A DNA stretch of 64,000 nt, from NCBI RefSeq assembly GCF_029633825.1, contig NZ_CP090641.1, positions 1,426,001-1,490,000 of the forward strand. Reading direction: 5' to 3'. Shown in pieces: positions 1 to 64,000 of this stretch. The stretch comes from Burkholderia contaminans. Lineage in GTDB: Bacteria; Pseudomonadota; Gammaproteobacteria; Burkholderiales; Burkholderiaceae. The notes beneath the pieces were generated by a model. That model searched no databases and had not been told where the DNA came from. It saw only the letters and a list, made by a program, of their open reading frames with translations. Position 1 is the stretch's first letter, and each line of letters starts with the position of its first letter. The translations under genes and the position numbers were made by a program.

Positions 1-356
1 AACGGCCCGCTGTCGATCCGGCGCGCAAAGACGATGAATCCGATGGCATAGGCCAGAGCCGCCGGTACCGCGATTGCAAACGGAAGCAGAATGATCTGCC
101 ATTCGCCGCCGGCCGCGGCGGCGGAGCGCAATACGAAGGCGCTGACATACGCGCCCAGCCCGAAGAACAGGCTTTGGCCGAGCGGCAAAAAGCCCGAATT
201 CCCCCAGCACAAAGCAACGCTTTGCGTTGCCATTCCATACAGCAACAGAAGCCCGATCTGGTTTGCGCTGTAGTCACCGGCCCACAGCGGCAAGCTCAGA
301 AGAATCGCCGCCGTGGCAACCTGGAGGGCCGTTTCAACGGCGCGAGACGAGGCCAT
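1..356 (-). CDS. LivM-like ABC permease, 3' end outside window
   Basis: First 118 residues of a hydrophobic permease subunit of the branched-chain amino acid/urea/amide (HAAT) ABC family. It would form the inner-membrane channel with the LivH-like protein encoded just upstream. The frame runs open from ATG at 356 to the window edge and starts MASSRAVETALQVATAAI. It contains the loop GNSGFLPLGQSLFFGLGAY, typical of LivM (N-S/G-x-L-S-L-G-Q/H). The start overlaps the end of the upstream permease gene by 23 bases, so the two are translationally linked. The ATPase subunits, if present, lie outside the window. Confidence 0.85.
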   Translation of the reverse strand, partial: MASSRAVETALQVATAAILLSLPLWAGDYSANQIGLLLLYGMATQSVALCWGNSGFLPLGQSLFFGLGAYVSAFVLRSAAAAGGEWQIILLPFAIAVPAALAYAIGFIVFARRIDSGP

Positions 357-1179
357 TTGGGCGACTCCACAAGAAATAGATGGACAGGATCAGAACAGCG
401 GTATAACCCGACGTCTGATCGATGAAACTCGACACCGCGACCTGCGTTCCGCCTATGACGAACGTGCCTACCGCGAGACCAAGCAAGCTGCCCAGGCCGC
501 CGACGACGAGCACGAAAAACGAATTGAGCAGATAGTCGAGGCCCATGTACGGCTCGACCCGCACGATCGGTGCGAGCAGCACCCCCGCCAATCCGGCCAG
601 GACCACACCCGTGATGAACGTGCCGCTGGCCAGTCGGGTCGTATTGATGCCGGCCGCCTTCGCAAGAAGGGGATTCGCAACCATGCCTCGAATCCGTGCG
701 CCCGTCTGGCTGCGGCTGTACCATGCCGCGAGCCCGGCGAATGCGACGCCCACCGCGAGCATCATCGCAAGCCGGAATGCCGGATACGGGGTGCCCAGCA
801 CGTCGATCGATGCGCCATCCGCACCGGTCACGTCCTGGTAACCCTTTCCGAACAATGCGACCACGCCTTCGCGCAGCAGGATCGAAACGCCCCAGGTCGC
901 GAGCAAGGTATCGAACGGACGCTGATACAAAGGGCGAACCAGCAGGCGCTCGACGATCCACCCGACAACAACGCATACGACGATCGCCAACGGTATGGCA
1001 AGCAAAGCGGGTAACCCGAGACGCTGCACGACGACCACCGAGTACGCGCCCAGCATGATGAACTCGCCATGCGCCATGTTCAGCACGCCCAGCAACCCGA
1101 ACACGATCGCCAGGCCTATCGTCGTGAGCGCGAGGGCCGCACACGCGTAACCGAGATTGAGAAGAGAGGAGAGCAGCAT
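334..1179 (-). CDS. LivH-like ABC permease
   Basis: Inner-membrane permease of 281 residues in the HAAT/LivH family, which imports branched-chain amino acids, urea or short amides. The signature GLLGVLNMAHGEFIMLGAY near residues 25-45 and the C-terminal glycine-rich VVVGGLGSLLG segment are typical of LivH/UrtB. Start chosen at ATG 1179 because it begins MLLSSLLNLGYA and follows the stop of the binding-protein gene by only 4 bases; an in-frame codon 30 bases further upstream lies inside that gene. It overlaps the LivM-like gene by 23 bases. The substrate is inferred from the neighbouring amidase and nitrilase to be an amide, nitrile-derived acid or related aromatic compound. Confidence 0.9.
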   Translation of the reverse strand: MLLSSLLNLGYACAALALTTIGLAIVFGLLGVLNMAHGEFIMLGAYSVVVVQRLGLPALLAIPLAIVVCVVVGWIVERLLVRPLYQRPFDTLLATWGVSILLREGVVALFGKGYQDVTGADGASIDVLGTPYPAFRLAMMLAVGVAFAGLAAWYSRSQTGARIRGMVANPLLAKAAGINTTRLASGTFITGVVLAGLAGVLLAPIVRVEPYMGLDYLLNSFFVLVVGGLGSLLGLAVGTFVIGGTQVAVSSFIDQTSGYTAVLILSIYFLWSRPNGLVSRR

Positions 1180-1183
1180 GACT

Positions 1184-2368
1184 TCAACCCGCACCCGCTC
1201 CGCTCGCACAGGTCTCGGCCGAGCCGAGTTGCGAGAACGTCTTGACGATGTCGTAGCGGACGCCTGATGCCTTCGCGAGGAAGATGTCGGCCGTCACGTT
1301 GCGCGACTTCATCGTGACCACGCCGCGCGGGCCTTTGTAGCTTGCCCCATCGGACGCCTTCGCCAGATCGCCGATCGACACGGCATTCGCCTTCCTGGCC
1401 ATCGCGTCATACATCAGGATGCCTTCGTACGTCGACTCGCCGATGCTGCTCAACACCGCTGAAGCGCCGAACTGCTTGTGATAGCGCTCCAGAAACTGCG
1501 CGGACGTTGCGGTTGACGTCGAGAAAAAGCCGGAAGCAGAGTAGAGGTTCCGAGAGTTGGATGCACCGATGCCGATCAACGTGTTTTCTTCGATCATCGT
1601 GCCGAAACGGATCATCTTGTCGCTGAGGCCGAAGCTCGCGAAACTTCTGTTGAACGTGACGGCTGATCCGCCCACCAGCGTGATGAACACTGCATCCGCC
1701 TTGCTGTCCCGGATCTTGCCGAGTACCGCGTCGAAGTTGTCGACGTCGAACGGCACGTACTCTTCGCCGACCACGGTCGCGCCGGAACCCTGAATCGCCT
1801 TTTTCGCCACTTCGTTCGACTTGTGCGGCCAGATGTAATCGTTGCCGATCAGGAACCAGCGCTTGACCTGGTGTTTGGCGGTGAGCCACGGGATGACCGG
1901 CGTCAGTTGCTGCGCGGGCGTCTCGCCGACGAAGAAGGTCCCCTTCGCGCAATCGCCCCCCTCGTACATCGGCGTGTAGAAGTAAGGCACCTGGCCTCGG
2001 AACAGGCTTTCCAGCGCCGTGCGGACAGCACTGTCGTGCGATCCGACGAAGACCTCCGCCTTGTCGCGCTTCCAGAGACGGAGTGCCGTCTGCGCCGACT
2101 CGGAAGGTGCGGCGCCGGCGTCCCCCACCAGCAACTCGAGCGGGCGCCCCAACACGCCCCCGCGCGCATTGATCTCCTCGATTGCCATCGCCGCGCTGTT
2201 TTTGCAGGCTTGGCCGAAAAATGCGGCCGGCCCGCTCATCGGCGCCATCAGCGCCAACTTCAGCGGCTGGTTTGCCGCGCGGGCCGATACCGGCACGAGC
2301 CCCCCGACGCCCACCGCGGCGCTTGCAGCACCGAGCGCAATACTTTTCAGGATACTTCGACGATTCAT
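1184..2368 (-). CDS. ABC substrate-binding protein, amide/urea type
   Basis: Periplasmic solute-binding protein of 394 residues for the adjacent LivH/LivM permeases. The N-terminus MNRRSILKSIALGAASAA followed by GLVPVSARA looks like a Tat or Sec signal peptide cut after ARA. The mature part has the type-1 periplasmic fold of the LivJ/AmiC/FmdD group: LKLALMAPMSGPAAFFGQ at the start, then INARGGVLGRPLELLVGD. Proteins of this subgroup bind urea or short-chain amides in characterised cases; an aromatic amide or acid ligand is inferred here from the amidase encoded 36 bases upstream. ATG 2368 is preceded by an AAAGG ribosome-binding site. Confidence is high for class, low for ligand. Confidence 0.88.
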   Translation of the reverse strand: MNRRSILKSIALGAASAAVGVGGLVPVSARAANQPLKLALMAPMSGPAAFFGQACKNSAAMAIEEINARGGVLGRPLELLVGDAGAAPSESAQTALRLWKRDKAEVFVGSHDSAVRTALESLFRGQVPYFYTPMYEGGDCAKGTFFVGETPAQQLTPVIPWLTAKHQVKRWFLIGNDYIWPHKSNEVAKKAIQGSGATVVGEEYVPFDVDNFDAVLGKIRDSKADAVFITLVGGSAVTFNRSFASFGLSDKMIRFGTMIEENTLIGIGASNSRNLYSASGFFSTSTATSAQFLERYHKQFGASAVLSSIGESTYEGILMYDAMARKANAVSIGDLAKASDGASYKGPRGVVTMKSRNVTADIFLAKASGVRYDIVKTFSQLGSAETCASGAGAG

Positions 2369-2404
2369 TTGCTTGCCTTTCTCGTTAAGCCGTTGCCGGA
2401 TGGA

Positions 2405-3826
2405 TCAAACGTGTGCGTCGAGACGCGGGAACGTCGCGGCACACAGAACACGCTCCATTTCCTTGCCGATCCGCAGGATTCGCTGATCCGAATGCGGCGC
2501 ACCGTCCAGCGCCAATCCAACCGGGAGCCCATCCTGGGTCAGACCTGCGGGCACGGTGATGCCGGGTACCCCTGCGTTGCTGCCCGGTTCGGTATTGCGT
2601 GTGTACGCGGCAAAAATACCGAGCGACTCAGACCCGACCGCCACGGTTTCAGCGCCGATGCTGCAGGCCGGAATCGGGACGGTGGGAAACAGCAGGGCGT
2701 CCGCGCCCACTTCGCGAAGACATGCCACGTAAGACGTGCGCGACTGCTCTCGCGCGAGAAGCGCTTCGGCATATTCGGTCGCGGAAATCGCACCGGCCCC
2801 CAGGATGTCGCTGACGATCCGGACCACGTCCGGACTCTTGATCTGCGCAACGATCTCCGGGAACGTCACGGCCACGCCCTCTGTTTCCAGGTAGCGGGAC
2901 ACAGCGCCGGCAAACTCGAAAAAAGGGATGGTTGCGCTCTTCTGCGCACGAAAAAACGGATAACGTCGCAGGTCCACGTCGACCAGTTCGAATCCTGCGT
3001 CCTCGAGTTTCTGCAGCGCACGTTCGAGTACAGGCCCGGCATCGGGTGACAGCCCCTCCCACATCGTCGAGTACGGGACCGCCAGCCGAAAGTCGCGTGC
3101 ACCGTCGACAACGGGAAGCGCCGAACCACTTCCCGACAGGATCTCGTCCAGCAACATCACGTCGGAGACGGTGCGGGCAATCGGACCGACCGTGTCGCGC
3201 GTGGGCGATATCGGGACGACGCCCCCGGACGGATAGCGTCCATGAGTGGGGCGAAAGCCGACCAGCCCGCATAGCGCCGCCGGTATTCGCACCGATCCGC
3301 CCGTATCGGTGCCGAGCGCCGCCGGCACCGCCCCGCTCGCCACCAGCACGGCAGATCCACCGCTGCTTCCCCCGGGAATTCTGGACGGGTCATACGGGTT
3401 GCGGGCCGGACCAAAGAATCCGTTGTCGTTGGTGCAGCCGAACGCGAGTTCGTGCATGTTGGCCTTGCCGGCGGCCAACGCACCGGCTTCGATCACGCGT
3501 GCCACGACTGGCGCGTTCGCTCGCGGGACAGCGTGGCGGAGCGCTGCCGTTCCCGCGGCTGTCGGCATGCCCGCGCAGTCGATGTTGTCCTTGATTGCCA
3601 ATGGAATACCGGCAAGCGACAGCCGGCCTGTCCGGGCCTCGAGCGCTTCGTCGTGCGCCCGCGCCCCTTGCAACAGCGCCTCCGGGTTGAAATACACGAA
3701 CCCGTTCAGCGACTCGGTTTTGGCCTGTTGATCCACCAGCGCCTGAACGTATTCCAGGCAGGAAATCTCGCGTCGATCGATCGCGCCTTGTGCGTCGACC
3801 ACTGAAAGCTGCGGCAGGGTTGGCAT
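2405..3826 (-). CDS. Amidase-signature hydrolase (possible mandelamide hydrolase)
   Basis: Cytosolic amidase of 473 residues that hydrolyses an amide to acid and ammonia. The Ser-cisSer-Lys triad is complete: Lys79 in IPLAIKDN, Ser154 in IPGGSSGGSAV and Ser178 in GTDTGGSVRIPA. The spacings of 75 and 24 residues are the same as in fatty-acid amide hydrolase. Amidase-signature enzymes include MdlY, the mandelamide hydrolase found with the mandelate genes of Pseudomonas putida. Here the gene sits with a nitrilase and mdlB/mdlC, so mandelamide or 4-hydroxymandelamide is the best guess. Glu-tRNA amidotransferase GatA is unlikely because no gatB or gatC is nearby. It is followed at 36 bases by the amide-type binding-protein gene. 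Confidence 0.87.
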   Translation of the reverse strand: MPTLPQLSVVDAQGAIDRREISCLEYVQALVDQQAKTESLNGFVYFNPEALLQGARAHDEALEARTGRLSLAGIPLAIKDNIDCAGMPTAAGTAALRHAVPRANAPVVARVIEAGALAAGKANMHELAFGCTNDNGFFGPARNPYDPSRIPGGSSGGSAVLVASGAVPAALGTDTGGSVRIPAALCGLVGFRPTHGRYPSGGVVPISPTRDTVGPIARTVSDVMLLDEILSGSGSALPVVDGARDFRLAVPYSTMWEGLSPDAGPVLERALQKLEDAGFELVDVDLRRYPFFRAQKSATIPFFEFAGAVSRYLETEGVAVTFPEIVAQIKSPDVVRIVSDILGAGAISATEYAEALLAREQSRTSYVACLREVGADALLFPTVPIPACSIGAETVAVGSESLGIFAAYTRNTEPGSNAGVPGITVPAGLTQDGLPVGLALDGAPHSDQRILRIGKEMERVLCAATFPRLDAHV

Positions 3827-3942
3827 CTACGTCTCTCGTGCATGTCGGTCTTCGTAGATTGCGCGCCGGCTTTTTTGTAGCGCATCGTCAGAAATGACGA
3901 CGACGCAGTCAACCCAGGCAGCGTCGCCTCATCGCCTGACGT

Positions 3943-5175
3943 TCAGGCCGCGTCGACGTTCGAGACAGCATGCGTCGACGTCGCGGCGGGAACCGTTTCG
4001 TCGAGAAACATCCCCACGAACGCGCTCACCAACGACACACACCCGACGATCAGCATCGGATAACCCAGACCGAACGTGTCGGCGAGCCCACCTGCCACCA
4101 CCGGCATCAGGACGCCGCCAATGAGTTCACTGACGGCGGTCGGAACGCCCACGGCGGAGCCGGTCAGCGAAGACGGTACGGACTCGCAAGGAATCACGGC
4201 AAGAAAGAGCGGCGCGATGCCGAAGCCGAAAATCCCGGCAGCAAAGAGGTTGGCGAACATCACGACCGGGGAGGCGTGACAAAGCACGAACGCCAACATC
4301 AGGATGCCATAGCAAGTCGCGGAGACGACGAGCACGATACGCCGCCCGAACCGATCCGATATCGCCGGAACAGCGATCATCCCGATAAACCCGCCGAACC
4401 CCCACCCGGAGATGATCAGGCCGACCGTGCCGAGGCTGAGGCCCACCACTTTGGTCAGGTAGAGCGCGACGAACGTCGAGAACACGAACAGGCCCGTCTG
4501 GAAAAGCGATCCGATGACCGTGGTCAACCAGATGTTCTTGTATCTCAGCACGGTCAACGGGCCGCCCGATGCGGACCGGACCTGCTTGTCGCGACCGGCC
4601 TCCGTCTTGCGCATGGTCCTGCCGATGAGGAAGGTCAGCAAAAGCCCCGGAATCCCGAGCACGAAAAACACCCACTCCCAGCGCATGTGCATCACCAGCT
4701 GGGTGGCGATGATCGGCCCGAGGCCGATACCCAGAAGCGGGAAAAACGACTGGTGAATGCCCAGGTTCAGGCCACGCCGGCTCGGCGTCGATATTTCGTC
4801 GATGGTCGCGACACTGGCGCTGAACACTCCGCCCTCGCCCACGCCAAGGAGGCCTCGCACGAGCAGCATGCTGTGGAACGACTTGGCGACGCCAGTAAAG
4901 GAGGTCATCACCGAGAAGAAGATGGACGACCCGAGCAGAATCTTGCGACGCCCATGGCGGTCAGACAGACTCCCGAGCACCCATGTCGAAATGGCCCAGG
5001 TCAGCGCGAGAACCGACGCGATGGCGCCGGCCTGCGTGTTGTTCAGCTTGAGCTCCGGCAGAAGGACCGGAAACAGATACACGATGACCAGACGGTCGAG
5101 ACCCACGATGCCGAACAGCACCGCCAGAAAGATGACCATCTTCCATTCGTAGCTTCTATTTTCCCTGTAATTCAT
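3943..5175 (-). CDS. MFS transporter
   Basis: Twelve-helix major facilitator of 410 residues. The loop between helices 2 and 3 has the MFS motif GSLSDRHGRRKI and its second-half copy PAISDRFGRRIV. The start FLAVLFGIVGLDRLVIVYLFPVLLPEL resembles carboxylate/aromatic-acid carriers. It lies between the nitrilase and amidase genes and probably imports a substrate or exports a product of this pathway; the substrate cannot be read from sequence. ATG 5175 is preceded by AGGA. The ribosome-binding site lies within a short inverted repeat (5178-5196), which may affect translation. Confidence 0.88.
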   Translation of the reverse strand: MNYRENRSYEWKMVIFLAVLFGIVGLDRLVIVYLFPVLLPELKLNNTQAGAIASVLALTWAISTWVLGSLSDRHGRRKILLGSSIFFSVMTSFTGVAKSFHSMLLVRGLLGVGEGGVFSASVATIDEISTPSRRGLNLGIHQSFFPLLGIGLGPIIATQLVMHMRWEWVFFVLGIPGLLLTFLIGRTMRKTEAGRDKQVRSASGGPLTVLRYKNIWLTTVIGSLFQTGLFVFSTFVALYLTKVVGLSLGTVGLIISGWGFGGFIGMIAVPAISDRFGRRIVLVVSATCYGILMLAFVLCHASPVVMFANLFAAGIFGFGIAPLFLAVIPCESVPSSLTGSAVGVPTAVSELIGGVLMPVVAGGLADTFGLGYPMLIVGCVSLVSAFVGMFLDETVPAATSTHAVSNVDAA

Positions 5176-5177
5176 AT

Positions 5178-5196
5178 CGATATCCTAAATATATCG
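5178..5196 (-). promoter_or_regulatory. Inverted repeat covering a ribosome-binding site
   Basis: CGATAT - 7 bases - ATATCG forms a short perfect inverted repeat directly upstream of the MFS start at 5175. On the minus strand the spacer contains the AGGA of the likely ribosome-binding site, so the repeat could act as a hairpin at the translation start or as an operator. Function is inference. Confidence 0.35.
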
Positions 5197-5292
5197 TCGT
5201 GACTGGCTGGCCGTTGTTTCGAGGAAAACTCATCCGGTTTCAATCGAAATCAAGCAAACACTGCTGCGACATGAAAACGTCTGCCCCGGCTC

Positions 5293-5310
5293 GCCATGTG
5301 ATGACATGGC
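5293..5310 (-). terminator. Hairpin after the nitrilase gene
   Basis: GCCATGT - GATG - ACATGGC is a perfect 7-bp stem with a 4-base loop, 17 bases past the nitrilase stop. No T-run follows on the minus strand, so it is either a weak attenuator, an mRNA-stabilising hairpin or an operator for the MFS gene downstream. Confidence 0.35.
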
Positions 5311-5326
5311 AAGCGCGACGGTCCCG

Positions 5327-6379
5327 CTACTGATCTGCTTCGCTTCCCGCAAGCTCGGACAAGCAGCCGTCGTCCGATGATGTCTGATCGTCGGCGGCCG
5401 TCGCTAGCGGCGTTCTGTCGAGAATCTCGGTGACAGGGGGGCGCGGTCGCCGGTCGATCAGCAACCGCAGGACGTCAGGCCGGGAGTAATGCCCCACCGG
5501 ATCGAACACGCACTTCGAAAGCGATTGCAGGCCGAGATCGATGTCGGCGTAGAGCAGGCCTTCCGCGGTTTCGTCGATCTTCTCGAACAGCTCCGCCCCG
5601 TCGGGCCCATAGCCAACGCTATGGCCACCGCCCGCCCGCAACAATTGACGTTTGTCCGCGGTGTCGCAAAGGCTCTCGACCATCTCCTCGGTGACGACGG
5701 TCGAAGGCGCGAGGACGAAGCACCCTCCTTCGACCGCGTAGGTCCGCGAAACCGCGTTGTTCACCTGGTGGCTCAATGCGCTGGCAAATTCATAGAGGGA
5801 AAAGCTCGGCCACGCGGCGACGTGGACCTGTTCGCCTTGCGCATACATGGCGGCTTTGGTCAAAGGTTGCACATGTTCGGCACAGCACAGCGCGCCGAGC
5901 TTTCCCAGCGGGCTGTCGACCACGGTCAAGCCGCTGCCCTCCCCGTCACCGAACACGGTTCGCTCGAGGTGGGTGGGCTTGAGTTTCTGTCGCTTCAGGA
6001 GGGTTTCCCCGTCGGGGCCGATCATCCATTGGGAGATATACAACGAGTGGCCCTTGCGCTCCGAGAGTCCCATCACCACCGTGATTCGGTTTTTCCTCGC
6101 CGCGTCCCTCAGTGCATCGGCTTCCGGGCTATCGTAGCTCAGCGAGTTGTCGAAGTAGCGCTGAACATAGCCTTTGCTCATGTACCAGGCCGGTGTACCG
6201 AGCCAGACGTAGAACGGGTAGCCCGGCAGCCACACTTCGGGGAATGCGATCAGGTCGGCGCCGGCCTGCGCGGCCTCTTCAATCAGGCGTATGGACTTTG
6301 CGATTCCGGCCTGAAGATCGAGGAACGCCGGAGCGGCCTGCACGACAGCCGCTCTGAATTGGGGATGGTTGAGAGCCAA
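5327..6379 (-). CDS. Nitrilase (aliphatic/arylaceto type)
   Basis: Nitrilase-branch carbon-nitrogen hydrolase of 350 residues, converting R-CN to R-COOH and ammonia, often with some amide. The Glu-Lys-Cys triad is visible: Glu48 in AFPEVWLPGYPFYVW, Lys132 in LLKRQKLKPTHLER and Cys165 in GALCCAEHVQPL. Most nitrilases have C-W-E-H at the nucleophile; this one has C-A-E-H. No ATG is available: translation starts at TTG 6379 (MALNHPQF), placed 6 bases after a strong GGAGGAG site. The adjacent AraC-family gene fits the NitR arrangement known for nitrilase operons, and the mandelate genes suggest mandelonitrile-type substrates. Cyanide hydratase is less likely given the context. Confidence 0.9.
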   Translation of the reverse strand: MALNHPQFRAAVVQAAPAFLDLQAGIAKSIRLIEEAAQAGADLIAFPEVWLPGYPFYVWLGTPAWYMSKGYVQRYFDNSLSYDSPEADALRDAARKNRITVVMGLSERKGHSLYISQWMIGPDGETLLKRQKLKPTHLERTVFGDGEGSGLTVVDSPLGKLGALCCAEHVQPLTKAAMYAQGEQVHVAAWPSFSLYEFASALSHQVNNAVSRTYAVEGGCFVLAPSTVVTEEMVESLCDTADKRQLLRAGGGHSVGYGPDGAELFEKIDETAEGLLYADIDLGLQSLSKCVFDPVGHYSRPDVLRLLIDRRPRPPVTEILDRTPLATAADDQTSSDDGCLSELAGSEADQ

Positions 6380-6530
6380 GATACTCCTCCACGACTCGCG
6401 GGACGGGACGCCCGCAACGTTGTAGAGAAAGTGTCCGGGGCCAATATGGCGGACGCTTGACTCTGACAGAACAGGATTTTTACTTATGCTGCCCGCAGGC
6501 TCGATCGCCGTGCAGCCGACTCATGGCGCT

Positions 6531-7490
6531 TCAAACAGCGTCGCGATGCTTCGCCCGGTAGTCGCGCGCAGACATGCCGAAGTGACGTCGAAACGTACGA
6601 CTGAAATGCGATGCATTATTGAAACCCCATGCCATCGCAATATCGGTAATCGAGCGGTTCGCGTACGCGCGTTGCCGGAGCCACTCCCCGCACCCGTTGA
6701 GCCTGGCCGTACAGATGGTCTCGCCGATCGACTCTCCGGCTTCAGCGAACAGTCGGTAGAGGTAACGGCTGGACACCCCCAGTTCATCGGCGATCTGTTC
6801 GGGTCCCAGTTCCGGCTCGTGAATCCGATCCTTGATCAACGCGCGTGCCCGGAGCAGATGCATCTCTTTCACGTTGGATCTGGGCAGCGGAACCGCGTTG
6901 AAATAATCCGCCAACGCCAGCGCGACCAGGTTGGCGGACACATCGCCAAGCCTCTCGCAACCGGTCATGGCGCCTTCGTCCGACGAAAGCGCTCGGTGCA
7001 GCGACGCGACATGGTCCGCGGCGATTCGGCGTATCCCGGTGGCCGCGGGAATCCGCACTGCGGTGTGCTGCCGGCCGCACGGCACCAATTTCTCCAGCGC
7101 CTGCCGGGGAAAGCGGATCGTGTAATGTTGCCCGGAGAAATGCCACACGAAATTGCGCGACGAGTCGAACAGCACCATGTCTGTAGGGCCGACGAACGCC
7201 GTGCGGGCATCCTGCTCGATCGCACCGCGTCCCTCGGTCTGTATCGACACGAGCAGGTAGTCGTCCGCCGTGCGCCGCACGTCGTCCCAGTCATGCGCGG
7301 CGACGTGATCGACCGCCGAGATCCGCGACACACACACACCACCCGTGGTCACGCTGGAAATCTCGCCACGAAACCCCTGATCGGACTCGGTCCTGAAAGC
7401 CATGGGGACGCAACTGGCCCGAACCTGATCGGCCCATGCCAAAAGCCTGTCGTCGCGATGGTAATGATCCGTGGTCGTCACTGTATTCAT
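6531..7490 (-). CDS. AraC/XylS-family regulator, NitR-like position
   Basis: Regulator of 319 residues: an N-terminal AraC-binding-like cupin domain (about residues 30-190, with GPTDMVLFDSSRNFVWHFSG) and a C-terminal pair of helix-turn-helix motifs (about 225-315, with LGVSSRYLYRLFAEAGES and ITDIAMAWGFNNASHFSRTF). Start placed at ATG 7490 (MNTVTTTDHYHRDD); the frame is open further upstream only through a TTG. It lies 83 bases after mdlB and 151 bases before the nitrilase gene. It is probably an activator of the nitrilase gene or of the whole set in response to a nitrile, amide or aromatic acid. Effector is inference. Confidence 0.87.
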   Translation of the reverse strand: MNTVTTTDHYHRDDRLLAWADQVRASCVPMAFRTESDQGFRGEISSVTTGGVCVSRISAVDHVAAHDWDDVRRTADDYLLVSIQTEGRGAIEQDARTAFVGPTDMVLFDSSRNFVWHFSGQHYTIRFPRQALEKLVPCGRQHTAVRIPAATGIRRIAADHVASLHRALSSDEGAMTGCERLGDVSANLVALALADYFNAVPLPRSNVKEMHLLRARALIKDRIHEPELGPEQIADELGVSSRYLYRLFAEAGESIGETICTARLNGCGEWLRQRAYANRSITDIAMAWGFNNASHFSRTFRRHFGMSARDYRAKHRDAV

Positions 7491-7573
7491 GGCACAAGGT
7501 TCCGGCGGCAAATACGCGGGATCGCTATCCCGAACGATTGCGCATCCAGAATCCGCCGTCAATGCGCAGTTGC

Positions 7574-8719
7574 CTATGACAGCCGCTTCGAAATGTAGCT
7601 GCGATCCAGATCACCCACCGAACGACAACCGATGAGCGCGAGCGTCCGGTCTGTTTCCTGCCGGATCATCTCGATGACGTCGCTCACGCCGATTTCCCCT
7701 CTGGCAGCCAGCCCGTACAAGGTGGCGCGCCCCAGCATCACGGCATGTGCCCCCAGCGCAATCGCCTTGACGACATCGGCGCCCGTCCGGATGCCGCTGT
7801 CGAGCACGACCGTCGCTCCCGAGGTGCGCTCGACGATATCCGGCAGCACGTCGGCCGTCGCGGGAAGATCGGCGAGTTGCCTGCCGCCATGGTTCGAAAC
7901 GATGACGCCGTCCGCGCCGAGGTCGACGCACCGCGCGGCATCGTCGGCCGTCAGGATGCCCTTGACGAGGAGTTTGCCCGGCCATTCGTCCCGCAGACGG
8001 CGCAGGTCGTCCCAACTGAAACTCGCATCCATCTGCCGGCGAAGAATCGCGGCCTGGGAGGCCGTGTCCGATGCATCGTCCGTCGCGAAATTCTTCAGCT
8101 CCGGCATGCCGTTCGTCAGATAAGACCAGAGCCAACGCGGGTGCGACAGTCCATCGACGGCCGCACGTGCGCTAGCCTTGAACGGCATGGCAAAGCCGTT
8201 ACGAAGATCGCGGCGGCGAAAGCCGTTGACCGCGACATCGGTGGTGAGGATCAGGGTCGAATAGCGAGCCGAGCGGGCACGATTGACCAGGCTCTTCGCG
8301 AGGTTGCGATGAACGACGTACAGTTGAAACCACAGCTCCCCGTCAGCCCCTTTTGCCACCTCTTCGATGGACATGTTGGAAGCCGTCGATAGCGCAAAGG
8401 GAATACCGGCCTTGCCCGCTGCACGCGCGAGTGCGAGGTCTCCCTTGGGCCAGAATGCGCTATTGAGACCCGTCGGCGCGATCACCAGCGGCAAGGGGAT
8501 ACGCCGGCCCAAAAGCGCCACAGACTGCTCCCGCGTGCTGACGTCCGACAGTCGGCGTGGCAACAACTGCAATCTGTCGAACGCCGAACGGTTATGCCTG
8601 AGTCCCGATTCATCGTCCGCCGCGCCTTCCAGATAGTCGAACACCATTCGCGGCAGCCGCCGCTTGGCTTGGTCACGATAGTCGCTGACGGAGAAAATGC
8701 CGGGAAATCCTGTTGTCAT
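7574..8719 (-). CDS. mdlB: FMN-dependent (S)-mandelate dehydrogenase
   Basis: Member of the FMN-dependent alpha-hydroxyacid dehydrogenase family, 381 residues, oxidising (S)-mandelate to benzoylformate, usually at the membrane with quinone as acceptor. The catalytic His277 and Arg280 lie in IVSNHGGRQLADLP, and the phosphate-binding segment is VLDSGIRTGADVVKA. APTGLNSAFWPKGD and VNGFRRRDLRNGF are close to the Pseudomonas MdlB sequences I remember. L-lactate dehydrogenase and glycolate oxidase are the alternatives; mdlC and the nitrilase nearby favour mandelate. Start placed at ATG 8719 (MTTGFPGIFSVSDYRDQAKR); the frame is open upstream but without family-like sequence. Its product is the substrate of MdlC. 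Confidence 0.87.
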   Translation of the reverse strand: MTTGFPGIFSVSDYRDQAKRRLPRMVFDYLEGAADDESGLRHNRSAFDRLQLLPRRLSDVSTREQSVALLGRRIPLPLVIAPTGLNSAFWPKGDLALARAAGKAGIPFALSTASNMSIEEVAKGADGELWFQLYVVHRNLAKSLVNRARSARYSTLILTTDVAVNGFRRRDLRNGFAMPFKASARAAVDGLSHPRWLWSYLTNGMPELKNFATDDASDTASQAAILRRQMDASFSWDDLRRLRDEWPGKLLVKGILTADDAARCVDLGADGVIVSNHGGRQLADLPATADVLPDIVERTSGATVVLDSGIRTGADVVKAIALGAHAVMLGRATLYGLAARGEIGVSDVIEMIRQETDRTLALIGCRSVGDLDRSYISKRLS

Positions 8720-8844
8720 GATTTGCGTACTGTCAGAGTAAATCGTGATGCGAAATGCATGAGGCACGCTGTAGTCCGGTTGCGCGCGCCTCTCGCGATC
8801 GTTCGAACCGGAAGACGACCGAGCAGCGGCACACACGGCGAAAG

Positions 8845-10131
<1,287 letters not shown>

Positions 10132-11478
10132 TCACGCGCTCTTGATGGGCGGAATATGGCGGCGCACGATCATCAGGCAGATAAAAACCATCGCCATCGC
10201 GCCGCCCAGCATGCCCAGATACGCAGACGCCCCACCCTGCGTGATCACGAAGGCCCCCGCAAATGCGCTGAGAATCGCGCCGAGCCGCCCGAACGCGAGC
10301 GCGGATGCGGTACCGGTCGCGCGAACCTCGGTCGGATAGATGTACGCGCAAAGGGCGTACATCGTCGACTGAACGGCGTTCACGAAGAGGCCGTGCAAGC
10401 CGATTCCGAACACGAGCAACGTCGAGTGGGCAGAGACGTCGAGACCGCGCAGGAAAAGCGCGCTCGCGGATGCCATCAGGCAGCACACGAGCAACGGCCA
10501 GCGTGACCCGAACCGACCGATCGCCACCGCGCAGCCCATCGCGCCGAGTACGCCGCCGAGGTTGTAGGCGGTCAAACCTGAACCCGCCACCGAAGGGCTC
10601 AGGCCCTCGCCTGCAAGCATCGTCGGCAGCCAGCTGAATGCGCTGTAGACCGCGACCAGGTTCATGAAGAAAGCGACCCAGATCGCAAGCGTGTCGCGGC
10701 CTTGATGGTCTGCGAACAGAGCACGAAAGCCTGGACGCTGCCCTGCCTTCTGCTCCTTCTGATCGGCGAACACGGCGTCCGGCTGAATCGAGCGGGACAT
10801 CCGGGTCAGCAGTTGACGCAGTTCATGCCAACGTTCGTGACGGCGGGCAAGATAACGGGGCGATTCCGGCATGACGAAGTACAGCAGGAGCGCCAGAGCG
10901 ACGGGCAGCGTGCCGCCAATGAGAAAGAGTCCCCGCCAGCCATAGTGAGGAAGCACGACGCTCGCGAACAGCCCGGCCAGCATGCCGCCCAGCGGTACGC
11001 AGACGATGGTTGCGGTCACGGCGAGCGTCCGCCGGCGGGCAGGCGTAAATTCCGCCGTCATGGTCGTCGCGCTCGGCAGTGCACCGCCGATACCCAGTCC
11101 CGCGAAGAAGCGCAGGATGGCAATGGTCATGACGTCCGGCGACAATGCGATCGAACTCGTCGCCAGGCCAAATACCAGTACGCTCCCGATGATTGCCCAG
11201 CGCCGACCGAACCTGTCCGCGAACAGCCCCGCGAACGCGCTGCCGATCCCCATGCCGACGAGGCCGGCGGCAACGGCAGGCGCAAATGCGTTGCGCGTGA
11301 TGCCCCATTCCTTGATCAAGCTGGGAATGGCGAACCCGATGAGTTGCCCATCGAATCCATCCATCACGATCGCAAGCGCGGCGAGCAGGACGACCATTCG
11401 CTGGAATGCCGAGAACGGTCCGTCATCGAGGGTGCGGCCGATGTCTACGGTCGGCAGACGCGGATTACGATCGTTCAT
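10132..11478 (-). CDS. Aromatic acid:H+ symporter (AAHS-type MFS)
   Basis: Twelve-helix MFS protein of 448 residues in the aromatic acid:H+ symporter group (PcaK/BenK/MhpT relatives). Helix 1 carries VLLAALAIVMDGFDGQLIGF with the Asp-Gly-Phe-Asp motif needed for transport in PcaK, and loop 2-3 has GLFADRFGRRWAI. It probably takes up mandelate, benzoate or 4-hydroxybenzoate. ATG 11478 overlaps the stop of a 41-codon ORF as ATGA, so its translation is probably coupled. An in-frame extension back to 11904 lies inside the aldehyde dehydrogenase gene and is not credible. Confidence 0.9.
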   Translation of the reverse strand: MNDRNPRLPTVDIGRTLDDGPFSAFQRMVVLLAALAIVMDGFDGQLIGFAIPSLIKEWGITRNAFAPAVAAGLVGMGIGSAFAGLFADRFGRRWAIIGSVLVFGLATSSIALSPDVMTIAILRFFAGLGIGGALPSATTMTAEFTPARRRTLAVTATIVCVPLGGMLAGLFASVVLPHYGWRGLFLIGGTLPVALALLLYFVMPESPRYLARRHERWHELRQLLTRMSRSIQPDAVFADQKEQKAGQRPGFRALFADHQGRDTLAIWVAFFMNLVAVYSAFSWLPTMLAGEGLSPSVAGSGLTAYNLGGVLGAMGCAVAIGRFGSRWPLLVCCLMASASALFLRGLDVSAHSTLLVFGIGLHGLFVNAVQSTMYALCAYIYPTEVRATGTASALAFGRLGAILSAFAGAFVITQGGASAYLGMLGGAMAMVFICLMIVRRHIPPIKSA

Positions 11479-11600
11479 TTCGCTCTCCCGGCCAACCCGA
11501 TGAAGCCTGAATCGCAGTCCTGCATAATCCGTCTTCCAACGTGACGGTCGAACTGGAACCGGGTGCGATCGGGCGAGAACTCGAAATCGACGACAGGCAT
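11475..11600 (-). CDS. 41-codon ORF coupled to the aromatic-acid carrier
   Basis: Small ORF starting MPVVDFEFSPDRTRFQFDRH and ending GLAGRAK, with a strong AAGGAG ribosome-binding site 6-7 bases before its ATG at 11600. Its TGA stop overlaps the ATG of the carrier gene (ATGA). I do not recognise the peptide. It could be a real small protein, a leader controlling translation of the carrier, or the truncated start of a lost gene. The strong site and exact stop-start overlap argue against chance; lack of any recognised homologue keeps confidence moderate. Confidence 0.5.
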   Translation of the reverse strand: MPVVDFEFSPDRTRFQFDRHVGRRIMQDCDSGFIGLAGRAK

Positions 11601-11741
11601 TGCAGTCTCCTTGAGCCGATCGCTCGTCGTTCCAGGAGCGAAGGCGTTTCAACGGTATAGGGTTGTTATTTTGTTTGCGCCGACCATGCGGAAGCCCATC
11701 GCTTCCACGATGAGAAACACGCGCGCTGACCGCCGCAACCA

Positions 11742-13193
11742 TCAGAACGGATAGTGCCGAGGCGTCGTTTGCACGGTGATCCAGCGCAAATCGGTAAATT
11801 CCGCGATTCCGGCCTTGCCGCCGAAATGCCCGAAGCCACTGGACTTCATCCCGCCAAACGGCATTTGCGCCTCGTCGTGAACCGTCGGCCCATTGACGTG
11901 ACAAAGCCCGGACTCGATACGCTTCGCCACCGTCAACGCACGCGCGACGTCACGGCTGAAGACTGCCGCCGACAGACCATATTCGTTGTCGTTTGCACAT
12001 GCGATGGCCTCTTCGTCTCCGTCGACGCGAACGATCGCCTTGACGGGCCCGAACGACTCCTCCCGATAGATATGCATGTCCGCCGTCACGTGATCGAGCA
12101 ACGTGGCGGGCATGAGCGTGGTCTCGGATTTCCCTCCGCATACCAGCGTCGCGCCTTTGGCCAGCGCGTCGTCGATCAGGTCGTTGCATCTCCTGACGGT
12201 CGCCATGTCCACGACGGAGCCGAGCACGGCCGGGCCCTTTCTCGGATCGCCGAGCGGCAGGCTCTTTGCCTTTTCGGCTAGTCGCGCAACAAATTCATCG
12301 GCGATCGCCGCGTCCACGACGATGCGTTCGGTCGACATGCAGATCTGGCCGGAATTGGCGAACGCCCCGAATGCCGCGCCTTGAACGGCAGCGTCGATAT
12401 CGGCATCGTGAAGCACCAGAAACGGCGCCTTTCCACCGAGTTCGAGTACCGAAGGCTTCAGGTATTTCGCGCACTGGGTCGCGACGATGCGGCCGACGCG
12501 GGTCGAGCCCGTAAAGTTCACCCGCCTGACCGCCGACTCGGCAATGATCGCTTCGACGATGTCGCCCGCATTCGCCGGCGCGTTCGTGACGAAGTTCACG
12601 ACGCCGCGCGGTAGTCCGGCATCTTGTAACGCCTCGATGATGAGGCCGTGGGTCGCGGGGCAAATTTCGGAACCTTTGAGCACGACGGTATTGCCGCACG
12701 CCAGCGGCAACGCGATGGCACGTACGCCCAGGATGACGGGCGCGTTCCATGGTGCGATCCCGAGCACGACGCCGGCAGCCTGCCGCACGCCCAGCGCGAG
12801 ACTGCCCGGTACGTCCGATGGAATCACTTCGCCCGAAATCTGCGTGATCATCGCAGCGGCTTCGCGCAACCCGTCGGCTGCAAGCTTGACGTTGAAATCC
12901 GCCCAAAGGCGGGACGCGCCCGTTTCGGCTGCCATGGCCAGCGCGAAAGCGTCGTCCTTCTCTTCGAGCGCATCCGCGGCTCGATTCAGCAATGCGCGTC
13001 GTTCGCCGGGACCCATTGCCGACCATGCGGGAAACGCCGCGGCCGCAGCGTGCACCGCCGCTTGCGCATCGGCGACAGTCGCGGCCGGCGCCGTCGATGC
13101 GACCGTGTCATCGAGCGGGTTACGGCGCTCGAATGTCGCCCCATCGCGAGCCATCGTACGCTCGCCGTTGATCAACATCGATACCTGGTTCAT
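11742..13193 (-). CDS. Aromatic aldehyde dehydrogenase (benzaldehyde/vanillin type)
   Basis: NAD(P)-dependent aldehyde dehydrogenase of 483 residues, here probably oxidising benzaldehyde or 4-hydroxybenzaldehyde to the acid. Catalytic Cys285 is in ANSGQICMSTERIVV, a signature of the salicylaldehyde/vanillin dehydrogenase group. Glu251 is in VLELGGKAPF and Asn150 in GIAPWNAPVILG. It is a different class from the shorter MdlD of Pseudomonas putida, so the same step appears to be filled by a different enzyme type. Start at ATG 13193 (MNQVSMLINGERTM) after a good AGGAGACGG site. It starts 55 bases after the mdlC stop and is very likely in the same transcript. Confidence 0.9.
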   Translation of the reverse strand: MNQVSMLINGERTMARDGATFERRNPLDDTVASTAPAATVADAQAAVHAAAAAFPAWSAMGPGERRALLNRAADALEEKDDAFALAMAAETGASRLWADFNVKLAADGLREAAAMITQISGEVIPSDVPGSLALGVRQAAGVVLGIAPWNAPVILGVRAIALPLACGNTVVLKGSEICPATHGLIIEALQDAGLPRGVVNFVTNAPANAGDIVEAIIAESAVRRVNFTGSTRVGRIVATQCAKYLKPSVLELGGKAPFLVLHDADIDAAVQGAAFGAFANSGQICMSTERIVVDAAIADEFVARLAEKAKSLPLGDPRKGPAVLGSVVDMATVRRCNDLIDDALAKGATLVCGGKSETTLMPATLLDHVTADMHIYREESFGPVKAIVRVDGDEEAIACANDNEYGLSAAVFSRDVARALTVAKRIESGLCHVNGPTVHDEAQMPFGGMKSSGFGHFGGKAGIAEFTDLRWITVQTTPRHYPF

Positions 13194-13248
13194 TACCGTC
13201 TCCTGGAATATTCTTGGAAAGCCAGCCTGTCGAATCACCGACTCACGA

Positions 13249-14838
13249 TCAGGCCACGACGATCTCTACGAGGCATGTTTTGCCCGAGGACAGCGCGTCT
13301 TCCAGCGCGGGCTTCAGCAGCAGCGCGTCGCTCACCCGAACCCCTTTGCAACCCATGCTGTTGGCCAGAGCGACGAAGTCCAACCCCGGGAGGTCGGTGC
13401 CCTGTACCGGATCCGACGCAGAGAAGCCGAATACGGGCGCGAATTCCTGCAACGCTGCGTAGCGTGCGTTGTTCAGGATGACAAATGTGATCGGGAGATC
13501 GAGCTGGACCGCGCTGTAGATGGCTTGCGGCGAATACATCGTCGAGCCGTCACCGATGAGGCCGATCACGCGGCTGCCTGGTTTGCCCAAAGCCACGCCC
13601 ACTGCGGCGGGCATGCCGTAGCCCAGACCGCCGCTTGCCATCGTGTAGAAAGTCTGACTGCGCGTGAACGGCAGGTAACGTTGCATGACGGGGCGCGAAC
13701 TGGGCGCCTCCTCGACCACGATATCCGTTGCGTCGCGAACCTCGGACAGCGTCTGCAACGCATAGGCGACCGACATCACTGCCGTGGGCTCGGCTCGCTC
13801 GACGACCTCGCGCGGCGCCGGCAGAGGCCGGCCTTGCGGTGCGGGACGGGCGAGCAGGTCCGCCAGCCCCAGGCGAATGTTCGCCACCACCGACGTGCCG
13901 ACCGGTGTCCATGCAGCGGTAGCCGGATCGTCGATGAGCTGGTACAACGCCGCGCCATCGGGCACGTGCGGCCCGCTGCCTTCGACGTGATACGTAAAAG
14001 CCGGTGCACCGACGGCGAAGATCAGGTCATGTCCGTTCAGAATCCCAACGATTTTTTCGCGCATCGCCGGAAGGAATCCGGCGAAAAGCCGATGATCTTC
14101 AGGGAAGCTGCAGCGCGACGACATCGGCGCAACATAAACCCGCGCATTGTGGCGCTCGGCCAGCTGGATTGCCTCGCTCCAGGCATCGGCACGATCGAGT
14201 TCCGCGCCGACGACGATGGCCGGCCGCTTGCAGTTGTCCAGCGCGTCACCGATCTCTGCGATCCGTACAGGATCGGCGCGGAACCGCGTGCTGACGCGCG
14301 TCACCTCGACGAAATCGGCCGGCTGGTCCCAGTCGTCGACCGGAATGGAAACGAACACCGGGCCACGCGGCTCCTGCATCGCTACGTGGTAAGCACGGGC
14401 GAGCGCCAGCGGAACATCCGCGGCACGAGCCGGTTCGATGCTCCACTTCACATAGGGCCGCGGCAGCTCGGTTGCTTGCGATGCCGACAGAAACGGATCG
14501 AACGGCAGAATCGAACGGGCCTGCTGGCCGGCCGTGATGATCAGAGGCGTCCGGTTCTTGAAGGCCGTGAAGATGTTGCCCATCGCGTTGCCGACACCGG
14601 CCGCCGAATGCAGGTTGACCAGGGCGGCATTGCCGGTTGCTTGGGCATAACCGTCCGCCATACCGACCACCACCGCCTCCTGCAACCCGAGCACGTACCG
14701 GAAGTCCGCCGGGAAGTCACGGAACATGGGTAGCTCGGTCGAGCCGGGATTGGCAAACACGGACGTCATCCCGAGGCGCCGCATCAAGTCCACGACGGCA
14801 TCGCGAACGGTCGGCTGCCCACTTGTGTTTCGTTGCAT
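13249..14838 (-). CDS. mdlC: Benzoylformate decarboxylase
   Basis: Thiamine-diphosphate enzyme of 529 residues that turns benzoylformate into benzaldehyde and CO2. It aligns by eye along the whole length with Pseudomonas putida MdlC: Ser33 in NPGSTELP, Glu54 in GLQEAVVVG, His77 in NLHSAAG and His284 in APAFTYHVEG match its catalytic Ser26, Glu47, His70 and His281. The cofactor-binding GDGSTMYS...ILNN motif is near residues 430-460. Start at ATG 14838 with AGAGGA upstream; an in-frame GTG at 14862 is less likely. It is the first gene of the minus-strand run, facing the LysR gene across 312 bases. Confidence 0.93.
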   Translation of the reverse strand: MQRNTSGQPTVRDAVVDLMRRLGMTSVFANPGSTELPMFRDFPADFRYVLGLQEAVVVGMADGYAQATGNAALVNLHSAAGVGNAMGNIFTAFKNRTPLIITAGQQARSILPFDPFLSASQATELPRPYVKWSIEPARAADVPLALARAYHVAMQEPRGPVFVSIPVDDWDQPADFVEVTRVSTRFRADPVRIAEIGDALDNCKRPAIVVGAELDRADAWSEAIQLAERHNARVYVAPMSSRCSFPEDHRLFAGFLPAMREKIVGILNGHDLIFAVGAPAFTYHVEGSGPHVPDGAALYQLIDDPATAAWTPVGTSVVANIRLGLADLLARPAPQGRPLPAPREVVERAEPTAVMSVAYALQTLSEVRDATDIVVEEAPSSRPVMQRYLPFTRSQTFYTMASGGLGYGMPAAVGVALGKPGSRVIGLIGDGSTMYSPQAIYSAVQLDLPITFVILNNARYAALQEFAPVFGFSASDPVQGTDLPGLDFVALANSMGCKGVRVSDALLLKPALEDALSSGKTCLVEIVVA

Positions 14839-15150
14839 CTCGAATCCTCTGCGGTTCGCCACTCAGGCTGGCGGTGATGGGATGAGCCGCAGTATGGGAT
14901 TCGATACCTTGTTTGAAAATTGCCAAAAAGGCTCAAAGTCATTACATTCGGGCATGAGCCAATCGGGTGGCCGAATGGGACCATTCAGCCCGGAAGCCTT
15001 TCTGGACAAGGCTGTCCGCCGGCATCGCGAGCACTCCAGTCGCCACAGCGAGCTGGCACGGCGATCCCTTTCAGGGAAGACACCTAGCTGGCGCCGGGCA
15101 ACCCGGGATCGCGTTCGATCCCTTCAACCCTTTCAATCTGGTTCGTCACG
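14839..15150. promoter_or_regulatory. Divergent mdlC / LysR control region
   Basis: 312 bases between two divergent start codons, expected to hold both promoters and the LysR binding site. At 14912-14927 there is a TTTG - 8 bases - CAAA inverted repeat, an acceptable LysR-type box near the mdlC side. On the minus strand CATACT, 17 bases after TTTTCA, could be a weak -10/-35 pair for mdlC. These assignments are by eye and uncertain. Confidence 0.45.
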
Positions 15151-16065
15151 ATGAGTTTCAATCTGCAGCAGTTGACGATGTTCACCACGATCGTCTCCGC
15201 GGGTAGCCTGGGACGAGCAGCGACCATGCTGAACATGACCCAGCCGGCGCTGAGCAGATCGATCAAACGACTCGAGGAGTCCGTAGGGGCGCCGCTTTTC
15301 GAGCGTCACACCAAAGGGATGCAGCTGACCGCGCTGGGCGAAGCATTGATGCCACATGCAATGTCGCTGCAAAGGGAGGCCGAACAGGCGCGCGAGGAAC
15401 TGGACGCGATGCGCGGCCTGGCGAAAGGCGTGATCAAGGTTGGCGCGGTGGGCAGCATCGCGAGCCTCGTGTTACCGATGGCGATCACGTGTGTCCTCGA
15501 AAAATGGCCAAATCTGCGTGTGGAGGTGATCGAAGGCGTCTGGGATCGTCTCGTCGAGGGCTTGCTTGCTTACGAAATCGATCTGGCGCTTTGCACATCT
15601 GGAATCGAAACCGAGGATGTCGCCGCGATCTCCGATTGTTCATGGGCCGACAGGAGTTTCGTGGTCGCCGCGACCGATCATCCGTTGCGCTCGAAGTTCG
15701 GTCTTCGACTCGATGACACATTGACACAACGATGGGCACTCACACCCAAGGGAACCGGCCCCTATGCCCACATGCAGGAAACCTTCAGAGCCCACGGTCT
15801 CCCAATGCCAGTCATCGCGGTCGAGACTCGTTCTGTAACCGTGCTCAAAAGCCTGGTAGCGCGATGTGGCTTTGTCTCATGGATGGCAGAACCCATGTAC
15901 GACACTGAAAGCAAGGCTGGCGTCATCGACGCTCTCGATATTGACGGCCTGGATGCGCAGCGCACTTTAACGGCGTTTCGGCGCCGGCGAGGCACGCTAC
16001 CCACGCCTGCCGTCAAACTGCTGGACGAACTACGTCGCCTGACAGGAACTTTGCGCAAAGAATGA
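15151..16065 (+). CDS. LysR-family regulator, likely of the mandelate cluster
   Basis: LysR-type regulator of 304 residues: a winged helix-turn-helix at residues 1-60 (LQQLTMFTTIVSAGSLGRAATMLN, then TQPALSRSIKRLEESVG), a linker helix, and an effector-binding domain from about residue 90. It is divergent from mdlC with no other gene nearby, so it most likely senses mandelate, benzoylformate or a benzoate-type effector and controls the minus-strand genes. ATG 15151 has only a weak ribosome-binding site. Target and effector are inference from position. Confidence 0.88.
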   Translation: MSFNLQQLTMFTTIVSAGSLGRAATMLNMTQPALSRSIKRLEESVGAPLFERHTKGMQLTALGEALMPHAMSLQREAEQAREELDAMRGLAKGVIKVGAVGSIASLVLPMAITCVLEKWPNLRVEVIEGVWDRLVEGLLAYEIDLALCTSGIETEDVAAISDCSWADRSFVVAATDHPLRSKFGLRLDDTLTQRWALTPKGTGPYAHMQETFRAHGLPMPVIAVETRSVTVLKSLVARCGFVSWMAEPMYDTESKAGVIDALDIDGLDAQRTLTAFRRRRGTLPTPAVKLLDELRRLTGTLRKE

Positions 16066-16813
16066 CAAAGCCAGTCATGATGGCCGTGAATCAGGGATAT
16101 CGGGTCGGCGCCACTTATCTACATCCGTAACAATCACCTGTACGTCACGGCAATTGCAGGATTCCACTGCTACGACAGAACGGGTAGTCGTTTTCCGGGC
16201 ATGCTGCAGAATGCGACGCCCGCGGGACTGAAGCCGGAACACCTGCGCATCTCCATCCCAGCTGTCGAAGTACGGAGATAGTGCAAATCGTGTCCTTTCC
16301 AGCGTTAATCGCGTCCGCCTATTCTGCTAGCAGGCTGTCGCTTTCGACGCGAACGGTATTTCCCGAGGTGCCCCTGAGGATCGAGTACGCCATTTCGGCA
16401 CCGGGCACCGGGCGGGCACTGCAATGCTGGCGCAGATTCCATTGCGGCGCTTATTCAACGCCTGCCCGATAACGTCATCGGGCTTGGCGAAAGCCGGCGG
16501 TCCCACGTACCGCATCAGGATTTTCCGCTTCTGTCGACCACCAGCGTCGTCAGCGCGAGCTGCACGTTGCCGAACGCGTGAGCCGGACTTCCGTCGTCAA
16601 GCGCAGCATGACCGCCAACTGGCGCGTCCTGGCACAGTTGATCGCATAATCGTGCGGTCGAGCGCCCCTTGCCGCCGCGCCGGATACTTCGCACCCAAGT
16701 TGAATACCGCGCTTTGCCCGGTCCATGTCGAATCGTCATGGCCGCCCGGTCATCGGCAACGAAGTCGGAGCGGCCGGGCACGACGCGGCCGGCCGCTGCC
16801 ATCGCAGACGAAC
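16066..16813. other. Degenerate gap with gene remnants
   Basis: About 750 bases without an intact gene. Several frames on both strands look partly coding but are broken by stops after 40-95 codons, and none starts convincingly. It separates the less GC-rich mandelate/nitrile cluster from the typical GC-rich genes to the right, so it may mark the scar or edge of an old insertion. I see no transposase motif, tRNA gene or clear direct repeat in it. Confidence 0.5.
16089..16280 (+). pseudogene. C-terminal gene remnant, unknown family
   Basis: An open frame of about 62 codons without a credible start, ending at TAG 16280. It reads APLIYIRNNHLYVTAIAGFH and then CYDRTGSRFPGMLQNATP, a composition more like a protein C-terminus than random GC-rich sequence. 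It begins right after a stop codon. It could be the tail of a gene whose front was deleted. I do not recognise the family. Confidence 0.3.
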
Positions 16814-17683
16814 TCAGTTCGTACGGGCCTTCAGTTTCGCCACGAGGACGTCGCCGAATTCCGGTGCCGACATCGGCTGCTGCCCCGTGATCAGTTCGCG
16901 ATCAACGACCACGTTGCTGTGCCAGTTCGCCACCGTGTCGACGTGAGCGCCGGCTTCGGCCAACGCGTTCACCGGATAGAACTGCACGTTGCCGCCCAGC
17001 CCGTGCGGACCTTCGAGCTGCTGCTCCTCGCCCGTCGAGAAGACGGTCATCCGGTAACCGGCATACGGCCAGCCAGCCGCCAGGGAATTCGCGTTACCGT
17101 CGTTGGCGGCCATCGATGCAACGAAGGCATTCGGGTCGCGCACCGTGGACAGCAACACGATCGGCCCGTGACAGATGATCCCGGTGGGGCGCCCGCTGTC
17201 GTGGAAGCTGACCAGGATCTTGCCAAGATTCCGGTCCTTGAGCAGGTCGACCATCGGCGCATGGCCACCCGGGATAAACAGGCCGACATAACCGCCGGTC
17301 CCCTCCGCGACAACGGAGGCCAGCGTCTTCGGATGCTTCAGTTGCGCGATGCCTTGCGCGTACTTCAGTGCATCCGCGCGCGCTGCATCGTCGCCACCGA
17401 AAAACAGCTTGTCGTTCGAATTCGCGTCCATCATCGGCATGTCGCCGTTCGGATTGGCGATCACGGGCTCGTAGCCAGCCTCGACAAGCTTGCGGTATGG
17501 AACGACGAATTCGTTGAGGTAATAACCCGTCGAATATTTCTTGCCGTCGCGCAAATCGAGCGCGTGAGCGCTCGACATGACAACCAGCACCTTGCCGCGC
17601 GATTGCGCCGACGCGCCCACCGGCAATGCGAACGCGGTCGCCGTGGCAAGTACGGCAGCACCGATCTTGAGGATGTTCATCAT
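16814..17683 (-). CDS. Exported DJ-1/PfpI-family protein (Hsp31-like)
   Basis: Protein of 289 residues with a signal peptide (MMNILKIGAAVLATATAFAL, then PVGASAQS) and a DJ-1/PfpI glutamine-amidotransferase-like domain. The nucleophile elbow is GIICHGP, with Cys171 followed by His172, as in the Hsp31/glyoxalase III branch. Cytosolic members act as glyoxalase, chaperone or deglycase; a periplasmic location is unusual and the role here is unknown. Two consecutive ATG codons (17683 and 17680) both fit the GGAAGGG site; I took the first. It starts 31 bases after the SDR gene stop and is probably co-transcribed with it. Confidence 0.85.
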   Translation of the reverse strand: MMNILKIGAAVLATATAFALPVGASAQSRGKVLVVMSSAHALDLRDGKKYSTGYYLNEFVVPYRKLVEAGYEPVIANPNGDMPMMDANSNDKLFFGGDDAARADALKYAQGIAQLKHPKTLASVVAEGTGGYVGLFIPGGHAPMVDLLKDRNLGKILVSFHDSGRPTGIICHGPIVLLSTVRDPNAFVASMAANDGNANSLAAGWPYAGYRMTVFSTGEEQQLEGPHGLGGNVQFYPVNALAEAGAHVDTVANWHSNVVVDRELITGQQPMSAPEFGDVLVAKLKARTN

Positions 17684-17714
17684 CAATCCCTTCCGAAGAA
17701 ATAAGTGAGCCGGT

Positions 17715-18524
17715 TCAAGCGCCGGTCCCGGCATCCGCGATGTAGCGCGGAGCGGCCTTGGCGTTGGCGAACTGGGGAGTGAGTGCGCGGCGAGCCGCTT
17801 CCCATTGCGTCCAGCCGTCGCCGTCGTGCAGCGTCGGGATCGTCACGAGCTCGCCCTGATCGAGGCCCGCGAGCGCGGCATCCACCAGGTCGTCGGCCGT
17901 CATCGTGCTGGCGGCCTCCTTCTGCTTCGCGTAGCCGGCCACATCCCAGAACTCGGTCGCCGTCGCTGCAGGCAGCACGGTCTGCACGCGCACGCCCTTG
18001 TCCGCCAGGTCGCGCTGAAGCGTGTGACCGAAACTCAGCACATACGACTTCGATGCGCTGTACACGCCGTTGAGCAGTTCGACCGCGATACCAACGACCG
18101 AGCTGATGTTGATGATGGTGCCTGTGCCCTTGCCGGCGAACACCGGTGCGACGGCGTAAGTCAGGCGCGTGAGCGCGGTGATGTTCAGATTGATCATCGA
18201 CTCCATCGTGTCGACGTCGCCGTTGAGAATCGATGCGACCGAGCCGATGCCCGCGTTGTTCACCAGCATCGTGATGTTGCTGTTCTCGCGCAGGATGTCT
18301 TCGATCTTCGCGAGCGCCGCCTTGTCGTTCAGATCGGCGGCGACGGTCTCGACCGAGCGGCCGGTTTCGGCCATGAGGCGGCGCGCGAGCGTGTTCAGAC
18401 GGTCCTGGTTACGCGCTACCAGGACGAGGTCGTAGCCGCGTTTCGCAAGGCGGTCTGCGTAAATCGCACCGATGCCAGCCGATGCGCCAGTGATCAGCGC
18501 GGTGCCTTTCGTGGAAGTGGTCAT
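17715..18524 (-). CDS. Short-chain dehydrogenase/reductase
   Basis: Classical SDR of 269 residues. The dinucleotide-binding TGASAGIG is at 12-19, the NNAG motif (VNNAGIG) near 89-95, and the catalytic set is Ser141 with Tyr155 and Lys159 in VYSASKS. The sequence resembles the DltE/YdfG-like group with NADP preference, suggested by Arg38 in LVLVARNQDR. Start at ATG 18524 after AAGGAA; the frame is open upstream without SDR sequence. It is divergent from a GlxA-type regulator and followed by the exported DJ-1 gene. Together they suggest a response to reactive carbonyl compounds, as inference. Confidence 0.88.
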   Translation of the reverse strand: MTTSTKGTALITGASAGIGAIYADRLAKRGYDLVLVARNQDRLNTLARRLMAETGRSVETVAADLNDKAALAKIEDILRENSNITMLVNNAGIGSVASILNGDVDTMESMINLNITALTRLTYAVAPVFAGKGTGTIINISSVVGIAVELLNGVYSASKSYVLSFGHTLQRDLADKGVRVQTVLPAATATEFWDVAGYAKQKEAASTMTADDLVDAALAGLDQGELVTIPTLHDGDGWTQWEAARRALTPQFANAKAAPRYIADAGTGA

Positions 18525-18826
18525 GATTTTTCCTTTCCGTGAATTGAGCCGACCGGGTGTCGGTTCGTGGAAAGAATTCTGGCTTCGACTGAACTCATCC
18601 TCAATGTCATATATGCAATGATTCATGCCATCCGCGCGCTGACCGGAAACCTTGCGGATTCGTCCTTTGAGACAGGCGCCCGATTACCCAAAATCGGTTC
18701 CGTAGCTGGCTCCGCCCGGCGCCTTGCCTCCTGAAGACGACCGCGCGCAACGCCATCCAATGACACGCTGCCGCAGCCCGTGACGATGTCCGTTTTATGC
18801 TAGATTCAATTGATCAGGACACACAC
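18525..18826. promoter_or_regulatory. Divergent SDR / GlxA-type regulator control region
   Basis: 302 bases between the divergent SDR and regulator start codons. They must hold both promoters and the likely AraC-type operator, but I see no clear inverted or direct repeat to name as the binding site. Confidence 0.4.
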
Positions 18827-19786
18827 ATGGCGGACGTCATGCACACCGTGGGGCTCGTTGTTTACCCAAATTTCCAGTCGCTCGCGCTCGCGGTGGCGAG
18901 CGTGTTCGAGTACGCGAACCTGCTGCGCGGCGAGGAGGTGTACCAGTTCCGGATCGTGTCCGAGCACGGCGGCGCGGTCGTGTCGTCGCAGGGCTTTTCG
19001 GTCAACACCGAACCGCTGGCCAAAGAGGGATATGACACGCTGATCGTCTCCGGCGACAACGAATGCCGGCTTCCATCGGCGACGCTGGTGGACTTCCTGC
19101 ATCGCGCGCCCGTCCACTCGCGGCGCATTGCGTCGATATGTACGGGAGCCTTCGTCCTCGCGGCCGCCGGGCTCCTCGACGGGAAACGGGCCACGACGCA
19201 CTGGTATCACGCGCGGGACTTCAAGAAGCAATATCCGAACGTGCAGCTCGACGAAGATCGCATCTTCGTCGTAGACGGCCAGGTCTGGACGTCGGCCGGC
19301 ATGAGCGCCGGGGTGGATCTCGCCCTCGCGATCGTCGAAAGCGATTTCGGGCTGGAAACGGCGCGCATGGTCGCGCGCAAGCTCGTGCTATACCAACGGC
19401 GCGGCGGTGGTCAGTCGCAATTCTCGACCTTGCTCGAACTGAACGCGCGATCGGACCGCGTGCAAATGGCGCTGACCTACGCGAGCGAAAACCTGGCGAG
19501 CAATCTGTCGGTGGAACGCCTGGCAGAGGCGGCACGTCTGAGCCCACGCCAGTTCAGCCGCGTGTTCCGGGAGGAGACGGGGCAATCCCCCGCCAAGGCG
19601 GTTGAGCGGCTGCGCGTCGAAGCCGCTCGCCTGATGATGGAAACGTCGCGCCACCCGATCGAAATCATTGCGAGAGAAACCGGCTTCGGCGACCGCGAGC
19701 GCATGCGCCAGGCATTTCTGCGCGCGTTCGGGCAACCCCCGCAGACCATCCAGCGCGCCTCCGGAGTTGCGCCGCTCACGAATTAG
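18827..19786 (+). CDS. GlxA-family transcriptional regulator (DJ-1/PfpI + AraC)
   Basis: Regulator of 319 residues. The N-terminal DJ-1/PfpI-like sensor spans residues 1-185, with SICTGAFVLAAAGLLDGKRAT at the nucleophile elbow and THWYHA after it. A C-terminal AraC-type double helix-turn-helix spans about 210-310, with LSVERLAEAARLSPRQFSRV and IEIIARETGFGDRERMRQAF. Start placed at ATG 18827, 8 bases after AGGA; the ATG at 18797 has no site. It is divergent from the SDR/DJ-1 pair, which it probably controls. The sensor domain is the same fold as the exported protein in the target operon. Confidence 0.88.
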   Translation: MADVMHTVGLVVYPNFQSLALAVASVFEYANLLRGEEVYQFRIVSEHGGAVVSSQGFSVNTEPLAKEGYDTLIVSGDNECRLPSATLVDFLHRAPVHSRRIASICTGAFVLAAAGLLDGKRATTHWYHARDFKKQYPNVQLDEDRIFVVDGQVWTSAGMSAGVDLALAIVESDFGLETARMVARKLVLYQRRGGGQSQFSTLLELNARSDRVQMALTYASENLASNLSVERLAEAARLSPRQFSRVFREETGQSPAKAVERLRVEAARLMMETSRHPIEIIARETGFGDRERMRQAFLRAFGQPPQTIQRASGVAPLTN

Positions 19787-19931
19787 GACGTGTTGAATCC
19801 ATAGGCCGGCAGGTACGCGCAGTCCGGCTTGCCCAAACCGTGAGCGCTCGCTTCGTCCATCGCGAATGACGAGCGGTTCTGCGTCGATGAAGTGCCAGGG
19901 CTGCAAGCAGCACCCGGTCCAGGCGGAAAAT

Positions 19932-20327
19932 CTACTGCTCGCCGGGCGCCCACTCCGGGCTATAGCCGCCAAGCGCCGGGTGGTACATTTCATCGCCGGA
20001 ATGCTGCGTGAATTCGACATTGAGCCGATCCTCACGCAAGCCGAGAATCTCCACGCAATGCGCGCAAAGTGCCTGCGCCACCTCCATGCGCTGCCCGGGC
20101 GGGCGGCCCCGTCGGATATCCAGCATCATCACGGCGACCGGGACAGGCGCTTCGCCGGCCTCGGCGATACGCCAGACACCGCCTTGACCCAGCTCGCGGA
20201 TCGCGACGCTGATACGCCGAATATCGACCGACATCATCCGCGCATAGGTCTCGCTCATTTTGGCGGCGAGCGACTGCTTGGTTTCCACCGAATAGTGGTC
20301 GTTCACGTCCAGTTGCAGATAGGGCAT
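19932..20327 (-). CDS. Tautomerase-superfamily protein with N-terminal proline
   Basis: Protein of 131 residues in the tautomerase (4-oxalocrotonate tautomerase/MIF) superfamily. After removal of Met the N-terminus is Pro (MPYLQLDVNDHYSVETKQSL), the catalytic base of the family; the start at ATG 20327 was chosen for that reason. At 131 residues it has the fused two-repeat length of the cis-CaaD/malonate semialdehyde decarboxylase type rather than 62-residue 4-OT. Arg51 and Arg52 in DIRRISVAIRELG are candidate active-site arginines. It stands alone between unrelated genes, so substrate and pathway are unknown. Confidence 0.8.
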   Translation of the reverse strand: MPYLQLDVNDHYSVETKQSLAAKMSETYARMMSVDIRRISVAIRELGQGGVWRIAEAGEAPVPVAVMMLDIRRGRPPGQRMEVAQALCAHCVEILGLREDRLNVEFTQHSGDEMYHPALGGYSPEWAPGEQ

Positions 20328-20504
20328 GGTATTCAGGATTCCGGGTGATTGATCGAACGCGCGCGGCATCGGCCTGTCCGGATACCGTCAGCCGATTCTG
20401 GCACCCGGCTCGCCGCCCTCACCATGTCGAATAAGCAATGATTCCGGACACGGGTTCAAAAACGACACCTGTTCGCGGAAGCGCCTCGCGACATCCTCCC
20501 CGCG

Positions 20505-21437
20505 CTACGCAAATCCGTACAGCTTCGCCGGGTTCGTGACGAATATCCGTTGCTGCCAGTCCGCACGCCCGATCCAGCCGGCGATCACGTCCAGCAAGCT
20601 TGCATCGTCCGGCTTGTCCGTCTTCTGCGTCGGGTGCGGCCAGTCGGTGCCCCACAGCATGCGCTCCGGCGCCATGTCGATCAGCGCCTTCGCGACCGGC
20701 GCGACGTCGTCGTAGGCAGGCGCGCCCGTCTTGCTGTCGACGTACGGCCCCGACAACGTGATCCACGTATGGCCCTTGTCGACGAGGCGTTGCGCAGTCC
20801 GAAACGCGGCCGACGAGAGCCCGTCGGGCTGCGGCACATGCGCGATATGGTCGATGACGAGCGGACACGGCAGCACCGCAAGATGACGCTCGAGCTCCGG
20901 CAGCCGCGCGCCCTGCACCACCAGCTCGATATGCCAGCCGAGGTTCGCGATGCGCGCGGCGAGCGGCGCCAGCATGTCGAGCGTCGTCGCACCCGGATAG
21001 CTCAGGTTGAACCGGATCGCACGGACGCCGCCGCGATCGAGCGCCAGAAGTTCGTCGTCGCTCACGGTGCCGTCGACGACGGCCACGCCGCGCGCGGCGT
21101 CGCCGAACTGCGCGAGCGCCGCCAGCGTGCAGCGGTTGTCCGTCCCGTACGTCGACGGCGTCACGACCACGTTGCGCTTCACGCCGGTCCGCGACTGCAC
21201 GCCCCGGTATTGCGCGACGGTCGCATTCGGCGGGCGCAGCGTCGTGCCCGGCGCGACCGGAAACCGGTCGTCGTAGATATGCATGTGGCAGTCGATCGCC
21301 CCGTCGGGCAGCCGGAATGCCGGCCGCCCGATGCCGCTCGACCACGTTTCGTCGGCCTCGGCCAGCCCCGGCAATGCAGCCGAAGCCAGCGTCGCGCCGG
21401 CGACTCGGAGGAATTCGCGTCTCGCGATGCGCGCCAT
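20505..21437 (-). CDS. Tat-exported amidohydrolase, LigI-like lactonase
   Basis: Amidohydrolase_2 family protein of 310 residues. The N-terminus MARIARREFLRVAGATLASA is a textbook Tat signal with R-R-E-F-L, cut after GLAEA. Metal and active-site residues are visible: His-x-His in IDCHMHIYDD, His in LVIDHIAHV and Asp in MLWGTDWPHP. NATVAQYRGVQ, STYGTDNRCTL and VRAIRFNLSY resemble 2-pyrone-4,6-dicarboxylate lactonase (LigI) and D-galactarolactone isomerase. Those enzymes are cytosolic, so periplasmic action is unusual. It starts 2 bases after the stop of the MFS gene and ends the ten-gene run. Substrate unknown, probably a lactone. Confidence 0.83.
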   Translation of the reverse strand: MARIARREFLRVAGATLASAALPGLAEADETWSSGIGRPAFRLPDGAIDCHMHIYDDRFPVAPGTTLRPPNATVAQYRGVQSRTGVKRNVVVTPSTYGTDNRCTLAALAQFGDAARGVAVVDGTVSDDELLALDRGGVRAIRFNLSYPGATTLDMLAPLAARIANLGWHIELVVQGARLPELERHLAVLPCPLVIDHIAHVPQPDGLSSAAFRTAQRLVDKGHTWITLSGPYVDSKTGAPAYDDVAPVAKALIDMAPERMLWGTDWPHPTQKTDKPDDASLLDVIAGWIGRADWQQRIFVTNPAKLYGFA

Positions 21438-21439
21438 GA

Positions 21440-22762
21440 TCAGATGGTCCCCGTCTTGCCGACCAGCTTGCCCGACGCATGATTGCGCGTGAGCAGCAGC
21501 AGCGTCGCGACGCTCACGAGCGTGAGGATCGCGAGCGGCATCAACGCGAGCGCGTAGCTGCCCGTCGCCGCCTTCACCCACCCGTACACGTTCACCATCA
21601 GCCCACCGCCGAGCAGGTTCGCGATCGCGTTGACCGTCGCGAGCCCGGCCGCCACGGTGCTGTTGGACAGCATGTCGGTCGCAAGCGCCCAGAACGGGCC
21701 CTTGAACGAATACGCGCCGACCAGCACCGCGCAGAGCATGCAGACCGTCGGCAGCAGCGATCCGCTCAGCGACGTCGCGAACAGGCCCACGCCGATCAGC
21801 AGCATCGGCACGACCGTGTGCCAGCGCCGTTCGCCGACGCGGTCCGAGCGACGGCCCCAGTAGACCATCAGGACGGAAGCCACCGCGTAAGGCACCGAAT
21901 TCAGCAGGCCGGTCTCCATGACGCTCAAGCCGAACGACTTCAGCAACTGCGGCTGCCACACGGACAGCGTGCTGCCTGCCGCGGAAGCGCACGTGTCGAC
22001 GAGCGCGAGGCACAGCACGTAGCGATTGCGGAACAGCTGCGTGAGCGGCAGCGACGGCACCTTCTTGCGCGTCTTGTGGCCGGCGGCCAGCGCGGTCGTG
22101 AGCCATGCGCGCTCGTCGTCGTCGAGCCACCTCGCGTCGTCCGGCTTGTTCGTCAGCACGAACAGGCACGCGATGCCGAGCAGCACGGTCGGAACGCCTT
22201 CGAGGATGAACAGCCAGTGCCATCCGCGCAGGCCCCACACGCCGTCCATCTGCAACAGCAGCGCGGAGATCGGCGAGCCGATGAAGCTCGCGGCCGGAAT
22301 CGCGACCATGAACGTCGCGACGATCCGCGCACGATACTGCGCGGGAATCCAGTACGACAGATAAAGCAGCACGCCGGGGAAAAAGCCGGCCTCGGCCGCA
22401 CCCAGCAGGAAACGCAGCACGTAGAACGTCGTCGCGTTGTGCACGAGCGCGGTCGCCGCCGACACGATGCCCCACGTGATCATGATCCGGGCGATCCAGA
22501 TCCGCGCGCCGTATTTCTGCAGCGCGAGATTGCTCGGTACTTCGCAAAAGAAGTACGAAATGAAGAACAGGCTGCTGCCGAACCCGAACACCTGCGCCGA
22601 CATCCCGAGGTCATGGTTCATCTGCAGCGACGCCATCCCCACGTTGCCCCGGTCGATGAAGGCAAGCAGGTAGCAGATCATCAAAAAGGGAATGAGCCGC
22701 CAGACGACCTTCCGTATGGTCCGGCGCTCGATCGCGGACGCGTCCATGAAACCGGTTTGCAT
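21440..22762 (-). CDS. MFS transporter, anion:cation symporter family
   Basis: Twelve-helix carrier of 440 residues in the ACS family (GudP, ExuT and phthalate permease relatives). ICYLLAFIDRGNVGMASLQM in helix 1 and FFISYFFCEVPSNLALQKYG in helix 2 are characteristic. ACS carriers move sugar acids or aromatic carboxylates with protons. Start at ATG 22762 after GGAGACAAC; the frame is open far upstream but only as read-through of other genes. It is paralogous to the carrier at 27541 and may import the same class of compound. It ends 2 bases before the LigI-like gene. Confidence 0.88.
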   Translation of the reverse strand: MQTGFMDASAIERRTIRKVVWRLIPFLMICYLLAFIDRGNVGMASLQMNHDLGMSAQVFGFGSSLFFISYFFCEVPSNLALQKYGARIWIARIMITWGIVSAATALVHNATTFYVLRFLLGAAEAGFFPGVLLYLSYWIPAQYRARIVATFMVAIPAASFIGSPISALLLQMDGVWGLRGWHWLFILEGVPTVLLGIACLFVLTNKPDDARWLDDDERAWLTTALAAGHKTRKKVPSLPLTQLFRNRYVLCLALVDTCASAAGSTLSVWQPQLLKSFGLSVMETGLLNSVPYAVASVLMVYWGRRSDRVGERRWHTVVPMLLIGVGLFATSLSGSLLPTVCMLCAVLVGAYSFKGPFWALATDMLSNSTVAAGLATVNAIANLLGGGLMVNVYGWVKAATGSYALALMPLAILTLVSVATLLLLTRNHASGKLVGKTGTI

Positions 22763-22773
22763 GTTGTCTCCGT

Positions 22774-24012
22774 TTATTGTGCGCCTGAGCGCGTTCCTGT
22801 GAACCGTTGCCACGCGATGACCGCGATGACGCCGCACGCGAGCACGGCGGCCATGGCGGCGAAGGTGTGTCGCACGCCGAGCGCCTCGGATGCGCTGCCG
22901 ACGAGCAGATAACCGAACGGCATCGTGCCGTTGTAGGCCATGCCGTACATCCCGACGAGCCCGCCGCGCACGTGATCCGGACACTGGCGCTGAATGGTCG
23001 CGTTCGTCGACGTGGCCGCGAACGTGAGGCTGAAGCCGAGTGCATAGAACGCGGGGATCGATCCGGCCGCATCGGTCGCCGCGGCCAGCACGGCCAGCGC
23101 GCCGACGGCCGTCCACGGCGCATACGCGATGAACCGGTGCGACGCGCGCGGCCCGACCGCCGACGACAGCAGCACCGCCGCGCTCAACGAGCCGGCGCCG
23201 GCGCACGCGAAGAACACGCCGGTAAAGCGCGCGGCGTCGTGAAAGCCCTGGTCCGCGAGCAGCGGCACCAGTGTCTGGTAGCTGCCGGCGAACAGGCCGA
23301 TGCACGCGAGAATCGGCAGATAGCGGGCCGAGAACGCATCGGACAGCACGTAGCCGACCGCGTCGCGCAGGCCGCTGTCCGCGCGCGACGGGCGGTCCGC
23401 CGCCGCAGTCCGGATCGACCGCACGCATGCCGCCATGAAGCACAGCGCGAGCGCATAGATCGCAAACGACGTCCGGGGCCCGAGCGTCGGATAGACGAAG
23501 CCGGCGATGGTCGGGCCGACCATGCGCCCGACGTTGTAGACCATCGTGTTCATCGCGACCGCGTTGGAGGTGTGGGTCGCATCCTGAAGGCTCGTCAGCA
23601 GCAGCACCTGCCGCGCCGGCGTTTCCACCGCGCTCGACACGCCGATCGCCAGCGCATGCGCGAGGATCAGCTTCACGCCGAGCAGGCCGAGCAGCGACAA
23701 CGTGAAGAGGCTGCTCGTCAACACCAGCGACGTCGCCAGCACGCAGAGCGTCACGCGCCGCGCGTTGGCCGAGCCGATGCGGGAGCCCGCCACCGGCGCG
23801 ACGATCAACTGCGGCCCGTACAGCAGGAAGTTGAGCAGCGCGAGGATCGCCGCCGAGCCGGACAGGTGATAGATCAGCAGGTTCAGCGTGACGTTCTGCG
23901 TCCAGCTGCCGAGCACCGATGCGACCTGCCCGCTCAGGTAGCGCCGCAGCGACGCCTCGGTCAATGCGGGAAACAGCCTGTTCACCCACCCCGCTTGCGT
24001 TGCCACGTTCAT
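22774..24012 (-). CDS. MFS transporter, EntS/MFS_3 type
   Basis: MFS protein of 412 residues of the exporter-like MFS_3 group (enterobactin exporter EntS relatives). The start SLRRYLSGQVASVLGSWTQN with FLLYGPQLIVAPVAGSRIG is typical of that group. Its ATG at 24012 overlaps the stop of the upstream MFS gene by 4 bases, so the two are translationally coupled. In this run of uptake-type carriers it is the one most likely to export something, such as a toxic intermediate. This is inference. Confidence 0.85.
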   Translation of the reverse strand: MNVATQAGWVNRLFPALTEASLRRYLSGQVASVLGSWTQNVTLNLLIYHLSGSAAILALLNFLLYGPQLIVAPVAGSRIGSANARRVTLCVLATSLVLTSSLFTLSLLGLLGVKLILAHALAIGVSSAVETPARQVLLLTSLQDATHTSNAVAMNTMVYNVGRMVGPTIAGFVYPTLGPRTSFAIYALALCFMAACVRSIRTAAADRPSRADSGLRDAVGYVLSDAFSARYLPILACIGLFAGSYQTLVPLLADQGFHDAARFTGVFFACAGAGSLSAAVLLSSAVGPRASHRFIAYAPWTAVGALAVLAAATDAAGSIPAFYALGFSLTFAATSTNATIQRQCPDHVRGGLVGMYGMAYNGTMPFGYLLVGSASEALGVRHTFAAMAAVLACGVIAVIAWQRFTGTRSGAQ

Positions 24013-25289
24013 GACAGCGCCTTCCCGCGAGTTTCGGGCGCGACCAGCACGACCGCAGCTGCGGCGACGAATGCGACGATCGTCGTCGCGAGTCCGAGCA
24101 CGAAGCCGCCCGACGTCGACGCCAGCGAACCGATGACCAACGGCGCGATGAAACCGCCGAGCCGGCCGCCGTTGTATGCGAGGCCCATGAAGAAGCCGCG
24201 CGAGGCGGTGTTGCCGATAATCTCCGCGAGGAACGGGCCGGCACCCGCGAAGATGCCGTTCACACTGAATCCGGTCAGAAAGATCGCGGCCATCAGCAGC
24301 AACGGATTCGCCGACACGATATACACGCCGACCGCCATCGCGCCGACCAGCAGGTAGGCCAGGAACATCGGCCGCCGGCCGAGCCGGTCGACCCATGCCG
24401 AGAACAGCAGGAATCCGGTGATCGCGCCGAACTGCAGCGCCAGCACGAACTTCAGGCTATGCACGAAGTCGAGGTGCTTCACCGTGACGAGGAACGTCGG
24501 CGTCCACGTGAATACGCCCCAGTACAGGTACTGCAGAAAGAAGATGAAGCAGAAAGCGGTGAGCAGGCCGCGCACGTTCAGCTTCTCGCGGCTTGCCGTG
24601 CCGAGCGTGCGGGCCTGCGACTTCGCGTGCCTGCGTTCGAGCCAGATCGGCGATTCCGGCGTCTTGCGCGCGACCCAGAACAGAATGAAGAACGGCGACG
24701 CGCCGATCAGGAACAGCACACGCCAGCTGTCGCCGGCCAATCCGCCATGCGCGGCGCCGACGATGCCCGAGATCGCGATCGCGAGAATCGCGCCGATCGG
24801 CAAGCCCATCTGCATCAGCGCGCCGCCCTTGCCGCGCCGGCTCGGGTGCCAGGTCTCCGCGATGAGCGCCGCGCCGGCGGTCCAGGTTCCGCCCATGCCG
24901 AGCGCGCCGAAAAAGCGCAGCGCGGCGAACGAATGCGCATCGGGCGCAAATGCGATCAGGCCGGAGAACAGCGAGTAGATGCCGACGCAGAGCAGCGCGG
25001 TGCGCACGCGCCCGATCCGGTCCGACACGAAGCCGAACAGAATGCCGCCGACGATCTGTCCGGCCGCCGTGACGCTCGTGAACATGCCGAGCTGCGCCTT
25101 GCTCAGCCCGAACTGCAGCGCGAGCGTCGGCAGCAGCAGCGACAGCAGGAACGAGTCGTAGCTCTCGAACGTCCAGCCGAGCCCCGCGAGCGACAGCGAA
25201 CGCCACTCGATATCGGTCACGCGCGTGAACCCTTTCTCCGCGGCTGCGGAATCGATGTCCTGTGTGGCCACGGTTGCACTCGTCTTCAT
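24009..25289 (-). CDS. MFS transporter, metabolite:H+ symporter
   Basis: MFS carrier of 426 residues resembling the aromatic-acid and metabolite:H+ symporters. Helix 1 has LGWTFESYDSFLLSLLLPTL, loop 2-3 GFVSDRIGRVRT, and the family-typical ESPIWLERRHAK follows helix 6. Its ATG overlaps the stop of the amidohydrolase gene as ATGA, and its own stop overlaps the next carrier. It is one of four MFS carriers in the same ten-gene set, which is unusual for a single pathway. Confidence 0.87.
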   Translation of the reverse strand: MKTSATVATQDIDSAAAEKGFTRVTDIEWRSLSLAGLGWTFESYDSFLLSLLLPTLALQFGLSKAQLGMFTSVTAAGQIVGGILFGFVSDRIGRVRTALLCVGIYSLFSGLIAFAPDAHSFAALRFFGALGMGGTWTAGAALIAETWHPSRRGKGGALMQMGLPIGAILAIAISGIVGAAHGGLAGDSWRVLFLIGASPFFILFWVARKTPESPIWLERRHAKSQARTLGTASREKLNVRGLLTAFCFIFFLQYLYWGVFTWTPTFLVTVKHLDFVHSLKFVLALQFGAITGFLLFSAWVDRLGRRPMFLAYLLVGAMAVGVYIVSANPLLLMAAIFLTGFSVNGIFAGAGPFLAEIIGNTASRGFFMGLAYNGGRLGGFIAPLVIGSLASTSGGFVLGLATTIVAFVAAAAVVLVAPETRGKALS

Positions 25290-26332
25290 CGGTTGTCTCC
25301 GGGAATCGCGACGCGATACGTCGATGCGGCCGTCCGGCTGAACAGCGCGGCCTTTTCATCGGCCGACATCGCGGACGCGAGTCGTTTGAAGGCGTTCCAC
25401 AGCACGCGATAGCCGAACATCCCCTTGTCGACGGGGAAGTTGCTCTCGAACATGCAGCGTTCGACGCCGAAGAGGTTGACGCAGGTGTCGAAATACGGCT
25501 GCCACGCGGCCGCCAGTTCCTGCGACGACGGCGGCAGGTCGCGCGTGGCGAAGTCGAAGCCGAATACGCTCATGCCCGCGCCACCGAGCTTCATGCGCGT
25601 GTTCGGCAGCGCGGCGAGACGCGCGAGTTGCCGTGTCCATTGCGCATGGACTTCCGCGCGTTGGCCGGCATGCGGACCCACGCCGAGCGGACCGCCGAAA
25701 TGGTCGATGACGACGGTGACGTGCTCGCATGCGCGCGCGAGTTCGTACAGGTCGTCGAGCTGCGTGTGATAGACCCACGCGTCGAGCGACAGCCCATAGC
25801 GGCCGAGCGTCGCCACGCCCCGCCGGAAAGCCGGATCCGACATCCGGTCGCGCGGCGGCGTCACCGGGCTCGATCGCACGTCGGCGCTCGCATGCCACGC
25901 GAGCGGATTGCGAATCCCGCGCAGTCGCCCGCCGGATACCTGCAGCATCGTGTCGAGCACCGCATCGAGTTCCGCGCCGAGCGACAGATCGGCGCCGCCG
26001 ACGATGGCCTCGCAGCACCGCGTGGGGCCGTATGCGCCGCTGTCGAACATCGCGGCGACGCCGCTCGCGAACGCCACTTCGCCCACCGGCTTGAATGCCT
26101 CGGGCCCGCTTGCACGCAACATCGATCGACACTGCACGTAGACCGTCGACACGACCCGATGTCCGCTGCGCACGTCCGCACCGAACTCGTCCGCGAGATA
26201 GCGACCGGTCTGGCGGTCCCACAGGTGGTGATGGGCGTCGACGATGGCAAGCTCGGGTTCGAGCACCGGCTCGTCGCGCAAGGCGAGCCACGCGGGCCGG
26301 ACGGGCAGATGGGGCGCGTGAACGGTCTGCAT
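25286..26332 (-). CDS. Amidohydrolase_2 family hydrolase (lactonase-like)
   Basis: Metal-dependent TIM-barrel hydrolase of 348 residues in the group containing L-fuconolactonase and related sugar lactonases. Metal ligands: His-x-His in IVDAHHHLWDRQ, His in VVIDHFGGPLG, and the C-terminal RCMFESNFPVDKGMFGY, typical of this group. Cytosolic, no signal peptide. It lies between the porin and MFS genes, with the stop overlapping the MFS start by 4 bases. With the SMP-30 protein it makes three lactonase-like enzymes in one operon, pointing to a lactone intermediate. Confidence 0.85.
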   Translation of the reverse strand: MQTVHAPHLPVRPAWLALRDEPVLEPELAIVDAHHHLWDRQTGRYLADEFGADVRSGHRVVSTVYVQCRSMLRASGPEAFKPVGEVAFASGVAAMFDSGAYGPTRCCEAIVGGADLSLGAELDAVLDTMLQVSGGRLRGIRNPLAWHASADVRSSPVTPPRDRMSDPAFRRGVATLGRYGLSLDAWVYHTQLDDLYELARACEHVTVVIDHFGGPLGVGPHAGQRAEVHAQWTRQLARLAALPNTRMKLGGAGMSVFGFDFATRDLPPSSQELAAAWQPYFDTCVNLFGVERCMFESNFPVDKGMFGYRVLWNAFKRLASAMSADEKAALFSRTAASTYRVAIPGDNR

Positions 26333-26342
26333 CGCACGCGCC

Positions 26343-27494
26343 TCAGAACTTCTGGCGCATGCCGATCACCACGCCCGTCTGGTTGTGATCGGGCGCGACC
26401 GTGCCGTAGCCGTTCACGCCGAGCGCGGAGCCGCCCTTGTTGCGCGCGAAACCCGCCGTCGCGTAGATATCGGTGCGCTTCGACAGCAGATAGTCCGCGC
26501 ACAGCACGGCGAGCCACGGGTCGGCACTCGTCGAATGCACGTCCTGGTAATAGGCCGTTGCCGTGACCACGAACGCCGGCGACACCGCGTATTGCGCGCC
26601 GGCCCAGTACAGGTTCGCCGCGCCGGCTTCGGAACCGTTCGCGAGACGGATCGGGTTCGCCGGCAGGAACGCGTTCGACGCCTGAAGATAGCGATAACCG
26701 GCGAATCCCTTCACCGGTCCGATCGCATACGATGCGGCGGCCGTCGCGCGTCGCTCGGCGCCCGTGTTCGTCGCGACGGTGTTGCTGTTGCGCTGCTCGT
26801 ACGACACGCTCGCGGCGAGCGGCCCTTGCGCGAAAGTCAACGCCCCGCTGAAGAAGCGGCCGGTGAGTTGCGCGCCCGGCACCTCCGCGCCGTACCCGGT
26901 GTCGTAGCGGGTGCTATACATGGCCTGCGCCGTCAGCGGGCCGAACACGCCGGTGTACTTCGCCGAATTGTCGATACGCGCGGCCGCCGCGTAGTCGAGC
27001 GACAGCAACGAATACCGCGACGACGCGCCCATCGGGTCGAAGGCCACGGCCTGTTCGTAGAAGAGCGAATTCTGGCGGCCGAACGTCAACTGCTGGCCGC
27101 GGTACGCCAGCCCGACCCACGCCTGGCGGCCGAAAATTCGCGACGTCGTGGCGGCATTCGAACCGAGGCCTTTCGTCGACTGCGCGGTCGTGCCGTCATT
27201 GATGTTGAAGCCGTCTTCCAGCTGGAAAATGGCTTTCATGCCGGCGCCGAGATCCTCGACGCCCTTCAATCCCCAGCGCGAACCGGACAGGTTGCCCGAC
27301 ACTTCGCGCGTCTGCGCGCCGCCGGTACTCGTGTTGTTGATGTGCTCGATGCCGACGTCGGCAATACCGTACAGCGTGACGCTGCTTTCTGCCTGGGCGG
27401 CACCGCACCACGAGGTCGCGCTCGCGACGGTGATGGCGCCGAGCACGAAGCGGGAGGTCGGGCGGGTATTGCGGCTGGCCTGATTCGACAACAT
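26343..27494 (-). CDS. Outer-membrane porin, OpcP/OmpC type
   Basis: Gram-negative general porin of 383 residues. A signal peptide precedes AESSVTLYGIADVGIEH, and the C-terminus NQTGVVIGMRQKF ends in the Phe needed for assembly by Bam. SRWGLKGVEDLGAGMKAIFQ and FGRQAWVGLAYRGQQLTFGR are conserved in burkholderial porins. It sits inside the catabolic run between an MFS and an amidohydrolase gene, so it probably serves as the substrate-specific outer-membrane gate of this pathway. ATG 27494 follows GGAG. Confidence 0.9.
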   Translation of the reverse strand: MLSNQASRNTRPTSRFVLGAITVASATSWCGAAQAESSVTLYGIADVGIEHINNTSTGGAQTREVSGNLSGSRWGLKGVEDLGAGMKAIFQLEDGFNINDGTTAQSTKGLGSNAATTSRIFGRQAWVGLAYRGQQLTFGRQNSLFYEQAVAFDPMGASSRYSLLSLDYAAAARIDNSAKYTGVFGPLTAQAMYSTRYDTGYGAEVPGAQLTGRFFSGALTFAQGPLAASVSYEQRNSNTVATNTGAERRATAAASYAIGPVKGFAGYRYLQASNAFLPANPIRLANGSEAGAANLYWAGAQYAVSPAFVVTATAYYQDVHSTSADPWLAVLCADYLLSKRTDIYATAGFARNKGGSALGVNGYGTVAPDHNQTGVVIGMRQKF

Positions 27495-27540
27495 GGAGTC
27501 TCCAAACTGTTTTTTATGGGTAGGTCGGACGAAGGAAAAT

Positions 27541-28920
27541 TCACGGCTCGCGGGCGACAGGCGCTTCGCCGGCGCCCGAGCCCGGATCGCCGAGCCAAGC
27601 GATGGTCAACGCGCCGAGCAGCAGCACGCCCGACACGGCGATGAGCGGCGCGGTGAAGCCGCCGGAGAATTGCTTGAGGGCGCCGATCAGCGACGGCCCG
27701 ACGAAGCCGCCGAGATTGCCGACCGACACGATCAGCGCGAGCCCGCCCGCGGCGGCCCGGCCGGTGAGGAATCCTGACGGGATGGCCCAGTACGTCGCCT
27801 GGAACGCGAGGACCCCGCTCACCGTGACGCACAGCGCGATCAGCTTGAAAACCGGCGCATGAATGAAGGCGCTCGCACACAACGCCACGGCGGCGACAGC
27901 CAGTGCGCCTGCGACATACGGAATGCGGTGGGCCGCGCGATTGGCGAGACGCGCCCACCAGAGCATCACGACGGCGCCGATCGCATACGGAATGGCCGTC
28001 AGCCAGCCGACCACCGCGTGTTCGACGCCGAACTGCTTGATGATCTGCGGCATCCACAAGCCGACGCCGAGCGAGCCGACGATCCCGCAGAAGTTGACGA
28101 ACGCGAGCACGAACACGCGCCAGTTCGTCATCGCGTCGCGCAGTTTGCTGCCGTGCTTCGCGCCGATGTCGCGCTGCTCGAACGCGAGGCGCTTCGCGAG
28201 CGACGCCTTCTCTTCGTCACTGAGCCACGCGGCTTTCTCGGGACGGTCGGCCAGCACGAACAGACACGCGATGCCGAGCATCACCGCAGGGACGCCTTCG
28301 ATCAGCAGCAGCCACTGCCAGCTGCGCAGCCCGTGCAGGCCGCCTAGTTCGAGCAGCGCACCGGAAATCGGCGAGCCGATCATGTTCGCGACGGGGATGC
28401 CGACGAGGAAGGCGGCCGTCACCTTCGCGCGCCACTTGCCGGGAAACCAGTGCGTGAAATACAGGTAGATGCCGGGCGTGAACCCCGCCTCGGCGAGCCC
28501 GAGCAGAAAGCGCGCCGCCGCAAAGCTTTTCGGTCCGACGACGAACGCCGTCGCCATCGAGAACAGGCCCCACGTGATCATGATTCTCGCGATCCACACG
28601 CGCGCGCCGACCTTCTGCATGATCAGGTTGCTCGGAATCTCGAACAGGAAGTAGCCGATGAAGAACAGGCCGGCACCGACACCGAACTGCTCGGCCGTCA
28701 GACCGAGATCCTGGTTCATCGTGAGCGCGGCAAAACCGACGTTGGTCCTGTCGAGATAGCTGATCACGTAGCAGACGAAGATGAACGGCAGAATGCGCCG
28801 GAACGCCTTCGCGAGCGTGCGCTCGCTGGCCGCGTAATCGTCGCCGGCCAGGCGCTCCGCGGACGATGCGTCGGCGCGCGGTGCGTCATCGCCGGCACGC
28901 AGCGCGTGCGAAATGGTCAT
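27541..28920 (-). CDS. MFS transporter, anion:cation symporter family
   Basis: ACS-family carrier of 459 residues, with VCYVISYLDRTNVGFAALTM in helix 1, FFIGYFLFEIPSNLIMQKVG in helix 2, and GLAEAGFTPGIYLYFTHWF. It is clearly related to the carrier at 21440. ACS members carry hexuronates, galactarate, tartrate or phthalate. Start at ATG 28920 after AAGGAG. It lies 46 bases before the porin gene, so the two may form an inner- and outer-membrane pair for one substrate. Confidence 0.88.
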   Translation of the reverse strand: MTISHALRAGDDAPRADASSAERLAGDDYAASERTLAKAFRRILPFIFVCYVISYLDRTNVGFAALTMNQDLGLTAEQFGVGAGLFFIGYFLFEIPSNLIMQKVGARVWIARIMITWGLFSMATAFVVGPKSFAAARFLLGLAEAGFTPGIYLYFTHWFPGKWRAKVTAAFLVGIPVANMIGSPISGALLELGGLHGLRSWQWLLLIEGVPAVMLGIACLFVLADRPEKAAWLSDEEKASLAKRLAFEQRDIGAKHGSKLRDAMTNWRVFVLAFVNFCGIVGSLGVGLWMPQIIKQFGVEHAVVGWLTAIPYAIGAVVMLWWARLANRAAHRIPYVAGALAVAAVALCASAFIHAPVFKLIALCVTVSGVLAFQATYWAIPSGFLTGRAAAGGLALIVSVGNLGGFVGPSLIGALKQFSGGFTAPLIAVSGVLLLGALTIAWLGDPGSGAGEAPVAREP

Positions 28921-29005
28921 GCTTGTCTCCTTCGTCGCGCGACTGGCGGCGCGATCTTTCGGCATACGGGCGGGAAACCGGCGAGCGGCTTCCCGGTTCG
29001 CGGTT

Positions 29006-29935
29006 TCAGTCCTTCTTCGCTGACTGTTTCGGCAGCGGGCCGGCAATGCTCATGTCCGCTTTCAGGACGGAACCGGATGTCGATTCGGTGATGAAGAGCG
29101 TCTTCATGTCGGCGCCGCCGAAGCACACGCTCGTGAGCGACGCCCCTTTCGGCCCGGTCAGGATCTCGACGGGCTCCGCGCAGTGGTTGAGCACCCACAC
29201 ACGGCCGAGCCCCGGATTCGCGACGAACAGGCGGCCTTCGAGATCGACGGTGAGGCCGTCGGGGCCGCTCGGCCCGTAGGACGTGAAGAACTGGCTGACC
29301 TTGGTGACCGATCCGTCGGCCTGCAGCGGCATGCGCCACACCGCATTGCCGCGCGTCATCGCGACGAACAGCACCTTCTCGTCGCGCGACAGCACGAGCC
29401 CGTTCGGGCTCGGGCAGGTGCCGAGCAGCATGTCGAGCTTGCCGTCCGGCGAGAGCCGATACACGCGGCCCGTCGGATCGTGCAGCCCGGTCTGCCCCTG
29501 GTCGGTGAAATAGATGTTGCCGGCCGAGTCGAACGTCAGGTCGTTCACGCCCTTGAAGCGCTCGGTGTTGCGGCGCTCGAGATACGGGCGAATTTCACCG
29601 CGCTCGATATCGAGCAGCATCAGGCCGTTCCGGTAGTCGGTGATGATCAGGTGCGCTGCGTCGAAGCGCTTCATTCCGTTGGGCTCGCCGTCGTATTCGA
29701 CGACGAGATCCCAGTCGCCCGACGGCGAAATGCGGAAGATGCGCCCGTGCGGAATGTCGGTCACGAACAGATAGCCGGCGGGATCCCACACCGGCCCTTC
29801 GAGAAACGAATCGGTGACCATGCCGCCGCGATTCGCGCGTGCCCATTCCGTGCGGACGTCCGGCTTGCGAAACTTCTCCGGCATGCGCGTGAACACGTCG
29901 GCTTCGCGCACGTCGGGGTTCGTCAGATAAAACAT
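29006..29935 (-). CDS. SMP-30/gluconolactonase-family lactonase
   Basis: Six-bladed beta-propeller protein of 309 residues of the SMP-30/gluconolactonase family, which opens sugar lactones with a divalent metal. The metal ligands are expected at Glu in SFLEGPVWD near residue 46, Asn in FKGVNDLTFDSAGNIYFTD and Asp in SGPDGLTVDLEG; these motifs are all present. There is no signal peptide. It follows the D-2-hydroxyacid dehydrogenase gene by 21 bases. A role in opening a lactone before or after a dehydrogenase step is plausible. Confidence 0.87.
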   Translation of the reverse strand: MFYLTNPDVREADVFTRMPEKFRKPDVRTEWARANRGGMVTDSFLEGPVWDPAGYLFVTDIPHGRIFRISPSGDWDLVVEYDGEPNGMKRFDAAHLIITDYRNGLMLLDIERGEIRPYLERRNTERFKGVNDLTFDSAGNIYFTDQGQTGLHDPTGRVYRLSPDGKLDMLLGTCPSPNGLVLSRDEKVLFVAMTRGNAVWRMPLQADGSVTKVSQFFTSYGPSGPDGLTVDLEGRLFVANPGLGRVWVLNHCAEPVEILTGPKGASLTSVCFGGADMKTLFITESTSGSVLKADMSIAGPLPKQSAKKD

Positions 29936-29956
29936 GCGTACCTCGATGTCCAGGGT

Positions 29957-30904
29957 TCAAGCCGCGCTGTGCGCGCGTTCGTCGAGCACCGCGAGGACGT
30001 TGGCCGCCGCACCCTTGCCCATGTTCACGTACGCGGCATCGCTCACGCCGCCGACATGCGGCGACAGAATCACGTTGGGGATCTGCTGGAACGGGTGCGG
30101 CACCGTCATCGGCTCGACGTCGAAGCTGTCGAGCCCGGCCGCACGCAAGTGGCCGCTCGCCAGCGCGTCGGCCAGCGCGGCTTCGTCGATCAGGCCGCCG
30201 CGCGCGGTATTGACGAGAATCGCCCCGCGCTTGAAACGCGCGAGCGTGTCGCGGTCGAGCATCCGGCGGTTGTCGGCCGTCAACGGACAATGCAGCGACA
30301 CAACGTCCGACGCCGCGTACAGCGTGTCGAGCGGCACGAGCTTCACGCCGGCGGGCGCTTCCTTCGCGAACGGATCGAACGCGAGCACCTTCATGCCGAA
30401 CGCCGTGCCGATCGCGGCCACGCGCCGGCCGATCGCACCGAGCCCGACGAGGCCGAGCGTGCGCCCGTCGAGTTCGACGGACTTGTGCGTCGACTTGTCC
30501 CAATGGCCTTCGCGCATGCGGATGTCGAGTTGCGGAACCGACTTCGCGCACGCGAGCAGCAGCGCCCACGCGTGCTCGGCGACGGCGGCCGCATTCGCGC
30601 CGACCGCGGCGCGCACCGCGATGCCGCGCGCGGCAGCTGCGTCCTGATCGATCACGTCGATGCCGCTGCCGTGCTTCGAAATCACCTGCAGGTTTTCGGC
30701 GGCGTCCATGATGCGGCCGTTGACCTTGCCGTACCGGACAATGATCGCGACCGGCTTGTGCTGGGCGCAGAGCGCCACGATGTCGTCCTCGGTCGGTTGC
30801 TTGCCGGCGAACACGACGTCGAACTGGGCGAGCATCTCGAGCGCTTGCGGCGCAAGGTCGGCGGCGGTCACGAGGACCACGGGCTTGTGCGAAGCGATCT
30901 GCAT
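29957..30904 (-). CDS. D-2-hydroxyacid dehydrogenase
   Basis: NAD-dependent D-isomer-specific 2-hydroxyacid dehydrogenase of 315 residues (phosphoglycerate/hydroxypyruvate dehydrogenase family). Rossmann motif LGLVGLGAIGRRV near residue 145, catalytic Arg in VNTARGGLIDE, Glu in DSFDVEPM and His in ILSPHVGG. Its ATG at 30904 shares one base with the RraA-like stop (TGATG), so translation is coupled. It probably interconverts a 2-oxo acid and a D-2-hydroxy acid made or used by the aldolase. The frame upstream of 30904 runs through the RraA-like gene and was rejected. Confidence 0.9.
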   Translation of the reverse strand: MQIASHKPVVLVTAADLAPQALEMLAQFDVVFAGKQPTEDDIVALCAQHKPVAIIVRYGKVNGRIMDAAENLQVISKHGSGIDVIDQDAAAARGIAVRAAVGANAAAVAEHAWALLLACAKSVPQLDIRMREGHWDKSTHKSVELDGRTLGLVGLGAIGRRVAAIGTAFGMKVLAFDPFAKEAPAGVKLVPLDTLYAASDVVSLHCPLTADNRRMLDRDTLARFKRGAILVNTARGGLIDEAALADALASGHLRAAGLDSFDVEPMTVPHPFQQIPNVILSPHVGGVSDAAYVNMGKGAAANVLAVLDERAHSAA

Positions 30905-31602
30905 CAGAGTGCCTCGCCCTCGGCCAGCATGCCGGCTGCACGCAGCTCCTTCTCGATCCAGCCCGGACGAAGGTCGCCCTTGTGGATCGCTGCGATACGC
31001 GCGGTTTCGAAATCGAGCTTTTTCTGCGCCAGATCGACGATACGCGCGACGTCGGCGCGCGCAATGACGACGACGCCGTCGGCGTCGCCGACCACCAGAT
31101 CGCCCGGATTCACTGCCGTGCCGCCCAGCGAGATCGGCGCATTCACGCGCCCCGCGACGCTTTTGGTCGGGCCGCACGGATTGAGGCCGGCCGCGAAGAC
31201 CGGATAGTCGCCGTTGGCCAGTTCGTGCGCGTCGCGCACAGCGCCGTCGATGACGATGCCGGCGATGCCGCTCGCCTTCGCCTGCGCCGCCATGATTTCG
31301 CCGAGCAGCGCGCACGAGATGTCGCCCTTGCCGTCGACCACGACGACGTCGCCCGGTTTCGCGACGGCGAGCGCCGCATGGATCGCCAGGTTGTCGCCCG
31401 CGCGGACTTCGACCGTGACCGCCGGGCCGGCGACCTTCATCTTCGGCGACAACGGCCGCACGCGGCCATGCACCGTGCCGCGGCGGCCCGCGACGTCGGC
31501 GAGGATCGCGGCCTGGTAGCGCGCGGCAGCCTGAACGAGTTCCGGCGAGACGCGTTCGATGTCGCGGGTGATCGGCGAAGGGCTGGCGGATGGATTGCTC
31601 AT
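30904..31602 (-). CDS. RraA-family aldolase/decarboxylase (HMG/CHA aldolase-like)
   Basis: Protein of 232 residues of the RraA-like class II pyruvate aldolase family (4-hydroxy-4-methyl-2-oxoglutarate and 4-carboxy-4-hydroxy-2-oxoadipate aldolases, also oxaloacetate decarboxylases). GIAGIVIDGAVRDAHEL contains the conserved Arg123-Asp124 pair; residue 102 is Glu, where I recall Asp in the characterised enzymes. It has the family length of about 230. First gene of the ten-gene run, divergent from IclR, with a 17-bp operator at 31623-31639 just upstream. It would yield pyruvate or oxaloacetate at the end of the pathway. Confidence 0.85.
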   Translation of the reverse strand: MSNPSASPSPITRDIERVSPELVQAAARYQAAILADVAGRRGTVHGRVRPLSPKMKVAGPAVTVEVRAGDNLAIHAALAVAKPGDVVVVDGKGDISCALLGEIMAAQAKASGIAGIVIDGAVRDAHELANGDYPVFAAGLNPCGPTKSVAGRVNAPISLGGTAVNPGDLVVGDADGVVVIARADVARIVDLAQKKLDFETARIAAIHKGDLRPGWIEKELRAAGMLAEGEAL

Positions 31603-31622
31603 GATTCGACCTCAGGTTGTGC

Positions 31623-31639
31623 GTTGTACTCTGTACAAC
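31623..31639. promoter_or_regulatory. IclR-type operator, copy 1
   Basis: GTTGTAC - TCT - GTACAAC, a perfect 7-3-7 inverted repeat 20 bases upstream of the RraA-like start. A near-identical site occurs at 31722-31738. The position just before the operon start fits repression or activation by the divergent IclR protein. Binding is inferred, not shown. Confidence 0.75.
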
Positions 31640-31694
31640 ACTGGTGTACATGGTGAAATCAATATAACCAGAGGAGACGCGTCATGGCACTGGC

Positions 31695-31717
31695 GTTTAC
31701 CCTTTTACGTGGTAAAC
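31695..31717. promoter_or_regulatory. Additional inverted repeat in the IclR intergenic region
   Basis: GTTTACC - 9 bases - GGTAAAC, a perfect 7-bp-arm repeat between the two IclR-type operators. It could be a second regulator's site or an arm of a larger operator. Confidence 0.45.
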
Positions 31718-31721
31718 CAGC

Positions 31722-31738
31722 GTTTTACTCTGTACAAT
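31722..31738. promoter_or_regulatory. IclR-type operator, copy 2
   Basis: GTTTTAC - TCT - GTACAAT, matching copy 1 at 15 of 17 positions including the TCT spacer, 99 bases away and 30 bases before the IclR start. This placement suggests autoregulation of the iclR gene and possibly looping with copy 1. Confidence 0.65.
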
Positions 31739-31767
31739 TCCAGGTGAATGTCGACCGGAGAAAAGGA

Positions 31768-32478
31768 ATGGGAAACGACGGTGTCGTTGCCGTGGAAAAG
31801 GCGCTTTCGCTGCTGGACTGCTTCAAGCCCGGCGCCGAATCGCAATCGCTCGCGACGCTGTCGCAGGCATCCGGCATGCACAAGACGACGGTCTATCGGC
31901 TGATGAACTCGCTGGAGCGAATGGGCTATGTCGTGCGCGCGCAGTCCGGCAACTATTCGCTTGGGCATCGTGTGCTGTACCTCGGCAAGCTGTACGAGCA
32001 GTCCTTCCATCTGTCCACGGTGGTCGAACCGGCGCTGCATGCGCTGGCCGCGCTGACGAAGGAAAGCGCATCGTACTACGTGCACGACAGCGGGCACCGG
32101 CTCTGCCTGTTTCGGGTCGAGCCGTCCGAAGGCCTGCGTGAAACGCGGCTCGCGGGGACGATGCTGCCGCTCGATGACACGGCCATCAGCCAGGTGATCC
32201 GTTTCTGGGGACTCGGCGAACCGATCTATGACAAGCCGCCGGCACTGCCCCTCTTCACCGCGGGTGCGCGCGATGTGCACACGGCAGCGTTCGCGGTGCC
32301 GGTTTTCGGCGCCGGCGACAAGTTCATGGCGGCGCTGACGCTTTCCGGTCCGGCATCCCGCCTCAGTGTCGCGCACGAGTCGGGCGAGCTGGATCGACCG
32401 CAGCTGGATGCCGCCGCCGATCTATCGCGGAAGCTGGGCGCGAGTGTCGCGCTCTGCGAGCACATGTACGGCAGCTGA
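31768..32478 (+). CDS. IclR-family regulator
   Basis: Regulator of 236 residues: a winged helix-turn-helix at about 1-65 (VVAVEKALSLLDCFKP, LATLSQASGMHKTTVYRLMN) and an IclR effector domain from about 75 on (VVEPALHALAALTKESASYY). Start at ATG 31768 because GGAG lies 7 bases upstream and the family sequence begins there; an in-frame ATG at 31684 would put the protein start over the operators. Divergent from the ten-gene catabolic run, which it very likely controls. Confidence 0.88.
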   Translation: MGNDGVVAVEKALSLLDCFKPGAESQSLATLSQASGMHKTTVYRLMNSLERMGYVVRAQSGNYSLGHRVLYLGKLYEQSFHLSTVVEPALHALAALTKESASYYVHDSGHRLCLFRVEPSEGLRETRLAGTMLPLDDTAISQVIRFWGLGEPIYDKPPALPLFTAGARDVHTAAFAVPVFGAGDKFMAALTLSGPASRLSVAHESGELDRPQLDAAADLSRKLGASVALCEHMYGS

Positions 32479-32641
32479 TCGCCGCTTTGGCAAAGGCCGG
32501 GTTCAGGCGGACGTGCCGTTCGTCGCCTGCCCGCGGACACGTTCGCACGACGCCACGCGCGGGCCGGGGCATGACACCTGCAGCGCAGCACCGACGCGAC
32601 GGCCCGTCCGACCGGCCTGGCACACGGGCCATTGATTTTTG

Positions 32642-32654
32642 AGACGAACGGTCT
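32642..32654. promoter_or_regulatory. TetR operator, copy 1
   Basis: AGAC - GAACG - GTCT, 11 bases before the TetR start at 32666. It shares arms and 5-base spacer length with the longer palindrome before acuI (33321-33337). This fits autoregulation. Confidence 0.65.
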
Positions 32655-32665
32655 ATTATTCCGCC

Positions 32666-33304
32666 ATGGACGCTCGAATCGATCCGCCTCGCCGCCGCGG
32701 CAGGCCGCCCAAGCAGCACGACGACCTCGTCGCCACGCGTGACATGCTGTTGCGCACCGGGCTCGAGATCCTCACCGAAAAGGGCTTTTCCGCCACCGGG
32801 CTCGACGAGATCCTCGGGCGCGCCGGCGTGCCGAAGGGCTCCTTCTATCACTACTTCGACAGCAAGGAAGCGTTCGGGCTCGAACTGATCGACCGCTACG
32901 CCGAGTTCTTCGCCCGCAAGCTCGACCGCCATTTCAGCCAGCCGGAACGCTCGCCGCTGGCGCGCGTGCGCGCGTTCGTCGACGACGCCCGCGACGGCAT
33001 GGCCCGCCATGCATACAGCCGCGGCTGCCTGATCGGCAACCTCGGACAGGAAATGGGCACGCTGCCGGAAAGCTTCCGCGCACGTCTGCGTGCGACGTTC
33101 GAAGACTGGCAGCACCGTCTGGCCGAATGCCTGCGCGCCGCGCAGCAGGCGGGCGAGCTGGCGGATTCGGCCGACCCCGCCGAGCTGGCCGCGTTCTTCT
33201 GGATCGGCTGGGAAGGCGCGGTGCTGCGCGCGAAGCTCGAACGCAGCGATGGGCCGCTCGTGCTGTTCGCGCAGTTTTTCTTCAATGGATTGCCTCGCCG
33301 CTGA
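32666..33304 (+). CDS. TetR-family regulator, AcuR-like
   Basis: Repressor of 212 residues. The N-terminal helix-turn-helix (about 30-70) reads ATGLDEILGRAGVPKGSFYH, then YFDSKEAFG, typical of the TetR branch containing NemR and AcuR. Start at ATG 32666 (MDARIDPPRRRGRPP). It lies 45 bases before acuI on the same strand. The same AGAC-N5-GTCT site occurs before both genes, so it probably represses both, released by an electrophile or acrylate-like ligand. Ligand is inference. Confidence 0.88.
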   Translation: MDARIDPPRRRGRPPKQHDDLVATRDMLLRTGLEILTEKGFSATGLDEILGRAGVPKGSFYHYFDSKEAFGLELIDRYAEFFARKLDRHFSQPERSPLARVRAFVDDARDGMARHAYSRGCLIGNLGQEMGTLPESFRARLRATFEDWQHRLAECLRAAQQAGELADSADPAELAAFFWIGWEGAVLRAKLERSDGPLVLFAQFFFNGLPRR

Positions 33305-33320
33305 ATTTTTTTACCATTTA

Positions 33321-33337
33321 TTAGACGATCGGTCTAA
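33321..33337. promoter_or_regulatory. TetR operator, copy 2, before acuI
   Basis: TTAGAC - GATCG - GTCTAA, a perfect 6-5-6 palindrome in the 45-base gap between tetR and acuI, directly before the AAGGAGG site of acuI. It matches the shorter AGAC-N5-GTCT repeat before tetR. Confidence 0.75.
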
Positions 33338-33349
33338 AAAGGAGGACGC

Positions 33350-34333
33350 ATGTTCCAGGGCATCGTGATCGACAAGGACGAAACCGGCCAGCACGCGCGG
33401 CTGCATACACTGGACGACGCGCAGTTGCCCGCCGGCAACGTGACGATCCGCGTGGGCTATTCGACGCTGAACTACAAGGATGGGCTGGCGATCACCGGCA
33501 AGAGCCCGGTCGTGCGCAAGTTCCCGATGGTGCCGGGCATCGATCTGGTCGGCGAAGTCGAAGCGAGCACGCACCCGGATTACCGCCCCGGCGATCAGGT
33601 CGTGCTCAACGGCTGGGGCGTCGGCGAAACGCACTGGGGCGGCCTCGCGCAGAAGGCGCGGGTCGACGGCGACTGGCTGGTGCCGCTGCCGTCCGCGTTT
33701 TCGGCGCAACAGGCGATGGCCATCGGCACGGCCGGCTACACCGCGATGCTGTGCGTGATGGCACTCGAGCGGCACGGCGTGCGCCCGGATGACGGCGAGA
33801 TCGTGGTGACCGGCGCGGCCGGCGGCGTGGGCAGCGTCGCCACCGCTATCCTCGCCAGGCTGGGATACCGCGTCGTCGCGGTAACGGGCCGCCCCGCCGA
33901 TGCCGACTACCTGCGGCAGCTCGGCGCGGCGGAGATCCTGGAGCGATCGCAATTCAGCGAGCCCGGCAAGCCGCTCGGCAAGGAACGCTGGGCCGGCGCC
34001 GTCGACGTGGCGGGCAGCCACGTGCTCGCCAACGTGTGCGCGACCACGCGCTACCGCGGCGTCGTGACGGCCTGCGGCCTCGCCGCCGGCATGGATTTCC
34101 CCGCGACAGTCGCGCCGTTCATCCTGCGCGGCGTCACGCTCGTCGGGATCGACAGCGTGATGTGCCCGCGCGCCGAGCGGCTGGAGGCGTGGCGCCGGCT
34201 CGCATCCGACCTCGACGTCGAAAAGCTGGGCGCGATCAGCCATCAGGTCGGCCTGGGCGACGTCATCCCGCTTGCAGGGGAATTGATCGACGGCAAGGTG
34301 CGCGGCCGCATCGTCGTCGACGTCAACGCGTGA
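33350..34333 (+). CDS. acuI: Acrylyl-CoA reductase AcuI/YhdH-type quinone oxidoreductase
   Basis: Zinc-free medium-chain reductase of 327 residues in the AcuI/YhdH family, reducing acryloyl-CoA to propionyl-CoA with [25 protein letters not shown] and [14 protein letters not shown] are family signatures, as is [17 protein letters not shown]. The nucleotide-binding motif is [17 protein letters not shown] near residue 150. ATG 33350 follows AAGGAGG. Under a TetR repressor, it may protect against acrylate or other electrophilic enones rather than serve DMSP catabolism, since no dddL or dddP homologue is in the window. Confidence 0.88.
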
Positions 34334-34418
34334 CGCCGCTGACGACCACCCGCGCCACTTCAATCGGACGGCGGCTCGCGCGTCGAGTACGCCCTCGCCA
34401 CGTTATCCAGGAGACCTC

Positions 34419-34997
34419 ATGACCGCCGCAAACACCGCACCCATCAGCCGCTTTCCCGTGCCCGCGCTCGAAGACTTGCCCGAGGACATTCGCGAGCGCA
34501 TCACAGCCGTCCAGGAAAAGTCGGGCTTCATCCCGAACGTGTTCCTGACGCTGGCGCATCGCCCGGACGAGTTTCGCGCGTTCATGGCGTACCACGACGC
34601 GCTGATGGACAAGCCCGGCAATCTGAGCAAGGCCGAACGTGAAATGATCGTCGTGGCCACCAGCGCCGTGAACCAGTGTCAGTACTGCGTGATCGCGCAC
34701 GGGGCGATCCTGCGGATTCGCGCGAAGGACCCGCTGATCGCCGACCAGGTCGCCACGAACTACCGCAAGGCCGACCTCACTGCCCGGCAGAAGGCGATGC
34801 TGGACTTTGCGATGAAGGTGTCGCAGGCCGCGCATCTGGTGGGAGAAACGGACTTCGCCACGCTCGAGTCGCATGGTTTCATCGAAGAAGACGTGTGGGA
34901 CATCATGGCGATCTCGGCGTTCTTCGGGATGTCCAACCGCATCGCGAACGTGACGAACATGCGGCCGAACGCGGAGTTTTACGCGATGGGGCGTTGA
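34419..34997 (+). CDS. AhpD-like peroxidase-related protein
   Basis: Protein of 192 residues of the carboxymuconolactone decarboxylase/AhpD fold, peroxidase-related branch. The redox motif is NQCQYCVIAHG (Cys-x-x-Cys with His three residues later). FIPNVFLTLAHRPDEFRAFM and VNQCQYC are typical of this branch. Start at ATG 34419 after AGGAGA. It follows acuI by 85 bases on the same strand and may be in the same TetR-controlled unit, which would suit an electrophile or oxidative-stress role. Confidence 0.87.
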   Translation: MTAANTAPISRFPVPALEDLPEDIRERITAVQEKSGFIPNVFLTLAHRPDEFRAFMAYHDALMDKPGNLSKAEREMIVVATSAVNQCQYCVIAHGAILRIRAKDPLIADQVATNYRKADLTARQKAMLDFAMKVSQAAHLVGETDFATLESHGFIEEDVWDIMAISAFFGMSNRIANVTNMRPNAEFYAMGR

Positions 34998-35415
34998 GCG
35001 CACGCGAACCCTGGCATTCCACATGCTTTTCAGTAACTCAGTCGTCAAAAGTTACCAGGCTCTCATCTTATCCCTTGAGGAACGCTCGGAACGCTCACGA
35101 GCCACATCCTGCCGATCACCTCCAGCCCCGCTGCACTGGCAGCCTCTCCACGCGCTTCGCGCACGATCGCAGCACGCGGGCGGCGCGGGCCCTCACGCAC
35201 TGGGCCGCACGGCCGCTCGCCGCTCCCGGCGAGCCAACCCGATGTCAGCGCTCACTCCTGTACCTTCGACGGCAATACGCCGCCCGGCCGCTTCGCGACA
35301 GTCAACGGACCCACACGCAATCCATCAAAAGCGTGCACTATTAGGGTTTTGCCGTACCGGCGCCCGACGCCTCGACGTTCGTTTCACGTTCCCCGTTTCA
35401 AACCGCGAACCTCCC
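34998..35415. other. Gap upstream of zwf
   Basis: 418 bases without a convincing gene; the frame of zwf stays open through most of it but without family sequence. It should contain the zwf promoter. A GTAAC - 13 bases - GTTAC inverted repeat at 35033-35055 is the only repeat I can point to; it does not match the HexR box known for zwf in pseudomonads. Confidence 0.4.
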
Positions 35416-36891
35416 ATGACGAATCAGCCTACCCAGACCGCGGCCGACCGGCCCGTCGACATGATCATCTTCGGTGGCGGCGGCGACCTGGCCGCCCGCA
35501 AGCTGTTGCCCGCGCTGTACATGGCGCACCTGCACTGCAACCTTCCGCCCGAGACGCGCATCATCGCGGTCGGCCGCCGCGACTGGGGCATCGACGGCTA
35601 TCGCAAGTTCATGGACGAGCAGTCGCGCCCGTTCATCGACGAAAAGGCGTTCGATCCCGCGGCCTGGAGCCGCTTCCTCGACCTGTTCAAGTACGTGCTG
35701 ATCGACGTGAACGCACCGGACGACTACCTGCGGCTCGCGGAAGCGGCGCGCGGCGACGCGATCCGCGTGTTCTACCTGTCGACGTCGCCGGAGCTGTTCA
35801 CCACCATCTGCGACAACCTGTCGGCCGCGCACCTCGTCGACAAGCACTCGCGCGTCGTCCTCGAAAAGCCGCTCGGCCACGATCTCGCGTCCGCGAAGGC
35901 GATCAACGATGCGGTCGGCAAGCACTTCGAGGAATCGCAGATCTATCGGATCGACCACTATCTCGGCAAGGAAACCGTGCAGAACCTGATGGTGCTGCGC
36001 TTCGGCAACCCGATCTTCGGGCCGCTGTGGCAGGCGCCGAGTATCCGCAGCGTGCAGATCACGGTGGCGGAGACGGTGGGGGTCGGCAGCCGCGCGGGCT
36101 TCTACGACCATACCGGCGCGCTGCGCGACATGGTGCAGAACCACCTGCTGCAACTGCTGTGCATCGTCGCAATGGAGCCGCCGGTGTCGCTCGACCCGGA
36201 CGCGGTGCGCGACGAGAAGCTGAAGGTGCTGCGCTCGCTGCGGCCGATGGCGGCGGCGGACGTCGCGCGCGACACGGTGCGCGGCCAGTACACGGCCGGC
36301 GCGGTCGACGGCCAGCCGGTGAAGGGCTATCTCGAGGAAGACAACGTGCCGGCGGACAGCCGCGCGGAAACCTTCGTCGCGCTGCGCGCGCACATCAACA
36401 ACTGGCGCTGGGCCAACGTGCCGTTCTTCCTGCGCACCGGCAAGCGGCTGCAGCGCCGCCAGTCGGAAATCGTGATCGAGTTCGCGGACATGCCGTTCTC
36501 GATCATCCCGACCGGCCCGCGCCACTACAGCAACCGCCTCGTGATCCAGCTCCAGCCGGAAGAGTCGATCCAGCTGCAGATGCTCGCGAAGGAACCGGGC
36601 AGCGGGATGAACATGGTGCCCGTGAGCCTGAACCTCGACCTGCAGCAGGCGATTCCGGAGCGGCGCGCGGAAGCGTACGAGCGTTTGCTGATCGACGTGA
36701 TCCGCGGCCGCCTCACGCACTTCATGCGCCGCGACGAGCTCGAAGCCGCGTGGTCGTGGGTCGAGCCGATCCTCGACGGCTGGAAGGAGCTCGGCGACCG
36801 GCCGCGCCTGTACACGGCCGGCACGTTCGGGCCCGCGGCTTCGTCCGCGCTGCTCGCGCGCGACGGGATGTCGTGGTCCGAAGAGGCGTAA
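35416..36891 (+). CDS. zwf: Glucose-6-phosphate dehydrogenase
   Basis: First enzyme of the oxidative pentose-phosphate and Entner-Doudoroff routes, converting glucose 6-phosphate to 6-phosphogluconolactone with NADP; 491 residues, normal length. The cofactor motif is FGGGGDLAARKLLPALY (a Gly replaces the usual Ala-Ser in GASGDL), and the active-site motif is RIDHYLGKE at 178-186 with its catalytic His. Start at ATG 35416 (MTNQPTQTAADR). No pgl, edd or glk is adjacent, so this is a stand-alone copy, and Burkholderia may have another one elsewhere. Confidence 0.95.
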   Translation: MTNQPTQTAADRPVDMIIFGGGGDLAARKLLPALYMAHLHCNLPPETRIIAVGRRDWGIDGYRKFMDEQSRPFIDEKAFDPAAWSRFLDLFKYVLIDVNAPDDYLRLAEAARGDAIRVFYLSTSPELFTTICDNLSAAHLVDKHSRVVLEKPLGHDLASAKAINDAVGKHFEESQIYRIDHYLGKETVQNLMVLRFGNPIFGPLWQAPSIRSVQITVAETVGVGSRAGFYDHTGALRDMVQNHLLQLLCIVAMEPPVSLDPDAVRDEKLKVLRSLRPMAAADVARDTVRGQYTAGAVDGQPVKGYLEEDNVPADSRAETFVALRAHINNWRWANVPFFLRTGKRLQRRQSEIVIEFADMPFSIIPTGPRHYSNRLVIQLQPEESIQLQMLAKEPGSGMNMVPVSLNLDLQQAIPERRAEAYERLLIDVIRGRLTHFMRRDELEAAWSWVEPILDGWKELGDRPRLYTAGTFGPAASSALLARDGMSWSEEA

Positions 36892-36992
36892 CCGCCACGC
36901 GACGGCGTGCCGGAATACGGCACGCCGGATCGCACGTCAAATCCCGCATCAAACCGCACGGGGCGTAACCTGCCCCGTCGTCCCGGCCGCCG

Positions 36993-37934
36993 TTACCGCG
37001 GCTCCATCCACGACGCCGCCTTGCGCCGCCCCGGCGCATCATTGCCGCTGCCGCCCAGCGCTTCGATCAGGTAATCGACGAATGACGCGATCCGCGACGA
37101 GATCGCGGTATTGCGGTAGTACACCGCGTGGATCGGCTGCTCGACCTCGAGCGTCTGGCGCGCAAGCACCTGCACGAGCCGGCCCGCCTCGCGATCCTGC
37201 GCAGTCATGAAATCCGACAGGCAGACCACGCCCGCACCGTCGAGCGCGAGCTGCCGCAGCGTCTCGCCGCTCGACGAGCGGATGCCCGGCTCGATGCGGC
37301 ACGGCTCGCCGTCGGTGCCGAGGATCGGCCACACGTTCAGCGATTCGGGCTGCGTGAAGCCGAGCAGCGTGTGCTTGCCGAGATCCTCCACCTTGCGCGG
37401 CTGGCCGTGCGCCGCCACGTACGCGGGGCTCGCGAGCATGCGGATCCGGCTGGTGCCGATGCGCCGGCTGTGCAGCGTCGAATCCTTCAGCCGGCCGATC
37501 CGGAACGCGACGTCGGTGCGCCGCTCCAGCAGGTCGATGATGCCCTCGTTGCTGTTCAGCTCCAGCTCGACTTGCGGGAAGCGTTCACGGTAGCCGCGCA
37601 CGAGCGGCACGATCACGTGCAGCATGAACGGCGTCGCCGCATCCACGCGCAGCCGCCCCGACGGCATCTCGCGGCGTGCGAGCATCTGCTCTTCCGCCGT
37701 CTCGACCGATTCGATGATCGCGCGCGCGTCCTGCAGGAACGCGCGCCCTTCCTCGGTCAGTTCGAGCCGGCGCGTGGTCCGGCGCAGCAGCGTGGTCTTC
37801 AGCTTTTCCTCGAGCCGCCCGAGCGTGCGGCTCGTCGCCGACACCGTGAGGTCGAGCTGCTGCGCGGCCGCCGTGATCGAACCGGAGTCGACCACGGCGG
37901 CAAAGGCCTGGAGTTCGTCGAGCGTAATCTTCAT
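36993..37934 (-). CDS. LysR-family regulator (YafC-like)
   Basis: LysR-type regulator of 313 residues. The helix-turn-helix is LQAFAAVVDSGSITAAAQQL, then TVSATSRTLGRLEEKL, followed by the effector domain. It belongs to the YafC/CrgA-like group. It is divergent from an MFS gene. A 7-1-7 palindrome, TTGATTTCAAATCAA at 37945-37959, lies only 11 bases before its start, and a near-copy precedes dkgB. In E. coli yafC also lies beside dkgB, so it probably controls the whole 38046-43378 set. Confidence 0.9.
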   Translation of the reverse strand: MKITLDELQAFAAVVDSGSITAAAQQLDLTVSATSRTLGRLEEKLKTTLLRRTTRRLELTEEGRAFLQDARAIIESVETAEEQMLARREMPSGRLRVDAATPFMLHVIVPLVRGYRERFPQVELELNSNEGIIDLLERRTDVAFRIGRLKDSTLHSRRIGTSRIRMLASPAYVAAHGQPRKVEDLGKHTLLGFTQPESLNVWPILGTDGEPCRIEPGIRSSSGETLRQLALDGAGVVCLSDFMTAQDREAGRLVQVLARQTLEVEQPIHAVYYRNTAISSRIASFVDYLIEALGGSGNDAPGRRKAASWMEPR

Positions 37935-37944
37935 CGCAGCATTC

Positions 37945-37959
37945 TTGATTTCAAATCAA
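37945..37959. promoter_or_regulatory. LysR box, copy 1
   Basis: TTGATTTCAAATCAA is a perfect palindrome around a central C that contains the T-N11-A core of LysR sites. It sits in the 111-base gap between the divergent LysR and MFS genes. Confidence 0.75.
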
Positions 37960-38045
37960 AACAATTTGGTTTATAAGCCTGTTTTTCGGCAAAAGTAAAG
38001 GCGGCACACTGCGCTCCATCCTCACCGGACCCTGGAGCACCCATC

Positions 38046-39248
38046 ATGCCACTCGCCCTGCTTGCGCTGACCATCAGCGCATTTGCCATCGGTACCACCG
38101 AATTCGTGATCGTCGGGCTGATCCCGACGATCGGCGCCGACCTCGGCGTCAGCCTGCCGTCCGCCGGCCTGCTCGTCAGCCTTTACGCACTGAGCGTCGC
38201 GATCGGCGCGCCGCTCCTCACCGCGCTCACCGGCCGCGTGCCGCGCAAGACCCTGCTCGCCGCGCTGATGGCGTTGTTCACCGTCGGCAATCTCGTGGCC
38301 TGGCAAGCGCCCGGCTATGAATCGCTGATCGTCGCGCGCATCCTCACCGGCCTCGCGCACGGCGTGTTCTTCTCGGTCGGCTCGATCATCGCGACCACGC
38401 TCGTGCCGAAGGAGAAGGCCGCCAGCGCAATCGCGACGATGTTCAGCGGGATGACCGTCGCGTTCGTCGCCGGCATTCCGCTCGGCACCTTCATCGGCCA
38501 GCACTTCGGCTGGCGCGCGACGTTCCTGGTCGTCGCGCTGTTCGGCCTCGTCGCGTTCGTCGGCGCGGTGGCCTTCGTGCCGCGCGGATTGCCGCAAACG
38601 GCGCCCGCGCCGCTCGCCCGCCAGTTCCGCGTGCTCGCGCAGCCGCGCCTCCTGCTGGTCTATGCAATGACGGCCGTCGGCTACGGCGGTTCGCTGATCG
38701 CGTTCACGTACATGGCCCCGCTGCTCGAGCAGATCGCCGGTTTCACGCCGTCGCAGGTCAGCCTCGTGCTCGTCGGCTACGGCGTGTCGGTCGCGTTCGG
38801 CAACGTGTGGGGCGGCAAGCTCGCGGACGCCGTCGGCCCCGTGAAAGCGCTCAAGCGGATCTTCCTGCTGCTCGCGATCGTGCTGCTCGCGCTCACCTTC
38901 ACGATTCACGTCAAATGGCTCGCCGTGCTGACGATGCTCGCGTGGGGTGCGGTGGCGTTCGGCAACGTGCCGGGCCTGCAGGTGTACGTCGTCAAGCAGG
39001 CGCGCCACTTCGCGCCCGACGCGACCGACGTCGCATCCGGCTTCAACATCGCCGCATTCAACCTCGGCGTCGCGGGCGGCTCGGCACTGGGCGGCGTGAT
39101 CGTCGCGCACGTCGGCCTCGGCCATACGCCGTGGATCGCGGCGGCCGTCACGCTCGGCGCATTCGCACTCACCGCACTGAGCGGCCGGCTCGACCGCAGC
39201 GCGGGCCTGCCGGAACGCACGGCGGAACCCGTCCAGCTCGCGCACTGA
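38046..39248 (+). CDS. MFS transporter, YdhP/AraJ-like efflux group
   Basis: Twelve-helix MFS protein of 400 residues in the drug/sugar efflux DHA1 group of YdhP, AraJ and NepI. Helix 1 is LALTISAFAIGTTEFVIVGL with the conserved T-T-E-F; ALTGRVPRKTLL forms loop 2-3. Such carriers export drugs, purine nucleosides or small metabolites; no substrate can be assigned. It is divergent from the yafC-like regulator and followed by the LLM oxidoreductase gene after 13 bases. Confidence 0.88.
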   Translation: MPLALLALTISAFAIGTTEFVIVGLIPTIGADLGVSLPSAGLLVSLYALSVAIGAPLLTALTGRVPRKTLLAALMALFTVGNLVAWQAPGYESLIVARILTGLAHGVFFSVGSIIATTLVPKEKAASAIATMFSGMTVAFVAGIPLGTFIGQHFGWRATFLVVALFGLVAFVGAVAFVPRGLPQTAPAPLARQFRVLAQPRLLLVYAMTAVGYGGSLIAFTYMAPLLEQIAGFTPSQVSLVLVGYGVSVAFGNVWGGKLADAVGPVKALKRIFLLLAIVLLALTFTIHVKWLAVLTMLAWGAVAFGNVPGLQVYVVKQARHFAPDATDVASGFNIAAFNLGVAGGSALGGVIVAHVGLGHTPWIAAAVTLGAFALTALSGRLDRSAGLPERTAEPVQLAH

Positions 39249-39261
39249 ACGGAGCCCGACC

Positions 39262-40221
39262 ATGTCCACTTCACTCACGGCACTCGACACACTCGCAGAC
39301 GGCAGCTTCAGCATCGGCCTCGAACTGCCGCTCGACAACGACTGGTCGCCGGCCGGCAACGCGAAGCGCCAGCACGACCGTCGCTACCCCGGCGTACCCG
39401 ACCTCGCGCGCCATGCGGCGCTCGCGCAGCGGGCCGATACGCTCGGCTTCCGCGCGCTCTGGGTGCGCGACGTGCCGGTGTACGACCCCGCGTTCGGCGA
39501 CGCCGCGCAAGTGTTCGAAACCTTCTCGTATCTCGGCTACCTCGCCGGCATCACGAACGACATCCTGCTCGGCACGGCGGCCGTCGTGCTGCCGCTGCGC
39601 GAGCCGCTGCTCACGCTGAAATCGGCCGCGACGATCCAGGAACTGAGCGGCGGCCGCCTGCTGCTCGGCGTGGCCAGCGGCGACCGCCCCGTCGAATATC
39701 CGCTGTTCGGCCGCGACTTCGCGTCACGCGGCGCGAATTTCCGCGACCAGATCGCGCTGCTGCGCGACGGCGCGCGCGGGCATCTGCCGCCCGGCCTCGA
39801 CGTGCTGCCCGCCGCCCGCACCCCGCTGCCGCTGCTCGTCGCGGGCCTCGCGCAGCAGACACCCGCGTGGATCGGCGAACACATGGACGGCTGCCTCGCG
39901 TATCCGGGCACGCCGGACGACCACCGGCAGCGCGCCGCGAACTGGCGCGCGGTGGCCGGCAACAAACCGTACGTGAGCTTCATCCACCTCGACCTCGCGG
40001 AAGATCCGCGCGAACCGCTGCAGCGGCACCGCTTCGGCGCCCGCGCCGGGCGTCTCGCGCTCATCGAGGAGCTGGCGGACATGCGCGACGCAGGCGTGCA
40101 GCACATCGGCCTGCATTTCCGCCGCAACCGGCGGCCGCTCGACGAGACGATGGCCGAGATCGCGGCAGAGGTACTGCCAGTGTTCCATGCGGTTGAAAAC
40201 GCACGGCCGCACGTTGCATGA
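39262..40221 (+). CDS. LLM-class (luciferase-like) flavin oxidoreductase
   Basis: Luciferase-like monooxygenase-fold protein of 319 residues using FMN or F420-type flavin, most likely FMN in this organism. GFRALWVRDVPVYDPAFGDA, GITNDILLGTAAVVLPLRE and SGGRLLLGVASGDRPVEYP are characteristic beta-strand and loop segments. Its substrate is not predictable. It is co-transcribed with the MFS gene and lies in a set with an ene-reductase and two aldo/keto reductases. Confidence 0.85.
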   Translation: MSTSLTALDTLADGSFSIGLELPLDNDWSPAGNAKRQHDRRYPGVPDLARHAALAQRADTLGFRALWVRDVPVYDPAFGDAAQVFETFSYLGYLAGITNDILLGTAAVVLPLREPLLTLKSAATIQELSGGRLLLGVASGDRPVEYPLFGRDFASRGANFRDQIALLRDGARGHLPPGLDVLPAARTPLPLLVAGLAQQTPAWIGEHMDGCLAYPGTPDDHRQRAANWRAVAGNKPYVSFIHLDLAEDPREPLQRHRFGARAGRLALIEELADMRDAGVQHIGLHFRRNRRPLDETMAEIAAEVLPVFHAVENARPHVA

Positions 40222-40246
40222 CGCCGCCGAAATCCACTTCCGATAC

Positions 40247-40261
40247 TTGATTTCAGATCAA
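40247..40261. promoter_or_regulatory. LysR box, copy 2, before dkgB
   Basis: TTGATTTCAGATCAA matches the site at 37945 at 14 of 15 bases. It lies 94 bases before dkgB, suggesting that the YafC-like regulator also controls a dkgB promoter. Confidence 0.7.
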
Positions 40262-40354
40262 ATATTTTTGACCTGAGACGGCGTTTATCTCACCAATCCC
40301 GAACGCCACAATGACACCCGTATCGAACCCGTTCCACTTTCCCAGGAGCACCTG

Positions 40355-41161
40355 ATGAGCAAGATTCCCGCCTTCGGCCTCGGTACGTTCCGCCTGCAAG
40401 GCCAGACCGTCATCGACTCGGTGCGCAACGGCCTCGAAGTCGGCTACCGCGCGATCGACACCGCGCAGATCTACGGCAACGAGGCCGAAGTCGGCGAAGC
40501 GATCGCCGCGTCGGGCGTGCACCGCGACGACCTGTTCCTCACGACCAAGATCTGGGTCGACAACTACGCGCCGGACAAGCTCGTGCCGAGCCTCGAGGAA
40601 AGCCTGCGCAAGCTGCGCACCGACCACGTCGACCTGACGCTGATCCACTGGCCGGCCCCCGACAACGGCGTCGCGCTCGACACATTCATGACCGCGCTCG
40701 CCGATGCGAAGGCACAGGGTCTCACGCGCTGGATCGGCATCTCGAACTTCAACATCGCGCTGACGAAGGAAGCGATCGCGGCCGTCGGCAAGGACGCCAT
40801 CGCGACGAACCAGATCGAGCTGAGCCCGTACCTGCAGAACCGCAAGCTCGTCGAGTTCCTGAACGCCGAAGGCATCCACGTCACGTCGTACATGACGCTC
40901 GCGTACGGCAAGGTGCTCGGCGATCCGGTGATCGGTGCGATCGCGCAGCGTCACGACGCGACGCCCGCGCAGGTCGCGCTCGCGTGGGCGTTGCGGCTCG
41001 GCTACTCGGTGATCCCGTCGTCGACGAAGCGCGAGAACCTCGCGAGCAACCTGCTCGCGCAGACGCTGCGCCTGACCGACGAAGACATGACGCAGATCGC
41101 CGCGCTCGAACGCAACGGCCGCGAAGTCGACCCGGCCGGCCTCGCGCCGACGTGGGACTGA
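40355..41161 (+). CDS. dkgB: 2,5-Diketo-D-gluconate reductase B (aldo/keto reductase)
   Basis: NADPH-dependent aldo/keto reductase of 268 residues, very similar by eye to E. coli DkgB along its whole length. Catalytic tetrad Asp35 and Tyr40 ([11 protein letters not shown]), Lys65 (TTKIW) and His98 (LIHWP); NADPH-binding [15 protein letters not shown] near the C-terminus. It reduces 2,5-diketogluconate in vitro and methylglyoxal and other aldehydes in vivo. It has its own upstream LysR box and begins a second unit with the ene-reductase and a further aldo/keto reductase. Confidence 0.92.
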
Positions 41162-41229
41162 CCGCACCACCCGCCACTCACATTTGATTCGCCGCGGCCC
41201 GCAGGCCGCGGCACCGACAGGACATCTCC

Positions 41230-42345
41230 ATGACCCAGGACCCGCTTTTTCAACCGCTGCAACTCGGCGCGCTGACGCTGCCGAACCGCATCGTGATGCC
41301 GCCGATGACACGCTCGCGCGCCAGCCAGCCCGGCGACGAAGCCAACGAACTGATGGCCGCGTATTACGCGCAGCGCGCGAGCGCGGGCCTGATCGTCAGC
41401 GAAGGCACCTATATCGCGCCGCTCGGCAAGGGTTACGCGTGGACGCCCGGCATTCACACGCCGTCGCAGGTGGCCGGCTGGCGCAAGGTGACGGACGCCG
41501 TGCATGCCGCGCACGGCCGGATCTTCGCGCAGCTGTGGCACGTCGGCCGGCTGAGCCACACGAGCCTGCTCGGTGGCCGGCAGCCCGTATCGTCGTCGCC
41601 GCTCCAGGCGAAAGGCGTGAACGTGTTCATCGCCGGTGAAGACGGCAGCACGCCGGGCTTCGTGCAGGCGTCCGAGCCGCGCGCGCTGACAATCGACGAG
41701 ATCCGCGAGATCGTCGATCAATACCGCGCCGCCGCGCGCCATGCGATCGAGGCCGGCTTCGACGGTGTCGAGCTGCACGGCGCGAACGGCTATCTCGTGA
41801 ACCAGTTCATCGATTCGAACGCCAACACGCGCACCGATGCGTACGGCGGTTCGCTCGACAACCGGCTGCGCTTCCTGCGCGAAGTCACGCAGGCGCTGAT
41901 CGACGGCACGGGCGACGCATCGCGCGTCGGCATCCGCCTCGCGCCGCTGACGACGCTGAACGGCTGCGTCGACGACGATCCGGAAACGACCTACCTCGCC
42001 GCTGCAAAGCTGCTCGGCGAACTCGGCGTCGGCTACCTGCACATCGCGGAAGCCGACTGGGACGACGCACCGTTGATGCCGGTCGAATTCAAGCGGCAAC
42101 TGCGCGCCGCGTTCCCCGGCGTGCTGATCTACGCCGGCGCGTACACCGCCGAGCGCGCACGCGAAGCGATCGCCGCCGGTTGGGCCGACCTCGTCGCGTT
42201 CGGCCGCCCGTTCGTCGCCAACCCCGACCTGCCCGAGCGGCTGCGCACCGGTGCCGCGCTCGCGCCGCACGACCGCAACACGCTGTTCGGCGGCGGCGAG
42301 CGCGGGCTGACCGACTATCCGACGCTGGCCCAGGCCGCGGCCTGA
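41230..42345 (+). CDS. Old Yellow Enzyme-family ene-reductase
   Basis: FMN-dependent TIM-barrel reductase of 371 residues (NemA/XenB/OYE). FMN-binding RIVMPPMTRSRA at the N-terminus; LWHVGRLSH; substrate-binding His-Asn pair in GVELHGANGYLVNQFID; RTDAYGGSLDNR; and FGRPFVANPDL near the end. It reduces activated double bonds such as maleimides, enones and nitro compounds with NAD(P)H. It follows dkgB by 68 bases and precedes another aldo/keto reductase, suggesting a reductive detoxification set. Confidence 0.92.
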   Translation: MTQDPLFQPLQLGALTLPNRIVMPPMTRSRASQPGDEANELMAAYYAQRASAGLIVSEGTYIAPLGKGYAWTPGIHTPSQVAGWRKVTDAVHAAHGRIFAQLWHVGRLSHTSLLGGRQPVSSSPLQAKGVNVFIAGEDGSTPGFVQASEPRALTIDEIREIVDQYRAAARHAIEAGFDGVELHGANGYLVNQFIDSNANTRTDAYGGSLDNRLRFLREVTQALIDGTGDASRVGIRLAPLTTLNGCVDDDPETTYLAAAKLLGELGVGYLHIAEADWDDAPLMPVEFKRQLRAAFPGVLIYAGAYTAERAREAIAAGWADLVAFGRPFVANPDLPERLRTGAALAPHDRNTLFGGGERGLTDYPTLAQAAA

Positions 42346-42367
42346 GCCGGCATACCCGGGACTGCTC

Positions 42368-43378
42368 ATGAGAATCTCGCTCCCTTCCCGCCTGGGTTTC
42401 GGCACCGCGCCGCTGGGCAACATGTACCGGGACATCCCGCACGAAGAAGCGCTGGCCACGGTCGACGCAGCGTGGGACAGCGGTATCCGCTACTTCGACG
42501 CCGCGCCGCTGTATGGCGCCGGCCTCGCCGAGCTGCGCCTCGGCGAAGCGCTCGCGGGGCGCCCGCGCGACGCGTATTCGCTCGGCACCAAGGTCGGCCG
42601 GCTCGTCCTCGACGAACACGAGGACGCATCGCAACGCGATCTCGGCGAGAAAGGCGGCCTGTTTCGCCACGGGCTGCCGAACCGGATCGTCTACGACTAC
42701 ACCGAGGACGGCACGCTTCGCTCGATCGACGCGAGCCTCGAGCGGCTGCGCACCGACCGGCTCGACACCGTGTGGATTCACGACCCGGCCGTCGACTTTC
42801 ACGGCGACGCATGGCACGACGTGTTCGACATCGCGATGTCGGGCGCGGCCAGGGCGCTCACGCGGCTGCGCGACGAGAAGGTGATCCAGGGCTGGGGCCT
42901 CGGCGTGAACCGCGTCGAGCCGTGCGAACTCGCGCTCGAACGCGCGGACCCCGACGGCTTTCTGCTCGCCGGGCGCTATACGCTGCTCGACCATGCGGGC
43001 GCGCTCGAACGGCTGATGCCGGAAAGCGCCGCGCGCGGGCTCGGGATCATCGTCGGCGGCCCGTACAACTCGGGCGTGCTGGCGGGCGGCACCCACTACG
43101 AGTATCAGCCGGCCACGCAGGCCATGCTCGACCGCGTCGCGCGCATCCGCCGGATCTGCGAACGATTCGGCGTCGATGTCCGCGCGGTGGCACTGCAATT
43201 CTCGCTCGCGCACCCGGCCGTCGCGGCCGCGATCCCCGGCGCTAGCCGGCCCGATCGCATCGACGACAACCTGCGTCTCGCGGCGGCGTCGATCCCTGCC
43301 GAACTGTGGGATACGCTGAAGGCCGAACGCCTGATTGCCGCGCTGGCACCGACGCCGGTGGGCCCGGATCGAGGTTGA
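42368..43378 (+). CDS. Aldo/keto reductase, D-threo-aldose 1-dehydrogenase-like
   Basis: Aldo/keto reductase of 336 residues related to D-threo-aldose (L-fucose) 1-dehydrogenase and pyridoxal 4-dehydrogenase. Asp44 and Tyr49 (YFDAAPLYG), Lys75 (GTKVGR) and His in VWIHDPAVDFH form the tetrad. GGPYNSGVLAGG and the FDAAPLYGAG/LGEAL pattern are typical of this subgroup. It lies 22 bases after the ene-reductase and probably shares its transcript. A function in oxidising a sugar or sugar-derived lactol is possible. Confidence 0.87.
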   Translation: MRISLPSRLGFGTAPLGNMYRDIPHEEALATVDAAWDSGIRYFDAAPLYGAGLAELRLGEALAGRPRDAYSLGTKVGRLVLDEHEDASQRDLGEKGGLFRHGLPNRIVYDYTEDGTLRSIDASLERLRTDRLDTVWIHDPAVDFHGDAWHDVFDIAMSGAARALTRLRDEKVIQGWGLGVNRVEPCELALERADPDGFLLAGRYTLLDHAGALERLMPESAARGLGIIVGGPYNSGVLAGGTHYEYQPATQAMLDRVARIRRICERFGVDVRAVALQFSLAHPAVAAAIPGASRPDRIDDNLRLAAASIPAELWDTLKAERLIAALAPTPVGPDRG

Positions 43379-43550
43379 ATCGGGCAGGCGCGGCCGCGTC
43401 AACCAACGGCCGCGCATGCCCGTGCCTCGCGCAAATGCAACGGCTATCGCCACGATTGCCATTTGCGCATTGCAGCCGGTGCAATTGGCGTCTAGCGTTT
43501 ACGGGTTCGTCGACGTATACCCGTCATCCCACCCGAAAGGATGCCTCGCC

Positions 43551-44096
43551 ATGCGAAGCCGCTTCCCGAAACGCCCCCTGCTACCGGCCGCCGTGGCCTG
43601 CGTCGCATTCGCCTTCTGCGCGTCGTCCGCCCGCGCCGACGACTCCGCCGGCCTCGCGCCGCCCCAGCCGGCCACGCCCGTGCTGTCGACGACTGCGGCC
43701 GGCATACAGGTCTACACGTGCGACTACGATGCCGGACACAAGCTCGCGTGGGTGTTCCAGCATCCGGAGGCGATGCTGTTCGACGCGAGCGGCACGCTCG
43801 TCGTTCGGCACGGTGCCGGGCCGTCATGGGAAGCGCTCGACGGCAGCCGCATTACCGGCAAGAAACTCGCGGAAGCGCCGAGCGCGCGCGCCGGCAGCAT
43901 TCCGCAACTCCTGCTCGCGGCGACACCGGCCGCAACGGACGCAACGGACGCGAAGGCCACGGCCGGCACGCTCGCCGGCGTGCGCTTCGTGCAGCGGCTC
44001 GATACCGCGGGCGGCATGCCGCCGGATGCGGCGTGCTCGACCGAGCATGCGGTCGGCCGCTTCCCGTATTTCGCGCGCTACGTGTTCCTGAAGTGA
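43551..44096 (+). CDS. DUF3455-family exported protein
   Basis: Exported protein of 181 residues with signal peptide MRSRFPKRPLLPAAVACVAF followed by CASSARA. The body matches the DUF3455 pattern: GIQVYTCDYDAGHKLAWVFQ, then GTLVVRHGAGPSWEALDGSR, and FVQRLDTAGGMPP with Cys before STEHAVGRFPYFARYVF. Function unknown. Start placed at ATG 43551, where the signal peptide begins; the frame is open upstream to 43335 but that part overlaps the aldo/keto reductase gene and has no signal-like sequence. Confidence 0.85.
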   Translation: MRSRFPKRPLLPAAVACVAFAFCASSARADDSAGLAPPQPATPVLSTTAAGIQVYTCDYDAGHKLAWVFQHPEAMLFDASGTLVVRHGAGPSWEALDGSRITGKKLAEAPSARAGSIPQLLLAATPAATDATDAKATAGTLAGVRFVQRLDTAGGMPPDAACSTEHAVGRFPYFARYVFLK

Positions 44097-44216
44097 CGCA
44101 CGACGGCGCCCGAACCACCGGGGCGCCGCTGCGGCTTCGTCCACTGCCCGCATCGCATTGATCAGTTGTCCTCTCCTTGACGGCCGGATGCGTGCCGTCA
44201 TCAGGTACCGCAGAGC

Positions 44217-44882
44217 TCAGCCGATCCGCATCGACAACTCGACATCGCCGCCGAACGGCACCGACAGATAGCCGTTCTCCGGCGCGCGCACGTACGCGAG
44301 ATAGTCGCGGTTGAAATCGGCATTGTCTGCAACGACGAACGCGCCGGGCCGCAACCGGTGTTCGACGCGTGCAAGCACCTCCGGATACAGCGCCTTCGCG
44401 CCGTCGAGCAGCAGCAGGTCGACCGAATCCGGCAGATCGGCGGCCAACGTGCGCAGCGCATCGCCCTCGCGGATCTCGACGAGATCGGCCAGCCCGGCCG
44501 CTGCCAGGTTCGCCCGCGCCCGCACGACCTTCGACGGCTCGAATTCGCTCGTGACCAGCCGGCCGCCGCCGTTGTCGCGCAGCGCGGCCGCGAGGTGCAG
44601 CGTCGAAATGCCGAACGACGTGCCGAATTCGACGATCGACCGCGCGCCGCCGCTGCGCGCGAGCATGTACAACAGCGTGCCCGTCTCGCGCGACACGGCG
44701 AGCGGATAGTCCTTCAGGCGCGCATACAGATCGGCGTATTCGGTCTTGCTGCGCATCAGCCGCGCCTGCTCGTCGCGCGACAGGCTGGCGAAGTCCGGGC
44801 TCGTGGCGGGCGACGAAGCGTCGGCCTCGTCGAACAGGCGTGCCAGCAGCGAGGCCAGCGGGTCGAGCGTCAGGGTGGTCAT
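44217..44882 (-). CDS. O-methyltransferase family protein
   Basis: SAM-dependent methyltransferase of 221 residues of the type 3 (catechol/caffeoyl-CoA) O-methyltransferase fold. SAM-binding VEFGTSFGISTLHLAAAL near residue 85, acidic TSEFEPSKV, and VDLLLLDGAKALYPEVL. It is divergent from a TetR gene, with a shared inverted repeat, so it is probably the repressor's main target. Its substrate is unknown, perhaps a quinol or catechol-like compound. Confidence 0.85.
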   Translation of the reverse strand: MTTLTLDPLASLLARLFDEADASSPATSPDFASLSRDEQARLMRSKTEYADLYARLKDYPLAVSRETGTLLYMLARSGGARSIVEFGTSFGISTLHLAAALRDNGGGRLVTSEFEPSKVVRARANLAAAGLADLVEIREGDALRTLAADLPDSVDLLLLDGAKALYPEVLARVEHRLRPGAFVVADNADFNRDYLAYVRAPENGYLSVPFGGDVELSMRIG

Positions 44883-44926
44883 GCGAATCTCCGGGTTCAG
44901 GTTGAGTGCGTCGTTGCACCTGGCTA

Positions 44927-44944
44927 GAATATGACGAACTATTC
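44927..44944. promoter_or_regulatory. Candidate TetR operator between OMT and tetR
   Basis: GAATA - 8 bases - TATTC inverted repeat in the gap between the divergent methyltransferase and TetR genes, overlapping a TAGAAT that could be the -10 of tetR. This is the only palindrome there and supports the TetR start at 44976 rather than 44931. Confidence 0.5.
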
Positions 44945-44975
44945 AGGTTTTACTATTCGCATTGGCCAGCCGCTC

Positions 44976-45608
44976 ATGACCGACCGCCCGAACGCCCGGA
45001 TTGCCACGCGCAAACAGCCTCAGCAGGCTCGCTCGACCCAGCTCGTCGAGGACGTCCTGCAGGCCGCTGTTCAGGTTTTGGCGAGCGAAGGCGCGCAGCG
45101 CTTCACGATGGCGCGGGTTGCCGAGCGCGCCGGCGTGAGCGTCGGCTCGCTGTACCAGTACTTCCCGAACAAGGCGGCCGTGCTGTTCCGGCTGCAGCAT
45201 GACGAGTGGCGGCAGACGGCCGAGATGCTGCGCGGGATGCTGGAGGACGTGAACCGGACCCCGCCCGAGCGGCTGCGCACGGCCGTTCACGCGTTCATCC
45301 GTTCGGAATGCGACGAGGCGCGGATGCGCATCGCACTCGACGACGCCGCGCCGCTCTATCGCAACGCGCCCGAGGCACACGAAGCGAAGGCCGCCGGCAA
45401 CCGCATCTTTCAGGCGTTCATGCGCGAGGCGCTGCCCGATGCACCGGACGCCACGCGCGAACTGGCATGCGACCTGATCACCACCACGCTCACCGCGGCC
45501 GGCAAGGCGTTCTCGGAAAGCGAGCGCTCGCCCGATGAAATCGACGCGTATTCGAACGCGATGGCCGACATGTTCCGCGCCTATCTCGACCGTCTCGCGC
45601 ACAATTGA
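44976..45608 (+). CDS. TetR-family regulator
   Basis: Repressor of 210 residues. Helix-turn-helix FTMARVAERAGVSVGSLYQY followed by FPNKAAVLFRL, then the TetR C-terminal ligand domain. Start placed at ATG 44976 (MTDRPNARIATRKQPQQARS); an in-frame ATG at 44931 would lie inside the candidate operator. Divergent from the O-methyltransferase gene, which is its likely target. Confidence 0.87.
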   Translation: MTDRPNARIATRKQPQQARSTQLVEDVLQAAVQVLASEGAQRFTMARVAERAGVSVGSLYQYFPNKAAVLFRLQHDEWRQTAEMLRGMLEDVNRTPPERLRTAVHAFIRSECDEARMRIALDDAAPLYRNAPEAHEAKAAGNRIFQAFMREALPDAPDATRELACDLITTTLTAAGKAFSESERSPDEIDAYSNAMADMFRAYLDRLAHN

Positions 45609-46136
45609 GGCCGGGGCGACGACGAAAACCGCCCCTGCGCGATCGCGCCATCGTCCGAATGCAGGTTGCGCGCGACGGCGCCCCCCGCCACCGGCCCCTG
45701 TTTCCACCGGCCTGGCCGGCCATCATGAAAGACACTTGTAATTTTCGATGCATCTCCCGCTTCCCCCTGCCCGTCGACTCCGCATTCAAATAATCGCCTT
45801 AACGGATTCGAACTAGGCGTATACACGCGTGTCGACACGACGAAGCCCCGTTGCACGCCGATATAAGCGCTGAGACATGCGCTGCATGCTCTTCCCCCAA
45901 TGGGACGTGATGGGCCGTTCGCCTAACCTTCGCTACGGCAAAGCACACGTGACGGGGTCGACACCACAACGCGTCGCACGACGCGACACCCTCGCGATCG
46001 TTTCGATTCGCACGTAACGACACGGATCACGCGTCATTCGTCCCCACGACGTTGCCGACAATCCCAACTAGATACGAGACACCCTGACGACGGTTCGCTA
46101 CGGGCCGTTTCAGCATGCTGATAAAGGAGCAAGCTC
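45609..46136. other. Gap upstream of the purine permease
   Basis: 528 bases without a supported gene. It should hold the permease promoter and leader. The only clear repeat is a 12-base perfect palindrome CGTGTCGACACG at 45828-45839. I looked for the conserved core of a purine riboswitch and did not find it. Confidence 0.4.
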
Positions 46137-47525
46137 ATGAGTGATACCCCGGTGCAGCCGACGGTCGGCGTCGGCGCGGAAGAAACTGACTTTGGCACCA
46201 AGGGAGTCATCGACCGGTACTTCGGCATTTCGTCGCGCGGCAGCACGCAGCGCCGCGAGATCATTGCCGGCGTCACGACCTTCCTCGCGATGGTCTATTC
46301 CGTGTTCGTCGTGCCCGGCATGTTCGGCAAGGCCGGCTTCGACACGAGCGCCGTGTTCGTCGCGGTCTGCCTCACGACCGCGTTCGGTTCGCTGCTGATG
46401 GGCCTGTGGGCGAAGCTGCCGATCGCGATCGGCTGCGCGATCTCGCTGACCGCGTTCACCGCGTTCGGTCTCGTGCTCGGCAAGGGGCTGTCGCCGACGG
46501 TCGCGCTCGGCGCCGTGTTCCTGATGGGCCTCGTGTTCACCGGCATTTCCGTCACCGGCGTGCGTTCGTGGATCCTGCGCAACCTGCCCGCGGGTGTCGC
46601 GCACGGCACCGGCATCGGCATCGGCCTGTTTCTGCTGCTGATCGCATCGAACGACGTCGGCCTCGTGATCAAGAACCCGGGCGCCGGCCTGCCGGTCTCG
46701 CTCGGTCAGATCACCGCGTTCCCGGTCATCATGTCGGTCATCGGCCTCGCCGCGATCTTCGGCCTCGAAAAGCGTCGCGTGCCCGGCGGCATCCTGCTCG
46801 TCGTGATCGCGATCTCGATCTTCGGCCTGATCTTCGATCCGGGCGTGAAGTACCACGGCATCTTCGCGCTGCCGTCGCTGAGCGCACCGGGCCATGCGTC
46901 GCTGATCGGTGCGATGGACATCAAGGGCGCGCTGTCGATGGCCGTGCTGCCGAGCGTGCTGGCGCTGGTGATGACCGCGGTGTTCGACGCGACCGGCACG
47001 ATCCGCGCAGTGGCGGGCCAGGCCGGCCAGCTCGACGAGAACGGCCGCATCATCAACGGCGGCCGTGCGCTGACCGCGGATTCGCTCAGCTCGATCTTCT
47101 CCGGCTTCCTTGGCGGTGCACCGGCGGCGGCCTACATCGAGTCGAGCGTCGGCGTGGCCGCCGGCGCGAAGACGGGCCTCGCGGCTGCCGTGGTCGGCCT
47201 GCTGTTCCTCGTCGTGATGTTCTTCTCGCCGCTCGCGGGCCTCGTGCCGTCGTACGCCACCGCACCGGCGCTGATGTACGTCGGCCTGCTGATGCTCGGC
47301 AGCGTGAGCAAGCTGCACATGGACGACATGGTCGACGCGATGTCGGGCCTCGTGTGCGCGGTGTTCATCGTGCTGACCGCGAACATCGTGACGGGCATCA
47401 TGCTCGGCTTCTCGACGCTCGTGATCGGCCGCATCGCCAGCGGCGAATTCCGCAAGCTCAACGTCGGCACCGTGCTCATCGCAGCCGTGCTCGTCACGTT
47501 CTATCTCGGCGGCTGGGCGATCTGA
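46137..47525 (+). CDS. NCS2/AzgA-family purine permease
   Basis: Inner-membrane purine:H+ symporter of 462 residues, AzgA-like branch (hypoxanthine/adenine/guanine; PurP, GhxP relatives). [20 protein letters not shown] near the start, [16 protein letters not shown], and [20 protein letters not shown] near residue 320 are the family signatures. Start at ATG 46137, 8 bases after AAAGGAG. It has a strong terminator and stands as a single-gene unit. Confidence 0.93.
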
Positions 47526-47614
47526 CCGCGAATCGTGCGCGACGTCGCCGGCAGAAGGACGGCGCGCATCGGGACGACATCGTCTCCTCCACCATCATCG
47601 TCGATGGTCTCCAG

Positions 47615-47645
47615 GCCTGGGAACGCGAGTTTCCAGGCTTTTTTT
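47615..47645 (+). terminator. Rho-independent terminator after purine permease
   Basis: GCCTGGGAA - loop - TTTCCAGGC stem (one mismatch) followed by seven T, about 90 bases past the permease stop. Confidence 0.85.
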
Positions 47646-47739
47646 GTCGATGCGGCGCAGTGCGACTGCGTATCACGGAAACGGCGCGGCGCGAATCCGC
47701 CCCCGGTGCTACGATCGGGCTTTGCCTTCAGGAGCCCCC

Positions 47740-48333
47740 ATGAACGCGCTCGGCATCGTCTCCGAATCGAGCACCCGGACGTCGGCGCACAAGCCGCCGT
47801 TCATCCCGTCGTTCGGCTTCCACGAAGTGCACGAATCGAAGCCGATCGAGGCCGCGCCGGCGCGCATCATCGACACGGTCACCACGCTCGACATGCGCAC
47901 GGATCCGATCGTCGACGCCCTGCTCAACGTCCGCGAATTCCCGACGGCCGTTGCCGCGTCGCTGCGCCACGGCACCCCGCGCGGCGAACGCGAACGCTTC
48001 GGCCTCCACGCGTTCACGCCGCTGCGTCGCGACGAAACATCAGTGTCGCTCGGCCTGATCGGCCGCTTCTGGCGCCCCGACCTCGGCGTGCTGAAGATCG
48101 CCGACACAGCCGCATTCGTGCAGCACGACGACCCGCGCGATGCGAAGCTCGTGCTCCGCTTCGAAGTCGTCGGGCTCGCGTCGGGTGCGCACCTGCTGCG
48201 CACCGAAACCTTCGTGCATTGCCCGACCGCTCGCACGCGGCTGCTGTTCATGCCGTACTGGCTCGCGATCCGGATGGCGAGCGGCTGGATTCGGCGCCGC
48301 ACGCTGACGGCTGTCGAAATGGCGCTGGCGTAG
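47740..48333 (+). CDS. Conserved hypothetical protein
   Basis: Protein of 197 residues with no motif I can name with confidence. The second half has a strand-rich pattern (GLIGRFWRPDLGVLKIADT, then LRFEVVGLASGAHLLRTETF) like START/SRPBCC-type or DUF2867-like ligand-binding folds. It has no signal peptide. ATG 47740 is preceded by GGAG. It lies alone behind a terminator and before a same-strand LysR gene. Confidence 0.7.
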   Translation: MNALGIVSESSTRTSAHKPPFIPSFGFHEVHESKPIEAAPARIIDTVTTLDMRTDPIVDALLNVREFPTAVAASLRHGTPRGERERFGLHAFTPLRRDETSVSLGLIGRFWRPDLGVLKIADTAAFVQHDDPRDAKLVLRFEVVGLASGAHLLRTETFVHCPTARTRLLFMPYWLAIRMASGWIRRRTLTAVEMALA

Positions 48334-48540
48334 GGCCTCGCCGCACCTGCCATTGCGGCACGCGCGGGCTACCCGCGTCAAAACGGCTTGATCACGACGA
48401 GCCCGACGACGATCGCAGTCACGGCTCGCCATACCTCGCCCTGTCGGCACATAACCCTGCGCACGCAACCGTCAGGATCGCTACCGAATGCCGCCACCCC
48501 CCATCGCCCGCCCCAGCATCGCGCCAACCGGACCCGATCG

Positions 48541-49461
48541 ATGACCCGCATCCGCAACCCCCTGAACCTCGCGCAGCTCCAGGCGTTCGTCTCCGCCGCG
48601 CATCACAAGAGCCTGCGCGCCGCCGCGCGCGAACTCGGCGTCACGCAGCCCGCGATCACGCATACGATCCGCGAGCTCGAAACCGCGCTCAACGCGGAGC
48701 TGCTCGCGCGCAGCGTGCGCGGCGTCGAGCTGACCGTGTGCGGCCATGCGCTGCTGCCGCGCGCCGAGCAACTGCTCGGCGATATCCGCCGCACGGTCGA
48801 GGCCGTCGAGCAGGTGAAAGGCGAGATGTCGGGGCGCGTGGCGGTCGGCACGATGCCGTCGATCGCGCTGACCGCGCTGCCGCGCGCGGTGACGGCGTTC
48901 CGCCAGTCGATGCCGAACGTGAGCCTGCATCTCGAGGAAATGACTGTGCCCGACGCGCTCGCGCAGTTGCGCAACGGCACGCTCGACATCGCTGCGATGC
49001 ACCACGTGCCGGCGCTCGACCGCGATTTCACGCAATTGCCGCTGCTGTCGACCGAATTCACCGTCGTGATGCGCGACGGCCACCCGCTTGCGCATGCGCG
49101 CCGGTTAGAGGAATTGCTCGATGCCGAGTGGATCGTCACCGTGGGCGCCGAGCAGTTTCCGCACAGTGTGATGATCGGGATGTTCGAGGCGCACGGGCTG
49201 CCGCTGCCGAAGCGCCTGCTGCGCTCGCCGATGTCGTTCGCGGTGACGCTCGGGCTCGTCGCGCGCTCGGACGTGATCGGCTGCTTCACGCGGCCGCTCG
49301 CCGAGATGGTCGCGCCGCTGGGCATCCGCACGGCCGAACTCGACGAAAGCATGCCGCGCTTCGACCTGTCGATCATCGCGCGGCGCGACCTGCTGCCCAC
49401 GCCCGCCGTCACGCGATTCGTCACGTGCCTGCAGCGCGCGGTCAACGAAACGCTCGGCTGA
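48541..49461 (+). CDS. LysR-family regulator
   Basis: LysR-type regulator of 306 residues. Helix-turn-helix LAQLQAFVSAAHHKSLRAAA, then TQPAITHTIRELETALNAEL; effector domain from about residue 92. It resembles the CbbR/GbpR-like group with residues SFAVTLGLVARSDVIG in the second lobe. Start at ATG 48541; the upstream extension is GC-rich read-through. No divergent partner; target unknown. The next gene on the same strand is a HisJ-like binding protein after 226 bases. Confidence 0.88.
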   Translation: MTRIRNPLNLAQLQAFVSAAHHKSLRAAARELGVTQPAITHTIRELETALNAELLARSVRGVELTVCGHALLPRAEQLLGDIRRTVEAVEQVKGEMSGRVAVGTMPSIALTALPRAVTAFRQSMPNVSLHLEEMTVPDALAQLRNGTLDIAAMHHVPALDRDFTQLPLLSTEFTVVMRDGHPLAHARRLEELLDAEWIVTVGAEQFPHSVMIGMFEAHGLPLPKRLLRSPMSFAVTLGLVARSDVIGCFTRPLAEMVAPLGIRTAELDESMPRFDLSIIARRDLLPTPAVTRFVTCLQRAVNETLG

Positions 49462-49687
49462 ATCGTTCCTGTGTCTGAAACGGCGACGCCCGTCACGCGC
49501 CGCCGCCGGGCCCGGTATCGGGGCTTGTCCTAGGCGCCCTGCCGGTATTTTGTCTTGATAATCTTCCGCACGTCGCGCGCCCGCATCGGGTGGGCGAAAC
49601 GGACAGCCTGTCGCGAAGCCGCGCCGGGCCGAAGGCTTACGGCGCGGCACAACCGCGCACCCATCGAACAAAACGAGGAGTCACCGA

Positions 49688-50470
49688 GTGAAAAAGATTC
49701 TTGCGGCTGTGACCGTAGCCCTGCTGGCCGTATCGGCAGGCACCGCGTATGCGAAGGACTGGACGACCGTGCGGTTCGGCGTCGACGCAAGCTACCCGCC
49801 TTTCGAATCGAAAGGCGCTGACGGCAAGGTGGTCGGGTTCGACGTCGACCTCGGCAACGAAATCTGCCGCCGCATGAACGCGAAGTGCGTGTGGATCGAA
49901 AACGACTTCGACGGGATGATTCCGGCACTGAAGGCCCGCAAGTTCGACGGCGTGCTGTCGTCGATGTCGATGACGCCGGCGCGCGAGGAACAGATCGCCT
50001 TCTCGGCGAAGCTGTTCAACACGCCGACGCGCCTCGTCACGAAGAAGGGCACCGGCCTGCAGCCGACGGCCGAATCGCTGAAGGGCAAGTCGGTCGGCGT
50101 CGAGCAGGGCACGATCCAGGAGACCTATGCGAAGACGTACTGGGCGTCGAAGGGCGTGAACGTCGTGCCTTACCAGAACCAGGACCAGGTCTACGCCGAC
50201 CTGATCTCGGGCCGTCTGGACGGTGCGCTGCAGGACGCGGTGCAGGCTGAGATCGGCTTCCTGAAGACCCCGCGCGGCGCGAACTTCGATTTCGCCGGCA
50301 AGGACATCGACGATCCGAAGACGCTCGGCAACGGCGCCGGCATCGGCCTGCGCAAGGAAGACACCGACCTGAAGGCGAAGATCGACGGCGCGATCGCCGG
50401 CATGCGCAAGGACGGCACGTACGACAAGATCGCGAAGAAGTACTTCGATTTCGACGTCTACGGCAAGTAA
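49688..50470 (+). CDS. Basic amino-acid ABC substrate-binding protein (HisJ/ArgT-like)
   Basis: Periplasmic binding protein of 260 residues for arginine, lysine, ornithine or histidine. Signal peptide MKKILAAVTVALLAVSAGTA then YAKDW; VRFGVDASYPPFESKGADGK and VGFDVDLGNEICRRMNAKCV are the family start, and Asp in LDGALQDAVQA is the expected ligand contact. Starts with GTG at 49688, 7 bases after GAGGAG. Followed by a strong terminator, with no permease or ATPase gene adjacent: an orphan binding protein. Confidence 0.9.
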   Translation: MKKILAAVTVALLAVSAGTAYAKDWTTVRFGVDASYPPFESKGADGKVVGFDVDLGNEICRRMNAKCVWIENDFDGMIPALKARKFDGVLSSMSMTPAREEQIAFSAKLFNTPTRLVTKKGTGLQPTAESLKGKSVGVEQGTIQETYAKTYWASKGVNVVPYQNQDQVYADLISGRLDGALQDAVQAEIGFLKTPRGANFDFAGKDIDDPKTLGNGAGIGLRKEDTDLKAKIDGAIAGMRKDGTYDKIAKKYFDFDVYGK

Positions 50471-50504
50471 ACCGCCAGCCAAGCGCACGCTTCGCTTCGG
50501 CACG

Positions 50505-50534
50505 AACGGGCTCCGCAAGGAGCCCGTTTTTTTT
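50505..50534 (+). terminator. Rho-independent terminator after HisJ-like gene
   Basis: AACGGGCTCC - GCAA - GGAGCCCGTT, a perfect 10-bp stem followed by T-run; 34 bases past the stop codon. Confidence 0.92.
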
Positions 50535-50578
50535 CGCCGGCGGCGCCGGCAGCGTTATTTTTTCCGCCCCAACCTGAT

Positions 50579-50595
50579 GATTCTCAACGAGAATC
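50579..50595. promoter_or_regulatory. Palindrome upstream of the AspA-like gene
   Basis: GATTCTC - AAC - GAGAATC, a perfect 7-3-7 inverted repeat, 100 bases before the gene start. It looks like an operator; the regulator is unknown. There is a loose resemblance to Fur-like GAGAATC half-sites. Confidence 0.5.
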
Positions 50596-50695
50596 GGCGC
50601 GCTCTGGCGCCGGTTTGATGGCGGCGAGGAAGGCAACGTACAATCGATCTTCCACGCACACCGGATCATTCGCGGCTGCGCCGCACTCCCCCATC

Positions 50696-51811
50696 ATGCA
50701 AACGCAGACCCATCCGCTGATTTCCCCCGCCGTCGGTACCGAACGCCAGATCACGAGCTTTCACTACGGCCCGCGCGGCGGCAAGAAGGTCTATATCCAG
50801 TCGTCGCTGCACGCGGACGAACTGCCCGGCATGCTGGTCGCCACGCTGCTGCGCCGCAAGATCGCCGCGCTCGAGACGGCCGGCAAGCTGCGCGGCGAAG
50901 TCGTCATCGTGCCCGTGCCGAACCCGATCGGCCTGTCGCAACACGTGTTCGGCGATCACCTCGGCCGCTTCGAGCTCGGCTCGATGCAGAACTTCAACCG
51001 CAATTTCTACGATCTCGCGGCGCTCGTGCTGCCGCGTGTCGAACACCGCCTGACGAACGACGCGCAGCACAACCTCGTCGCCGTGCGCGCCGCGATGCGC
51101 GAAGCGCTCGACGAGCAGAAGCCGCGCACCGAGCTCGACTCGCAGCGCCTCGCACTGCAGAAGCTGTCGTTCGACGCCGACATCGTGCTCGACCTGCACT
51201 GCGACAGCGATGCGGTGATGCACCTCTACACGAATCCCGATCTGTGGCCGGACGTCGAGCCGCTGTCGCGCTACCTCGACGCACAGGCGTCGCTGCTCGC
51301 GCTGAATTCGGTCGGCAACCCGTTCGACGAAATCCACAGCTTCTGCTGGTCGGACCTGCGCAACCGCTTCGGCGACCGCTTCCCGATCCCGAACGGCGCG
51401 ATTTCCGTCACGATCGAACTGCGCAGCGAGCGCGACGTGTCGTACGAGTTCGCCGAAAAGGACGCACAGGCGATCGTCGAATACCTGACCGAGCGCGGTG
51501 TCGTCGACGGCACGCCGGCGCCGCTGCCGCCGCTTGCCCATCCGGCCACGCCGCTCGCGGGCACCGATCCGCTCGTCGCGCCGGTGTCGGGCGTGATCGT
51601 GTTCCGCACGCCGGTCGGCGTGATGATCGAGGCCGGCCAGGCCGTGGCCGACATCGTCGATCCGCTGACCGATCGCGTTGTCACGCTGAAGAGCAGCGTG
51701 TCGGGCGTGCTGTACGCGCGCCAGATCGTGCGCTTCGCGACGGCCGGCATGGAGGTCGCGCGCATTGCCGGCGCGACCGCGATCCGCACCGGTTCGCTGC
51801 TGTCGGCCTGA
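50696..51811 (+). CDS. Succinylglutamate desuccinylase/aspartoacylase-family protein
   Basis: Zinc-dependent M14-like hydrolase of 371 residues of the AstE/AspA family. Zinc ligands His39 and Glu42 in SSLHADELPGM and His168 in VLDLHCDSD. A C-terminal biotinyl-lipoyl-like beta domain (APVSGVIVFRTPVGVMIEAG, then QAVADIVDPLTD) follows from about residue 290. Such proteins hydrolyse N-acyl amino acids; the exact substrate is unknown. It follows the HisJ-like gene after a terminator. Start at ATG 50696 (MQTQTHPLISP). Confidence 0.88.
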   Translation: MQTQTHPLISPAVGTERQITSFHYGPRGGKKVYIQSSLHADELPGMLVATLLRRKIAALETAGKLRGEVVIVPVPNPIGLSQHVFGDHLGRFELGSMQNFNRNFYDLAALVLPRVEHRLTNDAQHNLVAVRAAMREALDEQKPRTELDSQRLALQKLSFDADIVLDLHCDSDAVMHLYTNPDLWPDVEPLSRYLDAQASLLALNSVGNPFDEIHSFCWSDLRNRFGDRFPIPNGAISVTIELRSERDVSYEFAEKDAQAIVEYLTERGVVDGTPAPLPPLAHPATPLAGTDPLVAPVSGVIVFRTPVGVMIEAGQAVADIVDPLTDRVVTLKSSVSGVLYARQIVRFATAGMEVARIAGATAIRTGSLLSA

Positions 51812-51869
51812 GCGACCGGCCCGCGTGCCGGAGCACGGCGCGCATCGCGTTCACCCGCCCGCACCAACG

Positions 51870-51895
51870 AAATCGCCCGCTTGCGCGGGCGATTT
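51870..51895 (+). terminator. Hairpin between converging genes
   Basis: AAATCGCCCGC - TTGC - GCGGGCGATTT, a perfect 11-bp stem between the converging AspA-like and metQ genes. The T-run is short on both sides, so it may act as a bidirectional terminator of moderate strength. Confidence 0.75.
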
Positions 51896-51940
51896 GCTTT
51901 CCGGATCGTCGAGATCCGGCCATCCGGTACGTGAAAACGT

Positions 51941-52747
51941 TCAGAACGCCGGTACGATCGCGCCGCCGAACTTCTGGTCGATGAACTTGCGCACGTCGTC
52001 CGATTCATAGGCCGCGACGAGCTTCTTCACCCACGGCTTGTCCTTGTCCTGCGCGCGCACCGCGATCAGGTTCGCGTACGGCCCGCGCAGATCCTCGATC
52101 GCGATCGCATCCTTCACCGGCGTGAGCCCGGCCTTCACCGCGTAGTCGGTGTTGATCGACGCGGCATCGACGTCGGGCAGCGCGCGCGGCAGCTGCGCGG
52201 AATCAAGCTCGACGATCTTGATCTTCTTCGGGTTCTCGGCGATGTCGAGCGGCGTCGCGTTCACGCCGTTCGCGCCGACGCCCGGCTTCAGCTTGATCAC
52301 CCCGTACTTCTGCAGCAGCAACAGCGCGCGGTTGCCGTTCGACGGATCGTTCTGGATCCCGACCTTCGCCCCCACCGGCAAGTCCTTGAGCGACTTGAGC
52401 TTTTTCGAATAGAAACCCATCGGCGCCGTGTACGTGAGCCCGACGTTGACGATCTTGTAGCCGCGCTGCTTGATCTGGCTGTCGAGGAACGGCTGGTGCT
52501 GGAAGCCGTTCGCGTCGAGATCGCCGGCATCGAGCGCCGCGTTCGGCTGCACGTAGTCGTTGAATTCGATGACCTTGATCGCGAGGCCTTCGCGCGCGGC
52601 GACCTTCGTCACCTCGGTCCAGATCTGCGCGTCGGGGCCGCTCATCGTACCGATCTTGAGCGTTTGCGAGTCGGCGTGCGCGCAGGGCGCCGCGAATGCC
52701 AGCGCGGCAGCGAGTGCGCCGAGGCCGGTCAGGAATGAACGTCGCAT
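51941..52747 (-). CDS. metQ: MetQ/NlpA-family methionine-binding protein
   Basis: Periplasmic D/L-methionine binding protein of 268 residues, NlpA family. Signal peptide MRRSFLTGLGALAAALAFAA then PCAHADSQTLKIGTMSG. VIEFNDYVQPNAALDAGDLD, then NGFQHQPFLDSQ and GVGANGVNATPLDIAENPKK are family signatures. Cleavage after AHA is more likely than lipidation because the residues before Cys (A-A-P) are not a normal lipobox. Start at ATG 52747 after AGAGG. No metN or metI is next to it. Confidence 0.9.
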   Translation of the reverse strand: MRRSFLTGLGALAAALAFAAPCAHADSQTLKIGTMSGPDAQIWTEVTKVAAREGLAIKVIEFNDYVQPNAALDAGDLDANGFQHQPFLDSQIKQRGYKIVNVGLTYTAPMGFYSKKLKSLKDLPVGAKVGIQNDPSNGNRALLLLQKYGVIKLKPGVGANGVNATPLDIAENPKKIKIVELDSAQLPRALPDVDAASINTDYAVKAGLTPVKDAIAIEDLRGPYANLIAVRAQDKDKPWVKKLVAAYESDDVRKFIDQKFGGAIVPAF

Positions 52748-53055
52748 GGTGACCTCTTGTCCCGTGTCGTTTGTTGGAACACGGATCGTGGCATGGGGCC
52801 CGAACGCCACCAACCAAGCTTATTTCATGTGCATATTCCTGCTTCCGATCGAATCTCAGTCTGAATCGGTATAACCATCGGCTATACAAGCGGGCAGAAT
52901 TCGGTGTCGCATCGACGCCACACATTCTTCATATGACAGTCGCTGTCATATTCATTACGTGGCCCCTCGATAAAGTTGCCGCCGGTCCGTGAAAGCGCCC
53001 ATAGAGAGCGCCGGAACCGCAACTGGACACGCCATTTATTCGCTCGGAGAATCCT
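52748..53055. promoter_or_regulatory. metQ / porin divergent control region
   Basis: 308 bases between divergent metQ and porin starts. It contains an unusually long perfect palindrome at 52931-52951 and a GTATA - 9 bases - TATAC repeat at 52869-52887. The latter has the shape of a LysR-type site. Confidence 0.5.
52931..52951. promoter_or_regulatory. 21-bp perfect palindrome before the porin gene
   Basis: ATATGACAG - TCG - CTGTCATAT, a 9-3-9 perfect inverted repeat, 104 bases before the porin start. It is very likely a protein-binding operator. I do not recognise the regulator. Confidence 0.65.
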
Positions 53056-54213
53056 TTGAACAAGAAACTGTTGACCATCGCCGTCCTGGCAGCAACGGCC
53101 GGCACGGCGCACGCACAAAGCAGCGTGACCCTGTACGGCGTCATCGATGCCGGTATCAGCTACGTGAACCACAGCAAGACCGCCAACGGCGGTACGGGCA
53201 AGCTGTTCAAGTACGACGACGGCGTTGCCCAGGGCAGCCGTTGGGGCCTGCGCGGCACCGAAGACCTCGGTGGCGGCCTGAAGGCGATCTTCGTGCTCGA
53301 AAACGGCTTCAACAGCGGTAACGGCACGCTCGGCCAGGGTGGCGCGATCTTCGGCCGCCAGGCTTACGTCGGCCTGAGCCAGTCGCAATACGGCACGGTC
53401 ACGTTCGGCCGCCAGTACTCGTTCTCGACCGACATCCTCGGCTCGAACTACTCGACGGGCGGCAACACGGTCGGCGGTAACTACGCTTACCACGTGAACG
53501 ACATCGACCAGCTCACGTCGAGCCGCATCAACAACTCGGTGAAGTTCCAGAGCGCGAACTACTCGGGCTTCACGTTCGGCGCGTTGTACGGCTTCTCGAA
53601 CTCGACGGACTTCGCCGGCGCACCGGCAACGACGACGGGCACGACGACGACGGCAGGCTCGTCGCGCGCATACAGCTTCGGCCTGAACTACGCGAACGGC
53701 CCGTTCTCGCTGGGCGCCGCGTACACGGACATCCGCTTCCCGAGCCAGTCGACGCCGGCCTTCTCGACGACGATCGCGAACATCGCAACGGGCAACGTCC
53801 GCGACCTGCGCACGTACGGCGTCGGTGGCCGCTACGTCTGGGGCCCGGCAACGGCATGGCTGCTGTGGACGCGTACGCAGTTCTCGACCGTGTCGGGCGC
53901 GGGCGGCACGTTCTACAACGCGTATGAAGCAGGCGCGAAGTACGCATTCACGCCGGCTCTGTCGGGTGGCCTCGGCTACACGTACACGAACGCGACGCAA
54001 AGCGGCAACTCGTGGCACTGGAACCAGGTCAACGGTATCGCCGACTACGCACTCAGCAAGCGTACGGACGTGTACGGCCTGGTCGTGTACCAGCAAGCGT
54101 CGGGCAAGGGCGTGCAAGCGCAGATCGGCTCGAGCACGAGCTACTTCAACACGTCGGGCACCGGTTCGAAGAACCAGATCGCCGCACGTATCGGCATCCG
54201 TCACAAGTTCTAA
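53056..54213 (+). CDS. Major outer-membrane porin, OpcP/OmpC type
   Basis: General diffusion porin of 385 residues. Signal peptide MNKKLLTIAVLAATAGTAHA then QSSVTLYGVIDAG; SRWGLRGTEDLGGGLKAIFV; FGRQAYVGLSQSQYGTVTFG; C-terminus ARIGIRHKF. The start is TTG at 53056, 5-6 bases after GGAGA, with no ATG available in the signal region. Two terminator-like hairpins follow. It is richer in Ser, Thr and Gly codons typical of highly expressed genes. Confidence 0.93.
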   Translation: MNKKLLTIAVLAATAGTAHAQSSVTLYGVIDAGISYVNHSKTANGGTGKLFKYDDGVAQGSRWGLRGTEDLGGGLKAIFVLENGFNSGNGTLGQGGAIFGRQAYVGLSQSQYGTVTFGRQYSFSTDILGSNYSTGGNTVGGNYAYHVNDIDQLTSSRINNSVKFQSANYSGFTFGALYGFSNSTDFAGAPATTTGTTTTAGSSRAYSFGLNYANGPFSLGAAYTDIRFPSQSTPAFSTTIANIATGNVRDLRTYGVGGRYVWGPATAWLLWTRTQFSTVSGAGGTFYNAYEAGAKYAFTPALSGGLGYTYTNATQSGNSWHWNQVNGIADYALSKRTDVYGLVVYQQASGKGVQAQIGSSTSYFNTSGTGSKNQIAARIGIRHKF

Positions 54214-54247
54214 AGCATCCGCTTAACTCGCGGATCACGACGGCAAG

Positions 54248-54279
54248 AAGCGCCCCGCTCCACGCGGGGCGCTTTTTTA
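54248..54279 (+). terminator. Rho-independent terminator after porin
   Basis: AAGCGCCCCGC - TCCAC - GCGGGGCGCTT, a perfect 11-bp stem followed by a T-run, 34 bases past the porin stop. Confidence 0.95.
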
Positions 54280-54309
54280 TGTGCTTTTAAGTTTCGCTTA
54301 ATTCTGGGC

Positions 54310-54366
54310 TGAGAGGATGCTCTCACCCCCCCTGTTGGCCGCCTGAACATCGGCGGCTTTTTTTTT
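54310..54366 (+). terminator. Second terminator region: two hairpins
   Basis: TGAGAG - GATG - CTCTCA (54310-54325) is followed by GCCGCC - 8 bases - GGCGGC (54338-54357) and nine T. A second strong terminator so close to the first isolates the porin transcript from the small gene downstream. Confidence 0.8.
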
Positions 54367-54422
54367 GAACCGCCGACGGCGCCGCCATCGATTGCCCACA
54401 AGACGAGACAGGATCGGAGGCC

Positions 54423-54686
54423 ATGATGATCGAAGATACCGTTTTCAGCCATCTGCACGCGATTCTGACGTGCCAACACTCGATGCCGGTACAGAGCTGC
54501 CGCGTATCGGTCGAAATGCAGCGTCCGTGGGGACGGCCGTATCGCCTCGTCGAATGGACGATGCATCTCGACGCGCCCGCGCGGCGCCAGATCGTGCCGG
54601 CCGAATCGACTGACGAAGAGATCGCCGAAGTGGTCGCCTCGCACGTGCCGGGCCGGCTTTACGGCGACGGCCGCCTGCAGTTCTGA
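54423..54686 (+). CDS. Small conserved-looking hypothetical protein
   Basis: 87 residues, MMIEDTVFSHLHAILTCQHS at the start and PGRLYGDGRLQF at the end. A good GGAGG site lies 2-5 bases before two adjacent ATG codons, and codon usage fits the genome. No known domain is recognised; no signal peptide or membrane segment. It lies behind strong terminators and so has its own promoter. Confidence 0.65.
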   Translation: MMIEDTVFSHLHAILTCQHSMPVQSCRVSVEMQRPWGRPYRLVEWTMHLDAPARRQIVPAESTDEEIAEVVASHVPGRLYGDGRLQF

Positions 54687-54810
54687 ACGCCTTCCCGCTC
54701 CATCCGCTTCCCTGGTTTCACCCGCGCCGCACGCATCGTGCGGCAGTCGGTCTCGTTTGATGCCGCAACGAAACCTGCTACGCTGCGCGTTTTCGTCCAC
54801 GCAACACACG

Positions 54811-55194
54811 ATGGAAAACGCATTCAACGAACGTGGCGTGATGATCACGCGCAACGGGCTGTCGGCCGCCGGGCAGGTATTCGCACTCCGTGACATCCGC
54901 CAGGTCGACGTCGTCAAGATTCCGAAGAACCGCCTCGTGCCGTCGCTGATCTCGCTGATCGGCGCGGCCACCGCCGTCGCAGGCGGCATCGCGGGATCGA
55001 GCGCCGCGCTCGTCGTCGGCGTGATGCTCGGCGTCGTCGGCTATCTCTCATGGGCCACCCAGGACGTCACGTATCGCCTGATGGTCGAGATGCCCGACGG
55101 CAAGCGCGAAGCGCTGTCGAGCGTCGACGTCGAGTTCGTCGAACGCGTCGCGCAAGTCGTGCGCGATGCGCAAGCTGCGAAAGCGGCCGGCTGA
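54811..55194 (+). CDS. DUF6232-like membrane protein
   Basis: 127 residues with two hydrophobic segments (LVPSLISLIGAATAVAGGIA and ALVVGVMLGVVGYLSWA) between a short N-terminal beta region (GVMITRNGLSAAGQVFALRD) and a C-terminal part (YRLMVEMPDGKREALSSVD). This order matches the DUF6232 pattern. Start placed at ATG 54811, which begins the conserved part; in-frame starts at 54757-54760 add 18 residues without family sequence. Function unknown. Confidence 0.7.
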   Translation: MENAFNERGVMITRNGLSAAGQVFALRDIRQVDVVKIPKNRLVPSLISLIGAATAVAGGIAGSSAALVVGVMLGVVGYLSWATQDVTYRLMVEMPDGKREALSSVDVEFVERVAQVVRDAQAAKAAG

Positions 55195-55394
55195 TTCCGT
55201 TCGCCTCCCTGCACGCTTCGATTCGCGGTGCGCCAGGCACGCGTGGCGCGTTTCGCGCCGCGCAACGGCAACGTCGATTGCGCCGTCGAACCGCATTCCG
55301 CCTCCCCGTCGCCCACACCGCGCCTGCGCTGCGTCCGCCGAGCGCCTAGTATGGAAAGAGCGGCTCGCCGCCGCATCGTCCGATGGAGGCCAGC

Positions 55395-55622
55395 ATGAAC
55401 GTCCAGACGCTGTCCGGCACGCTTCGCGCGCAGGAACTGCTGATCGTGTCGATGATCCGCGCGCTTCCCCCTGACACGCGCCGTGCGCTCGTCGACCTCT
55501 ACACCGAACAGATCGCGTTCGCCGAGCAGGCCGGCCTCGAAGGCCACGGCGATCGCGCGACGCACGACGCGTTCATCACGCATGCGCGCAACCTGCTGAT
55601 CCGCATCGAAGCGCTGGCCTAG
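55395..55622 (+). CDS. Small hypothetical protein with insertion-modified stop
   Basis: 75 residues starting MNVQTLSGTLRAQELLIVSM and ending NLLIRIEALA, helical, without membrane segments. GGAGG lies 5 bases before ATG 55395. Its TAG stop is formed by TA of the target and the first G of the palindromic element at 55622; the empty site would have read TAA. The protein is therefore complete. Function unknown. Confidence 0.72.
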   Translation: MNVQTLSGTLRAQELLIVSMIRALPPDTRRALVDLYTEQIAFAEQAGLEGHGDRATHDAFITHARNLLIRIEALA

Positions 55623-55908
55623 GGCCTGTTCACGCTAATAACGGGCTTGCGCTGGCCACCAGAAGGGCCGAGTGCAAGGATTGCGACGAAGCGAATACTC
55701 GATGTATTCGCGAGGAGCATGACGCGGCGATCGGCCCTTCTGGTGGCCAGCCCCACGAATGAATTTTCCCGAACAGGGGAACGCGCCTTGCCGGCCGTAT
55801 TGCGGCGTCGATCGTCGCTTGTTTGGCTCGGCCAAACGGCGCTCCTCACTCCTTGCACTACGACCGGCAAGGCGCGTTCGCAAGCCCGTTATTAGCGTGA
55901 ACAGGCCC
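55622..55908. mobile_element. 287-bp MITE-like palindromic element
   Basis: Flanked by TA on each side (55620-55621 and 55909-55910), with 30-bp perfect terminal inverted repeats starting GGGCCTGTTCACGC (55622-55651 and 55879-55908). Inside are two arms of exactly 101 bp: 55651-55751, closed by a 21-bp perfect repeat and with an inner GCGAATAC/GTATTCGC hairpin, and 55779-55879, closed by a 16-bp perfect repeat with inner GTTTGGC/GCCAAAC. A 27-bp centre separates them. It encodes no transposase. It looks like a non-autonomous element moved in trans by a TA-targeting transposase. Confidence 0.85.
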
Positions 55909-56001
55909 TAAGCCCGCATTTTTCCCGAATTTCCCGCCGTGGCTCGCGCGAGCCGCGCAGGTAAGCGCTCACCCACGCGAGCCGCTTTCCGTTCTTGTAT
56001 T

Positions 56002-56020
56002 GATAATAATTCTCATTTAC
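56002..56020. promoter_or_regulatory. Fur box upstream of hmuR
   Basis: GATAATAATTCTCATTTAC matches the 19-bp Fur consensus at 14 positions, including GATAAT and CATT. It is 126 bases before the hmuR start, between it and the palindromic element, and is expected to repress haem uptake genes in iron-rich conditions. Confidence 0.8.
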
Positions 56021-56145
56021 ACTGGTAAAGTTATCAGTTGCCTTTCAATTCGCCGCTCGCTGCCTTCCGTGCGCGGGCGGGCCAGCCAGGTGAACGCGTC
56101 ACCCAGCCAGCCTTCGGGCTTGTCATCATCAATGGGAGACCACCT

Positions 56146-58413
56146 GTGCATTGCTATACGCTGGCGCGGCGGCCGATCTGTGCCGCGCTGTTCGGCGCGT
56201 TCGGCCTGTCCGCCGCCACGGCTCACGCCGATTCGACGCCGCAAGGCGCCACCCCGCCTTCCACCCTCCTCGTCGCCGCGTCAGCGCGCGGCGGCGCGGC
56301 GCTGCTCGATCCCGTCACCGTCACGGCCAACCGCACCGCCACGGCCGCGAGCCGCACGGCGGCGTCCGTGTCGGTAATCACCGACGAAGATCTGGAAGAA
56401 CAGCAGGCCACCAACATCAAGGACGCGCTGCGCTACGAGCCGGGCGTCACCGTGCGCCGCACCGCGTACCGGCCCGGCAGTGCCGCGCTCGGCGGCGGCC
56501 GCGACGGCGATTCGAGCATCAACATCCGCGGCCTCGAAGGCAATCGCGTGCTGCTGATGGAAGACGGCATCCGCCTGCCGAATGCGTTTTCGTTCGGCCC
56601 GCTCGAAGCGGGGCGCGGCGACTACGCCGATCTCGACACGCTCAAGCGCATCGAGATCCTGCGCGGGCCGGCCTCGGCGCTGTACGGCAGCGACGGCCTG
56701 ACCGGCGCGGTGAACTTCATCACGAAGGATCCGCGCGACCTGCTGTCGATCTACAACAAGCCCTATTACTTCTCGTTCCGGCCGAGCTACGACTCGGCCG
56801 ACCGCAGTATCGGCGCGACCGTGTCGGCCGCGGGCGGCAACGATCGCGTGCAGGGGATGATCATCGCCGACGGCCGGCGCGGCCACGAGGTCGACACGCG
56901 CGGCAGCAACAACTCGGCGAGCACGCTGCGCACCACGTCGAACCCGCAGGACGTCTATTCGGAATCGCTGCTCGGCAAGCTCGTGCTGACGCCCACCGCG
57001 CGCGACACGATCAAGTTCACCGCCGAAACGGTGCAGCGCCGCGTGAGCACCGACGTGCTGTCGGCGATCAGCCCGCCGACCACGCTCGGCCTCACGACCT
57101 ACGACCGGCTCGAGCGCAACCGCTTCAGCGTCGACTACGACTTCCACGACGACGCGTTCCGCTGGTTCCAGACCGCGCACGTGCAGTTCTACTACCAGGA
57201 CGCGAAGCAGGACCAGTACGCGTTCGAGACGCGCGGCCGGGCGGCTTCACGTTCGCGCGACAACCAGTACAAGGAGCGCACGTTCGGCGGCGCCGCGTTC
57301 GCCGAAAGCGGCTTCGCGACCGGCCCGTTCGCGCACAAGCTGCTGTATGGCATCGACGGCAGCGTGTCGCGCGTGACGAACATACGCGACGGCACGGTGC
57401 CGGGCGTCGGCGAGGCGTTCCCGAACAAGGCGTTCCCCGACACCGACTACACGCTGTTCGGCGCGTTCGTGCAGGACCAGATCGGCTACGGCCGCCTGCT
57501 CGTCACGCCGGGCCTGCGCTTCGACACGTACCGGCTGAGCCCGACCGCGAACGATCCGCTGTTCACCGGCAAGGCCGTGTCGACGAGCGCGAACGAACTG
57601 TCGCCACGCGTCGCCGTGCTCTACGAGATCACGCCCGCGGTCATCCCGTACGTGCAGTATGCGCACGGCTTCCGCGCGCCGACGCCCGACCAGGTGAACA
57701 GCAGCTTTTCGAACCCGGTGTACGGCTACACGTCGATCGGCAATCCGAACCTGAAGCCCGAGACGAGCGATACGTTCGAAGCCGGCTTGCGCGGCAAGGC
57801 CGGCACCGGTTACGGCGTCGTACGCTACAGCGCCGCCGCGTTCACGGGCCGCTACCGCAACTTCATCTCGCGCACGACGATCGCCGGCAGCGGCCGGCCA
57901 ACCGACCCGTTCGTGTTCCAGTACGTGAACTTCGCCGACGCGCGCATTCACGGCCTCGAAGGCCGCGCGGAATGGGTGATGCCGAACGGCATCACGCTGA
58001 AGACGGCAATGGCGTTCACGAAAGGCTCGACACAGAACGACGGCGCGGACAGCCAGCCGCTGAACACCGTCAACCCGTTCTCGGCCGTGTTCGGCGTGCG
58101 CTACGAACCGACCGAACGCTGGTACGTGCAGACCGACCTGCTGTTCCAGGCCGCGAAACGCGACAAGGACATCGACAAGTCCGACTGCTCGAACAAGGCG
58201 TGCTTCGCGCCGCCGTCGTCGTTCGTCGTCGACCTGCGCGGCGGCTACCGCTTCAACAAGCACGTGAGCGCGACGATCGGCATCCGCAACCTGTTCGACC
58301 GCAAGTACTGGAACTGGTCGGACGTGCGCGGCATCGCAGCCGATTCGCAGGTGCTCGATGCGTATACGTCGTCCGGACGCACGGTCGCCGTCAGCATGAA
58401 AGTGGATTTCTGA
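56146..58413 (+). CDS. hmuR: TonB-dependent haem receptor
   Basis: Outer-membrane haem receptor of 755 residues. Signal peptide MHCYTLARRPICAALFGAFG then LSAATAHA; plug domain with TVTANRTATAASRTAASVSV, INIRGLEGNRVLLMEDGIRL and IEILRGPASALYGSDGLTGA; barrel with HGFRAPTPDQVNS and GNPNLKPETSDTFEAGLRG, the FRAP and NPNL haem-receptor motifs, and a C-terminal Phe. The His often found between these motifs is absent; Tyr residues occur there. The start is GTG 56146, 7 bases after GGGAG; the frame runs open upstream but the signal peptide begins here. Called bhuR in related species. Confidence 0.93.
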   Translation: MHCYTLARRPICAALFGAFGLSAATAHADSTPQGATPPSTLLVAASARGGAALLDPVTVTANRTATAASRTAASVSVITDEDLEEQQATNIKDALRYEPGVTVRRTAYRPGSAALGGGRDGDSSINIRGLEGNRVLLMEDGIRLPNAFSFGPLEAGRGDYADLDTLKRIEILRGPASALYGSDGLTGAVNFITKDPRDLLSIYNKPYYFSFRPSYDSADRSIGATVSAAGGNDRVQGMIIADGRRGHEVDTRGSNNSASTLRTTSNPQDVYSESLLGKLVLTPTARDTIKFTAETVQRRVSTDVLSAISPPTTLGLTTYDRLERNRFSVDYDFHDDAFRWFQTAHVQFYYQDAKQDQYAFETRGRAASRSRDNQYKERTFGGAAFAESGFATGPFAHKLLYGIDGSVSRVTNIRDGTVPGVGEAFPNKAFPDTDYTLFGAFVQDQIGYGRLLVTPGLRFDTYRLSPTANDPLFTGKAVSTSANELSPRVAVLYEITPAVIPYVQYAHGFRAPTPDQVNSSFSNPVYGYTSIGNPNLKPETSDTFEAGLRGKAGTGYGVVRYSAAAFTGRYRNFISRTTIAGSGRPTDPFVFQYVNFADARIHGLEGRAEWVMPNGITLKTAMAFTKGSTQNDGADSQPLNTVNPFSAVFGVRYEPTERWYVQTDLLFQAAKRDKDIDKSDCSNKACFAPPSSFVVDLRGGYRFNKHVSATIGIRNLFDRKYWNWSDVRGIAADSQVLDAYTSSGRTVAVSMKVDF

Positions 58414-58462
58414 TGCGCGCCGCCCGCGCTGCCACACCAACCGTTACTTGAAGGAGTCCGAC

Positions 58463-59554
58463 ATGATGCAATCCGCCCTTCCCGGTCAACCGGCCACGCC
58501 GGCCCGCGCCGCTGCCGCGCTGCGCGACGCGTTCATCAAGCTCAAGACCGAGCGTCAGCTGCGCAACCGTGACGTCGCGCAGGCGCTCGGCGTCAGCGAA
58601 GGCGAGGCGCTCGCCGCGTTCGTCGGCGAGCACGTCGTGCGGCTCGACGCGCGCTTTCCGGCGATGTTCGAGGAAATGCCGCGCCTCGGCCGCGTGATGG
58701 CGCTCACGCGCAACGACACGGCCGTCCACGAGAAGGACGGCGAGTACGCGCAGATGAGCCACGACGGCCCTGTCGGCCTCGCGCTCGGCGATATCGACCT
58801 GCGCATCTTCTATCGTCACTGGGTGTCGGCGTTCGCGGTGCGCGACGAGACCGCACACGGTCCGCTGAAGAGCCTGCAGTTCTTCGACGCACAGGGCCAT
58901 GCGATCCACAAGGTCTACCTGCGCGCGCACAGCGACCATGCCGCGTACGACGCATTCGTCGAGCGCTGGCGTGCGCCGTCGCAGGAGCCGGGCCTCGAGG
59001 TCGCGCCCGCCGCGCCGAAAACGCCCGAGCGCGCCGATACCGAGATCGACGTCGCGGGCTTCCGTGCCGCTTGGGACGCGATGACCGACACGCATCAGTT
59101 CTTCGGCATCACGCAACGCTTCGGCGTGAGCCGCATGCAGGCGCTGCGGCTCGCCGATCCGCAATACGCGTATCCGGTCGAAACCGCGCATGCGCTGCGT
59201 CACGTGCTTCAGCACGCGGCGGAAAGCGGCCAGCCGATCATGGTGTTCGTCGGCAACGCCGGGATGATCCAGATTCATACGGGCCCCGTCGCGAACGTGC
59301 GCGAGGTCGGTGCGTGGATCAACGTGCTCGACCCGGGCTTCAACCTGCATGTGCGCGAGGACCTGATCGCCGCCGCGTGGGTCGTGAAGAAGCCGACGAG
59401 CGACGGCATCGTCACGTCGCTCGAGCTGTTCGATCGGCAAGGCGACCACGTCGCACTGCTGTTCGGCGAACGCAAGCCCGGCCAGGTCGAACGTGACGAC
59501 TGGCGCGCGCTCGTCGCGACGCTGCCTGCCGCGGCGCGCGGGGGCGCGCGGTGA
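58463..59554 (+). CDS. hmuS: Haem-handling protein HmuS
   Basis: Cytoplasmic haem-binding/degrading protein of 363 residues of the HemS/ChuS/HmuS family, two tandem homologous halves. First half has MFEEMPRLGRVMALTRND and AVHEKDGEYAQMS; second half repeats with GQPIMVFVGNAGMIQIHTGP and VNVLDPGFNLHVRED. Receives haem from the ABC transporter and stores or degrades it. ATG 58463 follows AAGGAG. Its stop overlaps the hmuT GTG start by 4 bases. Confidence 0.92.
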   Translation: MMQSALPGQPATPARAAAALRDAFIKLKTERQLRNRDVAQALGVSEGEALAAFVGEHVVRLDARFPAMFEEMPRLGRVMALTRNDTAVHEKDGEYAQMSHDGPVGLALGDIDLRIFYRHWVSAFAVRDETAHGPLKSLQFFDAQGHAIHKVYLRAHSDHAAYDAFVERWRAPSQEPGLEVAPAAPKTPERADTEIDVAGFRAAWDAMTDTHQFFGITQRFGVSRMQALRLADPQYAYPVETAHALRHVLQHAAESGQPIMVFVGNAGMIQIHTGPVANVREVGAWINVLDPGFNLHVREDLIAAAWVVKKPTSDGIVTSLELFDRQGDHVALLFGERKPGQVERDDWRALVATLPAAARGGAR

Positions 59555-60465
59555 GCGCGCGGCCGTTCGATCCGCGCCGCCGCGCGCTGCTGGCGAGCGC
59601 GGCGGCCGGCGCGCTCGCGGGCGCGCTGCCCGGCAGCGTGCTCGCCCAGGGTGCGCAGGCCACGCCGAAACGCGTGGTCGTGATCGGCGGCGCGCTCGCG
59701 GAAACCGCGTTCGCGCTCGGCGGCGCGGAAACGCCGCGCTACCGGCTCGTCGGCGCCGACACCACCTGCACGTACCCCGACGCCGCGAAGCGTCTGCCCA
59801 AGGTCGGCTACCAGCGCGCGCTGTCGGCCGAGGGGCTGCTGTCGCTGCGGCCCGATCTCGTGCTCGCATCGGCGGAAGCCGGCCCGCCCACCGCGATCGC
59901 GCAAGTCAAGAACGCCGGCGTCGCAGTAACGACGTTCGATGAACGCCACGACGTCGAATCGGTGCGCGCGAAGATCACGGGCGTCGCGCAGGCGCTCGAC
60001 GTGCGCGATGCGGGCGCCGCGCTGCTGCAACGTTTCGACCGCGACTGGCAGGCCGCGCGCGACGCGGTCGCTGCCCGTGCGCGCGGCGATGCGCCGCCGC
60101 GCGTGCTGTTCGTGCTGAACCATACCGGCAACCGGGCGCTCGTCGCCGGCCAGCGCACGGCCGCCGACGCGATGATCCGCTACGCGGGCGCGCGCAACGC
60201 GATGCAGGGCTTCGATCACTACAAGCCGCTGACCACCGAGGCGCTGGCAGCCGCCGCGCCCGACGTCGTGCTGATCTCCGACGAAGGGCTCGCGGCCGTC
60301 GGCGGCCGCGCCGCGCTGCTCGCGACGCCCGGCTTCGGCGCGACGCCGGCCGGCCGCGCGCAGCGCGTGGTCTCACTCGACGCGCTGTTCCTGCTCGGCT
60401 TCGGCCCGCGCCTGCCGCTCGCTGTCACGACCCTGCACCGACGCCTGTCGGATGCGCTCGCCTGA
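59551..60465 (+). CDS. hmuT: Haem ABC transporter periplasmic-binding protein
   Basis: Class III periplasmic-binding protein of 304 residues. Arg-rich N-terminus RPFDPRRRALLASAAAGALA then GALPGSVLAQGAQ is a Tat- or Sec-type signal. VVVIGGALAETAFALGG and DTTCTYPDAAKRLPKVGYQR (with a Tyr that could bind haem) fit HmuT. Start is GTG 59551, overlapping hmuS stop, a classic translational coupling. Works with HmuU and HmuV. Confidence 0.92.
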   Translation: MSARPFDPRRRALLASAAAGALAGALPGSVLAQGAQATPKRVVVIGGALAETAFALGGAETPRYRLVGADTTCTYPDAAKRLPKVGYQRALSAEGLLSLRPDLVLASAEAGPPTAIAQVKNAGVAVTTFDERHDVESVRAKITGVAQALDVRDAGAALLQRFDRDWQAARDAVAARARGDAPPRVLFVLNHTGNRALVAGQRTAADAMIRYAGARNAMQGFDHYKPLTTEALAAAAPDVVLISDEGLAAVGGRAALLATPGFGATPAGRAQRVVSLDALFLLGFGPRLPLAVTTLHRRLSDALA

Positions 60466-60480
60466 TTCCGGATTGCCCCG

Positions 60481-61569
60481 ATGCCCGCTCACGCTTCGCC
60501 TTTCCCCGCCTCGTCGTCCGCATCGCGCTCCGGCGCCGCACGCATCGGCACGTCGCGTCGCTTTGCGCCGTTCGCGCTGGCCGCGCTCGCCTGCCTCGTG
60601 TGCGCGATGTCCGTCGTCGCGCTGTGCGTCGGCGCCTATCGCATTCCGCTCGCGGAAGCCTGGGCCGCGCTGACCGGCGACGCGGCCGCACAGCAGGCGC
60701 GCGCGGTGCTGTTCGACATCCGCGCGCCGCGCGTCGCGCTCGCGCTGCTGGTCGGCGGCGGCTTCGGCGCGACCGGTGCCGCGATGCAGGCGCTGTTCCG
60801 CAATCCGCTCGCCGATCCGGGGCTCGTCGGCGTGTCGAGCGGCGCTGCGCTCGGCGCGACGACGATGATCGTGCTCGGCCCCGCACTCTTTGCCGCACAG
60901 GTGAGCGCGGCCGCGTTGCCTGCCGCCGCGTTCGCGGGCGCGCTCGCGGTCGCGGCCCTCGTCTACCGGCTCGCCGCGTCGCGCGGCCGGCTCGCACTGC
61001 CGCTGCTGCTGCTCGCCGGCATCGCGATCAACGCGCTGGTCGGCGCGGCGATCGGGCTCCTCACGTTCATCGCCGACGACGCGCAATTGCGCTCGCTGAC
61101 CTTCTGGAGCCTCGGCAGCCTCGGCGGCGCGCAATGGTCCGCGCTGGCGGCCGTCGCGCCGTGCGTCGCGATCGGCGGTGCGCTGCTCGCGCGCGAACGC
61201 GACGCGCTGAATGCATTGCAGCTCGGCGAAACCGAGGCGCTGCATCTCGGCGTGCCCGTGCAGCGATTGAAGCGGCGCGTGCTCGTCGCGGTCGCACTCG
61301 CGGTCGGCGCGCTGGTGTCGTGCTCGGGCATCATCGGCTTCATCGGGCTCGTCGCGCCGCATTGCGTGCGTCTCGTGTGCGGCCCCGATCAACGCGTCGT
61401 GCTGCCCGGCGCCGCGCTGTTCGGCGCGCTGCTGACACTAGCCGCCGATCTCGCCGCACGTACCGTTGCCGCACCCGCGGAAGTTCCGCTCGGCGTGCTG
61501 ACCGCGCTGCTCGGCGCACCGTTCTTTCTCGCGCTGCTGTGGAAGAGCCGCGGCGCGCTCGGCGGCTAA
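60481..61569 (+). CDS. hmuU: Haem ABC transporter permease
   Basis: FecCD-family permease of 362 residues with about nine to ten membrane segments. [40 protein letters not shown] and [20 protein letters not shown] are the family signatures, the last facing the ATPase. The N-terminus carries about 30 extra hydrophilic residues after [11 protein letters not shown], usual in this genus. Starts 15 bases after hmuT. Confidence 0.93.
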
Positions 61570-61588
61570 CCCTTCCCTCACGACGACC

Positions 61589-62410
61589 ATGCTGACCGCC
61601 CATCACCTCGACGTCGCCCGTCGACACCACGCGATCCTGCGCGACCTGTCGCTGTCGATCGTACCCGGCCGCGTGACCGCGCTGCTCGGCCGCAACGGCG
61701 CGGGCAAGAGCACGCTGCTGAAGACTTTCGCCGGCGAGCTGACCGGCAACGTCGCGCCGAACGGCGTGCGCGTGACCGGCGACATCACGCTGAACGGCGA
61801 GCCGCTCGCACGCATCGACGCGCCGCGGCTCGCGTGCCTGCGCGCGGTGCTGCCGCAGGCCGCGCAGCCGGCGTTCCCGTTCAGCGTCGACGAAATCGTG
61901 CTGCTCGGCCGCTATCCGCATGCGCGGCGCAGCGGCGCGACGTCGCATCGCGATCGCGACATCGCGTGGTGCGCGCTCGAACGCGCGGGCGCGGATGGGC
62001 TCGTCGGCCGTGACGTGACGACGCTGTCGGGCGGCGAACTCGCGCGCGTGCAGTTCGCCCGCGTGCTCGCGCAGCTGTGGCCCGATGACGAAGCGACGGA
62101 AAGCGGCCCGCGCTACCTGCTGCTCGACGAGCCGACCGCCGCGCTCGATCTGTCGCATCAGCACCGCCTGCTCGAAACCGTACGCGCCGTTGCACGCGAA
62201 TGGCAGCTCGGCGTGCTCGCGATCGTGCACGATCCGAACCTCGCCGCACGGCATGCGGATACGATCGCGCTGCTCGCCGACGGCACGATCGTCGCGCACG
62301 GCACGCCGCGCGACGTGATGACGCCGTCCCATATCGCGCAGTGCTACGGATTCGCGGTGAAGATGGTGGAAACCGGCGACGGCGCGCCGCCGGTGATGGT
62401 GCCTGCGTAG
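61589..62410 (+). CDS. hmuV: Haem ABC transporter ATPase
   Basis: ATPase of 273 residues. Walker [10 protein letters not shown] at 34-42; Q-loop in [12 protein letters not shown]; signature [18 protein letters not shown]; Walker [14 protein letters not shown]; switch His in [13 protein letters not shown]. Drives haem import through HmuU. Starts 19 bases after hmuU and closes the operon. Confidence 0.94.
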
Positions 62411-62539
62411 CGCAGGCGTATGCCACATGTCGCATGAGCTTTGCATCGCGCGATGCCCTGGTTGATCGATAGCTACGACTGTCACGCCCAGGCCGGCGCC
62501 ACCCTCGTCCTGCACTGCGCGGACGGTGCGCCTCCAGGC

Positions 62540-63151
62540 TCAATGCTCGAGATCCGCCGCACCGAACGTCCGCATCTTCCACCCGAGCCGCACGGCGAGC
62601 ATCCGCATCGAGAATCCGGCCGCCAGCGCGGCCACCGTCGCGATGCCCGCATCGACACCCAGATGCTGCATCCCGACATAGAGCCCGCCCGTGACGAACG
62701 CGACGCACGCATACAGTTCCTCGCGCAGGATCAGCGGCATCTCGTTGCACAGCAGATCGCGCAGCATCCCGCCGCAGACACCCGTGATCGCGCCGGCCAG
62801 CACGACGATGATCGGCGCGCTGCCCGTCGATGCGCCAATGTCGCACCCGATGATCGTGAACGCCGCGAGGCCGATCGCATCGACGGTCACGAACAGCGTC
62901 TTCATCCGCGCGACATGCCGTGCGACCCACGACGCGACGGTCGCCGCGACGAGCGTGATCACCAGATACTCGGGATGCGCGATCCAGCCGAGCGGATAGT
63001 GGCCAAGCAGCACGTCGCGCACGGTGCCGCCGCCGAGCGCCGTCACCGCGCCGACGAGCGCGAGCCCGAAACGGTCCATCCCGCGGCGCATGCCCATCAG
63101 CGCCCCCGACATCGCTTCCGCGACGATTGCAATCAGATAAAGCGTATGCAT
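62540..63151 (-). CDS. TRIC/UPF0126-family membrane protein (YicG-like)
   Basis: Integral membrane protein of 203 residues built of two related halves, each beginning with a glycine-rich segment: FGLALVGAVTALGGGTVRDV and IIVVLAGAITGVCGGMLRDL. This is the UPF0126 duplication of YicG/YadS, the prokaryotic TRIC-like cation channels. About seven helices. It starts 8 bases after the penicillin-binding protein stop, on the same strand; convergent with hmuV. Confidence 0.9.
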   Translation of the reverse strand: MHTLYLIAIVAEAMSGALMGMRRGMDRFGLALVGAVTALGGGTVRDVLLGHYPLGWIAHPEYLVITLVAATVASWVARHVARMKTLFVTVDAIGLAAFTIIGCDIGASTGSAPIIVVLAGAITGVCGGMLRDLLCNEMPLILREELYACVAFVTGGLYVGMQHLGVDAGIATVAALAAGFSMRMLAVRLGWKMRTFGAADLEH

Positions 63152-63159
63152 GGCGAACG

Positions 63160-64000
63160 TCAGTCATCCGTCCGGAACAGGTCGAGCACGCGTTCGCGCT
63201 CGGCCGCATCAACCGCGGCAGGCGTCGATTCGGCAGGCTTGCCGTCGTTGCCCGGCGCGTCGGACGCACCGGCCGCCGCCGCCCCGCCGCACGCGAAGCG
63301 GCTGCGGATGTATGACGGCACGTCGGCCGTGCACGTGCCGCGCGTGTATTCGGCGTAGACGAAGTCGCCGTCGACGAGCGCGACGTCCTGCGGCGGCGTC
63401 GCCTCGACCGGTGTACGCCCGTCGACGGCCGTCTTCATGTAGTCGAGCCAGACCGGCAGCGCAAGCGTCGCGCCGGTCGCACGCCCCATCGGGCGCGGCG
63501 TGTCGTAGCCGAGCCACGCGACCGCGACGATGCCCGACGAGTAGCCGGCGAACCAGACATCCTTCGACCCGTTCGACGTGCCCGTCTTGCCGGCCGCGTC
63601 GTCGCGGCGCAGCGCGAGCGCGCCGCGCGCGGTGCCGGACTTCACGACGTCGCGCAGCATGCTGTCCATCACGAACGCGTTGCGCGCCGACACGACGCGC
63701 TCGCCCGCCGGCGCCGTCGCCTCGTACATCGCGCCGCCATGACGCTGTTTCACCGACAGGATCAGGCGCGGCTCCATCCGCGTGCCCCCGTTCGCGAACA
63801 CGCTATACGCGCTCGCCAGTTCGAGCGGCGTCACGGCGCCTGCGCCGAGCGCGAGCGGCAGCGACGCCGGATTGCGCTGCGCGTCGAAGCCGAAGTGCAC
63901 CGCATGCTGCTGCACGTAGCGCGCGTCGGTGGCCTGCATCAGGCTGACCGCCACCAGGTTCTTCGAGCGCATCAGCCCGCGCCGCACCGGGATGAAGCCC
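63160..64000 (-). CDS. Class A penicillin-binding protein, C-terminal part
   Basis: C-terminal 279 residues of a bifunctional PBP1A-type peptidoglycan synthase; the glycosyltransferase domain and SxxK motif lie outside the window. The transpeptidase SxN motif is LMRSKNLVAV, and the KTG motif is DAAGKTGTSNGSKDVWFAGY. LGAGAVTPLELASAYSVFAN, then GGTRMEP is characteristic. The C-terminal tail has a short Ala-rich stretch and an extra pair of Cys (TRGTCTADVPSYIRSRFACG). Cytoplasmic-membrane anchored, acting in the periplasm. Confidence 0.92.
   Translation of the reverse strand, partial: GFIPVRRGLMRSKNLVAVSLMQATDARYVQQHAVHFGFDAQRNPASLPLALGAGAVTPLELASAYSVFANGGTRMEPRLILSVKQRHGGAMYEATAPAGERVVSARNAFVMDSMLRDVVKSGTARGALALRRDDAAGKTGTSNGSKDVWFAGYSSGIVAVAWLGYDTPRPMGRATGATLALPVWLDYMKTAVDGRTPVEATPPQDVALVDGDFVYAEYTRGTCTADVPSYIRSRFACGGAAAAGASDAPGNDGKPAESTPAAVDAAERERVLDLFRTDD

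Follow-up and report, generated by a model that had tools for sequence, protein, structure and literature searches.

A candidate (S)-mandelonitrile catabolic cluster of nitrilase, amidase and mandelate genes in Burkholderia contaminans

Genes for a nitrilase, an amidase and mandelate degradation lie together in the window (the whole 64,000-nucleotide stretch of Burkholderia contaminans DNA analysed here), which raises the question of which nitrile, and which mirror-image form of it, such a cluster would serve. A preliminary description had read positions 1184-14838 as a complete peripheral pathway leading from mandelonitrile and its para-hydroxy form to benzoate.

Gene content of the cluster

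The gene set of that description, placed on one strand, was borne out by open reading frames and family matches: every gene that it named lies on the minus strand and has an unbroken frame between a start and a stop codon. The features are as follows.

334..1209, minus strand: ABC transporter permease, UrtB/LivH-like (PF02653, 116 bits; NCBIfam UrtB, 215.8 bits, below the cut-off of 250.3)
1184..2368, minus strand: ABC substrate-binding protein, amide/urea-type (PF13458, 271 bits; PF13433, 213 bits)
2405..3826, minus strand: amidase-signature hydrolase, putative mandelamide hydrolase (PF01425, 343 bits; indoleacetamide hydrolase equivalog, 573 against a cut-off of 532)
3943..5175, minus strand: MFS transporter MFS1 (PF07690, 180.6 bits)
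5327..6379, minus strand: arylacetonitrilase-like nitrilase (PF00795, 186 bits; NitA, 6zby, 388.6 bits; residue mapping)
6531..7562, minus strand: AraC family regulator, FeaR-like (PF14525 and PF12833; FeaR model, 183 bits, below the cut-off of 199)
7574..8719, minus strand: mdlB, (S)-mandelate dehydrogenase-like (PF01070, 443.7 bits; 6bfg, 471 bits)
8845..10017, minus strand: pobA, 4-hydroxybenzoate 3-monooxygenase-like (NF006091, 611 against a cut-off of 351; TIGR02360, 524.9, below the cut-off of 538.7)
10132..11478, minus strand: MFS2, aromatic acid/H+ symport type (TIGR00895, 327.7 bits, below the cut-off of 418.55)
11742..13193, minus strand: aldehyde dehydrogenase, putative benzaldehyde substrates (PF00171, Aldedh, 487 bits)
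13249..14838, minus strand: mdlC, benzoylformate decarboxylase (NF005485, 846.5 against a cut-off of 493; best solved relatives benzoylformate decarboxylases, 447 bits)
15151..16065, plus strand: LysR family regulator, divergent from mdlC (PF00126, PF03466)

The genes for MdlC, aldehyde dehydrogenase, the aromatic-acid MFS transporter, PobA, MdlB, AraC, nitrilase, the second MFS transporter, amidase, ABC binding protein and permease are collinear, and the ABC transporter genes extend leftward into a permease/ATPase fusion, an ATPase and then a porin. The AraC regulator, whose listed start is TTG with an ATG further in, the second MFS transporter (3943-5175) and the divergent LysR regulator were absent from the preliminary gene list.

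In the mandelate branch, the score of MdlB against the solved (S)-mandelate dehydrogenase compares with at most 327 bits for differently named solved FMN 2-hydroxyacid enzymes, and 11 of 11 checked positions, whose functional roles we presume, are identical to the solved enzyme. MdlC is assigned by its model score well over the cut-off, and PobA, although it just misses the equivalog TIGR02360, passes the subfamily model NF006091 and is identical at 14 of 14 checked PHBH positions. For the aldehyde dehydrogenase the family stood, whereas the aromatic substrate named in the preliminary description is a putative one read from gene position alone, because no specific NCBIfam model scored above its cut-off among the best 25 of 45 matched. 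The amidase assignment was upheld at family level, and elements of the amidase signature are readable in the translation of 2405-3826; the equivalog match is to indoleacetamide hydrolase, some relatives carry the source names mandelamide amidase or hydrolase, and mandelamide activity is putative. The ABC binding protein reached 215 bits against the UrtA model, far below the cut-off of 492.75, and is therefore, as judged by that model, no urea-binding protein.

The nitrilase and its genomic surroundings

The Glu-Lys-Cys triad of the nitrilase was confirmed by alignment to the PDB 6zby chain (57% identity over 314 aligned residues), in which Glu48, Lys132 and Cys166 align with Glu48, Lys130 and Cys164. 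The catalytic Cys is followed by Ala167, Trp190 stands at the place of Trp188 of the Pseudomonas fluorescens EBC191 nitrilase, and the EBC191-type residue pattern is thus present. In the EBC191 enzyme the residue after the catalytic Cys is reported to govern amide formation and (R)-selectivity; a bulky residue replacing Ala leads to (R)-selectivity and little amide, and (S)-mandelonitrile yields (S)-amide and (S)-acid in about equal amounts (PMC6930498). Since the EBC191 enzyme with Ala still yields a slight (R)-acid excess of 31% ee (PMC6930498), Ala would permit, rather than prefer, the (S) form. By residue, the window nitrilase is predicted to work like the EBC191 enzyme; its clade differs. 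A Bradyrhizobium nitrilase, bll6402, is described as having no or slight enantioselectivity (PMC3599355), although Trp follows the catalytic Cys in 22 of the 23 loci of presumed Bradyrhizobium; this counts against the residue rule. Identity of the window nitrilase with Nit1C/Nit6803 was rejected (TIGR04048, 228.9 bits, cut-off 502.6); six other CN-hydrolase loci of the window genome share at most 34% identity with a Nit1C nitrilase.

In a survey of 72 nitrilase loci, mdlB was found within 10.5 kb of 10 of 16 nitrilases with Ala after the catalytic Cys and of 0 of 55 with Trp, these counts covering the nitrilase surroundings rather than whole Trp genomes. The amidase showed the same contrast over the same distance (7/16 Ala, 0/55 Trp) and aldoxime dehydratase the reverse (0/16 Ala, 24/55 Trp); mandelate genes occurred near a Trp nitrilase only in locus L023 and, weakly, in L088. 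The 72 loci remained after L019, L021, L022 and L070 (same genomes as L009-L012) and L014, L016, L052, L053 and L076 (best match to the Nit6803 query) had been dropped; the set leaves out short match pieces in G641 and G1612 and 60 of the 79 places of one search, and L105, L108 and L109 stand outside it, L109 covering the site of L087 over a longer stretch. Fisher p values on these counts take no account of kinship and are given no weight here. We did not find this association of Ala or Trp with dehydrogenase and amidase in titles and abstracts of the open-access literature, a search mostly outside subscription papers.

Phylogenetically, the window nitrilase falls in an Ala clade apart from that of EBC191, with the Trp protein of L023 as its sister (87/95). 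In a tree without L015 and L017 there are two separate Ala clades, and mdlB and amidase occur in both. A single Ala clade was rejected (p-AU 0.0154) with L067 left out, an omission chosen after the tree was seen; fully supported branches alone do not force more than one Ala origin. Two or three independent changes underlie the pattern of residue, dehydrogenase and amidase, and an independent-pairs test in which Ala was set against mdlB or amidase had no power, with one supported pair.

A genome search for the same gene set, which the preliminary description had proposed, recovered the gene order in B. seminalis, P. sacchari, P. heleia, Paraburkholderia sp. LEh10, G141, G377 and a B. anthina plasmid, some genes being missing in some. 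LysR occupies the same place in L009-L012, L018, L020, L023, L077 and L101-L104, and MFS1 adjoins the nitrilase in L009-L012, L018, L020 and L077. L010-L012, with Ala and mdlB, lack the amidase within the stretch read, and the match to the L018 amidase is limited to residues 4-293. In B. seminalis L009 the mdlB match is split and pobA is missing, with part of the pobA-mdlB spacer retained; a recent insertion of pobA in the window alone was rejected, as L018, L020, L077 and L104 have the gene at the corresponding position. In L034, L074 and L105 the nitrilase adjoins mdlC and mdlB in another arrangement. The whole cluster, at 92.1% identity, is also carried by a conjugative plasmid from the sorghum rhizosphere, the sorghum link being this one plasmid record; the plasmid comparison listed 40 of 546 records, 12 of which were examined at first.

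Handedness and the proposed pathway

The sister cluster L023 combines its Trp nitrilase with a gene of the ketopantoate reductase family (KPR; ApbA/PanE, PF02558, 136.9 bits), a putative (R)-mandelate dehydrogenase, and has neither mdlB nor amidase. The best match of this gene is 8wl1 (167 bits), and it also matches 3wfi (137.8), the Enterococcus D-mandelate dehydrogenase; all its matches are labelled 2-dehydropantoate 2-reductase. Both dehydrogenases are present in L101-L104, which lack such a nitrilase. On the order in which the two dehydrogenases were lost, the backbone tree gave no resolution and the outgroup was too distant. The window cluster has one mandelate dehydrogenase, of the MdlB type specific for the (S) form, and relaxed tblastn revealed neither a KPR relic in it nor an mdlB relic in L023. 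Mandelate racemase relatives were not found in the window genome at E <= 1e-30, whereas all six searched genomes with EBC191-type Ala nitrilases carry one (64-100% identity).

In related clusters, nitrilase residue, dehydrogenase type and amidase thus vary in concert, as though fitted to a single substrate hand, and the relatives suggest that the initial enzyme and those acting after it may be suited to the same mirror-image form. Given the Ala/mdlB/amidase pattern, the contrast with L023, the two-dehydrogenase relatives and the lack of a detected racemase in the window genome, the preferred interpretation of the locus is a putative (S)-cyanohydrin pathway that includes the 4-hydroxy form. Amygdalin, named as a source in the preliminary description, has the (R) configuration. 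Among other cyanogenic glucosides, the (R) configuration is that of prunasin and taxiphyllin, and the (S) configuration that of sambunigrin and dhurrin (PMC12350405). Of the plant sources originally proposed, dhurrin therefore fits, and dhurrin and sambunigrin would suit the locus better than prunasin; prunasin and amygdalin fit less well, barring cyanohydrin racemisation, because the MdlB is of (S) type and neither a racemase relative in the genome nor a KPR gene in the cluster was found.

The locus probably serves the peripheral catabolism of (S)-mandelonitrile and (S)-4-hydroxymandelonitrile, cyanohydrins that form the aglycones of cyanogenic glucosides in plants. From the observed gene content, residues, synteny and association we infer each catalytic step as well as substrate, transport and induction. 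The nitrilase would convert the cyanohydrin to mandelate with release of ammonia; owing to the small Ala that it has next to the catalytic Cys in place of Trp, it may also take the (S)-enantiomer and release part of it as (S)-mandelamide, which the amidase would hydrolyse to mandelate. The (S)-specific MdlB would then yield benzoylformate, to be decarboxylated by MdlC to benzaldehyde, and the aldehyde dehydrogenase would form benzoate. With the 4-hydroxy substrate its product would be 4-hydroxybenzoate, and PobA may hydroxylate this to protocatechuate. The original interpretation is thus partly supported: families, active sites, synteny and the EBC191 precedent speak for the route from nitrile and amide through mandelate, benzoylformate and benzaldehyde to benzoate with its PobA branch, while its stereochemistry needed revision and the word "complete" goes too far, no beta-glucosidase being found among selected ORFs scanned at about 0-20 kb.

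The cluster could instead serve either hand of mandelonitrile, including the (R) form from prunasin or amygdalin, with racemisation via benzaldehyde and HCN while MdlB draws off the (S)-acid. The Ala-type EBC191 nitrilase converts both enantiomers (PMC6930498), mandelonitrile reportedly breaks down into benzaldehyde and HCN at pH >= 7 (PMC3599355), and benzaldehyde could enter directly at the aldehyde dehydrogenase. However, the pathway would stop at (R)-mandelate, because the cluster has no KPR gene and the genome search gave no racemase relative, in which the window genome departs from the six EBC191-type genomes searched; we regard this explanation as unlikely. Somewhat doubtful, too, is general amide scavenging (indoleacetamide, phenylacetamide, others) by amidase and ABC transporter as genes that are not partners of the nitrilase. 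The two stay joined in two differently built clusters, the window type and L034, a 53% amidase relative occurs in L106 without nitrilase or this ABC transporter, L010-L012 manage without the amidase, and its best family name is indoleacetamide hydrolase; yet in the survey an amidase of this type lies near 7 of 16 Ala nitrilases and near none of the 55 with Trp, and the amide-forming nitrilase of EBC191 likewise has a gene for a putative indoleacetamide hydrolase as its neighbour (PMC8955678).

The same family name would suit auxin production from indole-3-acetonitrile and indole-3-acetamide, or use of phenylacetonitrile, with the mandelate genes adjoining by accident; arylacetonitrilases such as that of EBC191 also use phenylacetonitrile and indole-3-acetonitrile (PMC8955678). 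We consider this very improbable, as the nitrilase lies within the same mandelate backbone in several species and beside mandelate genes in the other arrangement of L034, L074 and L105, and aldoxime dehydratase, a mark of the aldoxime-nitrile route, is missing near all the Ala nitrilases surveyed.

Relation to known systems and significance

The mdl operon of Pseudomonas putida resembles the window in MdlB, MdlC, benzaldehyde dehydrogenase and an amidase, there the mandelamide hydrolase MdlY; it differs by having a mandelate racemase and is not known to include a nitrilase. The gene combination as such is not new, as in P. fluorescens EBC191 a nitrilase gene is described together with mandelate genes and a gene for a putative indoleacetamide hydrolase (review PMC8955678). 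That locus shares with the window the Ala after the catalytic Cys and the neighbouring mandelate and putative indoleacetamide hydrolase genes, with no aldoxime dehydratase (PMC8955678, PMC6930498). It differs in that the window nitrilase is 57% identical and belongs to a separate Ala clade, in the racemase relatives of the six searched genomes of its clade, and in the pobA, two MFS genes and ABC transporter added in the window. The clusters L101-L104 (Paraburkholderia, Caballeronia plasmids) have LysR, mdlC, aldehyde dehydrogenase, MFS2 and mdlB in the window order, and L104 also pobA (82%); unlike the window, they carry KPR between aldehyde dehydrogenase and MFS2, and neither a nitrilase of this kind nor an amidase occurs within the 24 kb examined. 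The aldoxime-nitrile clusters of nitrilase, aldoxime dehydratase and AraC likewise have a related nitrilase adjoining an AraC regulator (PMC8955678), but with Trp after the catalytic Cys, an aldoxime dehydratase nearby in 24 of 55 Trp loci and, L023 and L088 apart, no mandelate genes.

Tentatively, cyanohydrin pathways might be sorted by hand, Ala going with the (S)-specific MdlB and amidase and Trp with an (R)-specific KPR enzyme without amidase, both derived from two-dehydrogenase clusters; the window would then possibly represent the (S), 4-hydroxy version, mobile on plasmids and tuned to the dhurrin of sorghum and its kin. If true, the amide by-product, a nuisance in biocatalysis, would have a natural reason, Ala-type release being paired with a recovering amidase, and one residue together with one neighbouring gene would predict an (S) or (R) pathway. 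Root bacteria may, in that case, consume dhurrin-type cyanohydrins around a crop.

Gene content and predicted enzymes

On the minus strand of the Burkholderia contaminans genome (9.44 Mb, 7 contigs), read from right to left, lie mdlC, an aldehyde dehydrogenase gene (ALDH), an aromatic-acid MFS transporter gene (MFS2), pobA, mdlB, an AraC gene, the nitrilase gene, a second MFS gene, the amidase gene and genes for an ABC binding protein and permease, with neighbours spaced at most 263 bp apart by their coordinates. A LysR gene is divergent from mdlC, and the ABC genes continue beyond the window's left edge, with a porin gene after them. This collinear set confirms that the pathway genes noted in the preliminary description lie together in one locus. 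The genome search for the same set found the order again in several species, with some genes missing; because it recurs, the arrangement is not due to chance. In each of the four loci inspected, the transporters have a porin gene downstream (L008:10560-11618, L010:12532-13605, L023:10397-11455 and L077:29760-30818).

MdlC scored 846.5 bits against its family profile (cut-off 493). Among solved structures, MdlB reached 471 bits to (S)-mandelate dehydrogenase and at most 327 to entries with other names, and was identical to the solved enzyme at 11 of 11 active-site positions checked. All 14 PHBH positions checked are present in PobA, and its score fell narrowly under the equivalog cut-off. A second pobA relative (59% identity) is encoded on the same replicon (G000:C2:1792221-1793387). 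The aldehyde dehydrogenase was without a specific family model. The nitrilase shares 57% identity with the PDB 6zby chain, in which counting places Thr110, Cys163, Ala165 and Trp188; we take 6zby to be the nitrilase of Pseudomonas fluorescens EBC191, because these are the residues named for that enzyme (PMC6930498). Aligned to it, the window nitrilase retains the Cys pair, Ala, Trp and His296, and Ser replaces Thr110. The residue directly after the catalytic Cys is thus Ala ("Ala type"; "Trp type" where it is Trp).

According to a review, the nitrilase gene of EBC191 has genes of the mandelate pathway and one for a putative indoleacetamide hydrolase in its vicinity, a set thought to permit the use of plant-released mandelonitrile, and no oxd gene was found (PMC8955678). 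The window has mdlB, mdlC and an amidase that passes the indoleacetamide hydrolase cut-off. A Bradyrhizobium nitrilase is cited as discovered via flanking genes for a mandelonitrile pathway (PMC3599355). The proposed route from nitrile and amide through mandelate to benzoate, serving the cyanohydrins of prunasin, amygdalin and dhurrin, is supported in part; given these precedents, the gene combination itself adds one more example to a known kind.

Proposed handedness and possible plant association

As racemase query we used a gene of locus L034 (494.6 bits to the solved mandelate racemase) against 14 genomes. Relatives 64–100% identical occurred in all six genomes of the EBC191-type clade, three genomes (G377, G055, G1608) had only relatives of 29–35%, and none was found at E ≤ 1e-30 in the window genome, G141, G181, G063 and G177. 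Because the window genome has no mandelate racemase match at this threshold, its pathway should use the (S)-side. Sambunigrin and dhurrin have the (S) configuration (PMC12350405; for dhurrin also PMC11359004), prunasin and taxiphyllin the (R) configuration (PMC12350405), and PobA points to the 4-hydroxy compound as substrate. Against this handedness, racemisation of mandelonitrile could bring (R)-glucosides into the pathway.

A conjugative plasmid of B. anthina SO82 (locus L077), from Sorghum bicolor rhizosphere and root exudates, matched the full 13,679 bp query at 92.1% identity. It was the sole one of nine matching plasmid records to span most of the query, and the link to sorghum, drawn from this one record, is thin. 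A nit1C-type set, annotated as Nit6803 nitrilase, radical SAM, acetyltransferase and others (L077:34564-41050), lies about 15 kb or less from the plasmid cluster; in L018, about 8 kb separate a Nit6803-type nitrilase (L018:17609) from the cluster. nit1C is associated with cyanide assimilation (PMC11049912); such neighbours possibly serve the use of released cyanide. No nit1C-type nitrilase was found in the window genome when its six other CN-hydrolase loci were compared with a Nit1C nitrilase (at most 34% identity). Upstream of the plasmid cluster, close to two alpha/beta hydrolases, is a second MdlB-like alpha-hydroxy-acid oxidising protein (L077:6797-7903; 54% across half of its length). On Rhizobium rhizogenes K84 plasmid pAtK84c (L105, 155-178 kb), mdlC, mdlB and a racemase gene adjoin two more nitrilases, one of Ala type, together with catA, muconolactone isomerase and a cytochrome bd-type oxidase; the region may be a cyanohydrin island whose oxidase tolerates cyanide.

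Nitrilase type and neighbouring genes in 72 loci

With the window nitrilase as query (E ≤ 1e-60; overlapping genome sets, including the window genome where drawn), matches occurred in 9/65 genomes of its own genus, 19/398 of the family, 6/399 of the order, 4/369 of the class and 11/398 of the phylum, and in 12/127 and 2/58 of the genera of G177 and G124. In the genus of G792, presumably Bradyrhizobium, 78/98 genomes had a related nitrilase, and most of the 23 loci read there adjoin an aldoxime dehydratase gene. A further search of genome contigs gave nine loci; from 546 plasmid records, 12 were read among the 40 matches listed. After removal of 4 duplicates and 5 Nit6803-type loci, 72 were counted: 16 Ala, 55 Trp and one Gly (L050, the sole such case).

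Genes within 10.5 kb of the nitrilase (stretches at contig ends are shorter, and misses there uncertain)
mdlB: Ala 10/16, Trp 0/55
mdlC-like: Ala 10/16, Trp 2/55
amidase: Ala 7/16, Trp 0/55
pobA: Ala 7/16 (3 of the 7 are fragments), Trp 0/55
racemase-like: Ala 3/16 (one only 30% identical), Trp 0/55
aldoxime dehydratase: Ala 0/16, Trp 24/55
KPR (ketopantoate-reductase family, resembling (R)-mandelate dehydrogenases): Ala 0/16, Trp 3/55 (L047 only 27% identical)

Six Ala loci lack a nearby mdlB, and five of these have mdlB and a racemase gene elsewhere (Ala genomes only, L067 left out): on the same contig (L029), another contig (L035, L036, L075) or the same plasmid (L082). Fragments of pobA, with 50-72 residues matched, lie antisense between AraC and the nitrilase in three Paraburkholderia (L010:9773-9922, L011:9656-9859, L012:9639-9857); L102 has another small piece near its LysR gene. 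B. seminalis has no pobA at L009:7563-8802, where the mdlB match is split over two frames at residue 362, a real break or an assembly error.

Proposed pairing of nitrilase and dehydrogenase

In a nitrilase tree built with the post-Cys residue masked, Ala occurs in three places: in the window clade and the EBC191 clade, with 8 rows each, and in L067. Forcing the first two into one clade was rejected (p-AU 0.0154, L067 left out); the fully supported branches alone are compatible with a single Ala origin. For a significance test, there were not enough independent changes.

Sister to the window clade, at less than full support (87/95), is the Trp nitrilase of L023, encoded on the strand opposite a cluster of LysR, mdlC, ALDH, KPR, MFS2 and AraC that has neither mdlB nor amidase. 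A D-mandelate dehydrogenase of the KPR family has been described in Enterococcus faecalis (PMC4230899). In three Novosphingobium plasmid loci, KPR (39-46%) and ALDH (58-60%) likewise accompany a Trp nitrilase, with no mdlB and no amidase. These loci are weaker cases of this pairing than L023: the thiamine enzyme is from a different family in L088 and matches mdlC at 24% in L109, L108 shows no such match, and the L088 nitrilase gene is interrupted by an internal stop. In four clusters on Paraburkholderia and Caballeronia plasmids, LysR, mdlC, ALDH, KPR, MFS2 and mdlB follow one another in this order, with no such nitrilase in the 24 kb read; in L104, pobA occupies the same slot as in the window.

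The simplest reading would be an ancestral mandelate cluster with both dehydrogenases, of which the one suiting the nitrilase product was retained after the nitrilase had joined; the backbone tree leaves the order of events unsettled. For such a fit between residue and product speaks that replacing Ala165 of the EBC191 enzyme by bulky residues gave (R)-selectivity and little amide (PMC6930498). However, Trp does not assure (R)-selectivity, as the enantioselectivity reported for the Bradyrhizobium nitrilase bll6402 is none or slight (PMC3599355), and Ala in wild-type EBC191 leaves a slight (R)-acid excess (on the racemate, amide at 16% with an ee of 84% for (S), acid with an ee of 31% for (R); PMC6930498). 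From (S)-mandelonitrile the EBC191 enzyme forms (S)-amide and (S)-acid in roughly equal amounts (PMC6930498). The amidase pairing is also imperfect, L010-L012 being without amidase in the stretch read and the L018 match being partial. The interesting part is a candidate matching rule, in which the nitrilase residue would go with the type of dehydrogenase, and this rule is open to testing.
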